This document shows positions 1 through 64,000 of a DNA stretch of 64,000 bases, in pieces. Source of the DNA: Frankia sp. AiPa1. GTDB lineage: Bacteria; Actinomycetota; Actinomycetes; Frankiales; Frankiaceae. The notes below the pieces were generated by a model that saw only the letters and a program-made list of their open reading frames with translations, was not told the DNA's origin and searched no databases. The DNA is taken from NCBI RefSeq assembly GCF_023243075.1, contig NZ_JALKFZ020000004.1, forward strand, positions 62,001-126,000. The letters are read 5' to 3'. How positions within the stretch are numbered: the stretch's first letter is position 1; the number at the start of each line of letters is the position of its first letter. The translations under genes were made by a program, and so were the position numbers.

Positions 1-855
1 AGGGCGACGCTGGCTGCCGAGGGGCTGTTCGCGGCGGCCCGCAAGCGGCGCCTGCCGTTTCTCCCGGTGGCGGTCGGGCTGATCACTGGGCGGGCCAGCG
101 CCGCCGAGCGCGACGTCGTGGAGAACGCGCGCAGGCGTTGGCCGGCGGTGCGCATCGAGCTGCGGGAGGTGGCCGTCCAGGGACCGCTCGCGGTCGGGCA
201 GGTGATCGACGCGTTGCGCGACCTCGACGCGCGGCCCGACGTCGAGGTCATCGTGATCGCTCGCGGTGGTGGGTCGCTCGAGGACCTGCTGCCCTTCTCC
301 GACGAGGCACTGCTGCGCGCCGTGGCGATCGCGCGAACCCCGGTGGTGTCGGCTATCGGACACGAGCAGGACGCCCCACTGCTCGACTTCGTGGCGGACG
401 TGCGAGCCTCCACGCCGACCGATGCCGCCAAACGCGTCGTCCCCGACGTCGGCGAGCAGGCGGCGGCGGTCGCCCAGCTGCGCGCGCGGGCGCGGCGGGC
501 CCTCGGCCACCGGCTTGACCGGGAGGAACGCCGCCTCGCCGACACCCGCCGCCGGCCGGTGCTGGCCGCGCCCTGGGGGGCGCTGGACGGGCGCCAGCAG
601 GAGATCGCCGCATTGCGTGCGCGCGGCCGCCGCTGCGTCCACCATGCGCTCGAGGTGGCCGAGCATGACGTGCGGGCGACGCGGGCGCGGATGCGGGCGC
701 TGTCGCCGGCCGCGACACTCGAGCGCGGCTACGCCGTGGTCCAGCGGACGTCCGACGGTGTGGTGGTGCGCGATCCCGGCGAGGTCACAACGGGTGATGG
801 CCTGGCGGTCCGGGTGTCTGGCGGGCAGCTACGCGCCGTGGTCACCGACGGCTGA
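1..855 (+). CDS. xseA: Exodeoxyribonuclease VII large subunit, 3' part only
   Basis: The C-terminal 284 codons of XseA are present; the gene begins upstream of the window and its reading frame is open from base 1. With XseB this subunit forms exonuclease VII, which degrades single-stranded DNA into oligonucleotides. The central catalytic domain is recognisable from [14 protein letters not shown], then [16 protein letters not shown] at about residues 88-103 of the visible part, and [19 protein letters not shown] shortly after. An Arg/Ala-rich helical region follows, then the C-terminal segment [10 protein letters not shown]. The OB-fold domain expected at the N terminus lies outside the window. 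The small-subunit gene faces it instead of following it. Confidence 0.95.
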
Positions 856-906
856 CCCGTGGAGGGCGGCCGGCTGCGAACTGGGTGTACCGGGCGCGCA
901 AGGCCG

Positions 907-940
907 GACGGGTAGCCGAGAGTGACGGGTAGCCGAGAGT
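907..940. repeat. Exact 17-bp tandem duplication between xseA and xseB
   Basis: The 17-mer GACGGGTAGCCGAGAGT occurs twice without a gap, at 907-923 and 924-940. It fills the space between the end of xseA and the stop codon of the convergent xseB. No good terminator stem is visible beside it. Confidence 0.9.
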
Positions 941-1324
941 TCAGCGTGCGGCGTTCGCCGCGGGCACCCCGATGCCAGCGGTCCCCCCGGGAGCACCGGG
1001 CCCGGCGGGATCGGCGGCGGCCAAGCGCGAACGGGCGCCGTCGAGGAAGCCCTGGCAGGCACGAGCGAGTTGCTCGCCGCGTTCCCACAGCGCCAGCGAC
1101 TGCTCCAGGGTCACGCCACCGGCCTCGAGCTTGTGGACGACCTCCTCCAGCTCCGCGCGCGCCTGCTCGTAGCTGGCCGGTGTCGGCGGGGCGTCCGACG
1201 GCGCGGCGTTCGCCAAGGGGTCATGTGATGGCGACGCCACGTCGCCGGGATGGGATGAAGCCATGGGGTAGGTGTTGGCCGTGTCGCCGAGCGTCGCGGG
1301 TTGAGGGTCTGGGCCTTCTGGCAT
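941..1324 (-). CDS. xseB: Exodeoxyribonuclease VII small subunit
   Basis: The conserved XseB core YEQARAELEEVVHKLEAGG, then TLEQSLALWERGEQLARACQ, identifies the small subunit of exonuclease VII. The protein is about 127 residues; family members are usually 70-90, the excess being a Pro/Ala-rich N-terminal leader and a Gly/Ala tail. I chose the ATG at 1324 over a GTG two codons earlier because GGAGG lies 5 nt upstream of it. The gene faces xseA, whereas in many bacteria, including mycobacteria, the two are codirectional, so the subunits must be expressed from separate promoters here. Confidence 0.9.
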   Translation of the reverse strand: MPEGPDPQPATLGDTANTYPMASSHPGDVASPSHDPLANAAPSDAPPTPASYEQARAELEEVVHKLEAGGVTLEQSLALWERGEQLARACQGFLDGARSRLAAADPAGPGAPGGTAGIGVPAANAAR

Positions 1325-2370
1325 CGCCACCTCCGAGCCGTCGTACGATCAATTTTTCGTCAATCCGGACCTGTGGTCCGATCGTGCTGCTTTGTAGCAT
1401 GCGGCGCGATCGGGGCACATTCCCGCGAGGCCGCACACCAGTATTGCCGGCGCGATCCCGTCACTCCCGAGCTGTCTCCGGTCGCCGAAATCCCACTCCG
1501 GCCGGGCCCAACGTGGTACCAATCAGATGACAATAGTGGTGGAAGTGGGATCGCCGGCGAAAGATCCCTAGTACAAAGATCCAGTACAAAGATCCAGAAT
1601 GCAGAGATCCATCGTACGAGGTCACCGTAGGACGATTCGGATTGGCGGTGGTCCGTGCAGGCGCGGGCCCCGTCTGGCTGACCGCTCCCTGGGGGCGGTT
1701 CGGAGGTACCCGCATGCCCGGCGCACGCCCGACGCCTCCGGCCGTCGGTGGTTCCTCCCGTCGACGGACCCTGCCCGCTTCGCGCGCCGGTGGGGCGCTC
1801 GCGTCCCGGCCAGGCGCCAACCCGCTGCGGCCGTTGGTAAGGCGCGCAGCTGGCCTGGTCCTCGGCATCGCCGTGCTCATTCCCGTGGCCACCGCGGTGG
1901 GCGGCTCGCACGGTGCGCACCCTGACGGCCCGCCGTCCGTTGCCGCGGGCGTCGCCGGTCGCTGACCGCGACGCGAGAGCGCCTCGACCGCGTGGTGCCG
2001 TCCGCCCGCTGCGCTGCGCCCGGCTCGCCGGTCCGGACCCGCGACGAGGTGCCGCGCCGAGACGGGTCCTCGTGGCGCGAATGTCGACAATGTGTGCTTT
2101 CCGGTGTAGGCATGTGTCTGACGGCCGGCTGGATGGAGCGAACGCGGCGGCCCATCGGGCGATAAGCGCAAACGCTTGGCAGAAATGCGTCGGCGCGGGC
2201 GAAGAACGGCCCGTCGAGCACCTGAAGTCCGGCACTTCGGAGGCGGTCCTCCGTACTCTGCCATTCCGGGGCCCGGGTCCCTCCCTCGGTCGAGCCGTTC
2301 GCGGGAGGGCGGGCCGGGAACCGAGCGGCCGAGGGCCGGCTGTGGGTTGGCAGCGGGCCTGGCCGAGAGG
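1325..2370. other. 1-kb stretch with no well-supported gene
   Basis: Apart from one doubtful small frame at 1642-1965, I see no convincing gene. The reverse-strand open frames here are Arg/Pro-rich and look compositional. Around 1563-1610 there is an AT-richer patch with a short repeat, AGTACAAAGATCC twice in tandem followed by a degenerate third copy ending in AGATCC. It could be a promoter or operator upstream of xseB or of the small frame. A second AT-richer patch lies at 2085-2185. Confidence 0.5.
1642..1965 (+). CDS. Possible small membrane-anchored protein
   Basis: This 107-codon frame is not recognised. Its N-terminal two thirds are Gly/Pro/Arg/Ala-rich. A hydrophobic stretch, AAGLVLGIAVLIPVATAV at about residues 69-86, could be one membrane helix, followed by a short hydrophilic tail. 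No ribosome binding site stands out at the ATG, and an internal ATG at 1714 is equally possible. High GC makes open frames of this length common by chance. The hydrophobic segment is the only positive evidence. Confidence 0.25.
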   Translation: MAVVRAGAGPVWLTAPWGRFGGTRMPGARPTPPAVGGSSRRRTLPASRAGGALASRPGANPLRPLVRRAAGLVLGIAVLIPVATAVGGSHGAHPDGPPSVAAGVAGR

Positions 2371-2955
2371 TCAGCTCGCCGTGGTGACAGGGCGCAGGGT
2401 GTGGGCGAGAGTGATCAGGTCGGGCTGTGTGGCGCCGCCGCCCTTGCCGGCGCCGTCGTCGACGACAACCGTGACGCCGTCCTCGGTACGGGAGATCGCC
2501 AGATGCCCCTGGTCGTCGGGGCGGGACTGCCAGGGCACTCCGTCGACGTTCACGCTGCCGCGGGCCGGTCGGTCACCGAGCAGCCTCTGCACCCCGTCCG
2601 GTGCGTTGGTCTGCCGCAGCCTCGCGTAGGTGCGGTGGCCCGGTCGATCGATCACGTAGCCGATCGTGGCCTCGGCGGTCGTGCTGTCGGAGGAGCCGCC
2701 GGCGGGCAGCAGTACGCGAAGCGAGTTCGCCTTCCACAGATCCATCGGCAGGCCGACGGGCGCAAGCGGGGTGTAAGGCGCCTGTCGGGCGAACGCCGCC
2801 ATGGGCTGGGTCGTCTCGACGACCTTGATTGCCTGCTCGTCGCCGCCGCGGGGCATCACAAAGATCACGAAGAGTGCGACGCCGGCCATGACCACGCCGA
2901 GTGAGAGAACCATGTCGCGGATCGTTTCCTGGCCGCGCCGCTGTCGTTGTGCCAC
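2371..2955 (-). CDS. DUF4245 family membrane-anchored protein
   Basis: The 194-residue protein has a short basic N terminus, one membrane helix (about residues 15-33, VLSLGVVMAGVALFVIFVM) and an extracytoplasmic domain. The order of conserved segments (ATIGYVIDRPG, then YARLRQTNAP, then VNVDGVPWQSR) fits DUF4245, an actinobacterial family of unknown function that commonly neighbours glpX. Here it is divergent from glpX across a 385-bp spacer. The start is a GTG at 2955. No enzymatic motif is visible; an envelope location is inferred from the helix. Confidence 0.85.
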   Translation of the reverse strand: MAQRQRRGQETIRDMVLSLGVVMAGVALFVIFVMPRGGDEQAIKVVETTQPMAAFARQAPYTPLAPVGLPMDLWKANSLRVLLPAGGSSDSTTAEATIGYVIDRPGHRTYARLRQTNAPDGVQRLLGDRPARGSVNVDGVPWQSRPDDQGHLAISRTEDGVTVVVDDGAGKGGGATQPDLITLAHTLRPVTTAS

Positions 2956-3099
2956 GACCCCATCTTCCAGGTACGGGCAGCCATGCGGGGCATTGGGGAC
3001 CGGCCAGGAGCGGCCGGGAGCGGCCGATCAGACCGCCGCCAGGTGGGCATCGCCACCGATGTGGGTGGGATCTCGCCTGACCTGGCAGCCGGAACGTAG

Positions 3100-3140
3100 T
3101 CGGGCGGGCGTCACGCCCCCTCCGCGTGACGCCCGCCCGA
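3100..3140. repeat. Perfect 17-bp inverted repeat with 7-nt loop
   Basis: The arms are 3100-3116 and 3124-3140, and the loop CCCCTCC lies at 3117-3123. The arm core is GGGCGGGCGTCACG. There is no T tract on either side. It has the same stem and loop lengths as the hairpin at 5143-5183 but a different sequence, and it lies between divergent starts instead of between gene ends. Confidence 0.9.
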
Positions 3141-3327
3141 TACGAAGCGTTTGACGCCGAGTGGGTGCCGAAGGTTGCACGGAAAATTTCGGGCATGTGG
3201 CTGTCGTCCGCACGACAGCCGGGATCGGGCGATACGGCCAGATCCGTCGAGTCCCTCGCGGTACGCTGACGTGATGTGCAGCCGGTCCCACGCGCTGCTA
3301 TCACGGGCGTCCACGGGGTAGCCGAAC

Positions 3328-3333
3328 TAGGCT
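3328..3333 (+). promoter_or_regulatory. Candidate -10 box of a leaderless glpX mRNA
   Basis: TAGGCT fits the actinobacterial TANNNT -10 pattern. Seven bases later the GTG of glpX begins, and there is no Shine-Dalgarno sequence, which suggests transcription starts at the start codon. Confidence 0.5.
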
Positions 3334-3340
3334 CAGCGCC

Positions 3341-4411
3341 GTGCCTTCCGACGCTCACGCCACCTCCGCCTGGTCCGGTGCCTCCGCCAGATCCGATGCC
3401 ACGGCCGTGCCCGACACACTGGCTGTGCAGGGGCAGGCCCCGGATCGCAACCTCGCGCTCGAGCTCGTCCGGGTAACCGAGGCCGCAGCACTGGCGGCCG
3501 CCCGCTGGGTCGGCCGCGGCGACAAGAACGGCGCCGACGGCGCGGCGGTCGACGCGATGCGCCGCCTGGTCGGCACGGTCTCTATGCGCGGGGTCGTCGT
3601 CATCGGTGAAGGGGAGAAGGACGAGGCCCCGATGCTGTTCAACGGCGAGCAGGTCGGATCGGGCGAGGGTCCCGAGTGTGACGTCGCCGTCGACCCGGTG
3701 GATGGCACGACGCTGACATCCAAGGGGATGAACAACGCCGTGTCGGTCATGGCGGTCAGCGAGCGCGGGTCGATGTATGACGCGACCGCCTGCTTCTACA
3801 TGGAGAAGCTGGTCACCGGTCCGGAGGCTGCCGACGTGGTGGATATCACCGCCTCCGTCGAGGACAACGTGCGGGCCGTCGCCAAGGCGAAGGCGATCCA
3901 CCCACGTGATGTCACCGTGGTGGTGCTTGACCGGCCGCGGCACAACGAGCTGGTCGATGAGATCCGCGCCGCGGGTGCCCGGGTGAAACTGATCTCTGAC
4001 GGTGACGTCGCCGGTGCCGTGATGGCCGCCAGCGCCGGCACCGGTGTCGACCTGCTGTTGGGCATCGGTGGTACCCCGGAAGGGATCATCACCGCCTGCG
4101 CGGTGACCTGCCTCGGTGGTGTGATCCAGGGGCGGTTGTGGCCGCGCGACGAGACGGAGCGCGCGAAGGTCCTCGCGGCCGGCCAGGACCCGTCCCAGGT
4201 GTTGTCCACCGGGGACCTTGTGGCCAGCGACAACGTCTTCTTCGTCGCGACCGGAATCACGGATGGCGAGCTCCTCGCCGGGGTACGGTACCGCCCGGGT
4301 GGCGCCAGCACGTCCTCGCTGGTGATGCGGTCGCGGTCAGGCACCATCCGGCGGGTGGACAGCCAGCACCAGCTCACCAAGCTGCAGGCGTACTCCACCG
4401 TCCCGTTCTAG
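3341..4411 (+). CDS. glpX: Fructose-1,6-bisphosphatase class II
   Basis: GlpX hydrolyses fructose 1,6-bisphosphate to fructose 6-phosphate for gluconeogenesis. The family signatures are clear: [15 protein letters not shown] and the metal-binding DPVDGTT (Asp118 and Asp121), then [17 protein letters not shown]. The C-terminal half carries [15 protein letters not shown], the sugar-phosphate region. The 356 residues include about 30 Ala/Ser-rich N-terminal residues before the conserved core. The start is the GTG at 3341, apparently leaderless. The next gene follows after 24 bp and may share its transcript. Confidence 0.95.
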
Positions 4412-4435
4412 AACGCAGGGTGGGGAGGCGAACGC

Positions 4436-5158
4436 GTGGCGCGAGTCTCCCCCCGACTGCTCCGACCAGCGGCGCTGCTCGACCGGTTGGACCGGCCCGG
4501 TCCGCACGGCAGCGCGGCCGAGGTTCGCACACTGCGGGCCGCGGCACTGCGATTTCTGCACCATCCTCGGCCGCCGGTCCTGCTTGGCTGTGTGGGCGTG
4601 CTCGCCGCGGTGCGTGCCGTACGCGGGCCGTGGCGGCCTGGGCGGGACGGCCGGGTGGTTCTGGCGGCTGCGAGTGCCCAGCCGTTCGTCGAGTGGGGTG
4701 TTCACCGCCTGCTGCTGCATGCGAGTCCCGGGACCTGGCTGGGAGCGATCGGCTATCAGGCCGCCGGCTACGGTCACGAGCAGCATCACGGGGACCCGAC
4801 CAGTCTCGACACGATGTTCCTGCGTCCCCGTGAGGTGATCATAGGGACGGCGCTCGCCGTCGGACCGGCTGTGTTCGGGCCGGTCGGGGTGGCGACTGGT
4901 GCGCTGTGCGCCGGGGCCGGCGTGCTTGCCTACGACTGGACGCATTTCCTGCTGCACACCCGGGTCCCGCCGCGTTCGGCCTACTACCGATGCCTGCACC
5001 GCGGGCATCGGCTGCACCACTACCGCAACGAGCGATACTGGCTGGGCGTGACCAGCCCGCTGGGCGATCTGATCATGCGCACCCGGCCCCGCCGGGACGC
5101 GGTGGGCGTATCCCCCACCATTTCCCACCCGCAGCGGGGCGGCTCTGCTCCGGGCTGA
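4436..5158 (+). CDS. Fatty acid hydroxylase/sterol desaturase superfamily membrane protein
   Basis: All eight or more metal-ligand histidines of this di-iron family are present: HRLLLH (residues 90-95), HEQHH (114-118), HFLLH (170-174) and HRGHRLHH (188-195). Hydrophobic segments between them fit membrane helices. Members oxidise lipid substrates; carotenoid hydroxylases, ceramide hydroxylases and hopanoid or sterol enzymes are all possible, and the substrate cannot be told. The GTG start is preceded by GGGGAGG. The last codons and the stop lie inside the 17-bp hairpin at 5143-5183, so the C terminus GGSAPG is partly dictated by that element. Confidence 0.85.
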   Translation: MARVSPRLLRPAALLDRLDRPGPHGSAAEVRTLRAAALRFLHHPRPPVLLGCVGVLAAVRAVRGPWRPGRDGRVVLAAASAQPFVEWGVHRLLLHASPGTWLGAIGYQAAGYGHEQHHGDPTSLDTMFLRPREVIIGTALAVGPAVFGPVGVATGALCAGAGVLAYDWTHFLLHTRVPPRSAYYRCLHRGHRLHHYRNERYWLGVTSPLGDLIMRTRPRRDAVGVSPTISHPQRGGSAPG

Positions 5159-5183
5159 CGGATTGTGTCAGCCCGGAGCAGAG
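5143..5183. terminator. Bidirectional terminator-like hairpin containing both stop codons
   Basis: Perfect 17-bp arms at 5143-5159 and 5167-5183 flank the 7-nt loop GGATTGT. The stop codon of the forward hydroxylase gene (5156-5158) and that of the reverse NodB-like gene (5168-5170) both fall inside the structure. Both proteins consequently end in SAPG. There is no T tract, as is common in actinobacterial terminators. The position between convergent genes supports a shared terminator. Confidence 0.85.
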
Positions 5184-6295
5184 TCACCGACGGTCTGCAG
5201 TGCGGCCGGTTCCGCGGAACCGGCCGGTGCGCTGGCGGCGGCTGGAGCCGTGCTGCCTGGCGGCAGCTCCACGGGAACCGGGATGCCATCCGCGGCCCGG
5301 CCCAGCCGTGGGCGGAACGGTCCGACCGTGCGGCCCATGCGGCCCATGCGGCCCATGCGGAACAGACGGTCAGCCGCGTGCACCGGAGGCGGTTCGCTGT
5401 GCCCGAAACCGCCGAGCCAGGCCACCAGCCTGCTGTCAGGAGTCGCCGCGTCGACGGCCAGGCGGGCGAGGGCAAACCGGTCATCGTCCGGGTGGGACAG
5501 CACGTCGCGGACCGCGCAGGCCGAGCTGTACCCCGCGGAGATCACCAGCTGCCGAACGGAAAGGTCATAACCTCCACCTGGGTAGGCGAATGTGCGCGGT
5601 TCGTCGCCGATGGCCCCGGCCAGCCGCCGACGGGAAAGGGTGAGTTCCGCGATGACGTCGCTGCGGGCCAGTTCGTTGAGCGGTCGTCCGGTGTGTCCGG
5701 AACCACCGATCTCGATTCCCAATCCACGGATGCGGTGAAGATCAGTACGGTGGAAATAGCCCGGATCGCCTACCCGGGAACTGGTGAGGAAGACGGTCGC
5801 GGTGAGCCCGAACTCGACCAGCAGTCGTAGGGCGCTCATTGTTGTTCCGCCCCCGTCGTCAATGGTGAGGACGAGCGGGCCGCGTGACGCTGCCGCGTCT
5901 GGCCGGGCGTTGCCGGTGTCTGTCTCCGTGTCCGGGCTGATCGCCGCGCGGCCACCGGCCATGCCTGGACCAGCCGCGTTGGCCGCGCTCAGGGAGTTTA
6001 CGTAGCCCGACACGCTCATGGCCTGGCGGCCGGAGGCCGCGATCAGCTGGCAGTGCCGGGCAAAGGTGCCGAGCGGCATCGGCCGGCGCCGAGCGCCTCG
6101 CGTGGTGTGCGGGTCAAACGATCGGTAACGCAGAATCGGGACCAGCTGCCTACGTTCGGGTGGGTGCTGGCTGGAGCTCGTCACGGCCTGATCACAGCGC
6201 CGCACCATGGCCCGATCGATGTCGCCCTGGCGGATGTCCTCGGTGCGAACGACAAGCAGGCCTCCCTGCGGTCGCCGCGGCCGTGGACGCGGCAC
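5168..6295 (-). CDS. NodB/polysaccharide-deacetylase-like protein with altered motifs
   Basis: The fold is recognisable from VPILRYRSFD (about residues 52-60), LTIDDGG (143-149), GLTATVFL, GLGIEIGG and RTFAYPGGGYD (234-244). NodB enzymes remove acyl groups from carbohydrates using an Asp and two His as metal ligands. Here the Asp pair of motif 1 is kept (Asp146, Asp147), but motif 2 reads HTGRP (201-205) instead of HTxxH, and the usual YHS near the N terminus is YRS. Activity may be lost or changed. No signal peptide is seen. The GTG at 6295 lacks a good ribosome site, so the true start may be up to 50 codons further in. The C terminus carries a 9-bp DNA repeat giving RMGRMGRMG. Confidence 0.75.
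   Translation of the reverse strand: MPRPRPRRPQGGLLVVRTEDIRQGDIDRAMVRRCDQAVTSSSQHPPERRQLVPILRYRSFDPHTTRGARRRPMPLGTFARHCQLIAASGRQAMSVSGYVNSLSAANAAGPGMAGGRAAISPDTETDTGNARPDAAASRGPLVLTIDDGGGTTMSALRLLVEFGLTATVFLTSSRVGDPGYFHRTDLHRIRGLGIEIGGSGHTGRPLNELARSDVIAELTLSRRRLAGAIGDEPRTFAYPGGGYDLSVRQLVISAGYSSACAVRDVLSHPDDDRFALARLAVDAATPDSRLVAWLGGFGHSEPPPVHAADRLFRMGRMGRMGRTVGPFRPRLGRAADGIPVPVELPPGSTAPAAASAPAGSAEPAALQTVGDSAPG
5331..5357. repeat. 9-bp repeat, three exact copies, in coding sequence
   Basis: CGGCCCATG occurs three times in tandem. On the reverse strand it encodes the repeated Met-Gly-Arg in the C-terminal part of the NodB-like protein. Confidence 0.9.
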
Positions 6296-6567
6296 GGGTA
6301 AATAGCACGGAAGTGCGTCCCGAGGGGCGAATTTGTGACGCGTATGGAATGTAGCACGGGCGGCTGCAAAGGCAAGTGAAGCGCCCGCCGTAGGTATCCG
6401 AACGGGTGGGTCACTCCGTGGGACATGGTTAGCCTGATTTACCGGGCATTGTTATTTCTGGGCCGAGCTACCCGCTTTGTGTGGGGGGTCGGATGTTTCA
6501 TGGTCGTGCCGGTGTTGGCCGGATGGCTGGTGACCCGGGCAGCGGCAGGCAGGCAGGCCGACGGACG

Positions 6568-7146
6568 CTAGCGGGCCGGGCGGCGTCGGCGGTCACCGGG
6601 CGGCGTGGCGAGCGCGCGCATCCGTTCCCGCCGGGCGACCTGTGCCCGGCGGCCGCGGAACAGTGCGATCAGAGTGACCAGGACGAATGCGGCCAGCAGG
6701 ATCGGCGCGTGCAGGATCATCTCCGAGGCGATGTCGATCGCCTTGTCCCGTAGCCCGGTGCTGCCGTCGCCGGTGGACGGATGCAGATAGCCCACGCCGA
6801 TGGTGATGAGCGCGTACACCAGTGGCGGCATGATCACGACACCGAGCAGGTCGTCGGTGTGCACGCGGACGGCAACCAGGACGCAGGCGCCGATGAACAA
6901 CATCCCGAAGCAGTACTTCAACGAGCCGAACGCCGCCGTGTCGATCGCCGCCCCGACGCCGCCGAGGACAAGGACGACCAGCGCGGTGCCGAGAGCGGTC
7001 AGCCCGCGGCGGCTGCCCGTGAACAGGGTCGGGGGAGGTCCACCCGAGCGCGTACGCGAACCGCGGACATACGGATCGTCGAACCTGTCGGCACGCGCGG
7101 ATCTACCCGGCGGCCCGGCTGACTGCCGATGTGGCGGCACACTCAC
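6568..7146 (-). CDS. DUF6542 family membrane protein
   Basis: The 192-residue protein has a Pro/Arg-rich N terminus, then several hydrophobic helices (LTALGTALVVLVLGGVG, then YCFGMLFIGACVLVAVRV, LGVVIMPPLVYALITIGV, ILLAAFVLVTLIALF) and a strongly basic C-terminal tail. This layout fits DUF6542, an actinobacterial integral membrane family of unknown function often found near ychF and rmuC. I chose the GTG at 7146 because a TACCTT -10 box ends 6 nt before it; an ATG 17 codons upstream is also open. Confidence 0.7.
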   Translation of the reverse strand: MSVPPHRQSAGPPGRSARADRFDDPYVRGSRTRSGGPPPTLFTGSRRGLTALGTALVVLVLGGVGAAIDTAAFGSLKYCFGMLFIGACVLVAVRVHTDDLLGVVIMPPLVYALITIGVGYLHPSTGDGSTGLRDKAIDIASEMILHAPILLAAFVLVTLIALFRGRRAQVARRERMRALATPPGDRRRRPAR

Positions 7147-7152
7147 GAACGC

Positions 7153-7158
7153 AAGGTA
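7153..7158 (-). promoter_or_regulatory. Candidate -10 box of a leaderless DUF6542 mRNA
   Basis: Read on the reverse strand the sequence is TACCTT, ending 6 nt before the GTG at 7146. This spacing is why that start was chosen. Confidence 0.45.
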
Positions 7159-7311
7159 CCGCCCACGGATTTCCAATGCGTCAGGACGATGCATCATGCC
7201 GCCGTATCGGCGCCCTCGCTGGAGCTTTCTGTGGTCGGACCACTGCCTTGCGTTGCAGTTTCCCGAGCTTTCCAGTCGTTTGCCGCTGATGTCCCCCCTG
7301 TCGCCCGCCGA

Positions 7312-8751
7312 CTAGGTCTGGTGGGCGACGGGGCCCGACGCGTCGGGCCCTGTCGGTTGGTAGGACTCCCCGCGGACGTCCGAATCCCGGTCGCGGACGT
7401 CCGCCAGCAGCTCGGCGGCGGACAGTGGGCGCACACCGGTCTCGATCGGGCCGGGACCGGTCAGGGTGCCCTCGACGACATCCATGGCAGCCAGGCGTCG
7501 CGCGGGTGTCAGGACGCGGTTCTCCAGCGAGCCCACCGTGGCATTGAACTCGCCGACGGCACGGCCGAGAGCGCGGCCGAGCCGGTCGAGATGCTCGCCG
7601 AGGGTGCCGAGCCGGGTGTAGAGGTCCCGTCCGAGTTCGAAGATCTCTCTGGTGCGCGCCGTGAGCGCCTCCTGCGTCCACGCATGCGCGATGGTCCGCA
7701 GCATCGCGATCAGCGTGGTCGGTGTGGCGATGATGACCTTGCGGGCGGCGGCGTGCTCGAGCAGGCCGGGGTCGTGGTCGAGGGCGGGAGCGAGGAACGC
7801 CTCCGCGGGCACGAACAACACGACGAACTCCGGCGAGGACGGCAGCCGCCGCCAGTACGACTTGGCGGCGAGCCCGTCCACGTGCGCGCGCAGGTGCCGG
7901 GCATGCGCCGCCATCCGCCCGGCGCGGTACTGCTCGTCGGAGCTCTCGGCGGCGTCGAGGAAGGCGGCGAGCGGCACCTTCGCGTCGACGGCGACGTTGC
8001 GACCGCCGGCGAGATGCACGACCATGTCCGGCCGCAGCGGGCCGTCGTCACCCTGGAGGGTCATCTGCTCGGTGAAGTCGCAGCGGTTGAGCATGCCCGC
8101 GACCTCGGCGACCCGACGCAGCTGCATCTCGCCCCACGCTCCCCGGGCCTGCGGCCGGCGCAGCACCGTGACCAGCGCCGAGGTCTGCGTGCGCAGGTTC
8201 TCCGAGGCCTCACGGGCGAACCGGACCTGCTCGACGAGCGAGGCGTACGCCTCGGTGCGGGCGGTCTCCAGCTCGCGTAGCCGCCCCTCCATCCGGCCAA
8301 GGGCCTCGGCCAGCGGACTGACCATGCTTTCCACCGCGGCCCGGCGGGCATCGAGATCGCCCCGGGCGCGGGCGCCGGCCTCGTCGAACCGGGCGGTGGC
8401 GAGCTCGACGAGCTGCTGGCTCGCCCCTGCCAGAGCCTGCGCGGACAGCGCCTGGAAGCTCTCCGCGAGCCGCTGCTGGCTCTGCTCGACGAGCGCGACC
8501 CGCTCGCCCGCGGAGCGTTTCTCGTACTCCAGGGCCGTGCGCAGCCCGGACATGTCGGCCTCGGCGAGCTGGGCACGTTCGAGGGCGGTGGCGGTCGCCG
8601 CTCTGGCCTCGTCCCGCTCGCACAGCACCGTGGCGTGCGCGGCGGACAGCGCCGCATGGCGCGGATCGGCCAGCCGACGGGCGCCGAGGAAGCCACCGAC
8701 GGCACCGAGGACCAGCCCGACGAGGGTCAGCAGCGCGCTGGTGGTGTCCAC
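7312..8751 (-). CDS. rmuC: DNA recombination protein RmuC
   Basis: The protein begins with a membrane helix (LTLVGLVLGAVGGFLGA), continues with a long Ala/Glu/Arg coiled coil (about residues 35-190) and ends with the RmuC nuclease-like domain: RGAWGEMQLRRVAEVAGM, then RPDMVVHLAGGRNVAVDAK, FVVLFVPAEAFLAPAL and ATPTTLIAMLRTIAHAW. RmuC is a PD-(D/E)XK-related protein that limits DNA inversions and rearrangements. The GTG at 8751 places the helix at the extreme N terminus; a TTG at 8763 is possible. It is divergent from ychF across about 60 bp. The family's usual length is 400-500 residues. Confidence 0.9.
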   Translation of the reverse strand: MDTTSALLTLVGLVLGAVGGFLGARRLADPRHAALSAAHATVLCERDEARAATATALERAQLAEADMSGLRTALEYEKRSAGERVALVEQSQQRLAESFQALSAQALAGASQQLVELATARFDEAGARARGDLDARRAAVESMVSPLAEALGRMEGRLRELETARTEAYASLVEQVRFAREASENLRTQTSALVTVLRRPQARGAWGEMQLRRVAEVAGMLNRCDFTEQMTLQGDDGPLRPDMVVHLAGGRNVAVDAKVPLAAFLDAAESSDEQYRAGRMAAHARHLRAHVDGLAAKSYWRRLPSSPEFVVLFVPAEAFLAPALDHDPGLLEHAAARKVIIATPTTLIAMLRTIAHAWTQEALTARTREIFELGRDLYTRLGTLGEHLDRLGRALGRAVGEFNATVGSLENRVLTPARRLAAMDVVEGTLTGPGPIETGVRPLSAAELLADVRDRDSDVRGESYQPTGPDASGPVAHQT

Positions 8752-8772
8752 ACCGCAAGGCAATCACGCCGG

Positions 8773-8802
8773 TCCGACAGTTTCCGGCCCGGCCCGTAGA
8801 CT
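8773..8802 (+). promoter_or_regulatory. Candidate ychF promoter
   Basis: A -35-like TCCGAC (8773-8778) and a -10 TAGACT (8797-8802) are separated by 18 bp. The ychF ATG begins 8 nt after the -10 box, so the mRNA would be nearly leaderless. Confidence 0.55.
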
Positions 8803-8810
8803 GATCCGCC

Positions 8811-9887
8811 ATGGGCCTGTCGATCGGAATCGTGGGGCTGCCCAACGTCGGCAAATCCACGTTGTTCAACGCCCTGACCCGCAACGAGGTGCTCGCCGCG
8901 AACTACCCGTTCGCGACGATCGAGCCGAACGTCGGCGTGGTCGGTGTGCCGGATCCACGGCTGGCCGAGCTCGCGACGTTGTGCTCGAGCGCTCGGGTGG
9001 TGCCGGCGACGGTCAGCTTCGTCGACATCGCCGGGCTGGTGCGCGGCGCGTCCGAGGGACAGGGGCTGGGCAACCGGTTCCTGGCGAACATCCGCGAGTC
9101 CGACGCCGTCTGCCAGGTGGTGCGGGTCTTCTCCGACCCGGACGTCGTGCACGTCGAGGGCAAGGTCGACCCGCCGGCCGACATCGAGACGATCAACACC
9201 GAGCTCATCCTCGCCGACCTGCAGACCCTCGACGCGCGCCTGCCGAAGCTCGAGAAGGAAGCCCGCGCCGACAGGTCGAAGCAGCCGCTGCTCGCCGCCG
9301 TGAAGGCCGCCCGCGAGGTGCTCGACGCCGGCCGCACGATCTCCTCCGAACCGAAGATCGACCGCGACGAGCTGCGCGAGCTGTTCCTGCTCACCGCCAA
9401 GCCGTTCCTGTACGTGTTCAACGTGGACGAGGACGTGCTCGCCGACCCCGGCCGGCACAAGGAGCTCGTCGACTCCGTCGCCCCCGCCGACGCGATCGTG
9501 CTGTGCGCCAAGGTCGAGGCCGAGCTCGCCGAACTGGACGAGGCCGACGCCACCGAGCTGCTCGCTTCCCTCGGCCAGAGCGAGAGCGGCCTGGCCCAGC
9601 TCGCCCGGATCGGCTTCCACACCCTGGGTCTGCAGACCTATCTCACCGCCGGGCCGAAGGAGGCCCGCGCCTGGACGATCAGGGCCGGCTCCACCGCGCC
9701 CGAGGCCGCCGGCGTCATCCACACCGACTTCCAGCGCGGCTTCATCAAGGCCGAGATCGTCTCCTACGGCGACCTGATGGCCGCCGGCTCCATGACCGCC
9801 GCTCGCGCCGCCGGCAAGGTCCGCATGGAGGGCAAGGACTACCTCATGGCCGACGGCGATGTCGTCGAGTTCCGCTTCAACGTGTAG
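8811..9887 (+). CDS. ychF: Redox-regulated ATPase/GTPase YchF (Ola1 family)
   Basis: The Obg-related P-loop protein shows G1 GLPNVGKST (residues 8-16), G3 DIAGLVRGAS, and the noncanonical G4 NVDED that gives this family its ATP preference. The C-terminal TGS domain starts near YLTAGPKEARAWTI and ends with the typical DYLMADGDVVEFRFNV. Length 358 matches the family (about 360). YchF binds ribosomes and has roles in stress response. Translation probably begins on a leaderless message. Confidence 0.97.
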   Translation: MGLSIGIVGLPNVGKSTLFNALTRNEVLAANYPFATIEPNVGVVGVPDPRLAELATLCSSARVVPATVSFVDIAGLVRGASEGQGLGNRFLANIRESDAVCQVVRVFSDPDVVHVEGKVDPPADIETINTELILADLQTLDARLPKLEKEARADRSKQPLLAAVKAAREVLDAGRTISSEPKIDRDELRELFLLTAKPFLYVFNVDEDVLADPGRHKELVDSVAPADAIVLCAKVEAELAELDEADATELLASLGQSESGLAQLARIGFHTLGLQTYLTAGPKEARAWTIRAGSTAPEAAGVIHTDFQRGFIKAEIVSYGDLMAAGSMTAARAAGKVRMEGKDYLMADGDVVEFRFNV

Positions 9888-10384
9888 CGAGCCCGGCACC
9901 AGGATCACCATGGAGGCGCCCGGTCTCACGCCGGGTGGGGCTCTACGCGGGCGACGGCCTTCGGCGTCATCCTGATCGTCCTGGCGGTGGCCGGCGCGAT
10001 CGTCAGTCGTCATGAACCGGCGGCGCGTGCGGGAGATCGTGGTGCTGGTCCGAGTCCGGGGCACGCGGGGCACCGCCCTGCGCGGCTCGGCCCGTGACGC
10101 CGACGAGCAGCCGCCGCACTCCCGTCATGCCATGGCCGCCGTGCCCTTCTCATCCAGCATCGACGCCTGTGCCGGATACGTGACAGGGCGGGCGCGGTGA
10201 GACGCCGTCCCGGTTACGTTTGAAGCTGTGGCCGACGGTTGCCGCAGGCGGCGCCGGACGCCCGCGCAGCGCGGGCCGCAGCCGGTCCGGGACGCCCCGT
10301 GGCCGGGGTACACAGCGGTGGAGGGACACGGGACCGGGGCCGCTTCGGGCCGAGATCGTGGGAGTTCGTGAGGGGCTGGTGCAC
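9888..10384. other. Intergenic region downstream of ychF
   Basis: About 500 bp separate ychF from the DUF952 gene. In the ychF frame a hydrophobic segment (FGVILIVLAVAGAIVS, near 9958-10005) is readable but has no ATG, GTG or TTG upstream in frame, so I do not call a gene. No clear terminator or RNA gene is seen. Confidence 0.4.
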
Positions 10385-10849
10385 GTGACGCTCGACGAGG
10401 AGCCGACGCCGGACGAGCGGGTGATCTGCCATCTGGTCGGGCGGGCGGCATGGACGGTGGGGGCGTCCGCGTACCGACCGGCGAGCCTGGGAGTCGAGGG
10501 GTTCATCCACTTCTCCACCCCGGCGCAGGTCGTGGCCACCGCCGAGCGGTACTACCGGGGACGGGACGACCTGCTGCTCGTCGTGGTGGACCCGCGGCGC
10601 CTGCGCGCCCCCCTGCGCTGGGAGCCGCCGGCCCATCCACCTGGCGGCGCGGCCCCGGACCACCCAACGGCCGACCGGGCCGACGCGGTATCCGGCCGGA
10701 ACGGCGCGGTGACCGACCGGGTCGAGGCGGGATCCGGCGAGCGGTTTCCGCATCTGTACGGTCCGCTCAATGCCGGTGCGGTGATGGTGGTGGTGCCGTT
10801 CCCGCCGGAACGGGACGGCACCTTCCGCATGCCGGCCACGGTCTGGTGA
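10385..10849 (+). CDS. DUF952 family protein
   Basis: The conserved DUF952 segments are present: ICHLVGRAAWTVG, then LGVEGFIHFSTPAQVVATAE, RGRDDLLLVVVDPRRLRAPL and FPHLYGPLNAGAVMVV. The family is small, resembles ADP-ribosyltransferase-like folds and has no firm function. A spacer of about 35 Pro/Asp/Arg-rich residues interrupts the domain between the PRRL strand and the FPHLYGPL motif, longer than usual. I chose the GTG at 10385 because GAGGGG lies 9 nt upstream; the frame is open further upstream but without conserved content. Confidence 0.8.
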   Translation: MTLDEEPTPDERVICHLVGRAAWTVGASAYRPASLGVEGFIHFSTPAQVVATAERYYRGRDDLLLVVVDPRRLRAPLRWEPPAHPPGGAAPDHPTADRADAVSGRNGAVTDRVEAGSGERFPHLYGPLNAGAVMVVVPFPPERDGTFRMPATVW

Positions 10850-10883
10850 TCGTCGCCAGCCGGCCGGGTCCGCTCGACCAGGG

Positions 10884-11192
10884 TCAGTAGGCGACGCCGG
10901 CGGAGCTCAGCAGGTGGGAGATGCGTCGGGCGAGGGTGACGTCGAGGTCGGTGACGCCGCCGACGGAGTGCGTCCAGACGGTGAAGGTCATCGTGCCGGG
11001 GCCGCGGTCGATCACCGGATGATGGTCCAGCTCGTCGGCGGTACGCATCACCTCGGTGCTGATCGCGTCAGCCTCGTCGCCGTCGACCATGATCTGCAAC
11101 TGGATCCGGTCGGCGTCGCCGAGCCAGCCGGGCAGCGCGGCCAGGGCATCGGCGATCGCGGCGCTGTCGAGTTTGGTCGGCTTGGTGGGCAT
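10884..11192 (-). CDS. Pterin-4a-carbinolamine dehydratase (DCoH/PCD family)
   Basis: This 102-residue protein carries DELDHHPVIDRG (residues 53-64) and FTVWTHSVGGVTDLDVTLA, the two active-site segments of the family. It dehydrates 4a-hydroxy-tetrahydropterin, recycling the cofactor of aromatic amino acid hydroxylases; in bacteria lacking such hydroxylases its role is unclear or moonlighting. The ATG at 11192 is preceded by AGGAGG at good spacing, which fixes the start. It is convergent with the DUF952 gene, with only 34 bp between the stops. Confidence 0.9.
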   Translation of the reverse strand: MPTKPTKLDSAAIADALAALPGWLGDADRIQLQIMVDGDEADAISTEVMRTADELDHHPVIDRGPGTMTFTVWTHSVGGVTDLDVTLARRISHLLSSAGVAY

Positions 11193-11663
11193 CGTTGTCC
11201 TCCTGCGCGCGGGGCCGGCGGTCCGACGACCGCGGGCCGGGCAATGACTCCGGTGTGTGCCTAGTCGAGCACGTTGACGTTGGTTCGGTGGTGTGGCGCA
11301 CCGAACTCGGGCGCTCGGATCCGCTGCCGGCGCGGGCCCCGGGGGCCGTTCCCCAAGGACCTGCGTTTCCGGAGGGCCTGTGGCTGGGGTGCCGGTGGCG
11401 CGTGTCGGTTGCGGGGCCCCGTCCGTCCGGGCACATCCGAACGGGCGGGGGCGATGATCCGTTGCAGAGGGGGTTCCCCGCCTGCCGGTCGTGAACCGCG
11501 CGGGGCGGTGACGGGGTCCGGCAGCGGCGGCGGGGCATGACGGCTCTTCGGCTCCGAGCGCCGTCCGAAGAGAGGGGCCGGGAAGGAGAGAGACAGCCGG
11601 AAAGAGAGACAACTGTGAGGGAGTGCGTCCGGGAGCGGTCGAAGTCTGGGAGAGTCCGGCAGC
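11193..11663. other. Intergenic region between divergent DCoH and mutT genes
   Basis: About 470 bp with no convincing gene. Promoters for both divergent genes must lie here. A purine-rich stretch (11560-11660) precedes mutT. I recognise no operator. Confidence 0.4.
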
Positions 11664-12170
11664 ATGAACGTGGATGCGCGCGGTCAGGGTGCCTGCGCCC
11701 CCCACCCGCCCGTGGCGGGACGGCTCGTCGTCGCCGTCGCGCTGCTCGATGTCGAGGCACGGTCTGGCCGGGGACCTCAGGAGTCTCGGGTGCCTCGGGT
11801 GCTGGCCGCGCAGCGCCGGGAGCCGCCTGCCTACGCCGGGATGTGGGAGTTCCCCGGCGGCAAGGTCGAGCCGGGGGAGAGCGAGCACGAGGCCCTGGCC
11901 CGGGAGTGTCGGGAGGAGCTCGACGTCGACATCGAGATCGGGCCGCCGCTCGGCGAGGTGGCCCTGGCCAGCCCCGGTTGGGTCCTGCGGGTGTGGTTCG
12001 GCCGGGTCGCGCGGGGACGACCGCGGCTGGTGACGCACGACGCGCTGCGCTGGCTGTCCGCCGCCGAACTCGACGACGTTGTCTGGATGCCTGCGGACGG
12101 TCCGCTCGTCACCCGACTGCGCGAGGTGCTGGCCCGGCCCGGCAACTGCGCCTGGCCGCCGGCTGTCTGA
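11664..12170 (+). CDS. mutT: Nudix hydrolase, MutT type (8-oxo-dGTP diphosphatase)
   Basis: The complete Nudix box runs from Gly66 to about residue 88: GKVEPGESEHEALARECREE, matching GX5EX7REUXEE with Glu72, Arg80, Glu81, Glu84 and Glu85. The preceding GMWEFPGG is typical of MutT enzymes that remove oxidised dGTP from the nucleotide pool; WLSAAELDDVVWMPAD near the C terminus also fits. An insertion of about 15 residues (about 32-46) separates the first strand from the next. The ATG at 11664 starts close to the domain. Confidence 0.9.
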   Translation: MNVDARGQGACAPHPPVAGRLVVAVALLDVEARSGRGPQESRVPRVLAAQRREPPAYAGMWEFPGGKVEPGESEHEALARECREELDVDIEIGPPLGEVALASPGWVLRVWFGRVARGRPRLVTHDALRWLSAAELDDVVWMPADGPLVTRLREVLARPGNCAWPPAV

Positions 12171-12472
12171 CGTCCTGACCTGGCGGACCGGACCGGCCGC
12201 CTGGCCCGTCCCGGCGTCCCGGCGAGAGATTCGGCGGGTGGCGGACGCGGCGTTTCGGCGGTGGGCGTGTGGCGGGTATGTGGTGGGCGTGCGGTCGGCG
12301 CACGGCGATGGATGTGGGCGGTCGGTGGCGGGGTGGACATGGATGCCGGTTCGGGTCCGTACCATGGGCAGTGGTACGGCCGTCGCCGCCGCGTCAGCGT
12401 GCGCCGGGCCGTGCCGCGCGGTCACGCCGTCCGTGCGTGCCGCCGTCCGTCTGTTGCGGGGTTGAGAGCCCC
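12171..12472. other. Intergenic region upstream of typA
   Basis: About 300 bp with no gene. It should contain the typA promoter, but no strong -10/-35 pair stands out. A GTGGGCGTGTGG-like G/T-rich stretch lies at 12260-12300. Confidence 0.4.
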
Positions 12473-14335
12473 ATGTCCGCCCCGGAGCGCCTCACCGTGT
12501 CCACACGCGCCGATCTTCGTAACGTGGCCATCATCGCCCATGTCGACCATGGCAAGACCACGCTCGTCGACGCCATGCTGCGCCAGTCCGGCGCGTTCGG
12601 CGAGCATGCCGAGCTCACCGATCGGGTGATGGACTCGATGGACCTGGAACGCGAGAAGGGCATCACGATTCTCGCGAAGAACACCGCGGTCCGCTATGGC
12701 GACATCACCATCAACATCGTCGACACGCCCGGCCACGCCGACTTCGGTGGCGAGGTCGAGCGCGGCCTGTCCATGGTCGATGGCGTCGTCCTGCTGGTGG
12801 ACGCGAGCGAGGGCCCGCTGCCGCAGACCCGCTTCGTGCTGCGCAAGGCGCTCGCCAAGCGGCTGCCCGTCGTGCTCGTCATCAACAAGGTCGACCGGTC
12901 CGACGCCCGCATCGCCGAGGTCGTCGACGAGGCCTATGAGCTCTTCCTCGACCTCGACGCCGACGAGGGCCAGATCGACTTCCCGATCGTCTACTGCAAC
13001 GCCAAGGCCGGCCGCGCCTCGACGACCCGCCCCGAGGACGGCGCGAGCCCTGACTCGCCCGACCTCAAGCCTCTGTTCGACGTGCTGCTCGACACGATCC
13101 CCGCGCCCTCGTTCGACCCGGACGCGCCGCTGCAGGCGCTGGTCACGAACCTCGACGCGTCGCCCTATCTCGGTCGCCTCGCGCTGTGCCGGGTGCACAA
13201 CGGGACGATCCGCCGCGGCCAGCAGGCCACGCTGTGCCGTGCCGACGGCAGCCAGCAGCGAGTCAAGATCAGCGAGATGCTGATGACGCGGGCGCTCGAG
13301 CGTGTCCCCGCCGAGGAGGCGGGACCGGGTGACATCATCGCCGTCGCCGGCATCCCGGACATCACCATCGGGGAGACCCTGGCCGACGCCGAGGACCCCC
13401 GACCGCTGCCCGTCATCACCGTCGACGAGCCGTCGATCAGCATGACGATCGGCATCAACACCTCGCCGCTGGCCGGCAGGTCCGGCAAGAAGCTCACCGC
13501 CCGGCTGGTGAAGAACCGCCTCGACGCCGAGCTGGTCGGCAACGTGTCCATCCGGGTGCTGCCGACCGAGCGCCCGGACACCTGGGAGGTGCAGGGCCGC
13601 GGTGAGCTGCAGCTCGCCGTGCTCGTCGAGCTGATGCGCCGCGAGGCGTTCGAGCTCACCGTCGGCAAGCCGCAGGTCGTCACCCGGGTGGTCGACGGGA
13701 AGGTGCACGAGCCGGTCGAGCGGCTCACCATCGACGCCCCCGAGGAGTTTCTCGGGACCCTCACCCAGCTGCTCGCCCTGCGTAAGGGCCGGGTCGAGCA
13801 GATGATCAATCATGGGACCGGCTGGATCCGGCTGGAGTACCTGGTCCCGGCCCGCGGCCTGATCGGGTTCCGGACCGAGTTCCTTACCGAGACCCGCGGC
13901 ACCGGACTGCTGCACCACGTCTTCGAGGGTTACGAGCCGTGGTTCGGTGAGCTGCGTACCCGCGCCACGGGCTCCATGGTCGCTGACCGCAGTGGTCCGG
14001 CCACCGGCTACGCCCTGTTCAACCTGCAGGAGCGCGGCACGATGTTCATCGGTCCGACGACCGAGGTCTACGAGGGCATGATCGTCGGTGAGAACTCTCG
14101 GGCGGACGACATGGACGTCAATCCCACCAAGGAGAAGAAGCTCACAAACATGCGCTCGTCCACCGGCGACGAGCTGGTCCGGCTCACCCCGCACCGCATC
14201 CTCTCCCTCGAGCAGGCCCTGGAGTTCTGCCGCGAGGACGAGTGCGTGGAGGTCACCCCTGGCTTCGTCCGCCTGCGCAAGGTGGCCCTGACCGCTGGCG
14301 AGCGGGAGAAGCTGCGCTCCCGCCGCCGGGCCTGA
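12473..14335 (+). CDS. typA: Ribosome-associated translational GTPase TypA/BipA
   Basis: The 620-residue protein has the G domain ([10 protein letters not shown] at residues 18-27, [21 protein letters not shown]), an EF-G-like domain II, and the TypA-specific C-terminal region ([20 protein letters not shown], then [15 protein letters not shown] and NMRSSTGDE). It binds 70S ribosomes and assists ribosome assembly and stress adaptation. The ATG at 12473 gives the family length; the frame remains open about 200 bp upstream without conserved residues. This gene belongs to the backbone shared with mycobacteria (Rv1165). Confidence 0.96.
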
Positions 14336-14374
14336 CGCCGCGCTGGAGAGCCGTGAACTGTCGGCGGCGGGTCG

Positions 14375-14380
14375 TAGGGT
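14375..14380 (+). promoter_or_regulatory. Candidate -10 box of a leaderless mshB mRNA
   Basis: TAGGGT is followed after 7 nt by the mshB GTG, with no Shine-Dalgarno sequence between. Confidence 0.5.
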
Positions 14381-14387
14381 CGGGATT

Positions 14388-15314
14388 GTGACATCTCCCC
14401 CGTCCCCCGCCAGTCTGGCCGCCCGCCGGCTGATGTTCGTGCACGCACACCCGGACGACGAAGTCATCTCGACCGGCATCGCGATCGCCTCGTACGCCGC
14501 CGCGCCCGGCACGTCTGTCACCCTTGTGACCTGCACGCTCGGCGAGGAGGGCGAGGTCCTCGTGCCCGAGCTGATCAATCTGCGGGCCGATCTCGGCGAT
14601 CAGCTCGGCGGCTACCGCATCGGTGAGCTCGCCGGCTCCTGCGCAACACTCGGGGTCACCGAGCACCGCTTCCTCGGTGGCCCCGGCCGCTTCCGCGACA
14701 GCGGCATGATGGGCACGCCCGCGAACGACAATCCCCGCTGTCTGTGGCAGGCCGATCTCGATGAGGCGACGACCGAGCTCGTCCGGATCATCCGGGACGT
14801 CCGCCCGCACATCCTGGTCAGTTACGACTCGTTCGGTGGCTACGGTCATCCCGACCACATCCGCGCCCACCAGCTCACCGCCCGCGCCTTCACCGACGCC
14901 GCCGACCAGTCCTTCGCGCCCGACACCGGCGCCCCCTGGCAGCCCGCCAAGCGTTATGAGACGGCGATGTCCCGCTCCCAGGCGGTCGCCGGGTTCGAGC
15001 ATTTCCGTGACTCGGACGTCGCGAACAACCCCTTCGCCGGCCTGAAGTCCGTCGATGACTCGCCGGTGCGGTTCCTCGATGACGCGGCCATCACCACCGA
15101 GATCACCGCCCCAGACTTCTTCGAGGCCAAGGTGGATGCCATGCGCTCCCACCGGACCCAGATGGCCGTCGACGGGTTCTTCTTCGCCCTCGCCGACGGC
15201 ATCGGTCAGCGGGCCTGGGGTACCGAGCATTTCGTCCTCGCCGCGGGCAGCCGTGGTCCCGGCACCGGGCCGGGCGGCCGCGAACGGGACTTTCTCGCCG
15301 GCGTCGACATCTGA
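14388..15314 (+). CDS. mshB: N-acetyl-1-D-myo-inositol-2-amino-2-deoxy-alpha-D-glucopyranoside deacetylase
   Basis: MshB removes acetate from GlcNAc-inositol, the second step of mycothiol synthesis. The zinc motif AHPDDE (residues 20-25) and the second histidine motif [12 protein letters not shown] are intact, and the intervening [15 protein letters not shown] is typical of MshB over other LmbE-like deacetylases. Length 308 matches the family. The start is the GTG at 14388 with a leaderless-type promoter. A compact 7-bp hairpin follows the stop codon. Confidence 0.95.
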
Positions 15315-15346
15315 CACCGAGCCCGGACGGGTGCCTGATCGGGGGG

Positions 15347-15363
15347 CGTCGGGAATCCCGACG
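15347..15363 (+). terminator. Compact hairpin after mshB
   Basis: CGTCGGG-AAT-CCCGACG forms a 7-bp stem with a 3-nt loop, 33 bp after the mshB stop. No T tract follows. It may be a terminator or a palindromic operator of the protease gene. Confidence 0.45.
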
Positions 15364-15395
15364 GCCTGGGTGGCGTTTGTAACGCTGTAATCCCT

Positions 15396-15429
15396 GCAAG
15401 TCAGGGTGTCTGGCAAGTCAGGGTGTCTG
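15396..15429. repeat. Exact 17-bp tandem duplication upstream of the protease gene
   Basis: GCAAGTCAGGGTGTCTG occurs at 15396-15412 and again at 15413-15429, ending 14 bp before the protease start codon and partly overlapping an alternative upstream GTG. Confidence 0.9.
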
Positions 15430-15443
15430 GCCCGGGAGGTCGG

Positions 15444-16418
15444 ATGGACGACGGCAGCAGCGGACCCAACACCGATCCCCTGGACGCCTACTCAGCCGTG
15501 GTGACCAGGGTGGCCGCAGCCCTCACACCGGCGGTGGCGAGCCTGCGGGTGCGGACCAGGAACGGCGCGGGGGCCGGTTCGGCGGTGGTGTTCACCGATG
15601 ACGGATTTCTGCTGACCTCGGCCCATGTCGTCGAGGGCCTGCACGGCGGCGGGAGGTCTGGAGGACCGGTCGGGCTGGCCCAGTTCGCCGATGGGACCGA
15701 GCGGGAGTTCGACGTGGTCGGCGCCGACCCGCTGTCCGATCTGGCCGTGCTGCGGGCGCGCGGGAACACACCACCGGCCGCGCTGCTCGGTGACGCGGCG
15801 CAGCTGCGGGTCGGGCAGCTGGTGGTGGCTGTCGGCAATCCGCTGGGGCTCACCGGGAGTGTGACCGCCGGCGTGGTGAGCGCGCTCGGCCGGTCCCTGC
15901 CCACGCGATCGGGCTCGGCGGCGCGGGTGGTGGACGAAGTGATCCAGACCGATGCGGCGCTCAATCCGGGCAACTCGGGGGGCGCGCTGGCCACGGCCGA
16001 CGGGCGGGTGGTCGGGGTGAACACCGCGGTGGCCGGCGTCGGGCTGGGGCTTGCCATCCCGGTGAACGTCACGACCCGGGCGATCCTCGCGGCACTGATG
16101 CGGGACGGTCGGGTCCGGCGGGCCTATCTCGGGGTGGCCGGGATGCGGGTTCCCCTGCCACCGGCCGTCGTCCGGCGCACCGGGCAGAACCACGGCGTGC
16201 GCCTCGCGGAAGTGATCGTGGGCAGTCCGGCCGGAGCCGCGGGCCTGTTCACCGGCGACCTTGTGCTGTCGCTCGCCGGGACACCGATCGTCACTCCGGG
16301 GGATCTTCAGCGCCTGTTGACGGAGAGGACGATCGGTCGCCCGGTGGAGCTCACCGTGTGGCGGCGCGGCGCGCTCGTCGACGTGATCGTCGTCCCGCGG
16401 GAGCTCGTCACGACCTGA
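15444..16418 (+). CDS. Trypsin-like S1C serine protease with PDZ domain (HtrA-like), no export signal
   Basis: The catalytic triad is complete: His61 in TSAHVVEG, Asp99 in SDLAVLRA and Ser178 in NPGNSGGAL. A PDZ domain follows (GVRLAEVIVGSPAGAAGLFTG). Length is 324. HtrA proteins usually act outside the membrane, but this one begins MDDGSSGPNTDPLDAYSAVV with no signal peptide or membrane helix, so it appears cytoplasmic. I chose the ATG at 15444 for its upstream GGGAGG; an alternative GTG seven codons earlier adds no signal either. It sits between mshB and a DUF6113 gene and may act in cytoplasmic protein quality control, which is inference. Confidence 0.9.
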   Translation: MDDGSSGPNTDPLDAYSAVVTRVAAALTPAVASLRVRTRNGAGAGSAVVFTDDGFLLTSAHVVEGLHGGGRSGGPVGLAQFADGTEREFDVVGADPLSDLAVLRARGNTPPAALLGDAAQLRVGQLVVAVGNPLGLTGSVTAGVVSALGRSLPTRSGSAARVVDEVIQTDAALNPGNSGGALATADGRVVGVNTAVAGVGLGLAIPVNVTTRAILAALMRDGRVRRAYLGVAGMRVPLPPAVVRRTGQNHGVRLAEVIVGSPAGAAGLFTGDLVLSLAGTPIVTPGDLQRLLTERTIGRPVELTVWRRGALVDVIVVPRELVTT

Positions 16419-16489
16419 ACCGCTGCCCATCCGTGGCCCGCGGCAGCCCGGGGGTGTCCGACGGCTGCTGGCCGGGTCGTGGCATGTCC

Positions 16490-16495
16490 TACTGT
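16490..16495 (+). promoter_or_regulatory. Candidate -10 box of a leaderless DUF6113 mRNA
   Basis: TACTGT is followed after 6 nt by the ATG at 16502. Confidence 0.4.
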
Positions 16496-16501
16496 CGACG
16501 C

Positions 16502-16996
16502 ATGCCCCGTCCCGGTTCCGGTCCCCGCCCCACGCCACCCCGCTCGAGGTCGTCGCGAGCGGGCTCGGCGGTGGCCGGGGAGCCTGGCCGGGATGCGCTG
16601 ACCGAGCCCGGGCGGGTCTTCCTCGGCGTCGCGTACGTGCTGGGTGTCGTTCTCGGCGCCGGGCTCGGGCTGTACGGGGTGTTCCTGCTGCCTGACGGGC
16701 CGCGTGCGGGCGGTGCGTTCCTCTCGTACGGGCTGCTGCTGGCCCTGCTCGGCAACAGCGCGGCAGCAGTACTGCTGCGCTGGCTGACGGGCACCCGGCT
16801 GGGACCGATGACCGTCCTCATCGGCTGGACGCCGGTCGTGCTCCTGCTGGCGACCACCCGCGCGGAGGGCGACCTGCTGCTGCGCTCCAGCGCCAGCGCG
16901 TATGCCTTCCTGCTGCTCGGGGGCCTGAGCCCCGTGGTCGGGACGGTCATCGGCCGGGCCCGGCGCGGGCTGACGGCCCTGCCGCCCGTCCGCTGA
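16502..16996 (+). CDS. DUF6113-like four-helix membrane protein
   Basis: The 164-residue protein has a basic Pro/Arg/Ser N terminus and four hydrophobic segments (VFLGVAYVLGVVLGAGLGLY, then LSYGLLLALLGNSAAAVLL, MTVLIGWTPVVLLLA and AYAFLLLGGLSPVVGTVIG). Its position just after mshB and its size match the actinobacterial DUF6113 family (mycobacterial Rv1171 position). Function is unknown. The family assignment rests on context and topology more than on a motif. Confidence 0.65.
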   Translation: MPRPGSGPRPTPPRSRSSRAGSAVAGEPGRDALTEPGRVFLGVAYVLGVVLGAGLGLYGVFLLPDGPRAGGAFLSYGLLLALLGNSAAAVLLRWLTGTRLGPMTVLIGWTPVVLLLATTRAEGDLLLRSSASAYAFLLLGGLSPVVGTVIGRARRGLTALPPVR

Positions 16997-17083
16997 GTCG
17001 GGCTTCGCCGCGGTCGATATGGCCGGGCCGGGCCGGTTGTCACGAGTCCTGCCGTACGCACTGCCCGCATGCTCCGACGGCGG

Positions 17084-17089
17084 TAGCGT
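17084..17089 (+). promoter_or_regulatory. Candidate -10 box of a leaderless flavin reductase mRNA
   Basis: TAGCGT precedes the GTG at 17097 by 7 nt, supporting that start over an ATG 26 codons upstream. Confidence 0.45.
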
Positions 17090-17096
17090 GAGCTGG

Positions 17097-17708
17097 GTGG
17101 GCAGCCTGCCGCAGGAGATCCGCGGCGGACCGTACGCCGTTCGGGCACCCCTGGAAGCGGGTGAGTTTCGCCGGGCGGTCGGGCGGTTCGCCACCGGGGT
17201 GACCGTCCTGACTACCCGCGACGGCGATCGCCATCTGGGAATGACGGCGAACTCCTTCGTGTCCGTCTCGCTCGACCCGCTGCTCGTCCTGGCCAGTATC
17301 CGCCGTGACGCGCACTTCCACGCGCCGCTGCTGGCCGCTGGCGTGTGGGGCGTATCGGTGCTCGCCGCGGACATGGCCGACGCGTCTCGGCACTTTTCCC
17401 GGCGCTCCCGCGACCGCGACCAGAACGGCGAGCGGGGCGGCGAGCCGAGCGGGGCCAGGATCGACGGCTGGGCCCACACACTCGGCCCACGGACCGGGGT
17501 GGCGCTGCTCGACGGTGCTCTGTCGGTCTTCGAGTGCCGCACGGTGGCCACGCATCCCGGCGGTGACCACACGCTGGTGATCGGCGAGGTCGTCTACCTC
17601 GATCATGGGCGCGATGACGTCGACCCGCTGCTTTTCTACCAGGGCGGCTACCTCGCCCCGCCCACGCCCGCCCCGCCCACGCCGCGCGACGGCCCTTCCG
17701 GACGTTAG
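17097..17708 (+). CDS. Flavin reductase-like FMN-binding split-barrel protein
   Basis: FRRAVGRFATGVTVLTTRDG (about residues 22-41), then GMTANSFVSVSLDPLLVLAS, is the flavin-binding signature of the HpaC/flavin reductase family; HTLVIGEVVYLDHG lies near the C terminus. Such enzymes use NAD(P)H to reduce free FMN or FAD, which then diffuses to a two-component monooxygenase. The start at 17097 gives 203 residues and fits a leaderless promoter. The tail is Pro/Thr-rich. It is the only such reductase in the window, so it is a candidate partner of the HpaB-type oxygenase at 30.5 kb, although the two are unlinked. Confidence 0.88.
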   Translation: MGSLPQEIRGGPYAVRAPLEAGEFRRAVGRFATGVTVLTTRDGDRHLGMTANSFVSVSLDPLLVLASIRRDAHFHAPLLAAGVWGVSVLAADMADASRHFSRRSRDRDQNGERGGEPSGARIDGWAHTLGPRTGVALLDGALSVFECRTVATHPGGDHTLVIGEVVYLDHGRDDVDPLLFYQGGYLAPPTPAPPTPRDGPSGR

Positions 17709-17735
17709 CGCGCGGCGGGCGCCGGGGCCAGATCC

Positions 17736-18725
17736 CTAGTTCAGCCGGGCGCGGGCGGTGATGGCCGCCTGGCGGGCGGCGGCGGCCGCGGTCGGCTCCA
17801 CGGCGGTGACGGAGTCGGCGAACGCCGTCAGGTCCTGTGCGCCGCCGAGGAAGTCGCCGAGACGGATGCGTAGTTCGCCCCGTTCGCGGCGCAGGGTAGC
17901 CGGATGGTGGGGGAGCAGCAGCGACAGTTCCACCGCCCACAATCGGGTGCGGGGCGCGTCGGTGCGGGCGGCGAGCACGCGGATGTTGCCGAGGATGCGG
18001 GTGAGGACGTCGGCGGCGGTCATCGGCGCGAGATGCGCCCGGCTGAAGGCCACGCCGCTCGCGCGGACCTTGGCCGCCGCGTCGTGGATGGTCAGCAGCC
18101 GCCCGGCGGCGAACGGGTCAACCAGGACGAAGTCCTCCGGCGAGCCGACGGCGACGACGACGTGCCCCGGCAGGCCCACCGGGTAGGCGGCGATGCCGAG
18201 GCGCCGCGCGACCTCCAACCAGACGATCGACAGCAGGATCGGCAGCCCGCGGCGGCGGCGCAGCACATCGGGCAACAGGGAGGACCGCAGATCCTCGTAG
18301 TCGTCGGCGGTTCCGGCGAATCCGGCGTCCAGCCCCAGCGCCTCGTGCAGCGCCTCGGCGGCGGCCCGCGGCTCGAGCCAGCCGAACCCATGTCCCCACC
18401 TGGCCCCGCCGGTGCCGGTGCCCGTGCCGGCGGCTCCGAGGCTGGCTGCGGACTGGCCGGTACCCGGTGCACCGGCGGAGTTGCCCCGCTCCGCTCGGGG
18501 GAAAGGCCGGTTCGTGGTGGTCCGGGCGGCCAGTAGCGGCCGGGCCCGAGCGGCGAGCGCGTCCAGCGCCTCCAGAGTCACCGACGGGTCCGGCGGCTCG
18601 GCTGTGCTTGCCTCGGCTGTGCCTGCATCGGCGGTGTACGCCTCGGCGGCCAGCAGATGGCAGGCGAGGGCCAGATCGACGGGCTCCTGGCGGACGGCCT
18701 CGGCGAACCGGCTGCGGCTGCTCAC
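17736..18725 (-). CDS. SirB1/transglutaminase-like family protein
   Basis: The recognisable core is the segment from LPDVLRRRRGLPILLSIVWL through EVARRLGIAAYPVGLPGHVV to FVLVDPFAAGRLLT, diagnostic of the SirB1 N-terminal/transglutaminase-like family, whose biochemical role is unclear. The C-terminal part is Ala/Leu-rich and helical, as in TPR-like extensions. A low-complexity insertion (about residues 65-115, Gly/Thr/Ala) separates an N-terminal helical segment from the core. It overlaps the upstream reverse-strand gene by 4 bp, which suggests translational coupling. It is convergent with the flavin reductase gene. Confidence 0.8.
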   Translation of the reverse strand: MSSRSRFAEAVRQEPVDLALACHLLAAEAYTADAGTAEASTAEPPDPSVTLEALDALAARARPLLAARTTTNRPFPRAERGNSAGAPGTGQSAASLGAAGTGTGTGGARWGHGFGWLEPRAAAEALHEALGLDAGFAGTADDYEDLRSSLLPDVLRRRRGLPILLSIVWLEVARRLGIAAYPVGLPGHVVVAVGSPEDFVLVDPFAAGRLLTIHDAAAKVRASGVAFSRAHLAPMTAADVLTRILGNIRVLAARTDAPRTRLWAVELSLLLPHHPATLRRERGELRIRLGDFLGGAQDLTAFADSVTAVEPTAAAAARQAAITARARLN

Positions 18726-19183
18726 CGGCTTCGCGCCTCCCGCCCGCTGCCGGATCCCCCCCGCATCCGGTTGCAGGCTGTGTGCGACGGATCCGCCGGG
18801 CTCGCCGGATCCGCTGGGTCGGAAACTGCGTGGGTCATGGGCGGAATTGTCGCGCGCTCGACCGGCCGGGTTCGGACGATGGTGGCGGGGTACGTCAGGT
18901 CTCTGTCCGGTCCAGTCTGCCCGTGGGGCTCGTCAACCGGGGTGTCGACGGCCTGCCGCGGGCGCCGCGCGGGGGGGCGGGCGGGAACAACGCGTGCCGC
19001 GACGATGTCATCCTCGGTAATCTGAACGGCAGCACCTTCCGCCGTTTCGACCGTCAGCACGCGCGATGACCATGACCGAAGCGTCCCTAGGACATCACTG
19101 AGAGGTATTGGCCCGGGGATGCGCCGCCGGATCATGACTCGCGCGCCGATGTCGGCCCGAGTGATGCGGACGACATACACCAC
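18722..19183 (-). CDS. SH3-like domain protein resembling the N terminus of Rv0428c-type acetyltransferases
   Basis: Residues about 8-70 ([15 protein letters not shown], then [27 protein letters not shown] and [11 protein letters not shown]) look like the small beta-barrel at the N terminus of actinobacterial Rv0428c-like GNAT proteins. The GNAT domain expected after it is missing: the rest is a Pro/Ser/Asp-rich tail of about 80 residues ending inside the start of the next gene. It could be a natural single-domain protein or a decayed acetyltransferase. The start is the GTG at 19183, divergent from fdxA. Confidence 0.55.
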
Positions 19184-19268
19184 CAGCGCACGCCCTTGCT
19201 GTCGACACGGAACTGTCCATGTCGATACTAGGGACTCAGTCGCCCGTGAGCCCGAGGAGGAACATCCG

Positions 19269-19592
19269 GTGACCTACGTCATCGCGGAGCCCTGTGTCGA
19301 CGTCAAGGACAGGGCTTGCATCGAGGAATGCCCGGTCGACTGCATCTACGAGGGCGGACGGATGCTCTACATCCAGCCCGACGAGTGCGTCGACTGCGGC
19401 GCATGTGAGCCGGTCTGCCCGGTCGAGGCCATCTACTACGAGGACGATGTCCCCGATCAGTGGAAGGGCTACACCAACAACAACGCGAACTTCTTCGAGG
19501 AGCTCGGCTCGCCCGGCGGCGCCTCGAAGGTCGGCGCGCTCGAGTTCGACCCGCCGGCAGTCGCCACGCTGGCTCCCCAGGGTGAGTCCTGA
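19269..19592 (+). CDS. fdxA: 7Fe ferredoxin (3Fe-4S + 4Fe-4S)
   Basis: This 107-residue ferredoxin has cysteines at 9, 17, 21 and 25 (with CIEECPVDC) and at 40, 43, 46 and 50 ([12 protein letters not shown]), the FdxA pattern for one 3Fe-4S and one 4Fe-4S cluster. The C-terminal part ([20 protein letters not shown]) is also typical. It is an electron carrier, for example to cytochromes P450 or other reductases. The GTG at 19269 is preceded by GAGGAGG. The dapC gene follows after 59 bp, an arrangement conserved in actinobacteria. Confidence 0.96.
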
Positions 19593-19651
19593 GTAGTCCA
19601 GGGCGGTCGGGTAACACCTCGGGAGTCCTGAGATCACCAGCTCGTTCCCGC

Positions 19652-21475
19652 GTGCGGCTGCCCGACTTCCCCTGGGATCAGCTCGCCTCCTTCAAGGAGA
19701 AGGCGCGCGCGCACCCCTACGGACTGGTTGATCTTTCGGTCGGGACTCCGGTCGACTCCACACCGGCGGTCATTCAACAGGCGCTCGCCGGTGCCGCGGA
19801 CGCTTCGGGGTATCCGCAGGTGGTGGGGACTCCGGATCTTCGGGAGGCCGCGGCGGGCTGGCTGGCCCGCCGCCTCGGTGTCCTCGTCGATCCGGGCGCC
19901 ATCCTGCCGGTGCTCGGGACGAAGGAGCTGGTCGCCCAGCTCCCCGCCCAGCTCGGGCTGGAGCCGGGCGACCGAGTCTGGGTTCCCACCCCGGCGTACC
20001 CGACATACGAGGTCGGGGCGCTGCTTGCCCGCTGCGTGCCGGTCGTCGGACCGACGGACGGGGTGACTCTCGTCTGGATGAACTCACCCGGGAATCCGAC
20101 CGGCCGCGTCATGTCCGTCGACGAGATGCGTGCGGTCGTCGGCTGGGCCCGCGAACGCGGTGTGATCGTCGCCAGCGACGAGTGCTACATCGAGCTGGGC
20201 TGGGAGGGTCGGCCGGTCTCGGTGCTCCATCCGGATGTGTGCGGCGGCTCACACGAAGGCCTGCTCGCGGTGCACTCCCTGTCGAAACGGTCCAATCTCG
20301 CGGGCTACCGCGCCGGTTTCGTCACCGGCGATCCGGAGCTCGTCGCGGGCCTGGTCGGGGTGCGCAAGCACGCCGGGTTCATGATGCCGACCCCGGTGCA
20401 GGCGGCGATGGCTGCCGCCTACGCCGACGACCTGCATGTGGCCGACCAGCGTGGCCGGTACGCCAACCGGCGTGCTGTGCTGGCGGCCGCGCTGTCGGTC
20501 GCCGGGTTCACCATCGATCACAGCGAGGCCGGCCTGTATCTGTGGGCAACCCGGGGCGAGGACGCCTGGGCGACTCTGGACGCGCTGGCCGGCGTCGGGG
20601 TTCTGGTCGCCCCCGGCACGTTCTACGGCGAGGCCGGCCGCCAGCACGTGCGAGTCGCCCTCACCGCGCCCGACTCGCAGGTTGCGACCGTGCCCGAGCG
20701 GATGGCCATGATCCCGCCGGCCGTGAGCGCACCGGGGACGAGTTCGTCGATCACCGGCGTCCTGGCCCCGGGCCCGTCACCTGGCTACCGCCAGGCCCAG
20801 CCAGGCCGATACCCGCAGCCCGCACCCGCGGGCGGCTACGTCGAGCAACCGCGGGGGTACACCGGCGCGGTCGCGGAGGGCGGGCGGGGATATGCCGACG
20901 GCTACGGCGGCTCCCGGGACAGCTACGCCGACCCGCGCGAAGGCCACGGCAGTCCGCGAGACGGCTACGCCGACCCGCGTCAGGGACACGCCGACCCGCG
21001 TCAGGGCTACGAGGACCTTCGCGAGGGCTACGCCGACCCGCGCGAGGGCTATTCCGCCGAGTCGCCGGTCGGCTACCCGCCCGCCGGTGCGGTGGCGCGG
21101 GTGCCCTACGAGTCAGCTGCTGATTACGAGCTTCCGCTGGCGGGCTATGGCGAACGATCCGGTCCCGAGCCCCGGCCCGGCCAGAACGACGCCCCGACCG
21201 GCGGGTACCCGGTCCATCCCGGCGGCTATCCGGGTCGGCCCGGGGCGTATGCGGGCCGGCCGGGGGGATATCAGGTGCCCCCGGCAGCCCCCGAGTCCGG
21301 CCGCCCAGGCCGTCCCGGACCCTATGACCGGGCGCCGCGCCGCGCCGGCCGGCCTGGCGGCTATGAGGACGACCCGGACCGCTACGCGGACCAGGCCGGG
21401 GACCCAGAGAGCCACCCCGAGTCCCATCCAGGTTCCCGTCCAGGTTCATGGAACGGCGAGCCTGACATTCGCTGA
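19652..21475 (+). CDS. dapC: Succinyldiaminopimelate transaminase with long Tyr/Gly-rich repeat tail
   Basis: The first 350 residues are a class I/II PLP aminotransferase: DLSVGTPVDSTP, GYPQVVGTPDLREA, MNSPGNPTGRVMS, SDECYIELGW and SLSKRSNLAGYRAGF, with Lys212 as the PLP lysine. DapC makes N-succinyl-L,L-2,6-diaminopimelate in the lysine/meso-DAP pathway, and dapD and dapE follow directly. Normal length is about 365-400; here the protein has 607 residues. From about residue 374 the tail is low-complexity, with repeats of the type GYADPREG (DNA about 20925-21060) and later GGYPGRPG-like units, rich in Tyr, Gly, Arg, Pro and Asp. The tail stays in frame to the stop, so it is probably translated. 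The start is a GTG. Confidence 0.92.
   Translation: MRLPDFPWDQLASFKEKARAHPYGLVDLSVGTPVDSTPAVIQQALAGAADASGYPQVVGTPDLREAAAGWLARRLGVLVDPGAILPVLGTKELVAQLPAQLGLEPGDRVWVPTPAYPTYEVGALLARCVPVVGPTDGVTLVWMNSPGNPTGRVMSVDEMRAVVGWARERGVIVASDECYIELGWEGRPVSVLHPDVCGGSHEGLLAVHSLSKRSNLAGYRAGFVTGDPELVAGLVGVRKHAGFMMPTPVQAAMAAAYADDLHVADQRGRYANRRAVLAAALSVAGFTIDHSEAGLYLWATRGEDAWATLDALAGVGVLVAPGTFYGEAGRQHVRVALTAPDSQVATVPERMAMIPPAVSAPGTSSSITGVLAPGPSPGYRQAQPGRYPQPAPAGGYVEQPRGYTGAVAEGGRGYADGYGGSRDSYADPREGHGSPRDGYADPRQGHADPRQGYEDLREGYADPREGYSAESPVGYPPAGAVARVPYESAADYELPLAGYGERSGPEPRPGQNDAPTGGYPVHPGGYPGRPGAYAGRPGGYQVPPAAPESGRPGRPGPYDRAPRRAGRPGGYEDDPDRYADQAGDPESHPESHPGSRPGSWNGEPDIR
20925..21060 (+). repeat. In-frame repeats encoding YADPR-type octapeptides
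   Basis: About six degenerate units such as SYADPREG, GYADPRQG, HADPRQG and GYEDLREG lie in tandem in the dapC tail. DNA units are mostly 21-24 bp and stay in frame. Confidence 0.85.
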
Positions 21476-21593
21476 CCCGTCCCCGGCCGCGGTGCAGTCA
21501 CATCCGCAATGCGTGCGTGTATGGCATCACCGCGGCGGCACGCACCGGGTGTGGTGTGCGGACCGGCATCGCCCGGGGCGCAGCGGAACCTCG

Positions 21594-21599
21594 TAAGGT
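21594..21599 (+). promoter_or_regulatory. Candidate -10 box of a leaderless dapD mRNA
   Basis: TAAGGT is followed after 7 nt by the GTG at 21607; no Shine-Dalgarno sequence is present. Confidence 0.5.
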
Positions 21600-21606
21600 C
21601 AGGTCT

Positions 21607-22497
21607 GTGAGCATCTCCAACACCTCCCTCGACGCCGCGGGTGGCGCCGCTTCGAGCGGCACCTCCCCGAGCGGCGCCTCGCCGATCGATCCGGTCATCG
21701 ACGACCTGTGGGACCGCCGCGGTGAGCTGACGCCGGATGACGCGGATGCCCGCAAGAGCATCGTTGCCGCCATCGACGCCATCGACGCCGGCGAGGCCCG
21801 GGTGGCAGCGGTCGCCGCCGACGGGTCCGTCGTGGTCGACGAGCGGGCCAAACGGGCCATCCTGCTGTCGTTCAAGGTCCTGGACATGGTCGAGTCGTCC
21901 GCCGGCGATTTTCGTTACCACGACCGGGTCCCGCTGAAGACCCGGTTCGACGGCGTGCGGGTGGTGCCGGGGGCGATCGTGCGCTGGGGGGCGTACATCG
22001 CGCCCGGGACGATTCTCATGCCGAGCTACACCAACATCGGCGGATATGTCGGCACCGGGAGCATGGTCGACACCTGGGCGACTGTCGGCTCGTGCGCCCA
22101 GGTCGGTGAGCGGGTGCACCTGTCCGGCGGGGTTGGGCTTGGGGGTGTGCTCGAGCCGCCGAACGCCGTCCCGGTCGTCGTCGAGGACGACGCCTTCGTC
22201 GGCAGCCGCTGCATGGTCGTCGACGGTGCCCGGGTGCGCCGCGGGGCGAAGCTCGGCGCCGGGGCGATCCTGACCGCGTCCACCCACGTGTTCGACGCGA
22301 CCACCGGCGAAGAGTACCCACGCGGTGAGATCCCCGAGCGGGCGGTCGCCGTCGGCTCGACCCGGATCCGCTCCTTCCCCGCCGGGGACTTCGGGATGCC
22401 GTGCATCCTGGTGCTGCGCACGTTGGCCGAGGGCGAGATTCACGACAAGCTCGCTCTTAACGACGTCCTGCGCGAACACGGCGTCGCCGGCGGCTGA
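21607..22497 (+). CDS. dapD: 2,3,4,5-tetrahydropyridine-2,6-dicarboxylate N-succinyltransferase
   Basis: DapD transfers succinyl from succinyl-CoA to tetrahydrodipicolinate. The left-handed beta-helix is clear: [60 protein letters not shown]. These blocks and the N-terminal helical part ([20 protein letters not shown], then [10 protein letters not shown]) resemble the Escherichia coli type of DapD more than the type I recall from mycobacteria. Length 296 includes about 25 extra Ala/Ser-rich N-terminal residues. The start is the GTG at 21607 with a leaderless-type promoter. It lies between dapC and dapE. Confidence 0.94.
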
Positions 22498-22508
22498 GCC
22501 CGCGTGCC

Positions 22509-22534
22509 CGGCCTGGCGGGATGCCGCCAGGCCG
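22509..22534 (+). terminator. Perfect 11-bp hairpin between dapD and dapE
   Basis: CGGCCTGGCGG (22509-22519) and CCGCCAGGCCG (22524-22534) enclose the loop GATG. It lies 12 nt after the dapD stop and directly abuts the dapE -10 box, so it probably ends dapD transcripts without a T tract. Confidence 0.7.
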
Positions 22535-22540
22535 TAGGGT
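22535..22540 (+). promoter_or_regulatory. Candidate -10 box of a leaderless dapE mRNA
   Basis: TAGGGT is followed after 7 nt by the dapE ATG. Its -35 region would lie inside the hairpin at 22509-22534. Confidence 0.5.
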
Positions 22541-22547
22541 CGGCGGC

Positions 22548-23621
22548 ATGGATCTGGACCTTCGCGCGCCGGTCGGGGACCTCACGCGCCGTCTCGTCGA
22601 CGTGCCCTCGGTCAGCGGCGACGAGACGGCGCTCGCGGACGCCGTGCAGTCGGCGCTCGGCCGAATCGCCGGGCTGACCGTCGAACGGGACGGCGACGCG
22701 GTGGTGGCCCGCACCTTCCTCGGCCTGCCCTCGAGGGTCGTACTCGCCGGCCACCTCGACACGGTGCCGATCGCCGACAATCTGCCGGCGCGGATCGACG
22801 GTGACAGGCTGTACGGCTGTGGTACGTCGGACATGAAGGCCGGCGTCGCGATCGCCCTGCGCCTCGCGGCGACCCTGCCGCTGACCAAGCCTGGTGCGCT
22901 GCGTCATGACATCACCTGGATCTGCTACGACAACGAGGAGGTCGGGGCGGTGCACAACGGGCTACGCCGCCTCGCCGCTCGCCACCGGGACTGGCTCGAC
23001 GGTGACCTCGCGATCCTGATGGAGCCGACATCCGGCGAGATTGAGGCCGGCTGCCAGGGCACCCTGCGGGTCGTCGTCCGGCTGGCTGGACGCCGGGCGC
23101 ACTCGGCCCGATCCTGGCTCGGTGAGAACGCCATCCACAAGGCCGCGGAGGTCCTGCGCCGCCTCGCCGACTACCAACCACGTCAGGTCACCCTCGATGG
23201 CTGTACCTACCGTGAGGGCCTCTCGGCGGTGCGCATCGACGGTGGGGTCGCCGGAAATGTCATCCCCGATGCCTGCTCCGTCACGGTGAACTTCCGCTTT
23301 GCCCCCGACCGGACCCCGCAGGGCGCGCTCGCTCACGTCCGCGAGGTTCTCGACGGGTATAATCTTGAGGTCACAGATCTTGCCGGCGGTGCCCCACCCG
23401 GGCTTTCCGCCGCGCCCGCAGCCGCGTTCATCGCCGCCACCGGCCGGACTCCGGTCGCCAAGTACGGCTGGACGGACGTCGCCCGTTTCGCCGAGTTCGG
23501 CGTCCCCGCACTCAACTACGGTCCCGGCGACCCGAACCTCGCCCACACCCGCGACGAGCACGTCGAACTCGCTGCCATTGACGAGGGCGAACGTCTCCTG
23601 CGCGCCTACCTGACGGCGTAA
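22548..23621 (+). CDS. dapE: Succinyl-diaminopimelate desuccinylase
   Basis: This 357-residue M20 metallopeptidase-family protein shows metal ligands and catalytic residues in [30 protein letters not shown] and [11 protein letters not shown], the Gly/His segment [16 protein letters not shown] of the dimerisation domain, and [18 protein letters not shown] near the C terminus. It hydrolyses N-succinyl-L,L-DAP to L,L-DAP for lysine and peptidoglycan. The ATG at 22548 follows a TAGGGT box. It is the last gene of the dap group before the polysaccharide region. Confidence 0.95.
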
Positions 23622-24130
23622 GCATCCGCCTGCGGACGCACCGTTTCGAGAGCATGACCCGCGCGTCTTTGGGGCAGAATCTGGCCGAGAGCGACGCACG
23701 TCACGTTGACGCCAGACGGGGGAATACCGCCATAGGTTCGGCGAGGCCGGCGCGCTACAATGAGCAAGCATATTCCGCGCTGGCGTCGAACCGTGGTTGT
23801 CGAACGGTAGTTGTCGAACCGTGGTTGTCGAACATGGTTCACGCCAGCCGGTGTTCCTGTCGAGTTCGGGGGCTCGGCTGTGGCCCTGTCGCATTGTCGT
23901 GCTCGTCGTCGGGTGCAATCGTCGCGTCTGGTGTCGACGGCGCCCATGGGGTCGCTACCATCATGGGCGTCGCGGGCGCCGGCATCGGCATCATCATCCG
24001 TGTCCGACTTCGTGCTCGCACCCGTGCCGCCGGTGCTCTCCGGCCAGCCACTGTTCAGGCCGACCAGGCCGACCAGGCAGGTCAGGCAGGTCAGGCCGAC
24101 GAGGCAGGCCGACTGTGAGGGGTCCGCCAG
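23622..24130. promoter_or_regulatory. Intergenic region upstream of the polysaccharide region
   Basis: About 510 bp mark the boundary between dapE and the glycan genes. It contains a small imperfect hairpin just after dapE (about 23625-23642), four 14-bp tandem repeats (23783-23838) and a run of 9-bp CAGGCCGAC/CAGGCAGGT units (about 24057-24112). I find no credible gene. Confidence 0.6.
23783..23838. repeat. Four tandem 14-bp repeats, candidate operator
   Basis: Units begin at 23783, 23797, 23811 and 23825, with consensus TTGTCGAACCGTGG; the third copy is exact and the others differ at 2-4 positions. The array lies about 290 bp upstream of the glycosyl-1-phosphate transferase start. Confidence 0.85.
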
Positions 24131-26083
24131 ATGACCGAAACTATTGTCAGTAATTCCAAGGCGGAGTCCGCAGAGAGAACGGCGGGCGACGCGGTGGAAT
24201 GGCCCGGTAGCGGCGAGCTGAGTGAAACAACGATCACCATCAACAATATCCGCACCCTCGCCAGGCATCCACAGGTACTGGCAGCGTCGAACTGGCCGCT
24301 CCGCGGCGTCCCGGTGGATGCGCGCAGTGCGGACGCCGAGAGCGCGGACGCGGACGGTGTAGGCGCGGGCGGTGCGGATACCGATGCCGATGCTCCCCTT
24401 CATGTCGCGGCCACCGCCCACGCCCCGTCCGCGGTGGAGGCCGTGTCCCGGACAGCTGGCCTGCTCGGGGCCGGTGGATTGGCCGAGACAGCCGACCCGT
24501 CGAGCGAAGCCCGACCGGTTCCCACTCAGCGGACGCGTACGCGGCCGATGGCGGTTCCGCCACCAGCGCTCCGCGACCCGGTCGAGCCGGACGACGCCGG
24601 TCCGGAGAAGGAGAAGCGGGCCGCGCTCGACCGGTACCGCGCCAGGGTGCCGTGGGAGCGCCGGTACGGCCTGATCCTCGCGGGTCTGGACGCCGCTGCC
24701 TGCGTTGTCGCCGCCGTGGCCGCCTACGTCGTCCGGTTCGGCGGCTTCGTGGAGTTTGACCTGAAGCCCGTCTCGGCGACGCCGTATCTGGTGATGTCGG
24801 TCGCGCTGCCGGTGGCCTGGGTGCTGGCGATGTTCCTCGGCCGGGCCTACGAGAGTCGGTTCCTCGCTGGCGGCTCGGAGGAATTCCGCCGGGTCCTCAA
24901 CGCGGCCGCGCACCTCACCGCGTTCGTGGCGCTGTTGTCGTATGCGACCAAGGCCGAGCTCGCCCGGGCCTATGTCCTGATCGCCTTTCCCACCGCGATC
25001 ATCCTGACCGTGCTCGGCCGCTGTGCCGCCCGCGGCTACCTGCACCGGATGCGCCGCGCCGGCCGCGGCATGCACCGCGTGCTGGTGGTCGGCTCCGGTG
25101 ACTCGGCGGCGGCACTGGTCCGGCTGTCACGGCGTGACCCGACCGCCGGCTGGACGGTCGTCGGCATCGTGCTTGACCGGCTGCCCGGCCGGCACAGCCA
25201 CGACTCCCCGGACCGCAGCGGCTTCGACCTGCTGGGCGTGCCCATCGTCGGCACCGCCGAGACTCTGCACAACGCGATCATCGCGACGAGCGCCACCACG
25301 GTCGCGATCTCCCCACAGATGGACGGCGAGACTCTGCGCCGGGTGCTCTGGACGCTCGAAGGCAGCGACGTCGACGTGCTTGTTTCCTCTGCGTTGACCG
25401 ATGTGACCGGCCCGCGGATCTCCATTCGACCGGTGGCGGGGCTCCCGCTGCTGCATGTCGAGGAGCCCGAGCTCACCGGCGCGCGCCGGGCGATGAAAGC
25501 CCTGTTCGACCGCAGCGTCGCGATCACGGTGCTGTTGCTGGCTTCCCCGCTGCTGCTGGCGCTGGCTCTGGCCGTGTGCCTGACCAGCCGCGGCCCGGCG
25601 ATCTTCCGTCAGACCCGGGTCGGCCGAGACGGCCGGCAGTTCACCATGTACAAGTTCCGCTCGATGTACGTCGACGCCGAGGCGCGCAAGGCTGAGCTTG
25701 AGGCACGCAACGAGCGGGCCGAGGGCCTGCTGTTCAAGATGCGCGACGACCCGCGGGTCACCCACGCCGGCAGGTTCCTGCGCAAGTGGTCGCTCGACGA
25801 ACTGCCGCAGCTGTTCAACATCGCGAACGGCACGATGTCGCTGGTTGGCCCGCGTCCACCGCTGCCCAGCGAGGTGGAGCAGTACGAGGACGAGGTGCAC
25901 CGCCGCCTGATGGTGAAGCCCGGACTCACCGGCCTGTGGCAGATCAGCGGCCGTTCGGATCTGGAATGGGACGAGTCCGTCCGCCTGGACCTGCGCTACG
26001 TCCAGAACTGGTCTCTGCTCATGGACTTCTACATCCTCTGGCGCACCGTCTTCGCTGTTCTGCGCCGGGAGGGCGCCTACTGA
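24131..26083 (+). CDS. Polyprenyl-phosphate glycosyl-1-phosphate transferase (priming enzyme, WcaJ/WbaP type)
   Basis: This initiates a lipid-linked glycan by moving a sugar-1-phosphate to undecaprenyl phosphate. After about 170 disordered Asp/Ala/Pro-rich residues come four membrane helices (from GLILAGLDAAACVVAAVAAY), a CoA-binding-like Rossmann domain (RVLVVGSGDSAAALVRLSRR), a fifth hydrophobic segment (VAITVLLLASPLLLALALAV) and the catalytic domain: FRQTRVGRDGRQFTMYKFRS, DELPQLFNIANGTMSLVGPR and KPGLTGLWQISGRSD. Length 650 exceeds the usual 460-500 because of the N-terminal extension, which has Ala-Asp repeats. GAGGGG about 10 nt upstream supports the ATG at 24131. It is the first gene of the glycan region. 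Confidence 0.95.
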   Translation: MTETIVSNSKAESAERTAGDAVEWPGSGELSETTITINNIRTLARHPQVLAASNWPLRGVPVDARSADAESADADGVGAGGADTDADAPLHVAATAHAPSAVEAVSRTAGLLGAGGLAETADPSSEARPVPTQRTRTRPMAVPPPALRDPVEPDDAGPEKEKRAALDRYRARVPWERRYGLILAGLDAAACVVAAVAAYVVRFGGFVEFDLKPVSATPYLVMSVALPVAWVLAMFLGRAYESRFLAGGSEEFRRVLNAAAHLTAFVALLSYATKAELARAYVLIAFPTAIILTVLGRCAARGYLHRMRRAGRGMHRVLVVGSGDSAAALVRLSRRDPTAGWTVVGIVLDRLPGRHSHDSPDRSGFDLLGVPIVGTAETLHNAIIATSATTVAISPQMDGETLRRVLWTLEGSDVDVLVSSALTDVTGPRISIRPVAGLPLLHVEEPELTGARRAMKALFDRSVAITVLLLASPLLLALALAVCLTSRGPAIFRQTRVGRDGRQFTMYKFRSMYVDAEARKAELEARNERAEGLLFKMRDDPRVTHAGRFLRKWSLDELPQLFNIANGTMSLVGPRPPLPSEVEQYEDEVHRRLMVKPGLTGLWQISGRSDLEWDESVRLDLRYVQNWSLLMDFYILWRTVFAVLRREGAY

Positions 26084-26127
26084 TCGCTGATCGGCGTGGG
26101 GCATGCGTTGTCGGCGGCTCACCGGCC

Positions 26128-26682
26128 GTGCCCCGCAGTGGCCGCCTCGACCCCAGCCGGCGGCGGTGGCGGTGGGTCCGGCGTGGCGTCGCTGTGGCCA
26201 TAAGCCTGACACTGGTGGCGGTAACGGTGCGGCTGTTCGTTCGTCCGACGCTCGAACGGCCGGTCAGAGTGGATGCGATCGTGGTGCTGGGGGGCGTCGA
26301 CGGTGGGCTGCAGAAAGCACTGAGGCTGAGCCACGAGGGCTATGCGTCGACCCTGGTCGTGTCCACGCCGTCGTCTCGCTCATGTCCACCGGCAGAGCGG
26401 GCCGGCACGAACGTGCGGGTGATCTGCTTTCGGCCGGATCCCTTCACCACCCAGGGGGAGGGGCGGGAGGTGGGGCAACTGGCCGAGCGGTATCACTGGC
26501 GGAGCGTGATTGTCACGGCACGCAGGACACAGGCGACGCGGGCGCGGCTGCGGGTCGATCGGTGCTTTGACGGGGAGGTTCGCATGACGGCGCCGTCGAT
26601 GCCGCTGCGGTCGCTGCCCTACAACATCGCCTACGAGTGGGGTGCCCTCATCAAAGCGCTGGTCCTTCAACCGAGCTGCTGA
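26128..26682 (+). CDS. YdcF/SanA-like DUF218 membrane-anchored protein
   Basis: An N-terminal membrane helix (VAVAISLTLVAVTVRLFV) precedes a DUF218 domain: VDAIVVLGGVDGGLQKALRL at the start, SHEGYASTLVVSTPS, and later YHWRSVIVTARRTQATRARL. DUF218 proteins such as ElyC and SanA act in envelope and polysaccharide-carrier homeostasis. The start is uncertain; I use the GTG at 26128, 45 bp after the priming transferase, with no clear ribosome site. At about 184 residues it is a small member. It ends 33 bp before the convergent glycoside hydrolase. Confidence 0.75.
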   Translation: MPRSGRLDPSRRRWRWVRRGVAVAISLTLVAVTVRLFVRPTLERPVRVDAIVVLGGVDGGLQKALRLSHEGYASTLVVSTPSSRSCPPAERAGTNVRVICFRPDPFTTQGEGREVGQLAERYHWRSVIVTARRTQATRARLRVDRCFDGEVRMTAPSMPLRSLPYNIAYEWGALIKALVLQPSC

Positions 26683-26715
26683 GCAACCGACCTGCTGAGT
26701 GCCGGGCGCGGCGGG

Positions 26716-28542
26716 CTACTTCTGTTCGGCCAAGTAGGATTTCAGGGCGTCGAAGACGGGCTTCGGAGTGGTTGCCCGACCGGCCGAGTCGGCATGGAAG
26801 ATGCCGAAGTGCTGCTCGATCGCCGGGGAGACCGACGGCTCGTCGCGGTCCTCGTACTGCATCACGACGGTGACGTAGGGGTACTTCGCGCGGGCCTCCT
26901 CGATGCGCCCGATGACCTTGCTGGACTGGGAGGTCTCGGTCGCGCAGTCGCTACAGGTCGACCAGCCGAACTCGGTGTACCAGATCGGGCGGTCGCCCAC
27001 CCCGTGGTCGACCATGATCTGGTGGCTGGCGGGGATGTAGTCGCTGCCCTCGTACGGGTGGATGGACAAGACGTCCATGCAGTTGCCGAGGCCGGCGTCG
27101 AACGCCTGGGACAGCCAGGGGTTCCAGTTGTTCATCGCCAGCGCGCCGACGACGACCGGGGCGCGGGTGCCCGAGGCGCGGACTCCCTCGAAGCCCGCAC
27201 AGGCCAGCTTCGTATAGGTGGCCGGCGACATCGAGTTGCCAATGGCGTTCGGCTCGTTCCACATCTCGAACGCGACCATCGGACCGTTGCCGTCCGACTT
27301 GTAGCGGGTCGCGAGGAACTGGGCCAGGCTGCGCAATGGGCCAGTGTTGTTCGGGGCCCCCGCCCAGCCTGGCGGGCTCAGGAGGATGAGCAGCAGGTTC
27401 AGGTTATTGCTGCGCGCGGTGGTGACGACCTGGTCGAGCTTGGCGAGCTCGGCGGCGTTGTACTGGCCGCCGGCGTTCGGCTCGAGCGCGCCCCAGTTGG
27501 CGTCCGCCCGGATCCAGCTGGCGCCGATCCCGGCGAACCGGGTGAACTGCGCGCCGTAGTCGCTGCTCTGGTAAGGCCGCAGCGGATGGGTGTTCACGCC
27601 GTATGCCGGGGCCCTGCCGCCGTTCGTTGCCGCCCACAGGTCGCCGGGCAGCAGCGGCACCGGTTGTGACGGGCTGACCGGTTTCGGTGACCCGGCCGGG
27701 GCGCCGGCGACGGTCGTGGGCGCGAGCACGGTGGTGGTTGCGCTTGCGGCCGGCTGGGCGGCCGGGGATGTCGAGACGGGGCCGGCCACCATGGTGGGCT
27801 CCGGCTTGGTGCCTGGGATGGCTACCGTGCCGGGGATTGCCGGCGCGGTCGAGGGTCCGGCCTGGGGTACGGGTCCCGGCCTGCCGGTGACCGTTGGCCG
27901 GGAGGTCGGGGCCGAGGCGGCCGTCTGGGCCGGCGCGCCGGTGATCGTGCCCTTGTCGGCGGCCTTGTCCGTTGTCGGCTGCGCTGCAGGGGACGACGGG
28001 ACTGCGGGCTCCGAGGTTGCGGGCTCAGCGGTGGCGGAGCTGGGCGTGGCCGCCGATGCGGGAACCTCGGGCGTGCTGGGTGTGGCGGGCCCCCGGCGGG
28101 CGAACGGTATCCACAGGGACGTACCGGTGCTCGCGTTCTTCGTGCGGGCCTGGAGCTGCACTGTTCCGGAGAAGTGTGACGGGAGCCGGAATCGCAGGGA
28201 GAGCCGGCCGTCGCGGGTGGAGTGCGCGACGCCGCGGCCGCCGTAGCCGCCGGTCGAGGCGCTGATGTCCACGCCGGTCTGCTTGGGGAAGCCATGCCCG
28301 GTGACCACGACCTGGTCGGCGGACAACGTGGCCAGGAGCTTCGGCCCGTCGTCGCCGGGGCGGCACAGGCCGAGCGAGACTACGGCGACGAGCGCGAGCA
28401 CCGCGGCGACGGTGATCGCCAGGATGACCCGGCGGGTCGGCCGATGGCCGCCGTGGGCGGGACCTGATACGGGCGCGACGCCACCACGGTGGCGCGCGGA
28501 GGGACGGCGTGCGCGCCGCCCCCGTTCTGGCAGGGGAGCCAC
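26716..28542 (-). CDS. Membrane-anchored glycoside hydrolase (cellulase-superfamily, GH39/GH5-like)
   Basis: The order is: basic cytoplasmic N terminus, one membrane helix (about 38-59), an Ig-like or carbohydrate-binding beta domain (LLATLSADQVVVTGHGFP, then SLRFRLPSHFSGTVQLQART), a Pro/Ala/Thr/Ser linker of about 130 residues, and a (beta/alpha)8 glycosidase domain. The catalytic acid/base is probably Glu430 in EMWNEPN and the nucleophile Glu524 in WYTEFGWS. The protein likely trims or remodels a surface glycan outside the membrane. The GTG at 28542 was chosen because it places a short basic segment before the helix; the frame stays open upstream without conserved content. It is antiparallel to its neighbours. 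Confidence 0.85.
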   Translation of the reverse strand: MAPLPERGRRARRPSARHRGGVAPVSGPAHGGHRPTRRVILAITVAAVLALVAVVSLGLCRPGDDGPKLLATLSADQVVVTGHGFPKQTGVDISASTGGYGGRGVAHSTRDGRLSLRFRLPSHFSGTVQLQARTKNASTGTSLWIPFARRGPATPSTPEVPASAATPSSATAEPATSEPAVPSSPAAQPTTDKAADKGTITGAPAQTAASAPTSRPTVTGRPGPVPQAGPSTAPAIPGTVAIPGTKPEPTMVAGPVSTSPAAQPAASATTTVLAPTTVAGAPAGSPKPVSPSQPVPLLPGDLWAATNGGRAPAYGVNTHPLRPYQSSDYGAQFTRFAGIGASWIRADANWGALEPNAGGQYNAAELAKLDQVVTTARSNNLNLLLILLSPPGWAGAPNNTGPLRSLAQFLATRYKSDGNGPMVAFEMWNEPNAIGNSMSPATYTKLACAGFEGVRASGTRAPVVVGALAMNNWNPWLSQAFDAGLGNCMDVLSIHPYEGSDYIPASHQIMVDHGVGDRPIWYTEFGWSTCSDCATETSQSSKVIGRIEEARAKYPYVTVVMQYEDRDEPSVSPAIEQHFGIFHADSAGRATTPKPVFDALKSYLAEQK

Positions 28543-29179
28543 TGTCCTACGGCACCTTTCGCGAAAGATCCGACCACAGGAAATCGAACTTTGGCGCGAT
28601 GCAATGCCCGGAGCACGGGCCGTAGACCGACCTGGCCGGGTACATTTCCCCCTCCCACCCGGCGATGCCTTGTGATCAAGGCGGCGAGCCCGCGGGCTGG
28701 GCCGCGGTGGCAACCCGACGTTGTCAACACGCTTGTCGATGACACACCTGTTGGTGCCACAACCGCCAGTGCCACAACCGGTAGTGCGGTTACCTACCCG
28801 CCTTCGTTCGGGTGCCGCAGATTGCGTTCCAGCCGATGATAGCAGGACGTCGGCGACGTCCGGCGACGAACCTGACCCGATCGGACTCGGTGGGTCGAAC
28901 CGGGCAACCAGGCATCGTGTGTCATATCTCCTCTGTTCGGCAAGCAGCCGTGTCCAGTGGTGTGTGGCTGTGAATCGGGACGCGCGGCCGGCTGGCCGGA
29001 TCACTGTGCCGGCAACCGGATCGGGTTGATAACTGTCGGACCAGTGGATGCCCCCGATGAATGCCACATCGTCGCAACGGTGCCGGGACACGGCGAGCGG
29101 CTGATGGGGCGCACCGGCCGGGGTGCCTGGGCCGGGGGCGTCTCGCTGCCCGAGTCGGCCGGCATCCCGCCGGCACGGT

Positions 29180-29240
29180 GGACCGGACGCCGGCTGCCAC
29201 CGGTCCGGTCCCCAGCTGGGCAGGTCACAGACCTGCCCAG
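29180..29240. repeat. Two consecutive inverted repeats
   Basis: GGACCGGAC (29180-29188) pairs with GTCCGGTCC (29203-29211). Four bases on, CTGGGCAGGT (29216-29225) pairs with ACCTGCCCAG (29231-29240) around the loop CACAG. Both stems are perfect. Confidence 0.8.
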
Positions 29241-29520
29241 ACGCGGAGTCGTCGGCGCGCGGCGGCGGCGTCGATGGACAGCGGGCATGACCGGCGGGCG
29301 GCGACACCGAAGATGATCACTTCCAGGGCGACGGCAGGCGGGTTCGTCACCGGTCGGCGTCATTGCCGGGCACAGCGACCGCGCGCATGGGCTGACATAT
29401 GGGGGACAGGCTCAAACAACATCCGGGGGACACTCATTCTCGGATGGCTGGTGTTTCGGCGCATCGGGTGGGCGAGACGGGCCGGAGCACCGGGTGCGGC
29501 CCGGTCGCTACGCCGTAAAG

Positions 29521-29581
29521 TGAGAAGTGCTCGAAAGCTATACCGGTTAAGCGCTTCTCATCCATATCGACCGATATCGGT
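29521..29581. repeat. Hairpin plus 12-bp palindrome in an AT-richer patch
   Basis: TGAGAAGTGC (29521-29530) pairs with GCGCTTCTCA (29551-29560) with one G-U pair. It is followed by the perfect palindrome ACCGATATCGGT at 29570-29581, a candidate protein-binding site. Confidence 0.7.
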
Positions 29582-30317
29582 GGGTGTCCCACATGGTCCT
29601 CAAGGTCGACGAGGTCGCTCCCTTCTCTCTGTAAGCGCAGACCCACACCCATCGGAACCGGCGTAGAAACCTGCCCGTAACGTGTAAACCCCCAACCCGT
29701 CACCTGTGACGCATTCGACCGATTATTGCCGCCTCAATCCATAGATCGGCAATGGTGCGATCGTGGACCGTGATAGCCTTACTTCACACGTCGCCGGACT
29801 TGTCCCGGCACGGACCTTCCGGTGGGGGCTGGGTGGGTGAACGTAGAGGCTGTGGCCTCGGTCTGTGGGGGAAATGATGACAGGCGCAGGTCAACTGCGG
29901 TCAGCGCCAGCCTGCCGGCAGCGCGCCTGACAGGTCGTCGCGCTGCCGATCCAGGCGTGCAGACGGTGTATGGCAATCTCGGTGACTGAGAGATACGTCG
30001 CGATTCGGCCAATCGGCGGATCGCACTCCAGGGAATCCTGGACGATCTCGTCGCGGCAGGTGATCTCGTCGCGGCGAGCGCGGCGGTAGCACGGAGCCGG
30101 TCTGGGTGGTTACGGAGGGGGGCCGTATCCGCGAAGGTCCGCCGGCCGCGCGGTCGCGAGGGCGGATGCGCGCGACACGCGGCGGGATCGTGCGTTCAGC
30201 AACCGCGGGCGTACCAGCAACGTGCGTGGCCGCCCATCCGAGGCTCACATGCCGGTGATCGGCGACGAGTGAGTCACCCGAGACGTCGGTGTCGGTGACG
30301 TGAACCAGCGGCGGTCA

Positions 30318-30385
30318 GTGGTCAGCTCACGGCGGTGGTCAGCTCACGCCGGTGGCCGGTGGCCGGTGGCCGGTGGCCGGTGGCT
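30318..30385. repeat. 17-bp tandem pair followed by five 7-bp repeats
   Basis: GTGGTCAGCTCACGGCG at 30318-30334 is repeated with one mismatch at 30335-30351. GGTGGCC then repeats from 30351, four exact copies and a fifth reading GGTGGCT. The array lies about 115 bp before the monooxygenase start, where copy-number change would alter promoter spacing. Confidence 0.9.
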
Positions 30386-30500
30386 GATCGCGTGCCGTCA
30401 CCGGTGACGTGTCCGTTGCCGACGGGACCGGGCCGGGCCAGGTGATGTCGAACAGGTCTCGAGCCGCACAGGAACGACATCTATGCAGGGGGGCGACAGG

Positions 30501-31958
30501 ATGGGTGCGAGAACGGGCAAAGACTATCTGCGGGCTCTGGCCGATGACCGCGAGGTCTACCTCGACGGGGAGCGGGTCGACGACGTCGCCGCGCACCCGA
30601 GCCTGGCCGGAGCGGCGCGTACGCTCGCCGGCTTTTACGACTACCAGCACGAGCATCCTGACCTTCTGCTCGCCACCGACCCGGAGTCCGGCGAGCGGGT
30701 GCCGGTCACCCACCTCGTTCCCCGGTCTGCCTCGGGCCTCCGCCGCCGCCACGATGCGCTCGAGTGCATCTCCCGCTACACACTCGGCCTCATGGGACGC
30801 AGCCCCGACTACGTCAACGTCACCCTGGCCGGTTTCGCCGGGCGGACCGACGTGTGGTCCCGGGACGGGAACGACGAGGGGACCGCGAACCTGCTCGCCT
30901 ATCACCGGCAGACCATGCTCAACGACTGGTCGCTGACCCATGCGATCGTGAACGTCACCGTCGACCGTTCGATACCGGAGACCGCCACGGGCGATGGGCA
31001 GATTGCCGTCCACAAGGTCGCCGACACGTCCGGGGGCATCGTCGTGCGCGGAGCGCGGGCCCTGGCGACACTTGCCCCCTTTGCCGACGAACTGTTCGTC
31101 TATCCGGGATATCCGCTGATGGAAGGAGATGAGCGTTATGCGCTCGTCTTCGCCATTCCGATGTCTACCCCCGGTCTGAAGTTCCTCTGCCGGGACAGCT
31201 ACTCCGCTGCTCGCGGTATCGCGGATGCCCCGCTGTCGAGCCGGTTCGACGAGCAGGACGCCGTGGTTGTCCTCGACAACGTCGAGGTGCCGCGGGAACG
31301 GGTGTTCCTCGACGGCAAGGTCGACCTTTACAACCGTGTGATGCAGCGGGCCGGCTGGACCGCGAACATCATGCAGCAGACCACGATCCGCGCGATCACG
31401 AAGCTGCAGTTCGCCTGGGAGCTGGCGACTCGGATGACCGAGATCGTCAACAACACCAGCCCCGCGGCGACCGAGATGCTCGGCGAGATCTGGACCTATC
31501 TGGAACTCACCCGCTCGGCCCTTACTGCCGCTGAGGCCGGGGCACACGAGTGGGGCAGCGGCACCTGGTTCTGTGCCGAGCCCCCGTTTGCCGCGCTGCG
31601 TCCGACGCTGCCGCGTTGGTTCCCCCGCGTCGGCGAGATCATCAAGCTGCTCGGCGGGCACAGCCTGCTGACCACACCGACAAGCGCGGAGTTCGCCGAT
31701 CCGGCGCTGCGTCCGCTGATTGACCGCTATTACCAGGGCGCGAAGGGCGTCTCGGCCGAAGAACGGGCCGCGGTGTTCCGCCTGGCGTGGGACTTCGTCG
31801 GCACCGGCCTCGCTGGCAGATCCGAGCTCTACGAGCGGTTCTACCTGGGCTCCGCCGGTCGATTCCTGCAAGTGGCGCAGCGCACCGCCGTGCGGGGCAC
31901 CGATTTCGGGCTGCTCGGGTCGGCGCTGACGGCCGGTCGTGCCGAGGATCGGGCCTAG
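30501..31958 (+). CDS. HpaB-family FADH2-dependent aromatic monooxygenase
   Basis: The 485-residue protein matches the 4-hydroxyphenylacetate 3-monooxygenase (HpaB/HpaH) family across its length: TGKDYLRALADDREVYLDGE at the N terminus, DYVNVTLAGFAG, LTHAIVNVTVDRS, DNVEVPRERVFLDG in the acyl-CoA-dehydrogenase-like fold, and a C-terminal helical region ending SAGRFLQVAQRT. Family members hydroxylate phenols ortho to an existing hydroxyl (4-hydroxyphenylacetate, tyrosyl or coumaroyl groups) and need a separate flavin reductase, none of which is adjacent. GGGGGG 7 nt upstream favours the ATG at 30501 over one at 30483. The acyltransferase gene follows after 55 bp. Confidence 0.9.
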   Translation: MGARTGKDYLRALADDREVYLDGERVDDVAAHPSLAGAARTLAGFYDYQHEHPDLLLATDPESGERVPVTHLVPRSASGLRRRHDALECISRYTLGLMGRSPDYVNVTLAGFAGRTDVWSRDGNDEGTANLLAYHRQTMLNDWSLTHAIVNVTVDRSIPETATGDGQIAVHKVADTSGGIVVRGARALATLAPFADELFVYPGYPLMEGDERYALVFAIPMSTPGLKFLCRDSYSAARGIADAPLSSRFDEQDAVVVLDNVEVPRERVFLDGKVDLYNRVMQRAGWTANIMQQTTIRAITKLQFAWELATRMTEIVNNTSPAATEMLGEIWTYLELTRSALTAAEAGAHEWGSGTWFCAEPPFAALRPTLPRWFPRVGEIIKLLGGHSLLTTPTSAEFADPALRPLIDRYYQGAKGVSAEERAAVFRLAWDFVGTGLAGRSELYERFYLGSAGRFLQVAQRTAVRGTDFGLLGSALTAGRAEDRA

Positions 31959-32013
31959 CCGGTAGCACGATCTGACGTTTTCCGGTTCCATTCTGGGGAG
32001 GAGAGGGCCGCAT

Positions 32014-33432
32014 ATGCGGACCCGAATCTCGGCGGCAGACCGGCTCTGGCTGCCGTATGCGACAGTGCGCCTGTTCGGCCCGGTCGAGGTGCCCACAGCC
32101 GACCAGCTCATGGATGCGCTGGACCGGTTCGTCGCGCAGCGGCCCCGGCACCCGATGGCCTGCACCATCGACGCGGCCGCCGGGCGGTGGCGCCCCGTCC
32201 CGGCAGCGCAGCGCGGCGCGCACGTCGCGCGCATGCTCCACGTGCTGCCCGCAGGCACCGCCCCCGCACTGGCAGGTGGTTTTGACTCCGTGCCTTTGGG
32301 CCATTCTGTGGTGCCTTTGGGTCATTCTGTGCTGACGGGTGGTATCGCGCAGGCAGCGGACGAGCTGCTGCGGACTGACACCGGCGAGCTGCCGCTGCGG
32401 CTGGTCGTCGGGGGGCAGTACTTCGGGTTCGTCATGGCGCATGCGCTCGGTGACGCCGCGTCGGCAAACCTGATCGTTGAGGCAGCACTCGGCTGCGCCC
32501 ACGACCCCGACGCGCTCCTGCGCGTACCGCCCCCGCGGACCAGTCGAGCGCTGGTCAGGCTGCTGGCGCGGCAGGTCGTGCGACGGCCGGGCAGTCTGTT
32601 GCGGATCGCTCGGGACAGGTCCCGTGACCTGGACCCCGAACCACCGCTGGCGGGGCCCGTACCGGCTCCAGCCTGCGCGGTCATCGCCGGGCGCACGACG
32701 AACGCGGTACTGCCGGCGCTGCGCACCTGGCGCGACGCGCACGCCCCGGGGCTGTCAGTGGCGACTCTCATGTGCTGGGTGGCGCGCAAGGCACTCGGTG
32801 AGGCGGGGGCCGCTGTTCGCGACGATGGTCTCATCATGCTGGTTGACCTGCGACGCTATGGGTCCGGGCGGCGCGACCTCGCCGGCAACCTGGCCTTGGG
32901 TGTCGCCGTCCACGCTCCGCAACAGGCTGGTCCGACCGCGGTCCAGACCGCGGTCGGCGAGCTGCTCGGCTCGGCTCGGCCGGTCACAGGCGCTCTGGTG
33001 GGGGTTGTGAACGAGGCGCGCCGACGGCGTCCCGGTAGTGGCGCAGAGAGCGGGGGACCACTCGCCCCGCCGCCGGGCCGGGCGACGGTGTTGGTCACCT
33101 ATCTCGGGCGGGCCGCAACAATGCGCGGAGTGAGGTGGCGAGGGTCCGCGGTCGAACGTGAACTTGTCGTCGGGACAACGCCCGGAAGTGTGGGTGATAT
33201 CACGCTCGTGATGACCGAGATCGACGATGTTCTGCACCTGTCGATCATATTTCACGAGAGTCGTCATCCCCGCTGGATGATGCAGCGTTCCCTCGAGTTG
33301 TTGACCAACCCTGTCCAGTTGCTTGACGGCGCAGCCCAGTCCGGTGTCACCGAGCCCTCCTCGGACCCCGCGGACGGATCTGACCGCATTGTGGCAACTA
33401 CTGGTGGCGGAGTGGGGGTAATTCGACCGTGA
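32014..33432 (+). CDS. Condensation/PapA-like acyltransferase (HxxxD)
   Basis: The protein (472 residues) has the catalytic motif HALGD at 143-147 after the strand QYFGFVMA, the arrangement seen in condensation domains, PapA-type and wax-ester-synthase-like acyltransferases. A second half with LSVATLMCWVARKAL, then RRDLAGNLALGVAV (an N-x-x-G-like segment), and VGDITLVMTEIDDVLHLSII fits the two-lobed fold. Such enzymes transfer an acyl group from CoA or a carrier protein to an alcohol or amine. A strong GGGGAGGAGAGG lies upstream of the ATG. A 21-bp duplication gives VPLGHSV twice. A role in acylating a glycan or aromatic product with the neighbouring HpaB protein is inference. Confidence 0.7.
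   Translation: MRTRISAADRLWLPYATVRLFGPVEVPTADQLMDALDRFVAQRPRHPMACTIDAAAGRWRPVPAAQRGAHVARMLHVLPAGTAPALAGGFDSVPLGHSVVPLGHSVLTGGIAQAADELLRTDTGELPLRLVVGGQYFGFVMAHALGDAASANLIVEAALGCAHDPDALLRVPPPRTSRALVRLLARQVVRRPGSLLRIARDRSRDLDPEPPLAGPVPAPACAVIAGRTTNAVLPALRTWRDAHAPGLSVATLMCWVARKALGEAGAAVRDDGLIMLVDLRRYGSGRRDLAGNLALGVAVHAPQQAGPTAVQTAVGELLGSARPVTGALVGVVNEARRRRPGSGAESGGPLAPPPGRATVLVTYLGRAATMRGVRWRGSAVERELVVGTTPGSVGDITLVMTEIDDVLHLSIIFHESRHPRWMMQRSLELLTNPVQLLDGAAQSGVTEPSSDPADGSDRIVATTGGGVGVIRP
32290..32331 (+). repeat. 21-bp tandem duplication inside the acyltransferase gene
   Basis: Two 21-bp copies with one difference encode VPLGHSV twice in succession, before the catalytic HALGD motif. The frame is preserved. 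Confidence 0.9.
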
Positions 33433-34254
33433 AACGGTATGATCGTGTCACGGATGGGGTCGGATCCGCGTTCCCGCAGGCGCTCACCTAACTATTCTGT
33501 TACTCCAGGCGAACATCCGGGGAATGCTTTCATGTCGGTGTCGGCTGGTGGTAGCCTGGCCACGGGTGCAGTCGGAGAGGGCTGTGGCCGCGCAAGTACT
33601 CGATGGATGCCACTCCGGGTGGAGCCACTCCGGGTGGATGCCGGTACTGATGGATTCCAGTGCTTGATGGGTGTGAATGCCTGGCGAGTATGAACGTCTG
33701 GCAAGGCTGCGCGTGACAAACGCGGGCGCGTCTCAAAGTGAGCAGGGGGGAACCGGCTGACTTCACAACGGCGGGCGAGCCTCGGGTGATCGAGGCCATG
33801 GGCCTCGGCGTCGGGAGTGACATGCCAATCCCGGGGGTATGCCCGATGGCATGTGATCATTTTCTCTCCGCTCTCTGAGGACAGACTTCGCCGTCGCCTC
33901 CGAGTGGCATGAAGCTTTCTGCCGTCGCGCCTCCCTGAACCGACGGTGGGCCGCCACGCGAGTGCATCCTGGTGTCGTTCGATGCCCCGGCCGCAGTAAA
34001 GAGGCTCATCTCCTGCGGTGTTCCCGAAATTTCCTCGGTGATCTTTCTGCAGGCTTTCGAGTGTCGTTATCTGTGTGCTGGTCACAAACAGGCGGGGGGC
34101 ACGGTATGGAGACAACTCTCAGCGCCGGAGAGGACATCCGGCATACGAACCGCCGACGTTCCGGAGCGGAAGCCGCCGAGCGGGGCGGTGTGCCCTTTTG
34201 GACCGGCCCGGCCCGGTGGCGCCGGCGGACCTGGTGATCATCGTGCACGCCTTC
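33433..34254. other. 820-bp stretch without a supported gene
   Basis: I see no convincing gene. It is less GC-rich than its flanks. It contains an exact 15-bp tandem duplication (33609-33638) and a 7-bp hairpin CGAGGCC-ATG-GGCCTCG at 33791-33807. It separates the HpaB/acyltransferase pair from the tyrA-led transcription unit and probably holds that unit's promoter. Confidence 0.5.
33609..33638. repeat. Exact 15-bp tandem duplication
   Basis: GCCACTCCGGGTGGA occurs at 33609-33623 and 33624-33638. Each unit contains a CCAC...GTGG inverted repeat, so each could fold or bind a dimeric protein. Confidence 0.85.
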
Positions 34255-35457
34255 ATGCACGACCAGTCAGCCCCTGCAACGAGTGATCCGGCTGCCGGCC
34301 GGTCGCTGGCCCAGCTCCGCGTGCTTGTCATCGGCTCGGGGCTGATCGGCACATCCGTCGGCCTCGCCCTGCGCCGCCACGGGACGGACGTTCTACTCAC
34401 CGACCATCTGCCGGAGCGCGCCGCCCGGGCTGCGGCCCGTGGTGCCGGGCGGGTCTGGTCGGCGTCCGCCGAGCATGTGGGCGCACTGGTTGGTGCCGTC
34501 GGTGGCGCGGGCGCAGGTGCGGTCGTGCCCCGGCAGAAGACCGCCGAGCCGGGTAAGCCCACGGTGCCCGCCGGCGCGGCCGCGGACCCGGCAGTCGTCG
34601 ATCATGCCTCGATCAACCCGGACCTGATCAACCCCGGCGTGATGGATCCCAGCCTGATTGACCATGCGATGATCGACGGTGCCACGATCGATCATGTCGT
34701 GCTTGCCGTCCCGCCCAGCCGTATCGGCGCGGTGCTGGCCGCCTGGCAGCGACGCCTGCCGGCCGCCACGTTCAGTGACACCGGGTCGGTGAAGGTTCGC
34801 CCGATCATCGATGCTCAGGAGCTCGGCGCCGACATGTCGCGGCTGTGTGGGGCGCATCCGATCTCCGGCCGGGAGCACAGCGGGCCGGACTGGGCCACCG
34901 CGGACCTGTTCGCCGGACGTCCCTGGGTGCTTACCCCGACCCTCGAGACCTCCGAGCGCGCCGTCCGGCATGCTCGTCTGATTGTCTCCGGCTGCGGCGC
35001 CCAGGTCATCGAGATGCGTCCGGAGATGCACGATGTCGCTCTCGGGCTGCTCAGCCATCTGCCCCACGTGGTGGCGAGCGTGGTCGCCTCCCGGCTCGTG
35101 GGGGTGCCGGACGAGATCGTTCGGCTGGCCGGCCCGGGCCTGTGGGACTTCACCCGGATCGCGGCGGCCAACGCCGACCTGTGGTCCGACATCGTCGTCG
35201 CGAACGCGAGTCCCCTGTCCGCGCTGCTCGCCGAGGTCGTCGCTGATCTTGGCCGGCTACAGGCAGCGTTGAGCGCGCTGGGCGCCGGGGACGTGAACGT
35301 CCGCTCCGAGGTCGAGCACCTGTTCCGGCAGGGAAACACAGGACGCGACCGACTGGTGACCGCCAACGCCGGTAGAGGGATCGTGCCGGCGCCCGCGCCG
35401 CCCCCGGTGGCGGAACGCGGGACCGACGAGGAACGGCCGGAGGCCCGAGTGCCATGA
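34255..35457 (+). CDS. tyrA: Prephenate dehydrogenase with pentapeptide-like insertion
   Basis: The NAD-binding fold begins LRVLVIGSGLIGTSVGLALR and continues with DHVVLAVPPSRIGAVL, TFSDTGSVK, CGAHPISGREHSGP and the helical C-terminal domain (LLSHLPHVVASVVA, then LWDFTRIAAANADLW), all typical of TyrA. It oxidatively decarboxylates prephenate to 4-hydroxyphenylpyruvate for tyrosine. Between the fingerprint and the LAVPP strand is an extra segment of about 60 residues; residues 114-148 are seven pentads such as SINPD, LINPG, LIDHA and TIDHV. No ACT domain is present. The start is uncertain (ATG at 34255, GTGs just upstream). It overlaps the next gene by 4 bp and leads the glycan gene chain. Confidence 0.88.
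   Translation: MHDQSAPATSDPAAGRSLAQLRVLVIGSGLIGTSVGLALRRHGTDVLLTDHLPERAARAAARGAGRVWSASAEHVGALVGAVGGAGAGAVVPRQKTAEPGKPTVPAGAAADPAVVDHASINPDLINPGVMDPSLIDHAMIDGATIDHVVLAVPPSRIGAVLAAWQRRLPAATFSDTGSVKVRPIIDAQELGADMSRLCGAHPISGREHSGPDWATADLFAGRPWVLTPTLETSERAVRHARLIVSGCGAQVIEMRPEMHDVALGLLSHLPHVVASVVASRLVGVPDEIVRLAGPGLWDFTRIAAANADLWSDIVVANASPLSALLAEVVADLGRLQAALSALGAGDVNVRSEVEHLFRQGNTGRDRLVTANAGRGIVPAPAPPPVAERGTDEERPEARVP
34594..34698 (+). repeat. Seven degenerate 15-bp units encoding pentapeptides inside tyrA
   Basis: Units of 15 bp encode x-I-(D/N)-x-x pentads (residues 114-148). The centre of each unit reads ATCGA-, ATCAA- or ATTGA-. The frame is kept throughout. Confidence 0.8.
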
Positions 35458-35672
35458 CCCTGACCATGTCCCCGATCGATACCCCGATCGATACCCCGAT
35501 CCAGGCACCGATTCAGACGCCGACGCAGACCGCGTTGCAGACCTGGTCCGAGATCCCGACACAGGCCTCGATGCGGACCTCAGCCCAGACCCCGCAGGGC
35601 CGTGACGCCAGAAACCGTCACGGAATCCGGAACGTCATGTCCACTCGTAGCCACAATGGGGGCCCAAGATGA
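35454..35672 (+). CDS. Small Pro/Thr/Gln repeat protein coupled to both neighbours
   Basis: This 72-codon frame starts at an ATG overlapping the tyrA stop (ATGA) and ends at a TGA overlapping the next ATG (ATGA), so it is linked by 4-bp overlaps on both sides. That double coupling is the main evidence that it is translated. The sequence starts MTLTMSP, then runs PIDT, PIDT, PIQA, PIQT, PTQT from five 12-bp DNA repeats (35472-35531), then becomes Gln/Thr/Arg-rich and basic. No signal peptide, helix or known domain is seen, and function is unknown. It may serve only to couple translation of the glycosyltransferase to tyrA. Confidence 0.55.
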   Translation: MTLTMSPIDTPIDTPIQAPIQTPTQTALQTWSEIPTQASMRTSAQTPQGRDARNRHGIRNVMSTRSHNGGPR

Positions 35673-36589
35673 CGCAGCAGTCCATATCCGAGCGAGGCCA
35701 ACCGATAGCGCCTGACAGCGCTTCCGGGCCCGCCGTCAAACTGTCCGTCATCATGCCCGTCTACAACGAGGAAGCGACCGTCGCGCGGGCCATCCGGCGG
35801 CTGCTCGACACCATCTACCCGTGCGAGGTCGAGCTGGTGGTGGTCGACGACGGCAGCACCGACACGACACCGCTGCTGCTCGAGGGCATCTCCGACCCGA
35901 GGATGCGGGTGCACCGCCACCTTTCCAACTTCGGCAAGGGCGCCGCGGTCCGCAGCGGGGTGCGACTGGCCACGGGCACACACGCCCTCGTCTTCGACGC
36001 GGATCTGGAGTACGCCCCGACGGACATTCCGGCGATGCTCGCGCCGGTCATCGCCGGGCGCTGCTCGTACGTGTACGGCGCCCGCCAGTTCGGCAACCAC
36101 ACGATCTACCCATCCTTCTGGTTCGCCCTCGGCAACAAGGTGACGACCTTCGCCGCCAACCTGTTGTTCGACGCGTTCCTCACCGACCTGCACACCTGCC
36201 TCAAGCTCGTGCCCCTCGACGAACTGCGGGCGATGAGCCTGCGTGAGCGTGGTTTCGGCCTGGACACCGAGCTGACCGCGAGCCTGCTCAAGCGGGGCGT
36301 GCGCCCCTTCGAGGTGCCGGTCAGCTATTACGGCCGTTCGCACGCCGAGGGAAAGAAGATTCAATGGCAGGACGGGGTCGAGTGCCTGCGGATTCTGCTG
36401 CGGGTCCGGCTGCGCGGCGATGGGGATGACGTGGTGGTCCCGCTGCCCGCCACCGCCGTCCCGCCGACGCGGGCCATGGTCGCGATGCCGTCCCAGCCGA
36501 CCCGCGGTCGGGCGAGTAGCGCGGACACCTCCGATCTCGACTTCACTGGCGTGGTGGGCGGCGGCGTTCTGCGGTCGAGCCGACCGTGA
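35669..36589 (+). CDS. Family 2 glycosyltransferase (dolichol-phosphate-mannose-synthase-like)
   Basis: The GT-A domain shows LSVIMPVYNEEATVARAI (about 25-42), VVVDDGSTDTT, NFGKGAAVRSGVRLATG and VFDADLEYAPTDI, the DXD-type site. The C-terminal part (RGFGLDTELTASLLKRGVRP, then PVSYYGRSHAEGKKI) is typical of DPM1/polyprenyl-phosphate glycosyltransferases. It likely charges a polyprenyl phosphate with a sugar on the cytoplasmic face. There is no C-terminal membrane domain; the tail is Pro/Ala/Arg-rich. It overlaps the upstream small gene and the downstream acyltransferase by 4 bp each. Confidence 0.9.
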   Translation: MTQQSISERGQPIAPDSASGPAVKLSVIMPVYNEEATVARAIRRLLDTIYPCEVELVVVDDGSTDTTPLLLEGISDPRMRVHRHLSNFGKGAAVRSGVRLATGTHALVFDADLEYAPTDIPAMLAPVIAGRCSYVYGARQFGNHTIYPSFWFALGNKVTTFAANLLFDAFLTDLHTCLKLVPLDELRAMSLRERGFGLDTELTASLLKRGVRPFEVPVSYYGRSHAEGKKIQWQDGVECLRILLRVRLRGDGDDVVVPLPATAVPPTRAMVAMPSQPTRGRASSADTSDLDFTGVVGGGVLRSSRP

Positions 36590-37854
36590 CGGAGACTCGG
36601 CGGGAGCCTGCGGCAGGCCACGCTGACAGCTCCGGCCGCCACATTGCCGGACTGGACGGGATGCGTGCGCTCTCCGTCATCGCCGTGCTCCTCTACCATC
36701 TGGACCTGCTCGGCGGTGGCTATGTCGGCGTCGATGTGTTCTTCGTGCTCAGCGGGTTTCTGATTACCGGTCTGCTGCTGGCCGAGTGGAACACCCGGGG
36801 CCGCATCTCCCTGCGTGCCTTCTATGTCCGCCGGGCGTTCCGGCTCCTACCCGCGTTCTACGTCTACGCGCTGCTGGGCGTCGCGTTCGTTCTGGTGGTT
36901 GGGGCCGAGGGGGGCTTGGGCGAGTATTCCGGTGGCCTGGCGAGCTCCGTGTTCGCGGTGAACAACGTGCACCGTGTCGTCGATCTTGACGGGGGTGGCG
37001 TATGGTTCGGCCAGACCTGGTCGCTGTCGGTCGAGGACCAGTTCTACTTCCTCTGGCCGGCCCTGTTCATTCTGCTGGTCGGGGCAAGCCGGCGCCGGCC
37101 GAGGGTCGGTGTTCTGCCCGTCCTCGCCGGCGCCGTCGTCGTGGTCGCGCTCTGGCGCATCGCGCTCGTCCTGATCGGCGTGGGCGGTCCCCGGATCTAC
37201 CTCGGCCTGGACACGAGGGCCGACAGCCTCCTGGTCGGCGCCGCGATGGCCGTGTGGTTCGCGGGTGCGCGCGCCCATCCGACCTCGGCGAGCGCGGTCC
37301 GGTGGAAACGGCTCGGCATCCTCGGTCTGCCGGCCGGTGCCGCGTTGATTGTCTTTGCCTTCCTCGGGCCCGAACCCGGTCCGGCTGAACCGACCTGGAT
37401 GGCCTGGGGCGGCTACACCCTGATTGCGCTGCTGTCCGGCGTGGTAGCCACGAGCGTGGTGAGCCAGCGCGGGCCACGGCTCTGGCTGCGGCTGCTGGAC
37501 AACCGGGCGATGGTCCGTCTCGGCCGGATCTCCTACGCCTTCTACCTGTGGCATTTTCCGGTCTGCGACATCGCGAAGCAGCACGTGGACTCGCGTTTCG
37601 GCCCGGTTGCCATGGTGGTTTTCGCCCTCGCGGCGACCTATTCGCTCGCGTGGCTGTCGGCGCTGCTGGTCGAACGGCCCGCCGCCCGTCGCCGGCCCCG
37701 CTGGGCTGATGTCGGCGCGCGTTTCCCGGGCCTGGCTCCGGAACCCATCGAGGTCGTACCACCCCGTGCGGCAGCCGCCGCGGACACCTTCCCGCTGTCC
37801 CCGTCGCCGCTGTCCCTGTCGGCCCTGCCCTCGTCACCGAGGAACGTCACGTGA
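36586..37854 (+). CDS. Acyltransferase-3 (OafA/YrhL) membrane O-acyltransferase
   Basis: The signature GLDGMRALSVIAVLLYHLDL (residues 23-42), then YVGVDVFFVLSGFLITGLLL, the RAFYVRRAFRLLP loop and TWSLSVEDQFYFLWPALF identify an AT3 integral membrane acyltransferase. About ten hydrophobic helices follow. These enzymes add acetyl or other short acyl groups to exported glycans, lipids or antibiotics. Length 422 is normal. The C terminus ends in a Pro/Ser-rich tail. It is joined to the preceding glycosyltransferase gene by a 4-bp overlap. Confidence 0.9.
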   Translation: MTETRREPAAGHADSSGRHIAGLDGMRALSVIAVLLYHLDLLGGGYVGVDVFFVLSGFLITGLLLAEWNTRGRISLRAFYVRRAFRLLPAFYVYALLGVAFVLVVGAEGGLGEYSGGLASSVFAVNNVHRVVDLDGGGVWFGQTWSLSVEDQFYFLWPALFILLVGASRRRPRVGVLPVLAGAVVVVALWRIALVLIGVGGPRIYLGLDTRADSLLVGAAMAVWFAGARAHPTSASAVRWKRLGILGLPAGAALIVFAFLGPEPGPAEPTWMAWGGYTLIALLSGVVATSVVSQRGPRLWLRLLDNRAMVRLGRISYAFYLWHFPVCDIAKQHVDSRFGPVAMVVFALAATYSLAWLSALLVERPAARRRPRWADVGARFPGLAPEPIEVVPPRAAAAADTFPLSPSPLSLSALPSSPRNVT

Positions 37855-38205
37855 ACCTGGCCGTACTTCGGTCCGCGTACGAGAACCTCTGCCGGATTTG
37901 TCCCGATGATGGCATCCCGATGGCTGTGCGGTGAAGACGTCCTTCTGCTGGCCGGCGGTTTCCCGATGACCTGTTTCCCGATGACCAAGTATGGACCACG
38001 GAGCGCGTCGTTGGATGACCTCGCGTACCCCACATTCCAGCGGGTGACCGTGTCAGGCTTGCTGCGGTATGCCTACGCTTTTCCGGTAGGATGGAAGCGC
38101 TGACCGGCATGGCGGGGGCGCGCGAAGGGGGGCGGCTGTGTCCAGCGATATGGCTAGCGTCATGGCTAGCGTCATAGCTAGCGCTGTGGCTGGCAGGCGA
38201 TCCAC
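37855..38205. promoter_or_regulatory. Intergenic region with two tandem repeat arrays
   Basis: About 350 bp without a gene. A 15-bp unit GTTTCCCGATGACC(T/A) is duplicated at 37958-37987, and four 12-bp units lie at 38150-38197. It probably contains the promoter of the 38.2-kb gene and the downstream glycosyltransferase genes. Confidence 0.55.
38150..38197. repeat. 12-bp tandem repeats with spaced GCTAGC palindromes
   Basis: ATGGCTAGCGTC is repeated exactly at 38150 and 38162, then as ATAGCTAGCGCT at 38174 and GTGGCTGGCAGG at 38186. Three GCTAGC palindromes are spaced 12 bp apart, ending just upstream of the next start codon. Confidence 0.85.
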
Positions 38206-38691
38206 ATGGAGCTTCGCGCGTGTCGATCTGAGCTGCCGATGGCGGTGATATCCAGGGTGCGCCGGCATCCGGTTGTGCTGATTCCGGTCGTGGTTCTGCT
38301 GCTGGTCATTGTGGGCGTCGTAGCCGGGCGGTCGGGTGGGATGCGTCACCAGCTCTCACTGTCGTTCACTCGGCAGGACCCCCCTCTGACGGAGCTCTAC
38401 TTCAACCGTCCTGACCTGATTGCCGCGGCCGGGCAGGGATCCTTTCCGCAGCCGTTGACCTTCGCCGTCCGAAACGACAGTGAGCAGGCTGTTACCAAGG
38501 ATTACTCGGTCTCGCTGCGTTCCGGGTCGAACGTGCTACAGAAGTACACTGGAATCGTTCAGGTGGCCGGCCGGAAGACCACCACCAGTACCATCTCCCT
38601 CGTCGCTCCTCAGGGGGCCAAGGATTACACGGTCTCCGTCGTCCTGACTGAGAGTAATCAAACCATCTTCTTTCATGGCACCGTTCACTGA
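38206..38691 (+). CDS. Membrane-anchored protein with extracytoplasmic beta domain
   Basis: I do not recognise a family. A membrane helix (HPVVLIPVVVLLLVIVGVVA, about 21-40) follows a short basic start. The remaining 120 residues look like an Ig/CARDB-type beta sandwich: PLTFAVRNDSEQ, then KDYSVSLRSGSNVL, GRKTTTSTISLVAP and KDYTVSVVLTESNQTIFF. It would sit outside the membrane and could bind or guide the exported glycan, which is inference from location only. The start may be ATG 38206 or ATG 38239. It is 28 bp from the next gene, so they may be cotranscribed. Confidence 0.65.
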   Translation: MELRACRSELPMAVISRVRRHPVVLIPVVVLLLVIVGVVAGRSGGMRHQLSLSFTRQDPPLTELYFNRPDLIAAAGQGSFPQPLTFAVRNDSEQAVTKDYSVSLRSGSNVLQKYTGIVQVAGRKTTTSTISLVAPQGAKDYTVSVVLTESNQTIFFHGTVH

Positions 38692-38719
38692 CGCGCTGCC
38701 TGGATGGGCGTGAATCGTC

Positions 38720-40174
38720 ATGCTGTTTGGTCACAGTAGTATCATCACCAGATCGCCCGGGGGCAAGCGGATTGCGTTCGTCAGTGATGCGGTCATGCCG
38801 TTCAACAAAGGCGGCAAGGAAAAACGCCTCGACGAGGTCGCCAGGCGGCTCGCCGCTGCTGGCCACGTCGTCGACGTGCACACGATGGCCTGGTGGCCGG
38901 GGCGTCGTCCGCTGCGCTCCGGCGAGCTGACGATGCACGCGCTTTCGCCGCGGATGCCGCTGTACAGCGGTACCCGCCGTTCGATGCGGCAGGCCCTGGT
39001 CTTCGGTCTGGCCACCTCGCGGCTGTTGTTCCGCCGGTTCGACGTTGTCGACGTCGACCACATGCCGTTCTTCCCGCTGTTCACCGCCCGGATGGTCTGT
39101 GCGCTTCGACGCAAGCCCATGGTGGCGACCTGGCACGAGGTGTGGGGGCGGGAGTACTGGCGCACCTACCTCGGCCCGCTCGGGGAGATCGCAGCCCTGA
39201 TCGAGCGGCTCGCCGTGCGGATGCCCCATCACATCGTCGCCGTCTCCGAGCACACCGCCGAGCGCCTGCGCGGCCTGCTCGGTGCCACCTGCCCGATTAC
39301 GACGATCCCGCTCGGGGTCGATCTCGCGCTCATCGACCAGGTCGAGCCCGCACCGCACGGTCCCGACGTGCTGTTCGTCGGGCGGCTGCTCGCCAACAAG
39401 AACGTGGACGTCCTGCTCACCGCGCTCGCCCAGGTGGAGCGGGAGACGGGCCGCCGCCTGACCTGCAGCATCGTCGGTGAGGGCCCCGAGTTGGGCGGCC
39501 TGCGCAACCTGGCCGGGCGGCTCGGCCTCGCCGAGCGGGTCACCTTCGCCAGCAACCTCTCCTATGCCGAGCTCTACGGCCAGATGAAGGCCAGCGGCGT
39601 GTTCGCGCTCCCGTCCATCCGCGAGGGGTTCGGCCTGGTCGTCCTCGAGGCCAACGCCTGCGGTGTCCCGGTGATCACCACGCGGCACCCGGACAACGCC
39701 GCGCGTCACCTGATCGACGAGGGGCGCAACGGCACGCTCGTCGACCCGCACGACGCCGCCAGCCTTGCCCGGGCGATCGTCACAGTCCTGGACACCCGTG
39801 CCTCGCTGTCTCCTCGCGAGCACCTTGACGCCCTGGAGCCCCGGCCCGACTGGGCCTCCGTCGCCGCCGCCGTCGGCAGTGTCCTTGTCGGCGAGGCCCT
39901 GGTCGACGAGGCCCGCATCGGCGCGATCACGCCGGTGGCTCCGTCCGCCGCCGTCCCCATCCCAGCGCAGGCCGCGCCGCCCGTGCCAGCCGCACGAGCC
40001 GCAGCCGTTCCTGCCGTCTCCGTCGCGCCTGTCACCTCGGTTGCACCTGTCACATCCACATCCGTCGGACCGGTTGGACCGGTCACCCCAACCGCTGCGG
40101 TGGCGCCGGTCATGCCCGTCCCGGCACCTCGCGAGGAGGCGGCCCTCGTGCTCGACGCCGAGGAGCCCTCGTGA
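38720..40174 (+). CDS. Family 4 glycosyltransferase
   Basis: Two Rossmann-like domains are evident: KRIAFVSDAVMPFNKGGKEK at the N terminus, then HHIVAVSEHTAERLRGL, DVLFVGRLLANKNVDVLLTA and the nucleotide-sugar site FALPSIREGFGLVVLEANAC (E-x7-E). It transfers a sugar from a nucleotide donor with retention. The C-terminal 80 residues are an Ala/Pro/Val/Thr-rich low-complexity tail with PVTSVAPVTS-type repeats. Start ATG 38720. It is separated by about 90 bp from the deacetylase gene. Confidence 0.92.
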   Translation: MLFGHSSIITRSPGGKRIAFVSDAVMPFNKGGKEKRLDEVARRLAAAGHVVDVHTMAWWPGRRPLRSGELTMHALSPRMPLYSGTRRSMRQALVFGLATSRLLFRRFDVVDVDHMPFFPLFTARMVCALRRKPMVATWHEVWGREYWRTYLGPLGEIAALIERLAVRMPHHIVAVSEHTAERLRGLLGATCPITTIPLGVDLALIDQVEPAPHGPDVLFVGRLLANKNVDVLLTALAQVERETGRRLTCSIVGEGPELGGLRNLAGRLGLAERVTFASNLSYAELYGQMKASGVFALPSIREGFGLVVLEANACGVPVITTRHPDNAARHLIDEGRNGTLVDPHDAASLARAIVTVLDTRASLSPREHLDALEPRPDWASVAAAVGSVLVGEALVDEARIGAITPVAPSAAVPIPAQAAPPVPAARAAAVPAVSVAPVTSVAPVTSTSVGPVGPVTPTAAVAPVMPVPAPREEAALVLDAEEPS

Positions 40175-40262
40175 CCGTGTCCGTCCCCACCGCGGCGGTC
40201 GGCCCGGCCCGCGTGCCGACCGACACGCTGACCGCGTCCGCCGGCGGAAGGAGCCGTTTCTC

Positions 40263-40991
40263 GTGAGTGCGACCACCCCGGCTGTCTGGGTGACGACCAG
40301 CTGGGATGACGGGCACCTGCTCGATCATCGCGTGGCGCGGCTGCTGGCCGCCTATGACCTCCCGGGCACGTTCTACGTCGCGCCGCGCTCCGCGGACATC
40401 GCCCCCGAGCTGCGTCTCGGTGACCGGGGCGTGCAGGAGTTGGCCGAGCGGTTCGAGCTGGGCGGCCACACGCTGACCCACCGCAGACTGCCCGAGATGT
40501 CCGCGGACGAGGGGCGCGCCGAGGTCGTCGCCGGCAAGGACACCCTGGAGCAGCTCATCGGCGCCGAGATCACCAGCTTCGCCTACCCGTGGGGCGCCCA
40601 CGGCCCCGACGATCTGGAGACCGTGGCGGCGGCCGGGTTCACCTACGCCCGGACCGTCCACCGCTTCGACACCACCCTGCCGGCCCATCCGCTGGCCGCG
40701 CGAACCACCGTGCACGCCTACCGGCACCTGAGTGACCTGCCGCGCCTGGCCATCCGGGCCGAGGTGACGCCGCGTCGCCGGGCGCGCCTGATGGCCGAGT
40801 GGGACGCGCTGGCCATCCATCTGTTCGACGAGGTCGCGCGCACCGGTGGGGCCTACCACCTGTGGGGGCACAGCTGGGAGATCGACAGGTTCCGGTCCTG
40901 GAAGCGGCTGGAGCGGGTGTTCGAATACATCTCGCGCCGTAAGGACGTCCGGTACGTCAACAACGGCGAGCTGGTCGGAGCGACCGGGTGA
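40263..40991 (+). CDS. Polysaccharide deacetylase (NodB homology domain)
   Basis: The 242-residue protein has canonical motifs: TTSWDDGH (Asp15, Asp16), GGHTLTH with the metal ligands His69 and His73, and ITSFAYPWGAHG. There is no signal peptide, suggesting action on a cytoplasmic nucleotide- or lipid-linked sugar. GGAAGGAG about 10 nt upstream supports the GTG at 40263; the frame is open much further upstream inside the previous gene, without conserved content. It overlaps the next glycosyltransferase by 4 bp. Unlike the homologue at 5.2-6.3 kb, its motifs are intact. Confidence 0.9.
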   Translation: MSATTPAVWVTTSWDDGHLLDHRVARLLAAYDLPGTFYVAPRSADIAPELRLGDRGVQELAERFELGGHTLTHRRLPEMSADEGRAEVVAGKDTLEQLIGAEITSFAYPWGAHGPDDLETVAAAGFTYARTVHRFDTTLPAHPLAARTTVHAYRHLSDLPRLAIRAEVTPRRRARLMAEWDALAIHLFDEVARTGGAYHLWGHSWEIDRFRSWKRLERVFEYISRRKDVRYVNNGELVGATG

Positions 40992-42223
40992 CCGGGACGG
41001 CCCCCCGGGCTGGCGTGGTGCCCGTGGCGCAGGTGGTGTCCTATTACCCCCCGCACCTCGGCGGGATGGAGAAGGTTGCCGAGATCATCGCGGCCGAGCT
41101 CGCGGGTACCCGCCCGTCGACGGTTCTTACCACCCGGGTGGGTGCGGCCGGCGAGCCACACCTGGTGCGCCGCGGGAACCTGACGGTGCGCCGATATCCC
41201 GCATTCGAGGCGGCGCACACCCCGTTCGCTCCCGGTCTGCTGGCGGGCCTGCTGGGCCTGCCGCGGCGCGGTGTCGTGCACGTCCACGTCGCGCAAGTGC
41301 TCGTCCCGGAACTCGTCTGGCTGGCCTCCCGCCTGCGGGGCTGGCCGTTCGTCGCGCACTTCCACCTGGACGTCGACCCGTCCGGACCGCTCGGCGCCTT
41401 GTTCGTCGCCTACAAGAAGCTGCTGCTTGGCCGCACCCTGCGCGCCGCCGACCGGGTGCTCGTGCTCTCGCCTGAGCAGGCCGAGCTGGTCCGCGGCCGC
41501 TACCAGGTCCCCGAGGCGCGGATCGCGGTGATTCCGAACGGCGTGGAGGTCGCCTACTTCGATCTCGCCGCCGAGCGTTTCGCCCGCCTGGAGCCGAAGG
41601 CCGCCGACCGCGCCGAGGCCGGCGACACTGCTGGCGCTGCTGGCACCGGTGTGGCAGCTGACCTTGCTGCCGGGACGAGCCAGGTGCCCGAGGCGGAGCC
41701 GACGCCGATGCGGTTGCTGTTCGTGGGGAGGCTCGCGTCGCAGAAGAACGTGCCGCGCCTCGTCGAGGCGATGGCGCTGGTGCGCGGGCCGGTCGAACTG
41801 GTCGTGGCCGGTGACGGCGAGGACCGCGGCGCCGTCGAGGCGCTGGTGGCCGAGCGTGGGCTGACCAACGTACGGCTGGTGGGCGGCCAGTACGGCGCGG
41901 ATCTGCTCGGCTGGTATCGCTGGGCGGACGCGTTCGCCCTGCCCTCGGAGAAGGAGGGCGTGCCGCTGGCGATGCTGGAGGCGATGGCGGCTGGACTCGC
42001 GGTGCTGTCCACGGACGTGCCGGGCTCCCGTGACCTGCTCGGCGACGCCGGGCTGCTCGTCGCGCCGGACGCCGCACACATCGCCGCGGGGATCGACGCG
42101 CTCGCTGCCGACCCCGCCGAGCGGCTGCGGCTGGGCCGGCGCGCCCATGCCCAGGTCGCCGACCGACGCTGGCCGGACCTCGTCGAGCAGATCGCCAAGA
42201 TCTATGCGGACGTGACGCGGTGA
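40988..42223 (+). CDS. Family 4 glycosyltransferase
   Basis: The protein (411 residues) begins AQVVSYYPPHLGGMEKVAEI, followed by GVVHVHVAQVLVPELVWLAS, ADRVLVLSPEQAELVRGRY, RLLFVGRLASQKNVPRLVEA and the donor site FALPSEKEGVPLAMLEAMAA. It resembles PimB/PimA-like retaining glycosyltransferases. An Ala/Gly-rich spacer of about 40 residues lies between the two domains (about 200-238). The start GTG overlaps the deacetylase stop. It is the second gene of a six-gene chain of 4-bp overlaps. Confidence 0.93.
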   Translation: MTGTAPRAGVVPVAQVVSYYPPHLGGMEKVAEIIAAELAGTRPSTVLTTRVGAAGEPHLVRRGNLTVRRYPAFEAAHTPFAPGLLAGLLGLPRRGVVHVHVAQVLVPELVWLASRLRGWPFVAHFHLDVDPSGPLGALFVAYKKLLLGRTLRAADRVLVLSPEQAELVRGRYQVPEARIAVIPNGVEVAYFDLAAERFARLEPKAADRAEAGDTAGAAGTGVAADLAAGTSQVPEAEPTPMRLLFVGRLASQKNVPRLVEAMALVRGPVELVVAGDGEDRGAVEALVAERGLTNVRLVGGQYGADLLGWYRWADAFALPSEKEGVPLAMLEAMAAGLAVLSTDVPGSRDLLGDAGLLVAPDAAHIAAGIDALAADPAERLRLGRRAHAQVADRRWPDLVEQIAKIYADVTR

Positions 42224-45200
42224 GACGTCGCGGCGGCCACAACTCGGCGGAACAGGACACGCTGCGGATCATCCTGGGCCCAGAGGCGGCCGAGCTCGCC
42301 ACTCGGCCGATGGTCCGCCCAGACCACGCGCGTCCCGAGTCCGCGTCCCGAGAACCGGCCGCCGCGAGCGCGCCCCCCTCCGCGCCTACGAGCGACAGCA
42401 CCACGATGCTTCTCACTGTGATCCGACCATCGGACGACGACGGCGACCCTGAGCCCGAGCCGGCCTCCGAATCCGTCGACCCGGCGCGTACCCCGACCGC
42501 CGGCGCCGGTCCGCCCTCCGCCAGAGGCTCGGCACCCCGAAAGCCGGCACCCCGAAAGCCAAAGGGATGGCCCGAGGACTCGCTGGCGCTGGAATCGCCC
42601 GAGCCCGTGCCGGCGGTCCCAGCCTCGCCGAAACCTGCCTCGCCGAAGTTGGCGTCGCACGGCGCGGGGTCGTCGGCTCGGGGGTCGTCGACCGGGGAGC
42701 CGCCCGCCCGGCGGCCGGGCGAGCCACGCCGACCGCGGTGGTGGCGCAACGCCGATCTGCTGGTCGGGCTGAGTGGGCTCGCCGCGGCGGCGCTTGTCGC
42801 GCTCAACCCGGGGCTTGGACCGGTGGTCTTCCTCGCTGGGGTCTGGTTCGTCCTGGGTCTGCCGACCGCGCAGCTCTACGCCAAGGCGCCCTGGTCGACA
42901 GCGGACGTCGTCGAGCGGATCGCCTACAGCCTGGTCTCGACCCTGCTCATGCTGATGGTCGGCGGCCTGATCGTCAACACCGTGCTGCCCCTGGCCGGAG
43001 TGGACCGTCCGCTGGACCGGCTGCCGTTGTTCGTCACGCTGCTGGTGGTCAACGGGGCGCTGGCGCTCTGGCGGCGGGCCCGTTGGCGGGAGCTCGCCCG
43101 TACGGCCGGCGCGACCCTGGCCTGGCCTGGACGTCGCTCGGTGACGATCATCGTCGCGGCGGCGCTGTCCGTGGGTCTGGCCGTGGTCGGCGCGATCCGG
43201 CTCAACAACGGCGCCGGCGGCGGCGTCGTGCTGTTCATGCTGTTCTACGCCGCGGTCGTGCTGACCCTGCTCTACGTCTGGAACAACCGGCTTGGCCCGG
43301 GAACCGTCGCAACCGTGATCTATTTCATCGCGGCCGCGATGCTGCTGATGACCTCGCTGCGCGGCTGGTATGTCACCGGCCACGACGTCCAGCGCGAGTA
43401 CGCCGTGTTCGAGCTGACCAGCGGTTTCGCCGACTGGAGCATGGCGCGCTACCCGGATGCCTACAACGCCTGCCTGAGCATCACGATCCTGCCGACGGTG
43501 CTGGCGCGGCTCACCCGGATCTTCGATCCCTATGTTTACAAGCTGCTGTTCCAGCTGCTGTTCGCCTACACCGCGGTCGCTGTCTACCGGATCACTCGGC
43601 GCTTCCTGTCCAACCTGTTGGCCATCACCGCGGCGATCTACTTCCTGGCGTTCCCGACCTTCTTCACCGACATGCCGTTCCTCAACCGGCAGGAGATCGC
43701 GTTCCTGTTCGTCGGCGCGGCCCTGCTCGCGGTCACGAACGCGGGGATCTCCCGGCGCCGTCGGCAGGTGATGCTCGCGGTGTTCTCCGTCGGGATGGCG
43801 CTGTCGCACTATTCGACGACCTACTTCTTCCTCGGCGTGCTCGCCTGCTACCTGTCGCTTCGGGCGATCTCCGGTCCCGTGGGCCGAGTCACCCGCTGGC
43901 TGGGGCCGCGGATCCCGGTCCGGGACGGGCTGCGGCCGCGCCGACGGCCCCATGTGGCGGATGGATCGCCAGTGTTCGCGGCCGCGGCGCGGCCTGCGCC
44001 CTCGCCGGAGCTCGCGCCCTCACCCGACGAACCGTGCGAACAGGACACTCCCGAGCCCAGGGCGGGCGCGCTCGCGCTGCCCGGCCTGCTGGGGGTCCTC
44101 ATCCGCCGCCCGCGGTTCCTGTCTCGGCTGCCGGTCCTGCGCCGCCGCCGCGGCCAGGCTGACCGAGCGGGCCGCCCGCGAGGCGGCCGGCCGGTCGTGG
44201 GCCTGGCCAACGTCGCGTTCCTCGCCGTCGTCGTCGTGATCTGGACCGGTGCGATCACCGGGACGTCAGGCGGCGTGGCCATGACGCTCAAGGAATCGAT
44301 CGGCGGCCTCGTCGGCAGCAGCGCATCCGAGTCGAAATCGTCGGACGTGTCGTACAGCCTGGTCGGGTCCGGGGCGGTCGACCCGGCACAGCGGCTGGCG
44401 GCCTACCGGGCGGTGACCCTCGCCCAGACCGGTGGGACGAACCGGGCGCAGATCTACTTCAGCACGCAGGAGCTGGACCGCTACCCGACGCGGCTCGTGC
44501 CGGTCCAGACCCTGCCGACCGGCCCGGCGGGCCGGGTGCTGGACTCGGTCGGCTTCCCGACTGACGCCCTGAACACCCTGCTGCGCCAGGGTGCCGCCCG
44601 GATGCTTCAGCTGTTCGTCCTGATCGGACTGATCGCCGCGCTGGTGAACAGCAGGCGGCGCGGTTTCCGGCCGAGCCGGGAGTACTTCCTGCTCGCCTGT
44701 GGCAGCTTCGCCATGCTGGTCGGTCAGGTGGTGCTGCCGGCCCTGTCGGTCAACTACGGCATTCTTCGGGCATTCCAGCAGGGCTTGTTCACCCTTGGGC
44801 CGTTCCTGGCCTGGGGAAGCGTGGCGGTGTTCCTCCGGTTCGGCCCGCGGTTCGCCGTGCGTGCCGCCGCCGGGGTCGCTCTGCTGTTCTTCCTGTCGCT
44901 GACCGGCTTCTTCTCGCAGCTGCTCGGCCGATATCCGGCGCAGCTGAACCTGAACAATGCCGGGACGTATTACGACATTTATTACACGCATCCGCAGGAG
45001 ATCGCCGCCGCGGACTGGCTCAAGGCCGTCATGAAACAGTATCCCGCCAGTTCCGGTGGAACGGCCGCGCAGACCGATATATTCTCGAGGGACCGGCTGA
45101 ACACCGCGACCGGACTTCCCCTCGAGGACGGGCTGTACCCGACCCAGCTGCGCCGGGATCTCTACCTCCTCGTCGGAACGTCCGTGGTCAGGACCGGGGA

Positions 45201-45312
45201 CGCCGCCCTGTCGTATCAGGGGGACATTCTTACCTACCGGTATCCGGAAGCGTTGCTGAACGACACGAAGAACCGCGTCTACGACAATGGTTCCGCCGAG
45301 GTGTACCGATGA
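42220..45312 (+). CDS. Large polytopic membrane protein, DUF2206-like; candidate glycan polymerase or glycosyltransferase
   Basis: The protein has 1030 residues: about 165 disordered cytoplasmic Pro/Ser/Glu residues, then many membrane helices (from VGLSGLAAAALVALNPGLGP onward, at least 12), a cytoplasmic Pro/Arg-rich loop near 570-640, and a soluble C-terminal domain of about 110 residues. NRQEIAFLFVGAALLA and MALSHYSTTYFFLGVL resemble DUF2206 and GT-C type membrane proteins. In this operon, between a glycosyltransferase and a flippase, a polymerase or GT-C transferase role using lipid-linked sugars is the best guess. No assay-level family is certain. It overlaps both neighbours by 4 bp. Confidence 0.75.
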   Translation: MRRRGGHNSAEQDTLRIILGPEAAELATRPMVRPDHARPESASREPAAASAPPSAPTSDSTTMLLTVIRPSDDDGDPEPEPASESVDPARTPTAGAGPPSARGSAPRKPAPRKPKGWPEDSLALESPEPVPAVPASPKPASPKLASHGAGSSARGSSTGEPPARRPGEPRRPRWWRNADLLVGLSGLAAAALVALNPGLGPVVFLAGVWFVLGLPTAQLYAKAPWSTADVVERIAYSLVSTLLMLMVGGLIVNTVLPLAGVDRPLDRLPLFVTLLVVNGALALWRRARWRELARTAGATLAWPGRRSVTIIVAAALSVGLAVVGAIRLNNGAGGGVVLFMLFYAAVVLTLLYVWNNRLGPGTVATVIYFIAAAMLLMTSLRGWYVTGHDVQREYAVFELTSGFADWSMARYPDAYNACLSITILPTVLARLTRIFDPYVYKLLFQLLFAYTAVAVYRITRRFLSNLLAITAAIYFLAFPTFFTDMPFLNRQEIAFLFVGAALLAVTNAGISRRRRQVMLAVFSVGMALSHYSTTYFFLGVLACYLSLRAISGPVGRVTRWLGPRIPVRDGLRPRRRPHVADGSPVFAAAARPAPSPELAPSPDEPCEQDTPEPRAGALALPGLLGVLIRRPRFLSRLPVLRRRRGQADRAGRPRGGRPVVGLANVAFLAVVVVIWTGAITGTSGGVAMTLKESIGGLVGSSASESKSSDVSYSLVGSGAVDPAQRLAAYRAVTLAQTGGTNRAQIYFSTQELDRYPTRLVPVQTLPTGPAGRVLDSVGFPTDALNTLLRQGAARMLQLFVLIGLIAALVNSRRRGFRPSREYFLLACGSFAMLVGQVVLPALSVNYGILRAFQQGLFTLGPFLAWGSVAVFLRFGPRFAVRAAAGVALLFFLSLTGFFSQLLGRYPAQLNLNNAGTYYDIYYTHPQEIAAADWLKAVMKQYPASSGGTAAQTDIFSRDRLNTATGLPLEDGLYPTQLRRDLYLLVGTSVVRTGDAALSYQGDILTYRYPEALLNDTKNRVYDNGSAEVYR

Positions 45313-46763
45313 CCGATTCCGTGACCGTACGTTCGACGACCGTGAGCCCGGCGACCCCGAGTTCCACCGGGGCGGTGGCGCCGGCCGCCGGACACAAGCG
45401 GCACGCCGCGCCCGCGTCCGTGAGCTCGAAACTCGTCCAGAACTCGAGCTTTCTCATGCTCACGACGCTGCTGTCCGGCTGCTTCGGCTTCGTGTTCTGG
45501 ATCGTCTGTGCCCGGCTCTACTCGCCGGACGAGATCGGGAAGGCGACCTCGCTGATCGCCGCGACGTCGCTGATCGCATACTGCAGCCAGCTGGGCCTGA
45601 ACACGGCATTCGCGCGCTTCCTGCCGACCAGCGACGAGCCGGAGCGCCTGATCAGCGGCAGCCTGGTGCTGGTGGTGCTGGCCGGTTTGGTGATCTCCGG
45701 CGGGTATGTCCTGCTGCTGCCGCACATCGCGCCGAAGCTTGCTTTCGTCCACGACAACCTCTGGTATGCGGTGGGCTTTGTCGTGCTCACCGCGACCCTG
45801 GCCCTGAATCTGCTTACCGACGCGGCCTTCGTCGCCCAGCGCAGCGCGCATCTCAACCTCATCATCGACGGCGTCGCGCAGAACTGCCTGAAGCTCGCGC
45901 TGCCGTTCCTGCTCGTCAGCGTCGGAGCGTTCGGGCCGTTCGCGTCGACCGGGCTCGGCGCGGCGCTCGCGGCGGCGATCAGTGTGGTGCTGATCCTGCG
46001 CCGGATCCGGCTGCGCCTGCGGCCGCGCGCCGATCTTCCGGTGCTGCGCCAGGCGATGGGCTTCGCCGGGGCGAACTACGTGGCGAGCCTGCTCGACCTG
46101 CTCCCGACGCTGGTGCTGCCCATCCTGATCCTGAACAAGCTCGGCTCCGCCGAGGTCGGCTACTTCTACGTCGCGTTCCAGATGGCGAACCTGCTCTACG
46201 CGGCCGCCTACGCCGTCGCCCCGGTGCTGCTGGTGGAAGGGTCGTCGGCGGACGTCGACATGGCGGCGCTGCGGCGCCACTCGCTGGGCTTCCTCGCGAT
46301 TTTGATCGTCCCCTCGGCGGCGGGCCTCGCGCTGCTGGCGGGGCCCGTGCTGAGCGTCTTCGGCGCAAGCTACCGGGACCAGTCCGCGACCGCACTGGTC
46401 GTGCTCGCCGCGGCGGCCATCACGGTGACGCTCAACAGCTGGGCGTCGGCCCTGCTGCGGATCCAGGGCAAGCTCTGGAGCATCCTCATCTCGAACATCA
46501 TCTTCGCCGGGGGTGCCTGCCTGCTGACCGCGCTGCTCGTGCGCGACGGCATCGTCTGGGTCGCCCTGTCCTGGCTGATCAGCAGCGGCGCCGCCGGTCT
46601 GTACGGGATGTGCGCGGTCTTCCTGACGCCGAGCCGGGCCCCGGACTGGCCAGATGACGAACTGACCCTGCGCCTTGCGGTCCTCCCGCGAGGCGGCACC
46701 GGACCGTCGGCCCTGCCCGCGACCCGCGACGAGCCGGATGGCGAGCAGGACGATCTCGCGTGA
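45309..46763 (+). CDS. Polysaccharide flippase (Wzx/MVF-MATE superfamily)
   Basis: Of 484 residues, about 12-14 helices are evident, starting after SSKLVQNSSFLMLTTLLSGC and continuing FVFWIVCARLYSPDEIGKAT, the classic first-helix region of O-antigen flippases, then LGLNTAFARFLPTSDEPERL. Later segments GFAGANYVASLLDLLPTLVL and LGSAEVGYFYVAFQMANLLY fit the second half. It should move the lipid-linked repeat unit across the membrane. The C terminus is acidic and cytoplasmic. It overlaps the polymerase-like gene by 4 bp. Confidence 0.9.
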   Translation: MTDSVTVRSTTVSPATPSSTGAVAPAAGHKRHAAPASVSSKLVQNSSFLMLTTLLSGCFGFVFWIVCARLYSPDEIGKATSLIAATSLIAYCSQLGLNTAFARFLPTSDEPERLISGSLVLVVLAGLVISGGYVLLLPHIAPKLAFVHDNLWYAVGFVVLTATLALNLLTDAAFVAQRSAHLNLIIDGVAQNCLKLALPFLLVSVGAFGPFASTGLGAALAAAISVVLILRRIRLRLRPRADLPVLRQAMGFAGANYVASLLDLLPTLVLPILILNKLGSAEVGYFYVAFQMANLLYAAAYAVAPVLLVEGSSADVDMAALRRHSLGFLAILIVPSAAGLALLAGPVLSVFGASYRDQSATALVVLAAAAITVTLNSWASALLRIQGKLWSILISNIIFAGGACLLTALLVRDGIVWVALSWLISSGAAGLYGMCAVFLTPSRAPDWPDDELTLRLAVLPRGGTGPSALPATRDEPDGEQDDLA

Positions 46764-46791
46764 GCGGGCAGACGAAGGAGATGCGACGCGC

Positions 46792-48021
46792 ATGATCGAC
46801 CAAGCGGTCCTCGCTGGCCCGGTCCTCGCCCCCGCCGGGCGCGGCGGGCGTCCGGTCATCGCCGTGGCGACTCCGCACTACCGGCCGATCGTCGGCGGTC
46901 TCGAGCGGTACGCCGAGCGTGTGGTGCAGGCGATCCGCGAGAGCGACGACCTCGACGCCCTCGTCATCACCTCCAACCCGGACGGGCCACGCACGTCCGT
47001 CGACATCGCGTTCGGCTACCAGGTGGTCCGGCTGCCCACCTTCGCGACGTTGTCCCGCACGCCGATCAGCCCGTTCTGGACCGAGCAGATCCGGCGGATC
47101 TACCTGCGGCACGGGGTGGCGCTCGTCCACGCGCACTCGCCGGTGGCGGGGCTCCCGGACCAGGCCGTCCTCGCGGCCGGTCGGCGTCCGGTGGTCGTCA
47201 CCTACCACAGCGGTTCGATGGTGAAGGGGGACCACGTCCTCGATCCGGCGCTGCGTGGCTACGAGAAGGTGATCCTGCCGCGACTGTTCGCCCGGGCCGA
47301 CACCCTGGTGGCGGTCTCGTCGACCTCGCTCGCCGCTGCGTGCGCCGGGGCCCGCACGATCCCTCCTGGTGTGGACACGCGGAGCTTCGTCCCCGCCGCC
47401 GAGCCGCGGTACGACGTGCGCTCGGTCCTGTACGTAGGTTCGGTGGACGACTCGACCCGTTGGAAGGGACTCGACACCCTCATCGAGGCGCTGGCCCTGG
47501 TCCGCTGGGCCGGCGTCGACGCCCATCTCGACGTCGTCGGCCCAGGCGGGGCGACGGACACCTACCGGCGCATCGCCGCCGGAGTCGGGGCGGCGGACGC
47601 CGTCCGATTCCACGGCCCGCTGCACGGTGACGAGCTGCTGCGGACCTATCAGGATGCGGGGGTCGTCGTGCTGGCGTCTCGGTCCGAGGCCGAGTCCTTC
47701 GGCATGGTCCTCGCCGAGGCGATGGCCTGCGCACGGCCGGTCATCGGCAGTCGCGCGGGCGGCATACCGTCGGTGTTCGACGATGGAGAACAGGGATTCC
47801 TCGTGCCGCCCGGTGATGCCCGGGCGCTGTCCGAGGCAATCGTGCGTGTGCTCGGCGACCCCGAGCTTGCCGCCCGGCTCGGCTCAAGCGGCCGGCGTCG
47901 GGTCGAACAACACCTGACCTGGGACCGGGTGATTGCCGCCTACCTCGACATCTACCGGGAACTGCTGGCTGCCGGACCTCGGCCGCGTCGTCGGATCAGC
48001 TCCCTGGGTGGTGCCCGGTGA
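46792..48021 (+). CDS. Family 4 glycosyltransferase
   Basis: IAVATPHYRPIVGGLERYAE near the N terminus, ADTLVAVSSTSLAAACAG, SVLYVGSVDDSTRWKGLDTL and the site VLASRSEAESFGMVLAEAMA define a GT4 enzyme of 409 residues. GAAGGAG lies about 11 nt upstream of the chosen ATG at 46792; the frame is open further upstream within the flippase gene. It follows the flippase after 28 bp and overlaps the next glycosyltransferase by 4 bp. Donor and acceptor cannot be inferred. Confidence 0.92.
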   Translation: MIDQAVLAGPVLAPAGRGGRPVIAVATPHYRPIVGGLERYAERVVQAIRESDDLDALVITSNPDGPRTSVDIAFGYQVVRLPTFATLSRTPISPFWTEQIRRIYLRHGVALVHAHSPVAGLPDQAVLAAGRRPVVVTYHSGSMVKGDHVLDPALRGYEKVILPRLFARADTLVAVSSTSLAAACAGARTIPPGVDTRSFVPAAEPRYDVRSVLYVGSVDDSTRWKGLDTLIEALALVRWAGVDAHLDVVGPGGATDTYRRIAAGVGAADAVRFHGPLHGDELLRTYQDAGVVVLASRSEAESFGMVLAEAMACARPVIGSRAGGIPSVFDDGEQGFLVPPGDARALSEAIVRVLGDPELAARLGSSGRRRVEQHLTWDRVIAAYLDIYRELLAAGPRPRRRISSLGGAR

Positions 48022-49142
48022 ACGCGTTCTCACGGGCCTCGATCCCGCAGAGCCAGCCGCCGGCCAGCTCGCCCTCGGGCGTGGCAGCGCCGACCGAGCG
48101 GACCGACACGGCGCCCCCGGTCGCCGCAGCAGCCTCGGTGTCAGTGGCAGCCTCGGTGTCAGTGGCAGCCTCGGTGTCAGTGGTCATCCCGACCGTCGGG
48201 CGGCCCTCGCTGCGCGCCGCCGTCGCCAGTGCGCTCGCGCAGGACCCGGCGCCGCTGGAGGTGGTCGTGGTCATGGACCTCCCGCGGCCCACCGATGGCG
48301 TGGCTGCTGATGGCGTGGCTGCCGATGATCCGCGGGTCCAGGTGCTCTGGACCGGAGGCCTGGCGGGACCTTCGGGTGCGCGCATGGCCGGTGTCGGGCA
48401 GGCGCGTGGGGAGATCGTCGCGTTCCTGGACGACGACGACGAGTGGCTGCCCGGGAACCTCGCGGCGCGGCTGGCGGTGTACCGGGAGGCGGCGATCCGG
48501 GTGCGTCATCCGGTGATCGCCTGCCGGGCCGAGGTGGTGGGCCCGGACGACGAGCCGCACGGGGTGCATCCACGCGAGGGGTACGGCGGCGAACAGCCGT
48601 TGGCCGAGTACCTGTTCCGCCGGCGTGGGCTGCGCGGGCTGGGGTTCGTCCTCGGCGCGTCGACCCTGCTCTGCGGTCGGGACCTGCTCGCCGAGGTGCC
48701 GTTCGACGTCGATCTCGCCCTGCACGAGGACTGGGACTGGCTGTTGCGGGCGACCGGCCGGCCGGACTGTCGGCTGACGATGGTGGCCGACCCGGGCGTG
48801 CGCTACCGGCTGAGCCCGGCGCACGGGTCGGCGTCGCGCCCCCACGGTGGATGGTGGCGTGGCGTGCGGCTGGCCGACGACCGGTGGGGCCTGACCGGGC
48901 AGGCCCGCGGTGACTATCTGCTCGGTATCCCCGCCGGGATGGCCATCGAGTGCGGAGACCGGCGTGCGGCCCTGCGCATCGCGCGGATGGCGCTGACCGG
49001 ACCCCGCGCCCGCCAGGCCCGCCCGGGTTGGGTGGCCTGGGGCGCCTTCGCGGTACAGATGCTGGCGCCCGGGCCGCTGATCGCCATGGTCGGCCGGCTG
49101 CTGGGACGAGGCCCAGCACTGCTGCGCGCACGCCGCCGTTGA
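48018..49142 (+). CDS. Family 2 glycosyltransferase with triplicated N-terminal segment
   Basis: The GT-A core is visible as SVVIPTVGRPSLRAAVASAL, then VVVVMDLPRP, GPSGARMAGVGQARGEIVAF and the metal site LDDDDEWLPGN. An acidic HEDWDWLLRA later on is the probable catalytic base region. The first beta strand is preceded by two further copies of its own sequence (SVSVAA repeated) produced by three exact 18-bp DNA repeats (48129-48182), and GVAAD is doubled a little downstream. It ends the coupled chain. Length 374. Confidence 0.88.
   Translation: MNAFSRASIPQSQPPASSPSGVAAPTERTDTAPPVAAAASVSVAASVSVAASVSVVIPTVGRPSLRAAVASALAQDPAPLEVVVVMDLPRPTDGVAADGVAADDPRVQVLWTGGLAGPSGARMAGVGQARGEIVAFLDDDDEWLPGNLAARLAVYREAAIRVRHPVIACRAEVVGPDDEPHGVHPREGYGGEQPLAEYLFRRRGLRGLGFVLGASTLLCGRDLLAEVPFDVDLALHEDWDWLLRATGRPDCRLTMVADPGVRYRLSPAHGSASRPHGGWWRGVRLADDRWGLTGQARGDYLLGIPAGMAIECGDRRAALRIARMALTGPRARQARPGWVAWGAFAVQMLAPGPLIAMVGRLLGRGPALLRARRR
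48129..48182 (+). repeat. 18-bp repeat, three exact copies, in coding sequence
   Basis: GCAGCCTCGGTGTCAGTG occurs at 48129, 48147 and 48165 and encodes AASVSV three times at the N terminus of the glycosyltransferase. Confidence 0.95.
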
Positions 49143-49613
49143 GCCGCGTCACGTTGAGCCGTGCCGCCCTTGATCCGTGCCATCCCTTGGTCCGTGCGCG
49201 ACGCGGGTAGATGTCGGGTAGATGTCGGGTGGGTGTCGGGTCGATGGATGCTCGCGGCGCACGGGCGCGGGACGGATCACGAAGGGTGACTGAATCTTCG
49301 GCGTCGCCGCTTGGTTCGTTCAGTGGTACGCACCACCGTATTCACGGACGCTCTGAAACATCTAGATCAGTGTGGTACCTTGCCAATAGTTCGACCGCTT
49401 TCCGGTGCCGTGGGCGTGGAGATCAGGTCGACACTGTTCGGGGGTGAACACGATCTTTTCTGTTGCATGTCGTGATGTCACCTATCGCCGCTCCCGTGAA
49501 TCCGGTGGGCGATCCTGCGGTGCCGTGTCGTCGCGCCGCCCGCCTGATCCTCTCAGTGCACGCATCCGCGGTGCGGATGCATCGTCCGAATTCCTCCTGA
49601 ACCTGGTTGTGGG
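49143..49613. promoter_or_regulatory. Intergenic region upstream of the 2-oxoacid dehydrogenase operon
   Basis: About 470 bp with no gene. Degenerate TTGAGCCG/TTGATCCG/TTGGTCCG units (49155-49200) are followed by an 11-bp repeat TAGATGTCGGG (49208-49240, two exact copies and one variant). The stretch 49330-49400 is clearly AT-richer and is the likely promoter region of the operon. Confidence 0.55.
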
Positions 49614-50747
49614 ATGACGATCGACGCTCTGCCTGGTGAGACCTCGGATTCTCACGTATTCCTTCCCTCTCCGTCACCGGTGCGATTTCTCGATGATGCG
49701 GGTGGGGAGGTCGACGAACACGGTTCCCGCCGGCCGCCCGCAATGGAACGCCTGAAAGAGGCATATCGGGCGATGGTGCTGGCCCGGCGCTTTGACGCGC
49801 AGGCGATGGCGCTGGCGAAACAGGGCCGGATCGCGGCCTACCCGTCCTCGCTGGGCCAGGAAGCCTGCCAGATCAGCGTGGCATTCGCGCTGCGGCCCAC
49901 CGACTGGCTTTTCCCCACCTATCGGGACGGCAATGCCCTGCTGACCCGGGGGATCGACCCGCTTGACGTGCTTGTCCCCGTCCGCGGCTACCAGCACTGC
50001 GGCTATGACCCGTACGTCCACCGGTGCGCGCCGATGGCGACTCCGCTGGCGACCCAGGCACTGCACGGGGCGGGTCTGGCCACGGCGGCACGCTGCCGGG
50101 GCGAGGACACCGTGGCGCTCGTGCTTCTCGGTGACGGCGCCACCAGCGAGGGAGACTTCCATGAGGCGCTCACCTTCGCCGGGGTCTTCCGTGCCCCGGT
50201 GGTGTTCGTCATCCAGAACAACCAGTTCGCGATCAGCGTGCCCCGGGCCCGGCAGAGCGCGGCACCCACGCTCGCGCACAAGGGCATCGGCTACGGCATC
50301 GCCGCGGAGCAGGCCGACGGCAACGATGTGCTCGCGGTGCTCGCGGTGCTCGACGAGGCGGTGGCGCAGGCCCGAGAGGGCGGCGGGCCGCGGCTCGTCG
50401 AGCTGCACACCTACCGGATGGGCCCGCACACCAGCACCGATGACCCCGGTCGCTACCGGGAGGCGGCGCTGACCGAAAGCTGGCGTCGCCGGGACCCGAT
50501 CGACCGGCTCGCGGCCTACCTGCGCCGCCACGGCGGCCTGGACGACGCCGCGCAGGCCGGGCTCGACCTCGACGCTGACGCGCTCGCCGCGACCGTGCGT
50601 GCCGGGGTGGCGACACCGCCGGTCGTCGCCCCGACCGAGGTGATCGACCACGTCTATGCGGCGCCGCCGCGCTCCCTCGCCGAGCAGCGGGCCGCCCTCG
50701 TCGCCGAGCTAGCGGCGAGCGACGTCGCGGAAAGGGGAACACGGTGA
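49614..50747 (+). CDS. 2-oxoacid dehydrogenase E1 component, alpha subunit
   Basis: This thiamine-diphosphate enzyme subunit has 377 residues. The ThDP/Mg motif is GDGATSEGDFHEALTFAGV, followed by VVFVIQNNQFAIS. FPTYRDGNALLTRGI and the phosphorylation-loop-like YRMGPHTSTDDPGRYR are typical of pyruvate or branched-chain 2-oxoacid E1 alpha. With E1 beta it decarboxylates the 2-oxoacid and acylates the lipoyl group of E2. Substrate (pyruvate or branched-chain) cannot be decided. The start codon overlaps a weak GTGGG; upstream is a promoter-like AT-rich patch. The stop overlaps the E1 beta start by 4 bp. Confidence 0.93.
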   Translation: MTIDALPGETSDSHVFLPSPSPVRFLDDAGGEVDEHGSRRPPAMERLKEAYRAMVLARRFDAQAMALAKQGRIAAYPSSLGQEACQISVAFALRPTDWLFPTYRDGNALLTRGIDPLDVLVPVRGYQHCGYDPYVHRCAPMATPLATQALHGAGLATAARCRGEDTVALVLLGDGATSEGDFHEALTFAGVFRAPVVFVIQNNQFAISVPRARQSAAPTLAHKGIGYGIAAEQADGNDVLAVLAVLDEAVAQAREGGGPRLVELHTYRMGPHTSTDDPGRYREAALTESWRRRDPIDRLAAYLRRHGGLDDAAQAGLDLDADALAATVRAGVATPPVVAPTEVIDHVYAAPPRSLAEQRAALVAELAASDVAERGTR

Positions 50748-51931
50748 CCAGGACCCAGCCGCTGACGACGACCCAGCCGGTGACCATGGCCCAGGCGCTC
50801 AACCGCGCCCTGCGGGATGCGATGGCCGCCGACGAACGAGTCCTGATGTTCGGCGAGGACGTGGGTGCGCTCGGCGGCGTGTTCCGGATCACCGACGGGC
50901 TGGCCGCGCAGTTCGGCCCGCAGCGCTGCTTCGACACCCCGCTCGCCGAGGCGGGGATCGTCGGTTTCGCCGTCGGCATGGCGATGTACGGATTCCGGCC
51001 GGTGATCGAGATGCAGTTCGACGCCTTCGCCTACCCGGCCTTCGAGCAGGTGTTCAGCCATGTCGCGAAGATGGGCAGCCGCACAGCCGGCAGGGTCCGG
51101 CTGCCGATGGTGCTGCGCGTCCCCACCGGCGGCGGGATCGGCGCGGTCGAGCATCACGCGGACTCCGGCGAGGCCTACTACGCCCACACCGCGGGCCTGA
51201 AGGTACTCACCCCGTCGACCCCGGCCGACGCCTACCACCTGCTGCGAGCCGCGATCGAGGATCCCGACCCGGTGGTCGTGCTCGAACCGAAGAAGCTCTA
51301 CTGGGCGCGCGGGCCGCTGGACGCGCCCGCCCAGCCCGCCGGTCTCGGTGGCGCGGTCGTGCGGCGCCCCGGCCGGGACGTCACGGTCGTCACCTACGGG
51401 GTGACGGTGCCGCTCGCGCTCGAGGCCGCGGACCTGGCCCAGGCTCAGGACATCGACCTGGAGGTTGTCGACCTGCGGGCCCTCGTCCCATTCGACGACG
51501 AGACGCTCGTCGCCAGCGTCCGACGGACCGGGCGCTGCGTGGTCGTGCACGAGGCGCAGGGCTTCGCCGGGATGGGCGCGGAGATCGCCGCCCGGCTGCA
51601 GGAACGATGCTTCCACTCGCTGGCAGCTCCCGTCCTGCGGGTGACCGGTCTGGATGTTCCCTACCCGGCGCCGCGCCTGGAGCATCACCACCGCCCGGAC
51701 GTCGCCCGGATCCTGCAGGCGATCGGCCGCCTGCAGTGGGACGACCAGCCGGACGTCCATCACCTCGGCGGTTTTCCGCCGTCCACCCCGGCGCCCTCGT
51801 CGGCGGCCCCGATGCCCGACACCAGGGCTTCCGTGCCCGCGCCGGCTGCGCCGCTGATGGCTCCGACTCCCGAGCCTGCTGCGCGGACGGACCCGCCGGT
51901 GACGGTGGGCGTGTCCGCGGTGGCCCGGTAA
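50744..51931 (+). CDS. 2-oxoacid dehydrogenase E1 component, beta subunit
   Basis: The protein shows TMAQALNRALRDAMAADERV, FGEDVGALGGVFRITDGL, PLAEAGIVGFAVGMAMYGFR and RVPTGGGIGAVEHHADSGEA, the transketolase-like pyrimidine-binding domain, then VTYGVTVPLALEAADLA of the C-terminal domain. The core ends near residue 340; a Pro/Ala-rich tail of about 55 residues follows and is unusual for the subunit. It overlaps E1 alpha by 4 bp. Pairs with it as an alpha2beta2 heterotetramer. Confidence 0.93.
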   Translation: MTRTQPLTTTQPVTMAQALNRALRDAMAADERVLMFGEDVGALGGVFRITDGLAAQFGPQRCFDTPLAEAGIVGFAVGMAMYGFRPVIEMQFDAFAYPAFEQVFSHVAKMGSRTAGRVRLPMVLRVPTGGGIGAVEHHADSGEAYYAHTAGLKVLTPSTPADAYHLLRAAIEDPDPVVVLEPKKLYWARGPLDAPAQPAGLGGAVVRRPGRDVTVVTYGVTVPLALEAADLAQAQDIDLEVVDLRALVPFDDETLVASVRRTGRCVVVHEAQGFAGMGAEIAARLQERCFHSLAAPVLRVTGLDVPYPAPRLEHHHRPDVARILQAIGRLQWDDQPDVHHLGGFPPSTPAPSSAAPMPDTRASVPAPAAPLMAPTPEPAARTDPPVTVGVSAVAR

Positions 51932-51962
51932 CTCCTGGACTCGACGAGAGGGATCGACGGAC

Positions 51963-53504
51963 GTGGACGTGCTGGCCGATACACCCGGCGAGTTCCGGCT
52001 GCCTGATCTTGGCGAGGGGCTGGCTGAGGCCATCGTCGTGCGATGGCTGGTCGGGGTGGGCGAGACGGTGGAGATCGACCAGCCGGTTGTCGAGGTCGAG
52101 TCGGCCAAGGCCGTCGTGGAGATTCCCTGCCCGTTCGCCGGCGTCGTCCGCTCCCGCCACGGCGCGCCGGGCGACACTCTGGCCGTCGGCGCGCCGCTGC
52201 TGGCTATCCAGCTCGCCGAGCCGGACGGTGTGGGCGACGGCGGTACGGGGATCGCGCAGCGCGCGCTGGTTGGCTTCGGACCGGCGGTGGACGATGCTCC
52301 TGCGCCCGTCCATCCCGTAGCGACGATCCCCACGCAGCCGCAGCCGCAGCCGCACACACGACCCTTGACCGCAGACTCGGGCCCGACGCGAGAGGCACCT
52401 CGGGTCATTTCGCCGATCGTGCGACGCATGGCCCAGCAGGCACGGCTGGATCTTCGGGCCGTACCGGCAACCGGTGCGGACGGAGTGCTGCGCCGTGCCG
52501 ACGTCGAGCGGGCCCTCGGCGCGGCTGCGCCGCGGCCAGATGAACCGACGCCCGCCCACGGCGCGGTCGCCGCTCACAATGCTGTCGCCGCCCACAATGC
52601 TGTCGCCGCCCACAATGCTGTCGCCGGCCACAATGCGATTCCTGCGCCCGACGCGGTTCCCCCGAACGGTACGGCGGCTGGCAACGGCGCGGCGTCCGCC
52701 CACGGCGTGATTCGCGGGCAGCCTCTCGGCCCCGGTGGCCATCTGACCTGGAACCCGTCGCTCGGCGGCTCGTCGAACGGGTTACCCGGTGGTTCGAGCG
52801 GCAGCTCGGACAGTGTCACCCGGATTCCGCTGACAGGGCGCCGCCGCCTGATCGCCGAGCGGATGGTGCGCAGCCGCCAGGAGATCCCTGAGGCGACGAC
52901 CTGGCGGGACGTGGACATGACCCCGCTGCTCGCGGCCCGCGAGGAGATCAATGGGAGCCGGCCGGAGCGTCCGGTGCGCCTGCTGGGGCTGCTGGCCCGG
53001 TTCGCCATGGTAGGACTGCGCGAGTATCCCGAGCTGAACGCGACGGTCGACACCGACCGCAGCGAGATCCTTCGGTACGCGCACGTGCACGTCGGATTCG
53101 CGATGGCGGCGCCGGACGGTCTTCTCGTGCCGGTCATCCGGGACGCCGACGCGCTGAGCGCCTCCGCTCTCTCGCAGCGCCTGACCGACCTGATGGACGG
53201 AGCACGGCGACGCGCCCTCACGCCGACCGATCTGACCGGCGGCACCTTCACCATCAACAACCACGGTGCGCTCGGCACGGACGGGGCCAGCCCGATCATC
53301 AACTTCCCCGAGGCCGCCCAGCTTGCGATCGGTCGGGTCGCCGAACGGCCGTGGGTGGTCGACGGCCAGGTGTGTGTCCGCCGGGTCGCTCAGCTCACGC
53401 TGACCTTCGACCACCGGGTCTGCGACGGCGCGCCCGTCGCCGGTTTCCTGGGCCTCCTCGCCCGGTGCATCGAACGCCCTCTCGAGGCCCTTGCCGACCT
53501 CTGA
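51963..53504 (+). CDS. 2-oxoacid dehydrogenase E2 (dihydrolipoamide acyltransferase)
   Basis: Domains in order are: one lipoyl domain (about 10-85; lipoylated Lys49 in VESAKAVVEIP), a linker, a peripheral subunit-binding domain (VISPIVRRMAQQARLDL), a long flexible linker, and the catalytic domain ending with HRVCDG (His484, Asp488). SAK replaces the more usual TDK at the lipoyl turn. The second linker contains four 18-bp DNA repeats giving AVAAHN units (52572-52643). E2 passes the acyl group to CoA. No E3 (lipoamide dehydrogenase) gene is near. It is 31 bp downstream of E1 beta. Confidence 0.93.
   Translation: MDVLADTPGEFRLPDLGEGLAEAIVVRWLVGVGETVEIDQPVVEVESAKAVVEIPCPFAGVVRSRHGAPGDTLAVGAPLLAIQLAEPDGVGDGGTGIAQRALVGFGPAVDDAPAPVHPVATIPTQPQPQPHTRPLTADSGPTREAPRVISPIVRRMAQQARLDLRAVPATGADGVLRRADVERALGAAAPRPDEPTPAHGAVAAHNAVAAHNAVAAHNAVAGHNAIPAPDAVPPNGTAAGNGAASAHGVIRGQPLGPGGHLTWNPSLGGSSNGLPGGSSGSSDSVTRIPLTGRRRLIAERMVRSRQEIPEATTWRDVDMTPLLAAREEINGSRPERPVRLLGLLARFAMVGLREYPELNATVDTDRSEILRYAHVHVGFAMAAPDGLLVPVIRDADALSASALSQRLTDLMDGARRRALTPTDLTGGTFTINNHGALGTDGASPIINFPEAAQLAIGRVAERPWVVDGQVCVRRVAQLTLTFDHRVCDGAPVAGFLGLLARCIERPLEALADL
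52572..52643 (+). repeat. 18-bp repeat, four copies, in the E2 linker
   Basis: GCCCACAATGCTGTCGCC-type units begin at 52572, 52590, 52608 and 52626; the middle two are identical. They encode Ala-His-Asn-Ala-Val-Ala repeats, a linker where length change is tolerated. Confidence 0.9.
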
Positions 53505-53616
53505 GACCGTGGCCCACGCGGCTGTCTCGGCCGCAGCTAGGCATCCTGACCGGCCGCTTCCATCGGGTACCCGAAAGGAGCCACCCATCGCTGCCGCGTA
53601 GCCGACGCCGGTGGCC

Positions 53617-53622
53617 TATGGT
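53617..53622 (+). promoter_or_regulatory. Candidate -10 box of a leaderless LOG gene mRNA
   Basis: TATGGT precedes the GTG at 53629 by 6 nt. Confidence 0.4.
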
Positions 53623-53628
53623 GCCGGG

Positions 53629-54831
53629 GTGACAGGGACCGAGAATCCGCGGCCGCACCCCCCACGATCTGACGTCCCGCCATCGCCGGACGCTGCGGGG
53701 CCAGCGCCCGACTCATCGTCGCCCGCGGCGGGACCGCCGCTGTCACCCGAGCAGCCGCCTTCCGCGCTGTCACCGCCGCTGCCATCCGAGCAGCCGTCTT
53801 CCGCGCCGTCACCGCCGTCGTCACCGTCCGCACCGCCGCTGCCGTCACCCACACCGTCGAGCCCCGTGACCGGTGTGCCGGCCGTTGATGGGCCGGCATC
53901 TGGTTCGGCGGTGACTGGTTCGGCGGTGAACAGTCCACCGGCGAACCGCGCCGGGACGGGTGGTGCCGGGTTCCCGGCCGGACGCGAACGCCGCTATCCG
54001 CCGCCGGAGCAGATCCGTGGACCGGTGGTGGCTCGGCGTGGGCAGGTGGAGCGGTCCACCACCGACCAGCGATTGCTCGACACTCGTAGCCCCTCCGGCT
54101 TCGTGCACGCTGACCCGTGGCGTGTGCTGCGCATCCAGAGCGAGTTCGTCGAGGGCTTTGGCCTGCTCGCTGAACTGCCTCGGGCGGTGACCGTCTTCGG
54201 CTCGGCCAGGATCCGCCCGGACGACCCGGTCTACGCGCTCAGCCAGCGACTCGGCGCGGCGCTCGCCCGCGCTGGTTTCGCAGTGATCACCGGCGGGGGG
54301 CCGGGCGTGATGGAGGCTGTGAACCGGGGTGCTCAGGAGGCTGGCGGGCTGTCAGTGGGCCTCGGCATTGAGCTGCCATACGAGCAGCGGCTCAACGACT
54401 GGGTCGATCTCGGCGTCAGCTTTCGCTATTTCTTCGTCCGCAAGACGATGTTCGTGAAGTACGCGGAGGCGTTTGTCATCCTGCCCGGCGGGCTCGGCAC
54501 GCTCGACGAGTTGTTCGAGGCCCTCACTCTGGTCCAGACGGGCAAGGTCACTCGGTTCCCGGTCGTACTGATCGGTTCCGACTACTGGTCGGGCCTGCTC
54601 GACTGGCTACGCGCCACAGTCCTCGCCGCTGGGCTGATCAAGGAGGCCGACCTGCACATGATGTCGGTGACGGACGACGTTGACGAAGCCGTACGTATCG
54701 TCCACGCAGGCACCTCCGGCCACGGCGCTTCTGGCCACGGGGCAACGGGCAGTGGTGCCTCGGGCCAGGTCAGCCCGGACGGCGGTGTTTCGGGTTCAGA
54801 CGGCGGCCAGGCCGAGGGCAGACGACGATGA
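53629..54831 (+). CDS. LOG family (TIGR00730) Rossmann-fold protein with Pro-rich N terminus
   Basis: After about 130 Pro/Ser/Ala-rich residues, the lysine-decarboxylase-like fold appears: AVTVFGSARIRPDDPVYALS, GGGPGVMEAVNRGAQEAGG, then RKTMFVKYAEAFVILPGGLG and TLDELFEALTLVQTGK. The nucleotide-binding GGGPGVMEA and PGGLGTLDE motifs are intact; LOG enzymes are phosphoribohydrolases releasing cytokinin-type bases from N6-modified AMP. A His/Gly/Ser tail of about 40 residues ends the protein. The GTG at 53629 is 6 nt after a TATGGT box; another GTG lies at 53611. It overlaps the second LOG gene by 4 bp. Confidence 0.9.
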   Translation: MTGTENPRPHPPRSDVPPSPDAAGPAPDSSSPAAGPPLSPEQPPSALSPPLPSEQPSSAPSPPSSPSAPPLPSPTPSSPVTGVPAVDGPASGSAVTGSAVNSPPANRAGTGGAGFPAGRERRYPPPEQIRGPVVARRGQVERSTTDQRLLDTRSPSGFVHADPWRVLRIQSEFVEGFGLLAELPRAVTVFGSARIRPDDPVYALSQRLGAALARAGFAVITGGGPGVMEAVNRGAQEAGGLSVGLGIELPYEQRLNDWVDLGVSFRYFFVRKTMFVKYAEAFVILPGGLGTLDELFEALTLVQTGKVTRFPVVLIGSDYWSGLLDWLRATVLAAGLIKEADLHMMSVTDDVDEAVRIVHAGTSGHGASGHGATGSGASGQVSPDGGVSGSDGGQAEGRRR

Positions 54832-55430
54832 ACATCTGTGTGTACTGCGCGTCGTCGTCCGAGATCGACCTGACTCACATGGAGCTGGCAGCCGAGACCG
54901 GGACGGCGATCGCGCGCCGCGGGCACGCACTGGTCTCCGGCGGCGGCTCGGTGTCGTGCATGGGCGCCGTGGCTCGCGCGGCCCGGGCCGGCGGGGCGCG
55001 CACGATCGGGATCATCCCGGCGGCGTTGCACGCGCTGGAGGTCACCGACACCGACTCAGACGAGCTGATCGTCACCGCGACGATGCGGGAGCGCAAGGGC
55101 CTCATGGACGACCGGGCTGACGGCTTCCTCGCGCTTCCCGGCGGGCTCGGCACGCTGGAGGAGCTGCTGGAGATCTGGGTGGCGCGGGTGCTCGACCTGC
55201 ACACCAAGCCGGTCGTTGTGCTTGACCCGGACGGGGTGTTCGCGCACCTGCGCGCGCTCGTCGACTCACTGGTCGCCGCTGGCTTCGTCCGCCCCGCTGC
55301 CCGCGACACCGTGCGCTGGGCGAGCAGCGTGGCGGAGGCGTTTGAGTTTCTAGAGGCCGGACTGGAGCTGCGCGGCCCGAGCGCCGCGACGCCGTCACCT
55401 ACCGCGGACGAAATTGTTGAAGGCGAGTAG
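54828..55430 (+). CDS. LOG family (TIGR00730) protein, second copy
   Basis: The 200-residue protein begins MNICVYCASSSEIDLTHMEL and carries GGGSVSCMGAVARAARAGG, RERKGLMDDRADGFLALPGG and GTLEELLEIWVARVLDLHTK. This is the compact LOG form close to the cytokinin-activating enzymes; PGGLGTLEE is intact. The first motif has Ser and Cys where Gly and Leu are common (GGGxxGLMG). It overlaps the first LOG gene by 4 bp, so the two distinct types are made together. A mycobacterial LOG gene (Rv1205) occupies the same neighbourhood. Confidence 0.92.
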   Translation: MNICVYCASSSEIDLTHMELAAETGTAIARRGHALVSGGGSVSCMGAVARAARAGGARTIGIIPAALHALEVTDTDSDELIVTATMRERKGLMDDRADGFLALPGGLGTLEELLEIWVARVLDLHTKPVVVLDPDGVFAHLRALVDSLVAAGFVRPAARDTVRWASSVAEAFEFLEAGLELRGPSAATPSPTADEIVEGE

Positions 55431-55540
55431 CGACTGCGCCCACCATGCCCGCGTGGGCACGATGGCCAGATTTGCCAGGAGGGCCTCGCCGGTCTGGCCG
55501 GATCCGCCGATCCGCCAGGCCCCCGGCGGCGGGGGGACAG

Positions 55541-56440
55541 TCAGACGACGCCGCGACGGGCGACGGCGAGGTCGGTGTCGCCACGGATCGCCGAGACCAT
55601 ACGCAGCGTCCGGATTGTTGCCGCGACCTGGTGCGCGCGGAACACTCGGGCGCCGAGCCAGGCGCTCACCGCGGAGGCGGCAAGGGTGCCCTCCAGCCGT
55701 TCGTCGACGCCGGTGTCGAGCGTCTCACCGACGAAGTCCTTGTTCGACATGGCGACGAGTACCGGCCATCCCGTGGCAGCGAGTTCGGGTAGACGGCGGG
55801 TCGCCTCGAGGGAATGGCGGCTGTTCTTGCCGAAATCATGTCCCGGGTCGATGAGGATCGCCTCGGGGTGGACCCCCAGAGCTACCGCGCGTTCGGCGAG
55901 CTCCACCGTGGTCGTGATGATGTCGGCGACCACGTCGTCGTAGGTCATGCGGTGCGGGCGGGTGCGCGGCGGCAGATGCCCGGCATGGGTGCAGACGAGG
56001 CCGACGCCGTGTTCGGCGGCAACTTCGGCAAGGTTTGGGTCGACCCCACCCCACGCATCGTTGAGCAGGTCAGCGCCCTCGCCGGCGACGACCTGGCCGA
56101 CCTCGGCCCGCCAGGTGTCGACACTGATCACCACCTCCGGGTGCTGTGCGCGCACCGCCGCGACGAACCCGCCAACCCGGCGCAGCTCCTCGGCAGCGTC
56201 GATCTCCTCGCCCGGTGCCGCCTTCACCCCGCCGATATCGATGATCTCCGCTCCGTCGGCGACCGCCCGGTCGACCGCGGCGAGCGCATCGGCCGCGCCG
56301 TAGGTCGCTCCCCGGTCGAAGAACGAGTCCGGGGTGCGGTTCACGATCGCCATGACAACGAGCTCGCTCGGCGCGAACAGCCGCCTCCCCAACCGCAACG
56401 GCCGCTGTCCTTGCGCAGCCGTCGAGTTGCCTGCGGTCAT
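55541..56440 (-). CDS. Dihydropteroate synthase-like protein (FolP2 type)
   Basis: The TIM-barrel pterin-binding fold is seen from VMAIVNRTPDSFFDRGATYG, DGAEIIDIGGVKAAPGEEID, VISVDTWRAEVG and ILIDPGHDFGKNSRHSLE, to RAHQVAATIRTLRMVSAIRG. DHPS joins p-aminobenzoate to dihydropterin pyrophosphate. The position between a LOG gene and DivIVA-like/DUF3117 genes matches mycobacterial folP2 (Rv1207), a paralogue reported to lack DHPS activity, so the true function is open. It is convergent with the LOG pair and divergent from the DivIVA-like gene. Confidence 0.88.
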   Translation of the reverse strand: MTAGNSTAAQGQRPLRLGRRLFAPSELVVMAIVNRTPDSFFDRGATYGAADALAAVDRAVADGAEIIDIGGVKAAPGEEIDAAEELRRVGGFVAAVRAQHPEVVISVDTWRAEVGQVVAGEGADLLNDAWGGVDPNLAEVAAEHGVGLVCTHAGHLPPRTRPHRMTYDDVVADIITTTVELAERAVALGVHPEAILIDPGHDFGKNSRHSLEATRRLPELAATGWPVLVAMSNKDFVGETLDTGVDERLEGTLAASAVSAWLGARVFRAHQVAATIRTLRMVSAIRGDTDLAVARRGVV

Positions 56441-56625
56441 CGGGCTGCCGGCCTGGTCGGACTCGTCGTCGTGGTCGTGTCGGCTGGGCCCGAAGTCGCC
56501 GGCGAGTCGAGAGCTGGCCGGCGGAGGCGCTCAGAGGCGGCGGGGACGGCGTCCATCCGGCCAGCCTGCCAGATCAGGTGGGGTGCGCTCAGCTGTCCCA
56601 CGAGAGTCATGGCACGATCGATGGC

Positions 56626-57015
56626 GTGGTGCTCGCTGTCGAGATCGTCATTGTGGTCGCCGTCGTGTTCACCGTGGCTGCCCTGGCTGTGGGGCGCTTC
56701 GAACGGATGCGGCCTGCCCCGCCGGACAGCTCTTCGGTCGGCCTGCCCACCGGCGAGGTCACGGCTGGCGACGTCACCCGCACCCGGTTCGCGATGGCGC
56801 TGCGTGGATACCGGATGGCCGAGGTCGACGCCGTCCTGTTGCGCCTGGCCGACGAGCTGGCCTGGCGCGACGACGAGCTGGCCCGTCGGGACGAGGAACT
56901 TGTCCGCCTGGCGTCCTTCGCCCGCATCGGCGCGACGCGGGATGCGCAGGACCCTCCGGAACCGCCGGATGCGCCCGCCGATTCCGCCGACACCGCGGCC
57001 CGACCGCACGGCTGA
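56626..57015 (+). CDS. DivIVA-domain small membrane protein
   Basis: An N-terminal membrane helix (VVLAVEIVIVVAVVFTVAAL) is followed by RTRFAMALRGYRMAEVDAVL, the DivIVA N-terminal signature, and a short coiled coil of Glu/Asp/Arg (RLADELAWRDDELARRDEEL). The tail is Pro/Asp-rich. It corresponds by order and layout to mycobacterial Rv1209. Such proteins may localise at curved membrane or septa, which is an inference. The GTG at 56626 starts directly at the helix. Length is 129. Confidence 0.8.
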   Translation: MVLAVEIVIVVAVVFTVAALAVGRFERMRPAPPDSSSVGLPTGEVTAGDVTRTRFAMALRGYRMAEVDAVLLRLADELAWRDDELARRDEELVRLASFARIGATRDAQDPPEPPDAPADSADTAARPHG

Positions 57016-57273
57016 TCCCGCTCTCGCCGACCCGCTCTCGCCGCTATCACCTGTCCGCCAAGCCTCGCCCATCAGGCGCAGCGCGTTGGTGGGCCATCGG
57101 GGTGGATCACCTGATCGCGGCGGTCTGCACGACTCTCGACATCGGACACCCACTGTGCGCTGTCGACACCGGCGACCGTTGTGAATGCTCGGGGAGACGT
57201 GTTTCGGTTTGCGGTCCGGTCTACGGGATAATCGTCGCCAGACGCAGGTCCGACGGCAGGAAGAGGTGCACCG

Positions 57274-57441
57274 ATGGCGGCCATGAAGCCGCGGACGGGT
57301 GACGGTCCGCTCGAGGTGACCAAGGAGGGGCGCGGCATCGTCATGCGTGTCCCGCTGGAGGGGGGCGGTCGGCTCGTCGTGGAACTCACCGCCGACGAGG
57401 CGGGTGCGCTGGGGGACGCACTCAAGACCGCGGTCAGCTAG
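57274..57441 (+). CDS. DUF3117 small conserved actinobacterial protein
   Basis: This 55-codon gene encodes MAAMKPRTGDGPLEVTKE, then GRGIVMRVPLEGGGRLVVEL and TADEAGALGDALKTAVS. It is nearly the same as the protein I recall for mycobacterial Rv1211 and is conserved across actinobacteria (DUF3117); its function is unknown. The central Gly-rich strand pair and C-terminal helix suggest a small alpha/beta fold. AAGAGG lies 7-8 nt upstream of the ATG. The gene is easily missed because of its length. Confidence 0.92.
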   Translation: MAAMKPRTGDGPLEVTKEGRGIVMRVPLEGGGRLVVELTADEAGALGDALKTAVS

Positions 57442-57558
57442 CTCGCCGGTGCGCGCGCCACACGATCTTCGACGTACGACACTCGCCAGGCCACGCACGT
57501 CGCACCACGCACGCCACACCGTGCCGAGGGACGGTCGGTGCGCAGGAGGGTCGGTCGA

Positions 57559-57592
57559 ATGACTGGGCACGTCGCATGACTGGGCACGTCGC
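57559..57592. repeat. Exact 17-bp tandem duplication upstream of pepA
   Basis: ATGACTGGGCACGTCGC occurs at 57559-57575 and 57576-57592. The sequence resembles the pepA start itself (ATGACCGGGCA at 57610), so an ancestral start region may have been duplicated. Confidence 0.9.
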
Positions 57593-57609
57593 GTGAGGGG
57601 CCATGTCGA

Positions 57610-59688
57610 ATGACCGGGCAGGGGGCATCGGAGGCAACGACGTCGGGCTCGCACACGAGCCCGACAGGCTCGCTGGGACTGGGAGCCTCGGGTAGTGCGG
57701 CGGGGTCGCGGGGAGCGCGGGGCCCTGGCTCGGATCTGCCGCTGGCCGGGTTCACTGCCAGGCTTCCTGAGGTGGCCCTGAGCTCCGGGCGCGTCGGTGA
57801 CGTCGATGTGACCGCTGTCGCCGTCGTGCTTGCGGCGGGGGCGGATGGCCCGCGCTTCGACGACGACGCCCGGCAGGCAGGCGACGATCTCGGGGTCCAC
57901 CTGGATGCGCTCATCGAGTCGGAATCGTTGCGGGGAGACGCCGGCTCCGTACTGGCGGTGCCCCTCGCTGCGTCCCTGAATGCGGCCCCCGAGACCGTGA
58001 CCCCCAAAGGTGTGCCCTCGGACGGAGCTCTGACCGGTTCGAGGGCTGCGGCAGGGGATGCGAAAGCTGCGGCAGGGGAATCGCCGCGGCGGCTGTACGT
58101 GGTGGGCGTCGGTGCGGGGGAGCCCGGCGACTGGCGTGCTGCCGGCGCTGCACTCGCCCGACGCTCGGGGTCGGTTGGGCGGCTCGCCCTGGTTCCCGGC
58201 TCGGTGCTGTCGCCCATCGGGCTGCGTTCGCTCGCCGAAGGACTGGCCCTGGGCGGCTATCGCGTTGCTGGTCTGCTCGACCGAGTCGCCTCCCCTGGGG
58301 AGGCCCCAGGGGAGGGCGTTGCGTCGAGCTCCCGGCTCGAAGGTGGTGCGTCAACTGGGAACGGTGTGCCGACCGTCAGTGACGAATCGCCCGTCGAAGA
58401 TGCGCGGTGTGTCGCTGGTAAGCCGCCCGGAGCGGGTGCTCTCTGCGCCGGAGATGCGCCGTCCGGGGAAGGCGCGCCGCTCTCGCAGGGCAGCAGTATC
58501 GCTGGCGGCGGGGGGCTGCGTGAGGTCGTCGTGCTCGACGACGGGCTGGCGGACGATCCCGAGGCTCGGGCGGCGCTGCGAGCCGCGCGCACGGTGGGGA
58601 TTTCCGTGTGCATCGCACGCGATCTGGTGAACACTCCGAGTCTGCTGAAGTCGCCGCAATGGTTGGCCGAGCGGGCCGTGCGGATCGCGACCGCGGCCGG
58701 CCTCACCGCGCAGGTGCTCGAGCCGGCAGAGCTGGCCGAGCGGGGATTCGGGGGCCTGTGCGCAGTTGGCCGCGGCTCGCCGAGACCGCCGCGACTCGTC
58801 CGGATCGAGTATTTCGGACCGACAGCATCATCGCGGCCTGGCGAGGCTGTCGAATCACCCAGCGACGCGGACCCGGCCACGCTGGACCCGGCCAAGACCG
58901 GGTCCAGCGTGGCACAGCCGCATCGAGTCCTTGTCGGCAAGGGGATCACCTTCGACTCCGGGGGCCTGTCCCTCAAGCCACCGGGTTCGATGATCTCCAT
59001 GAAGACGGACATGGCCGGCGCTGCCGCCGTCCTCGGCGCGATGACCGCGCTGCCCTCTCTCGGCGTTCCCGGCCGGGTCACCGGCCTGCTGTGCCTGGCC
59101 GAGAACATGATCGGCGCTGCGGCGATGCGTCCCGGCGACGTCATCACCTGCTGGGGCGGGACGACCGTCGAGGTGCTCAACACTGATGCCGAGGGCAGGC
59201 TCGTGCTCGCCGACGCGCTCGCCTACGCGGCCGGTGAGCTCGGTGCGGACGTCCTGGTGGATCTGGCGACCCTGACCGGCGCGATCTCCGTTGCGCTCGG
59301 CCGGCGCACTGCCGGACTGTTCAGCTCAGATGACGATCTTGCGGCCGCCCTCGCCGCCGCTGCCGACAGCGCCGGGGAGAGGGTGTGGCGACTGCCGTTG
59401 ACCGCCGAGTACCGCCCGGCCCTCGATTCCCCGGTCGCGGACCTCACGAACATCGGTCGGGCCCTCGACGTCGGCGGTGGGTCGATCACTGCGGCCCTGT
59501 TCCTGCGCGAGTTCGCCGGCGGTCTCCCCTGGGCGCACCTCGACATCGCCGGTACCGCCCGCGCCGACGCGGACGATGGCGAGATAAGCCGGGGCGGCAC
59601 CGGCTGGGGCGTGCGCACCCTACTTGCCTGGCTTGCCCTGCCACCCGCTTCCGCATCCGCCGCCTCGGACGACCTTGCCCGCGTCTGA
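57610..59688 (+). CDS. pepA: Leucyl aminopeptidase (M17) with two large insertions
   Basis: The catalytic domain is intact: VGKGITFDSGGLSLKPPGSM with Lys444 and Asp449, Asp467 in MKTDMAG, and NTDAEGRL with Asp526, Glu528 and Arg530, equivalent to the bimetal site of Escherichia coli PepA. It removes N-terminal residues from peptides. Length 692 is far above the usual 480-510. Extra sequence lies in the N-terminal domain (about 225-300, Gly/Ser/Ala/Glu-rich) and just before the catalytic lysine (about 405-437). A perfect DNA hairpin lies in each insertion. GAGGGG 9 nt before ATG 57610 supports the start. A three-unit Ala-Ala-Gly repeat is near residues 138-156. Confidence 0.93.
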   Translation: MTGQGASEATTSGSHTSPTGSLGLGASGSAAGSRGARGPGSDLPLAGFTARLPEVALSSGRVGDVDVTAVAVVLAAGADGPRFDDDARQAGDDLGVHLDALIESESLRGDAGSVLAVPLAASLNAAPETVTPKGVPSDGALTGSRAAAGDAKAAAGESPRRLYVVGVGAGEPGDWRAAGAALARRSGSVGRLALVPGSVLSPIGLRSLAEGLALGGYRVAGLLDRVASPGEAPGEGVASSSRLEGGASTGNGVPTVSDESPVEDARCVAGKPPGAGALCAGDAPSGEGAPLSQGSSIAGGGGLREVVVLDDGLADDPEARAALRAARTVGISVCIARDLVNTPSLLKSPQWLAERAVRIATAAGLTAQVLEPAELAERGFGGLCAVGRGSPRPPRLVRIEYFGPTASSRPGEAVESPSDADPATLDPAKTGSSVAQPHRVLVGKGITFDSGGLSLKPPGSMISMKTDMAGAAAVLGAMTALPSLGVPGRVTGLLCLAENMIGAAAMRPGDVITCWGGTTVEVLNTDAEGRLVLADALAYAAGELGADVLVDLATLTGAISVALGRRTAGLFSSDDDLAAALAAAADSAGERVWRLPLTAEYRPALDSPVADLTNIGRALDVGGGSITAALFLREFAGGLPWAHLDIAGTARADADDGEISRGGTGWGVRTLLAWLALPPASASAASDDLARV
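58289..58315. repeat. Perfect 12-bp inverted repeat inside pepA
   Basis: CCTCCCCTGGGG (58289-58300) and CCCCAGGGGAGG (58304-58315) are separated by AGG. The DNA encodes part of the first nonconserved insertion. Confidence 0.9.
58876..58913. repeat. Perfect 16-bp inverted repeat inside pepA
   Basis: Arms at 58876-58891 (GCCACGCTGGACCCGG) and 58898-58913 flank the 6-nt loop CCAAGA. It falls in the second nonconserved insertion, 25 bp before the codon of the catalytic lysine. Confidence 0.95.
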
Positions 59689-59711
59689 GGACGTACGTCT
59701 CCGGCCGGCGG

Positions 59712-60083
59712 TCAGGGGGCGGCAGGCGAGCTGGTGGGCAGGGCGGCGAGCTGGTCGCGGGCCCATCGGAGGCTGTCGTGCTCGGACATCACGGCTGGCC
59801 AGCCGGCGAGCGCTGCGTCGATCATGCCTCGTTCGGCGACCGCGAGGATCTCCACGCGCAGCGCGCTGATGTCCACCTGTTCGACGTCGAGCTGGTCGAG
59901 GTAGCGCGCGAAAATCCCGCCGGGATGTGGTTCGCGGACCGCGTAGATCTCGCCCGTGTCCGCGACCCAGTTCAGCCGGTAGGTGCTGTGGCTATCCCGA
60001 TGATCCGTCCAACCGTCACCGAACGGGACCTCCACCGAGGACTGCCGCCGAGGGTCGGCGCGGTAGAACTCGCGAATGTTCAT
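59712..60083 (-). CDS. Conserved hypothetical protein, about 123 residues
   Basis: I do not recognise a named family. The sequence starts MNIREFYRADPRRQSSVEV, includes GWTDHRDSHSTYRLNWVADT and GEIYAVREPHP, and ends with helices (VEILAVAERGMIDAALAGWP). It is acidic-to-neutral with balanced composition, unlike the Arg/Pro-rich spurious frames nearby, and GAGAGGA lies upstream of the ATG at 60083, so it is probably real. It has no signal or membrane segment. It lies convergent to pepA and downstream of the disordered membrane protein gene, possibly in its transcript. Confidence 0.75.
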   Translation of the reverse strand: MNIREFYRADPRRQSSVEVPFGDGWTDHRDSHSTYRLNWVADTGEIYAVREPHPGGIFARYLDQLDVEQVDISALRVEILAVAERGMIDAALAGWPAVMSEHDSLRWARDQLAALPTSSPAAP

Positions 60084-60134
60084 GGTGTCATCCTCTCCCA
60101 CGCCCCCGCCGGGTAATCGGGAGACGACGCAAGC

Positions 60135-62087
60135 TCAGCCGGCCAGGCGCGTCAGGGCCGTCTCGTAGCCCCTTGCCTGCGTGTCCGTGAGGACCAGGGA
60201 CACCCGCAGCACGATCGCACCCCGCCGGTAGACGTGTTCGGCTACCAGATCATGGCCGGTGGTGACGGTGAGGAGTCCGCGGGCACGGCGCTGGGCGGAG
60301 GACACATCGGAGAAGACCTCGATCGCCCCACCTCGCTCGATGGCACCGGCCGGGGCGCCCCGCACCTCGTTCGAGCCCACTCGGGTGTCGCGGAAGGCCA
60401 CCCGGCTCGTGTAGCCGCCGGAGGTGCCGAGCAGATGATCCGGGTCGGTGGCCGCGGTGTAGACCTTGGTGGTGCGTAGGGGAAGGCCGGCCGCTCGCAG
60501 CTGGATCGCTACCTGCTCGGCGGTGCCGGCGGTGAGTCCCTGCCCCGCTGCGCCACTGCCGTCGGCAGCTGCCGCACCGCCGCTCGGGCCGGCCGAACTG
60601 GTCGATCCGCCGGCCGGGTCGGCAGGCGCACCGGTGGCCGCGGTCGGGGTTGGGCTCGGGCTCGGGTCGGCGGCCGCGTGGTGCCGGTGCGCCGGTCCGA
60701 CCAGCAGGTTCAGGACGTAGCCGGCAGCTCCAGCGAGCAGCGCCACCAGCAGGATGATCGCAAGATAGGGCAGCAGGCTTCCCCGCGCGCCCGACGGTGC
60801 GCCAGCCGCACCCCGGCTGGAGGCCGCGCCCGGATCTGGGACGCCGTGCCTGCCCGCGACCCGGCCCGCTGCTGGGGACGGATGGGGAACATACGGCCGG
60901 TACGGGACGGGCGTGTCCACGCGATCGGTCGCGGGGTGGTCCCACTGGGATTGTGGGCCGGTAGGCGCGTCGTCCAGGTCGTCCCCGTACCCGCGTCCGT
61001 CGACTCCGGTCGGTCCGCGAACCGGGCGAGACTCCGGGCGGGACCGGTACTGCCCGGTGGCGACGTGGGTCGGGGGACGCCGGCCGTGGGACGTCTGCGG
61101 TTCATGGGGCGCCGAGGCGGCACGGTAGGAATCGCCGGCGCGGTGAGGCGGAGTGTCCTCACGTGGTCCGTGCCCGGCGGGGGACGCCCAGTCCCGCTCT
61201 CGATACTGTGGGCGGTCGCCATAACGGTCACCGCCGGGGTTCCGGTCGTCATTGGCGTTGCGGCCGCCGCCGAAGCGGTCGTCGTCCGGGTACCGGTCGT
61301 GGCGAGAGGAACGCCTGTCCCCAAAGTGCTCGTCCCCGTAGCGGTCGTCGCCGGCAGGCTGGTCCCCGCCGGCAAGGCGGTGATCGGCGGGGTAGGGGTC
61401 AGCCCAGCCGTCCTCGGGTTCGCTACGGCGGAACGCGGCGCTGTCACGGGAGCCGGTTTCGGTGCCGTGTCGTGATCGTTCCCGGTCGGTGGGACGGCCC
61501 GGGCGACCATGGTCGGCCGCCGGGCCGCGCTGCGCCAGATGATCGTCGTGAACGGAGGCGCCGTCGTTCCGGCCGGTGCTGCCGTTCCAGTCTGTGGAGT
61601 CGTCCCATTCAGGGTGGCTGTCCCGCCGGCCATCGGGCCCGTACTGGTCAGCGGCTGGCGCTGGGGCGATCCACTGGTCCCGGCTGCCGCGCGGATCGCT
61701 GTTGTCGTACCGATCGCCGCCGGGTGGGACTCCGCCCTCCCAGGACTCGCCGTCGACCGGGCGGGCGTGAGCGGAGCGGGCGGTACGGCCGCGGGGGCGC
61801 GGACGATGATCGGACGTGTCGAACTCGGATTCGGAGTGCGAGCCGAGCTCGGAGGGGTATGCGGGGGGATATTCGTATGGGTAGCCGTCGCGAACCTGGT
61901 TATGGGCGGGACGGCCATCGAGAGGGTCGGGTTCGAGGTACCGGTCGGTGGCGTCGGGGTGGTGTCCGTCACGCGGCTGGGGAGCACTCAGGTGGTGATG
62001 GCTGTCGTGGGCTGCCGCGGCGCCGCCGTGACCGGCATGTCCGCCGAAGTCCTCGTGGCGCCGGTCTTCCCGGGCGGCCGGTGCCAT
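60135..62087 (-). CDS. Membrane protein with a 430-residue disordered Asp/Arg-rich cytoplasmic region
   Basis: This 650-residue protein is not recognised. Residues 1-430 are low-complexity, rich in Asp, Arg, Gly, Pro, Tyr, His and Ser, with runs such as DDRYGDEHFGDRRSSRHD. One membrane helix follows (about 437-462, LPYLAIILLVALLAGAAGYV), then a Ser/Thr/Pro/Ala linker and an extracytoplasmic domain of about 130 residues (VAIQLRAAGLPLRTTKVYTA, then LLTVTTGHDLVAEHVYRRGA). The folded outer domain suggests a sensor or binding function, and the charged inner tail could interact with cytoplasmic partners. The ATG at 62087 has GGGAAG 5 nt upstream. Confidence 0.75.
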   Translation of the reverse strand: MAPAAREDRRHEDFGGHAGHGGAAAAHDSHHHLSAPQPRDGHHPDATDRYLEPDPLDGRPAHNQVRDGYPYEYPPAYPSELGSHSESEFDTSDHRPRPRGRTARSAHARPVDGESWEGGVPPGGDRYDNSDPRGSRDQWIAPAPAADQYGPDGRRDSHPEWDDSTDWNGSTGRNDGASVHDDHLAQRGPAADHGRPGRPTDRERSRHGTETGSRDSAAFRRSEPEDGWADPYPADHRLAGGDQPAGDDRYGDEHFGDRRSSRHDRYPDDDRFGGGRNANDDRNPGGDRYGDRPQYRERDWASPAGHGPREDTPPHRAGDSYRAASAPHEPQTSHGRRPPTHVATGQYRSRPESRPVRGPTGVDGRGYGDDLDDAPTGPQSQWDHPATDRVDTPVPYRPYVPHPSPAAGRVAGRHGVPDPGAASSRGAAGAPSGARGSLLPYLAIILLVALLAGAAGYVLNLLVGPAHRHHAAADPSPSPTPTAATGAPADPAGGSTSSAGPSGGAAAADGSGAAGQGLTAGTAEQVAIQLRAAGLPLRTTKVYTAATDPDHLLGTSGGYTSRVAFRDTRVGSNEVRGAPAGAIERGGAIEVFSDVSSAQRRARGLLTVTTGHDLVAEHVYRRGAIVLRVSLVLTDTQARGYETALTRLAG

Positions 62088-62402
62088 CCACTTCCCATCG
62101 TGTCGATATATCCCGCTCGACGGGCACACTACGCGCTTGTTCCCAGAATCCTCCGGACTGGGCATAAGCCGGCGTGATCGGATGCGCCACTGTCGTGTGG
62201 CTGTGGGCCTCCCGATGCAGCTGTGTGGAGGGCGGCGTGGCACGCTCCCGATCGTCAGGTGCTCGGGCCCGTCCCTTCGGGAGGTGGCAGTCACCGAGAG
62301 CACCCGTCAGCACGAAAGGTAACTATGATGACGCTGAGCGTTAACGATCGGGGGCGGCCGATGCTCGCCCGGTGCGTGCGGCGAGGGCTGGCCCGGCGAG
62401 AG
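62088..62402. other. Intergenic region upstream of the disordered membrane protein gene
   Basis: About 315 bp, less GC-rich near 62100-62200. It should hold the reverse-strand promoter of the 62087 gene. No gene, hairpin or repeat stands out. Confidence 0.4.
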
Positions 62403-63065
62403 TCAGCCCACCGGCGAGGACTTCGCGACGACCGCGATGAGCAGCCCGCCGCCAGTGGTGAGCATCATCTGGGTCAGTCGGATATCGTCGCGCACCGCGG
62501 TTGCCAGCTCGCGGACTGCGATGGCATCGGCGGTGCGCACGGCGGGGTCCGCGGCCTGGCCGTCGGCGAGGATGCCGGCGAACACGACGATGCCCCCGGG
62601 GCGCAGCAGCCGCAGCGCCTGGGTGAGGTATTCGCTTCCCTCTCGGCGGTCTGCATCGCAGAACACCAGATCGTAGGCGCCGTCGGTGAGCCGGGGCAGG
62701 ACATCCAGGGCCCGGCCGGTGATCAGGCGTGAGCGGCCGGGAGCCATTCCGGCGTCGGCGTAGGTCCGCCGGGCCAGGCGCAGATGCTCGGCCTCGACGT
62801 CGATCGTGGTCAGTGTGCCGTCCGGGCGCATGCCACGCAGTAGCCAGGTACCGGACACCCCGGTACCTGTACCGATCTCCACGACCGCGCGGGCACCCAC
62901 GGCAGCAGCGAGAAAGCGCAGCACTGCACCGGCGCCTGGACTGACCGGGACGATCCCGACCTCCTCGGCACGGGAGCGGGCAGCACGAAGGATGGGGTCT
63001 TCCAGCAGGAAGCCCTCGGCGTAGGCGGCGGCGAAACCCAGCTCGCCGATGTCTGTCTGGGGCAT
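62403..63065 (-). CDS. SAM-dependent O-methyltransferase (Rv1220c-like)
   Basis: The class I methyltransferase of 220 residues shows motif I as VVEIGTGTGVSGTWLLRGM, motif post-I LTTIDVEAEHLRLARRTY, and motif IV YDLVFCDADRREGSEYLTQA, then LRPGGIVVFAGIL, the caffeoyl-CoA/catechol O-methyltransferase family. Such enzymes methylate catechol-like hydroxyls using a divalent metal. It is divergent from sigE exactly as mycobacterial Rv1220c is. The ATG at 63065 lies 9 nt after a TAGGCT box. Confidence 0.92.
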   Translation of the reverse strand: MPQTDIGELGFAAAYAEGFLLEDPILRAARSRAEEVGIVPVSPGAGAVLRFLAAAVGARAVVEIGTGTGVSGTWLLRGMRPDGTLTTIDVEAEHLRLARRTYADAGMAPGRSRLITGRALDVLPRLTDGAYDLVFCDADRREGSEYLTQALRLLRPGGIVVFAGILADGQAADPAVRTADAIAVRELATAVRDDIRLTQMMLTTGGGLLIAVVAKSSPVG

Positions 63066-63074
63066 GACACCCGC

Positions 63075-63080
63075 AGCCTA
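63075..63080 (-). promoter_or_regulatory. Candidate -10 box of the O-methyltransferase gene
   Basis: Read on the reverse strand, TAGGCT ends 9 nt before the ATG at 63065, giving a leader of at most a few bases. Confidence 0.4.
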
Positions 63081-63244
63081 CGGGAACGGGAGAGCACAGA
63101 TGCGCGTTCATCTGATCGACGCGCGTCGTGTCGAGGATCGTGGCGCGACCATCGAGGGGAGATACAACGGTGTCCGCAGCGGGATTCGCCGCTCCCTGGC
63201 CGGGCCGTCGGGTACGTTCGACGCGAACCGACCGAGAGGCGGCC

Positions 63245-64000
63245 GTGGCTGCGCAGGACTCCGGGGCGGCTAGTGACGCCACCGGCGCCGCCGCCACAGC
63301 AGAAGCCTGGGTGCCTCCGTCGTGGGAGGACGTGGTCCGCGAGCACGGCAACCGGGTGTACCGGCTGGCTTACCGTCTCACTGGCAACGCCCATGACGCC
63401 GAGGACCTCACACAGGATGTCTTCGTGCGCGTGTTCCGCTCGCTCGCGGACTACACCCCCGGCACCTTCGAGGGCTGGCTGCACCGCATCACGACGAACC
63501 TGTTCCTGGACCGGATGCGCCGTCAGCAGAAGATCAGGTTCGACGCCCTCCCGGAGGACACCGAACGTCTCGCCGGGCGCGAGGCTAGCCCGGAGGCCGT
63601 CTACGCCGAGGCTCACCTCGACGCCGACGTCGAAGCGGCGCTCGCCGCGCTGCCGCCCGACTTTCGGGCGGCCGTCGTGCTGTGCGACATCGAGCAACTG
63701 TCCTATGAGGAGATCGCCCAGACTCTCGGGGTGAAGCTCGGCACGGTGCGTAGCCGCATCTCCCGTGGCCGGGCCATGCTGCGGGCGGCGCTGGCCGATC
63801 GCGCCCCCCGCGCCGGTGACGGCGTCCTGCTCGCCGCCGAGGATGAGAAGAACGCGCTGGATGGCGCGTACGCGGCTGCCGCGGCCAGGGCCAAGCCAGG
63901 GCGAGGGCGGTCTGACGGGGCCGGGCCGGCCGCCGGTCCGCAATCTGATCAGCCCGTCAGTGATCCCGTCGCCTCACGGCGGGACCATGACGACGGTCGC
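63245..64000 (+). CDS. sigE: ECF RNA polymerase sigma factor, SigE type, cut by window end
   Basis: The frame is open from the GTG at 63245 to the last base (252 codons). Region 2 reads [31 protein letters not shown] and [20 protein letters not shown]; region 4 reads [20 protein letters not shown] and [20 protein letters not shown]. These match mycobacterial SigE, which controls envelope and heat stress, and the divergent methyltransferase gives the same context. After region 4 (about residue 190) there is an Ala/Gly/Asp-rich tail of at least 60 residues that mycobacterial SigE lacks. GAGAGG precedes the start by 5-6 nt. Confidence 0.95.

Follow-up and report, generated by a model that had tools for sequence, protein, structure and literature searches.

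The analysis of a 64,000-nucleotide stretch of Frankia sp. AiPa1 DNA (hereafter, the window) outlined a set of five genes, encoding an HpaB-like hydroxylase, a second prephenate dehydrogenase (TyrA) and the E1alpha, E1beta and E2 components of a 2-oxoacid dehydrogenase. On balance, these genes would form a dedicated cassette leading from prephenate, through an aromatic acyl-CoA, to a catechol-type ester on an alcohol. The aromatic acyl cassette itself is well supported, and the position of its genes, in essentially one genome, hints weakly at a glycan as its target. The E1alpha, E1beta and E2 genes (49614-53504), which lie 14 kb downstream of hpaB and tyrA and were overlooked by an earlier sequence-only reading of this DNA, are members of the cassette. 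The features of this region are the following:

24131..26083, + strand: priming sugar-phosphate transferase of the glycan locus (Pfam Bac_transf, 9.1e-68)
30483..31958, + strand: hpaB-like flavin-dependent phenol hydroxylase, oxygenase component (Pfam HpaB_N, 5.7e-84; HpaB, 7.4e-44)
32014..33432, + strand: HALGD protein, likely a distant HxxxD acyltransferase of a glycan-locus family (HxxxD motif; neighbourhoods)
34255..35457, + strand (frame open from 34075): second tyrA, prephenate dehydrogenase (Pfam PDH_N, 1.4e-24; PDH_C, 6.4e-16)
35454..35672, + strand: 72-codon ORF, probably not a gene (codon score 0.027 per codon; no Pfam match)
35669..49142, + strand: glycan block of ten ORFs (Pfam)
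49614..50747, + strand: 2-oxoacid dehydrogenase E1alpha (Pfam E1_dh, 2.3e-71; adjoins tyrA in four relatives)
50744..51931, + strand: 2-oxoacid dehydrogenase E1beta (Pfam Transket_pyr, Transketolase_C)
51963..53504, + strand: 2-oxoacid dehydrogenase E2 (lipoyl, E3-binding and catalytic domains; Pfam)

The cassette genes and their relatives

The HpaB_N and HpaB domains span the full length of the window HpaB, and its best PDB match is a 4-hydroxyphenylacetate 3-hydroxylase (2yyk/2yyg, E about 1.8e-85). Residues R106, Y110 and H153, which we take to be the active-site Arg/Tyr/His with a catalytic role, line up with 2yyg and are retained in the aligned cassette copies and in two mycobacterial relatives. 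Against the two NCBIfam equivalog models, the protein reaches 348.9 bits where 480.2 are required and 226.3 where 885.2 are required, and it is therefore classed as HpaB-like only. Homologues of 78-79% identity were detected in 4 of the 57 other relatives searched. The next-nearest relatives, at 56-57% identity, come from two mycobacteria, where the surrounding genes look catabolic by eye. A further hpaB, of 62% identity and cut by a contig edge, was found in G006.

The start of tyrA is likely the ATG at 34255, just upstream of the segment encoding the GxGxxG motif; the gene caller had placed it at GTG 34216. The PDB relatives of the protein are prephenate dehydrogenases, and it scores below the best NCBIfam cut-off (245.6 of 294 bits). 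A search of the genome for a further tyrA found one on contig C121, with 41% identity to the window copy and in a different, housekeeping-looking context, which excludes the window copy as the sole housekeeping tyrA. In a tree of 30 rows, comprising the window and C121 copies, four cassette copies and 24 of the 25 loci L054-L078 (L059 missing), the window TyrA grouped with the four cassette copies with support of 100/100. The window E1beta, whose solved relatives are named in PDB as pyruvate or branched-chain 2-oxoacid enzymes, likewise grouped with the four tyrA-linked copies (support 100/99) in a tree of 33 of the 40 collected rows, duplicates having been removed and G007, matched in two pieces, omitted. 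Judged from these phylogenies, the cassette copies of TyrA and E1beta share one history, distinct from that of the other copies.

The five genes are contiguous, in the order tyrA-E1alpha-E1beta-E2-hpaB, in each of the four relatives whose HpaB is 78-79% identical; these belong to the genus of Pseudofrankia (g6) and make up 4 of its 8 searched genomes. The sequence-only reading had grouped hpaB, tyrA and the HALGD gene; hpaB and tyrA are retained together in these 4 of 57 relatives, but the HALGD gene is not with them. In G006, an 85%-complete assembly, the hpaB fragment was found, but neither a second tyrA nor an E1beta of the tyrA-linked clade. Gene families, neighbourhoods, clades and copy numbers are established by these data, with neighbourhood gene names outside the Pfam-scanned proteins assigned by eye.

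Of 19 Frankiaceae loci with a related E1-E2 set, 15 have a prephenate dehydratase gene (pheA) next to it, and in the remaining four the contig breaks off beside E2; five of the 19 have a WS/DGAT gene next to the set. Outside Frankiaceae, none of the four loci examined presented E1-E2 next to a prephenate dehydratase; in this survey of neighbours, Pfam was run on two loci. Between tyrA-linked and pheA-linked sequences, 16 fixed differences were identified in the E1alpha alignment and 19 in that of E1beta (21 rows per alignment). Two dehydratase genes were present in 11 of the 13 g1 genomes, and carriage of a second one extends beyond the genomes that hold the pheA-linked set, since G014, G017, G021 and G036 also have two. 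The pheA-E1-E2 set of Frankia relatives probably has its tyrosine-side counterpart in the cassette.

The glycan locus and the HALGD protein

As the sequence-only reading had placed them, hpaB, the HALGD gene and tyrA all lie on the forward strand between the priming transferase (24131-26083) and the glycosyltransferase chain, with 822 bp between the end of the HALGD gene and the tyrA ATG at 34255. The glycan block encodes, in order, a GT2, an acyltransferase-3, a small ORF (38206-38691) for which the Pfam scan gave no match, a GT4, a polysaccharide deacetylase, a GT4, a DUF2206 protein, a flippase, a GT4 and a GT2. Pfam identified a priming transferase, a flippase and glycosyltransferases, parts of a Wzx/Wzy-type glycan locus, with the DUF2206 membrane protein as the sole candidate for the polymerase. 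The block separates tyrA from E1alpha and is bracketed by the two halves of the cassette, and LOG genes flank this interval.

The coupling proposed for tyrA and the glycosyltransferase chain was not confirmed. The 4-bp overlaps exist, the ORF at 35454-35672 sharing 4 bp with each of its neighbours, tyrA and the GT2 gene, but this bridging ORF looks noncoding: its sequence is repetitive and its codon score is 0.027 per codon, versus 0.35 for hpaB, GT2 and AT3. Without it, tyrA and the GT2 gene lie 211 bp apart. This ORF and the one at 33439-33693 (codon score -0.141) were both rejected as carrier proteins, with no Pfam match to either, and no carrier protein match was obtained with Pfam among the proteins scanned around hpaB in the window.

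The HALGD protein is encoded by an open frame and presents a single HxxxD motif, HALGD, at residue 143. Pfam and NCBIfam searches with this acyltransferase candidate returned no match, including to the WS/DGAT or PapA-type families of Pfam. H143 and D147 are invariant in all 16 rows of the family alignment, which includes 16 of the 17 collected proteins (all but one of the two L122 copies) and does not contain the fused L116 protein. Comparison of this family with WS/DGAT rows by hhalign gave 85.8%. The search of PDB with the 16-row profile came back empty, and that with the single sequence returned no meaningful match (a lone chance match, E 0.57); the single-sequence structure model (pLDDT 34.5) was too poor for use. 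In the neighbourhoods of 16 loci, a subset of the genomes with a match, members of the family were found mostly in Frankiaceae glycan loci, with the cassette present or absent. The HALGD protein lies outside the conserved aromatic cassette: the four relatives have the cassette without it, and it is found in glycan loci that have no cassette.

In every one of these four genomes, two WS/DGAT genes adjoin tyrA (Pfam on the G021 copies), an MFS gene lies by the cassette in three, the fourth stretch stopping short of that place, and the window's glycan genes used as queries gave no match around the cassette. For the second Pseudofrankia WS/DGAT, the nearest homologues are in G008 (57%) and G001 (55%), away from any cassette gene, and those in the present genome reach only 37-40%. 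Together with G001, which has window-like glycan genes and a HALGD-family gene and no hpaB match, the WS/DGAT and MFS neighbours and the empty glycan queries favor an alternative that we regard as possible, though clearly the lesser prospect: that the cassette product is a small exported aromatic compound or an aromatic lipid, such as a wax ester, an iron ligand, a signal or a hydroxyphenylacetyl hopanoid, and that the cassette came to lie around the glycan genes by a functionally unlinked insertion in a variable locus. The bracketing of the glycan block by the cassette halves speaks against such an insertion, as does the G006 hpaB, which is also close to LOG genes of the type flanking this interval. 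The earlier link to a glycan is weakly backed by position in the window and not by the cassette surroundings in the four relatives. A catechol-bearing exopolysaccharide or glycolipid, in which a private TyrA-E1/E2-HpaB route would allow the HALGD protein to esterify a glycan with a group derived from 3,4-dihydroxyphenylacetyl-CoA, seems rather unlikely; if real, it would constitute a metal-binding, oxidisable and possibly cross-linking surface polymer.

Proposed pathway

All reactions of the dedicated cassette, the step at which the ring is hydroxylated and the nature of the acceptor are inferred here from gene families and context. Given its family function, TyrA would convert prephenate to 4-hydroxyphenylpyruvate. 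The dedicated E1/E2, with E3 from elsewhere, may take this compound as substrate, its oxidative decarboxylation yielding 4-hydroxyphenylacetyl-CoA. HpaB would hydroxylate the ring a second time, either ahead of the E1/E2 step or following it, so that the acyl group becomes 3,4-dihydroxyphenylacetyl, a catechol. The aromatic acyl would then be passed on to an alcohol by an HxxxD acyltransferase, probably a neighbouring WS/DGAT enzyme in the case of the Pseudofrankia group. In the present genome, which shows no WS/DGAT gene in the window, the transferase is possibly the HALGD protein, and the exported glycan or its lipid carrier would then bear the aromatic ester. The tyrosine-derived, possibly catechol, acyl group suggested by the sequence-only reading is retained as the most economical product; its glycan acceptor goes no further than a weak indication from position. 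Weighing against the pathway are the HpaB and TyrA scores below the NCBIfam cut-offs, the catabolic look of the mycobacterial HpaB neighbourhoods, the glycan block between tyrA and E1alpha, the G006 assembly, the solved E1beta relatives, the second dehydratase genes outside genomes with the pheA-linked set and the Pseudofrankia WS/DGAT homologues away from cassette genes.

That HpaB and E1/E2 are instead catabolic or act on other substrates, such as branched-chain 2-oxoacids, with tyrA a spare copy and the grouping accidental, would accord with the mycobacterial relatives of HpaB, with the solved relatives of E1beta and with the HpaB scores below the equivalog cut-offs, but is improbable in view of the contiguity of the five genes in four other genomes, the common history of the TyrA and E1beta copies and the pairing of the next-clade E1/E2 with prephenate dehydratase.

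Comparison with known systems

A literature search, including parts of PMC4058466, PMC3729583, PMC8951365, PMC9686282 and PMC4139986, found no paper on this gene combination. The window HpaB shares both domains and the R/Y/H positions with the 4-hydroxyphenylacetate 3-monooxygenases of T. thermophilus (2yyg) and E. coli (6qyh), but falls below the equivalog cut-offs and lies in a biosynthetic-looking cluster in which no reductase gene was recognised. An HpaB-type hydroxylase near an HxxxD enzyme is also found in C-1027 biosynthesis, where SgcC (4oo2) and SgcC5 are paired. Carrier-bound chemistry of that kind was set aside because no carrier protein was found among the scanned proteins of the window, where E1/E2 suggests a CoA ester instead. 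Extra tyrA genes are known in natural-product clusters, such as those for glycopeptides (Pdh) and scytonemin. The likeness lies in a second tyrA supplying 4-hydroxyphenylpyruvate; the window copy differs in being paired with its own 2-oxoacid dehydrogenase.

The closest parallel lies within the same bacterial family. A part of PMC4139986 describes, citing Berry 1993, phenyl-acetate hopanetetrol in the Frankia vesicle envelope, an aryl-acetyl ester like the one proposed here. PMC4139986 also reports phenylacetic acid in infected nodule cells; in parts of PMC4058466, PMC3729583, PMC8951365 and PMC4139986, no gene is assigned to either the acyl group or the nodule compound. The pheA-E1-E2 set may be the source of that acyl group, its product being the phenylacetyl-CoA from which the reported phenylacetyl-hopanetetrol would be made. 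It resembles the cassette in having related E1/E2 genes beside a prephenate-consuming enzyme and, in some loci, a WS/DGAT gene nearby, and differs in presenting a dehydratase in place of the dehydrogenase and no hpaB. By this comparison, Frankiaceae may have a private route that leads out of the shikimate pathway to aryl-acetyl-CoA, in phenyl and hydroxyphenyl versions. The former is a candidate source of both the hopanetetrol acyl group and the nodule phenylacetic acid; from the latter, esters of the catechol type would be expected both in the Pseudofrankia group and in the present strain.

Layout of the window genes

The contig carrying the window (C143) belongs to a Frankiaceae genome of genus g1 (G000; 6.98 Mb, 88.5% complete). 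The three genes singled out by the sequence-only reading as aromatic-modification genes of a glycan locus are real and share the forward strand; they are listed below with the genes that follow the glycan block.

30483-31958, + strand, hpaB
32014-33432, + strand, HALGD protein
34075-35457, + strand, frame of tyrA (likely start ATG 34255)
49614-53504, after the glycan genes, E1alpha, E1beta and E2 of a 2-oxoacid dehydrogenase
53611-55430, after E2, two adjacent LOG-family (Lysine_decarbox) genes with a 4-bp mutual overlap

On the 5' side, hpaB is preceded by genes resembling dapD and dapE and by one for a priming sugar transferase, and tyrA is followed on its 3' side by genes for two GT2 and three GT4 glycosyltransferases, an acyltransferase-3 protein, a polysaccharide deacetylase, a DUF2206 protein and a flippase. 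The proposed coupling of tyrA to the glycosyltransferase chain through 4-bp overlaps is not confirmed: it runs via an ORF of 72 codons whose codon score is close to zero and which matches no Pfam family, and a gap of 211 bp is left once this ORF is discounted. A GH5-like cellulase gene lies between the priming transferase and hpaB (26716-28401, minus strand), and the glycan locus of genome G001 (L190) includes a gene weakly similar to it (24%).

The tyrA-E1-E2-hpaB cassette

HpaB provides the only PF03241 match in its genome. Relatives with 78-79% identity were detected in four of the 57 other genomes searched, which make up half of the eight genomes searched in g6 (the genus of Pseudofrankia), and a class-wide draw of 392 other genomes (E 1e-90) returned the same four. 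All four present the gene order tyrA, E1a, E1b, E2, hpaB, with two WS/DGAT genes adjoining tyrA (Pfam on the G021 copies); an MFS gene is also found there in three, and the fourth stretch stops short of that place. A search of the window at 1e-15 found no counterpart of these WS/DGAT or MFS proteins. Window glycan proteins other than the deacetylase had no match at 1e-8 in the 20-kb region surrounding each of the four cassettes; the same was true of additional flanks measuring 14 and 16 kb (G021), 18 kb (G033), 19.5 kb (G030) and 16 kb (G032). In G006, of the window's own genus, an hpaB fragment (62%) comprising the first 94 residues of the match was identified at the edge of a contig. It lies three genes away from the two LOG genes that also flank the interval in the window.

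A second tyrA, which the sequence-only reading had proposed to look for, is present on contig C121 and is 41% identical to the window copy. By eye, it lies between a rluB-like gene and cmk-, plsC- and der-like genes, in the same order as in G001. Phylogenetic analysis grouped C121 TyrA with other Frankia (100/100), and window TyrA with the four cassette copies (100/100), this second group on a long stem. Window TyrA retains the HP, SVK and DFTR segments of solved prephenate dehydrogenases. An insertion, very roughly 70 residues long, lies within the nucleotide-binding domain of the protein (34255-35457). Another second tyrA was observed in G010 (L128:3-15816); its neighbours, named by eye, include a large NRPS gene and genes of MbtH-like, hydroxymandelate-synthase-like and Dpg-like type, a neighbourhood resembling glycopeptide-type clusters.

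The best solved relative of HpaB in the PDB is 4-hydroxyphenylacetate 3-hydroxylase, and R106, Y110 and H153 coincide with catalytic residues. Several observations count against the proposed aromatic-acyl reading of the cassette: HpaB and TyrA both fall under the NCBIfam cut-offs, the neighbours of mycobacterial HpaB relatives (56-57%) look catabolic, the glycan block splits the cassette in the window, the other cassette genes were not found in the G006 assembly, and the WS/DGAT proteins of the own genome share just 37-40% identity with the second Pseudofrankia protein of this family.

The HALGD protein in glycan loci

Neither Pfam nor NCBIfam gave a match for the HALGD protein, and sequence searches of the PDB revealed no relative. 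Homologues are present in 22 of 58 genomes searched (own counted), including five of 13 in genus g1. In 12 of 16 neighbourhoods, a gene that by BLAST matches a glycosyltransferase, the priming transferase or the flippase of the window lies within four genes; L109 presents a GT2-like gene by eye, and none of these glycan genes was found in L120-L122. The homologue adjoins dapE in G006, lies one gene further off in G001, and shares a contig with a LOG gene in G004 and G008. A single open frame (L116:9412-12315) fuses a flippase-like N-terminus (by eye) to a HALGD-family domain, as if acylation were coupled to export. From its neighbourhoods and distribution, the HALGD protein is therefore a regular member of Frankiaceae glycan loci, outside the cassette. 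Because H143 and D147 are invariant across 16 aligned rows and profile comparison aligned the motif with that of WS/DGAT (85.8% probability), a distant acyltransferase relationship is likely, though not proven.

The pheA-linked set and the putative route

Window E1beta clades with the four tyrA-linked copies (100/99), and the neighbouring clade of 18 Frankiaceae rows (100/99) corresponds to the copy beside prephenate dehydratase. Among 19 Frankiaceae loci (these rows plus G007), the dehydratase gene adjoins E1/E2 in 15 (L129:6590-11630, L133, L137, L140, L141, L162-L165, L168, L170-L174; Pfam on two loci), and the other four (G002, G007, G009, G012) stop at a contig edge beside E2; outside Frankiaceae, it was found beside E1/E2 in none of four loci examined. 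Clades and neighbourhoods hence indicate that one E1/E2 clade is paired with the second tyrA and another with prephenate dehydratase. Two dehydratase genes occur in 11 of 13 g1 genomes (one in G007 and G012), and also in G014, G017, G021 and G036. Five of the 19 loci (G010, G013, G025, G028, G031) have a WS/DGAT gene near the pheA-E1-E2 genes; in G019 the distance is about 10 kb. Contig C181 of the own genome (L181:464-6033) has a WS/DGAT gene sharing 53% identity with the pheA-linked gene; in its vicinity are an MFS gene and one that by eye resembles lipoamide dehydrogenase (E3).

The aromatic acyl group envisaged by the sequence-only reading remains a good proposal, but the unit is redrawn as tyrA-E1-E2-hpaB, with the HALGD gene a separate part of the glycan locus. 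In the route that we infer, every reaction being putative, TyrA would supply 4-hydroxyphenylpyruvate, E1/E2 would convert it to 4-hydroxyphenylacetyl-CoA and HpaB would yield the catechol; the acceptor could be either a glycan or a lipid. The pheA-E1-E2 set might supply the phenylacetyl-CoA behind vesicle hopanoids and phenylacetic acid. According to PMC4139986, phenylacetic acid has been reported from Frankia-infected nodule cells, and phenyl-acetate hopanetetrol is present in the Frankia vesicle envelope (citing Berry 1993). This lipid is the nearest printed precedent for the cassette route.
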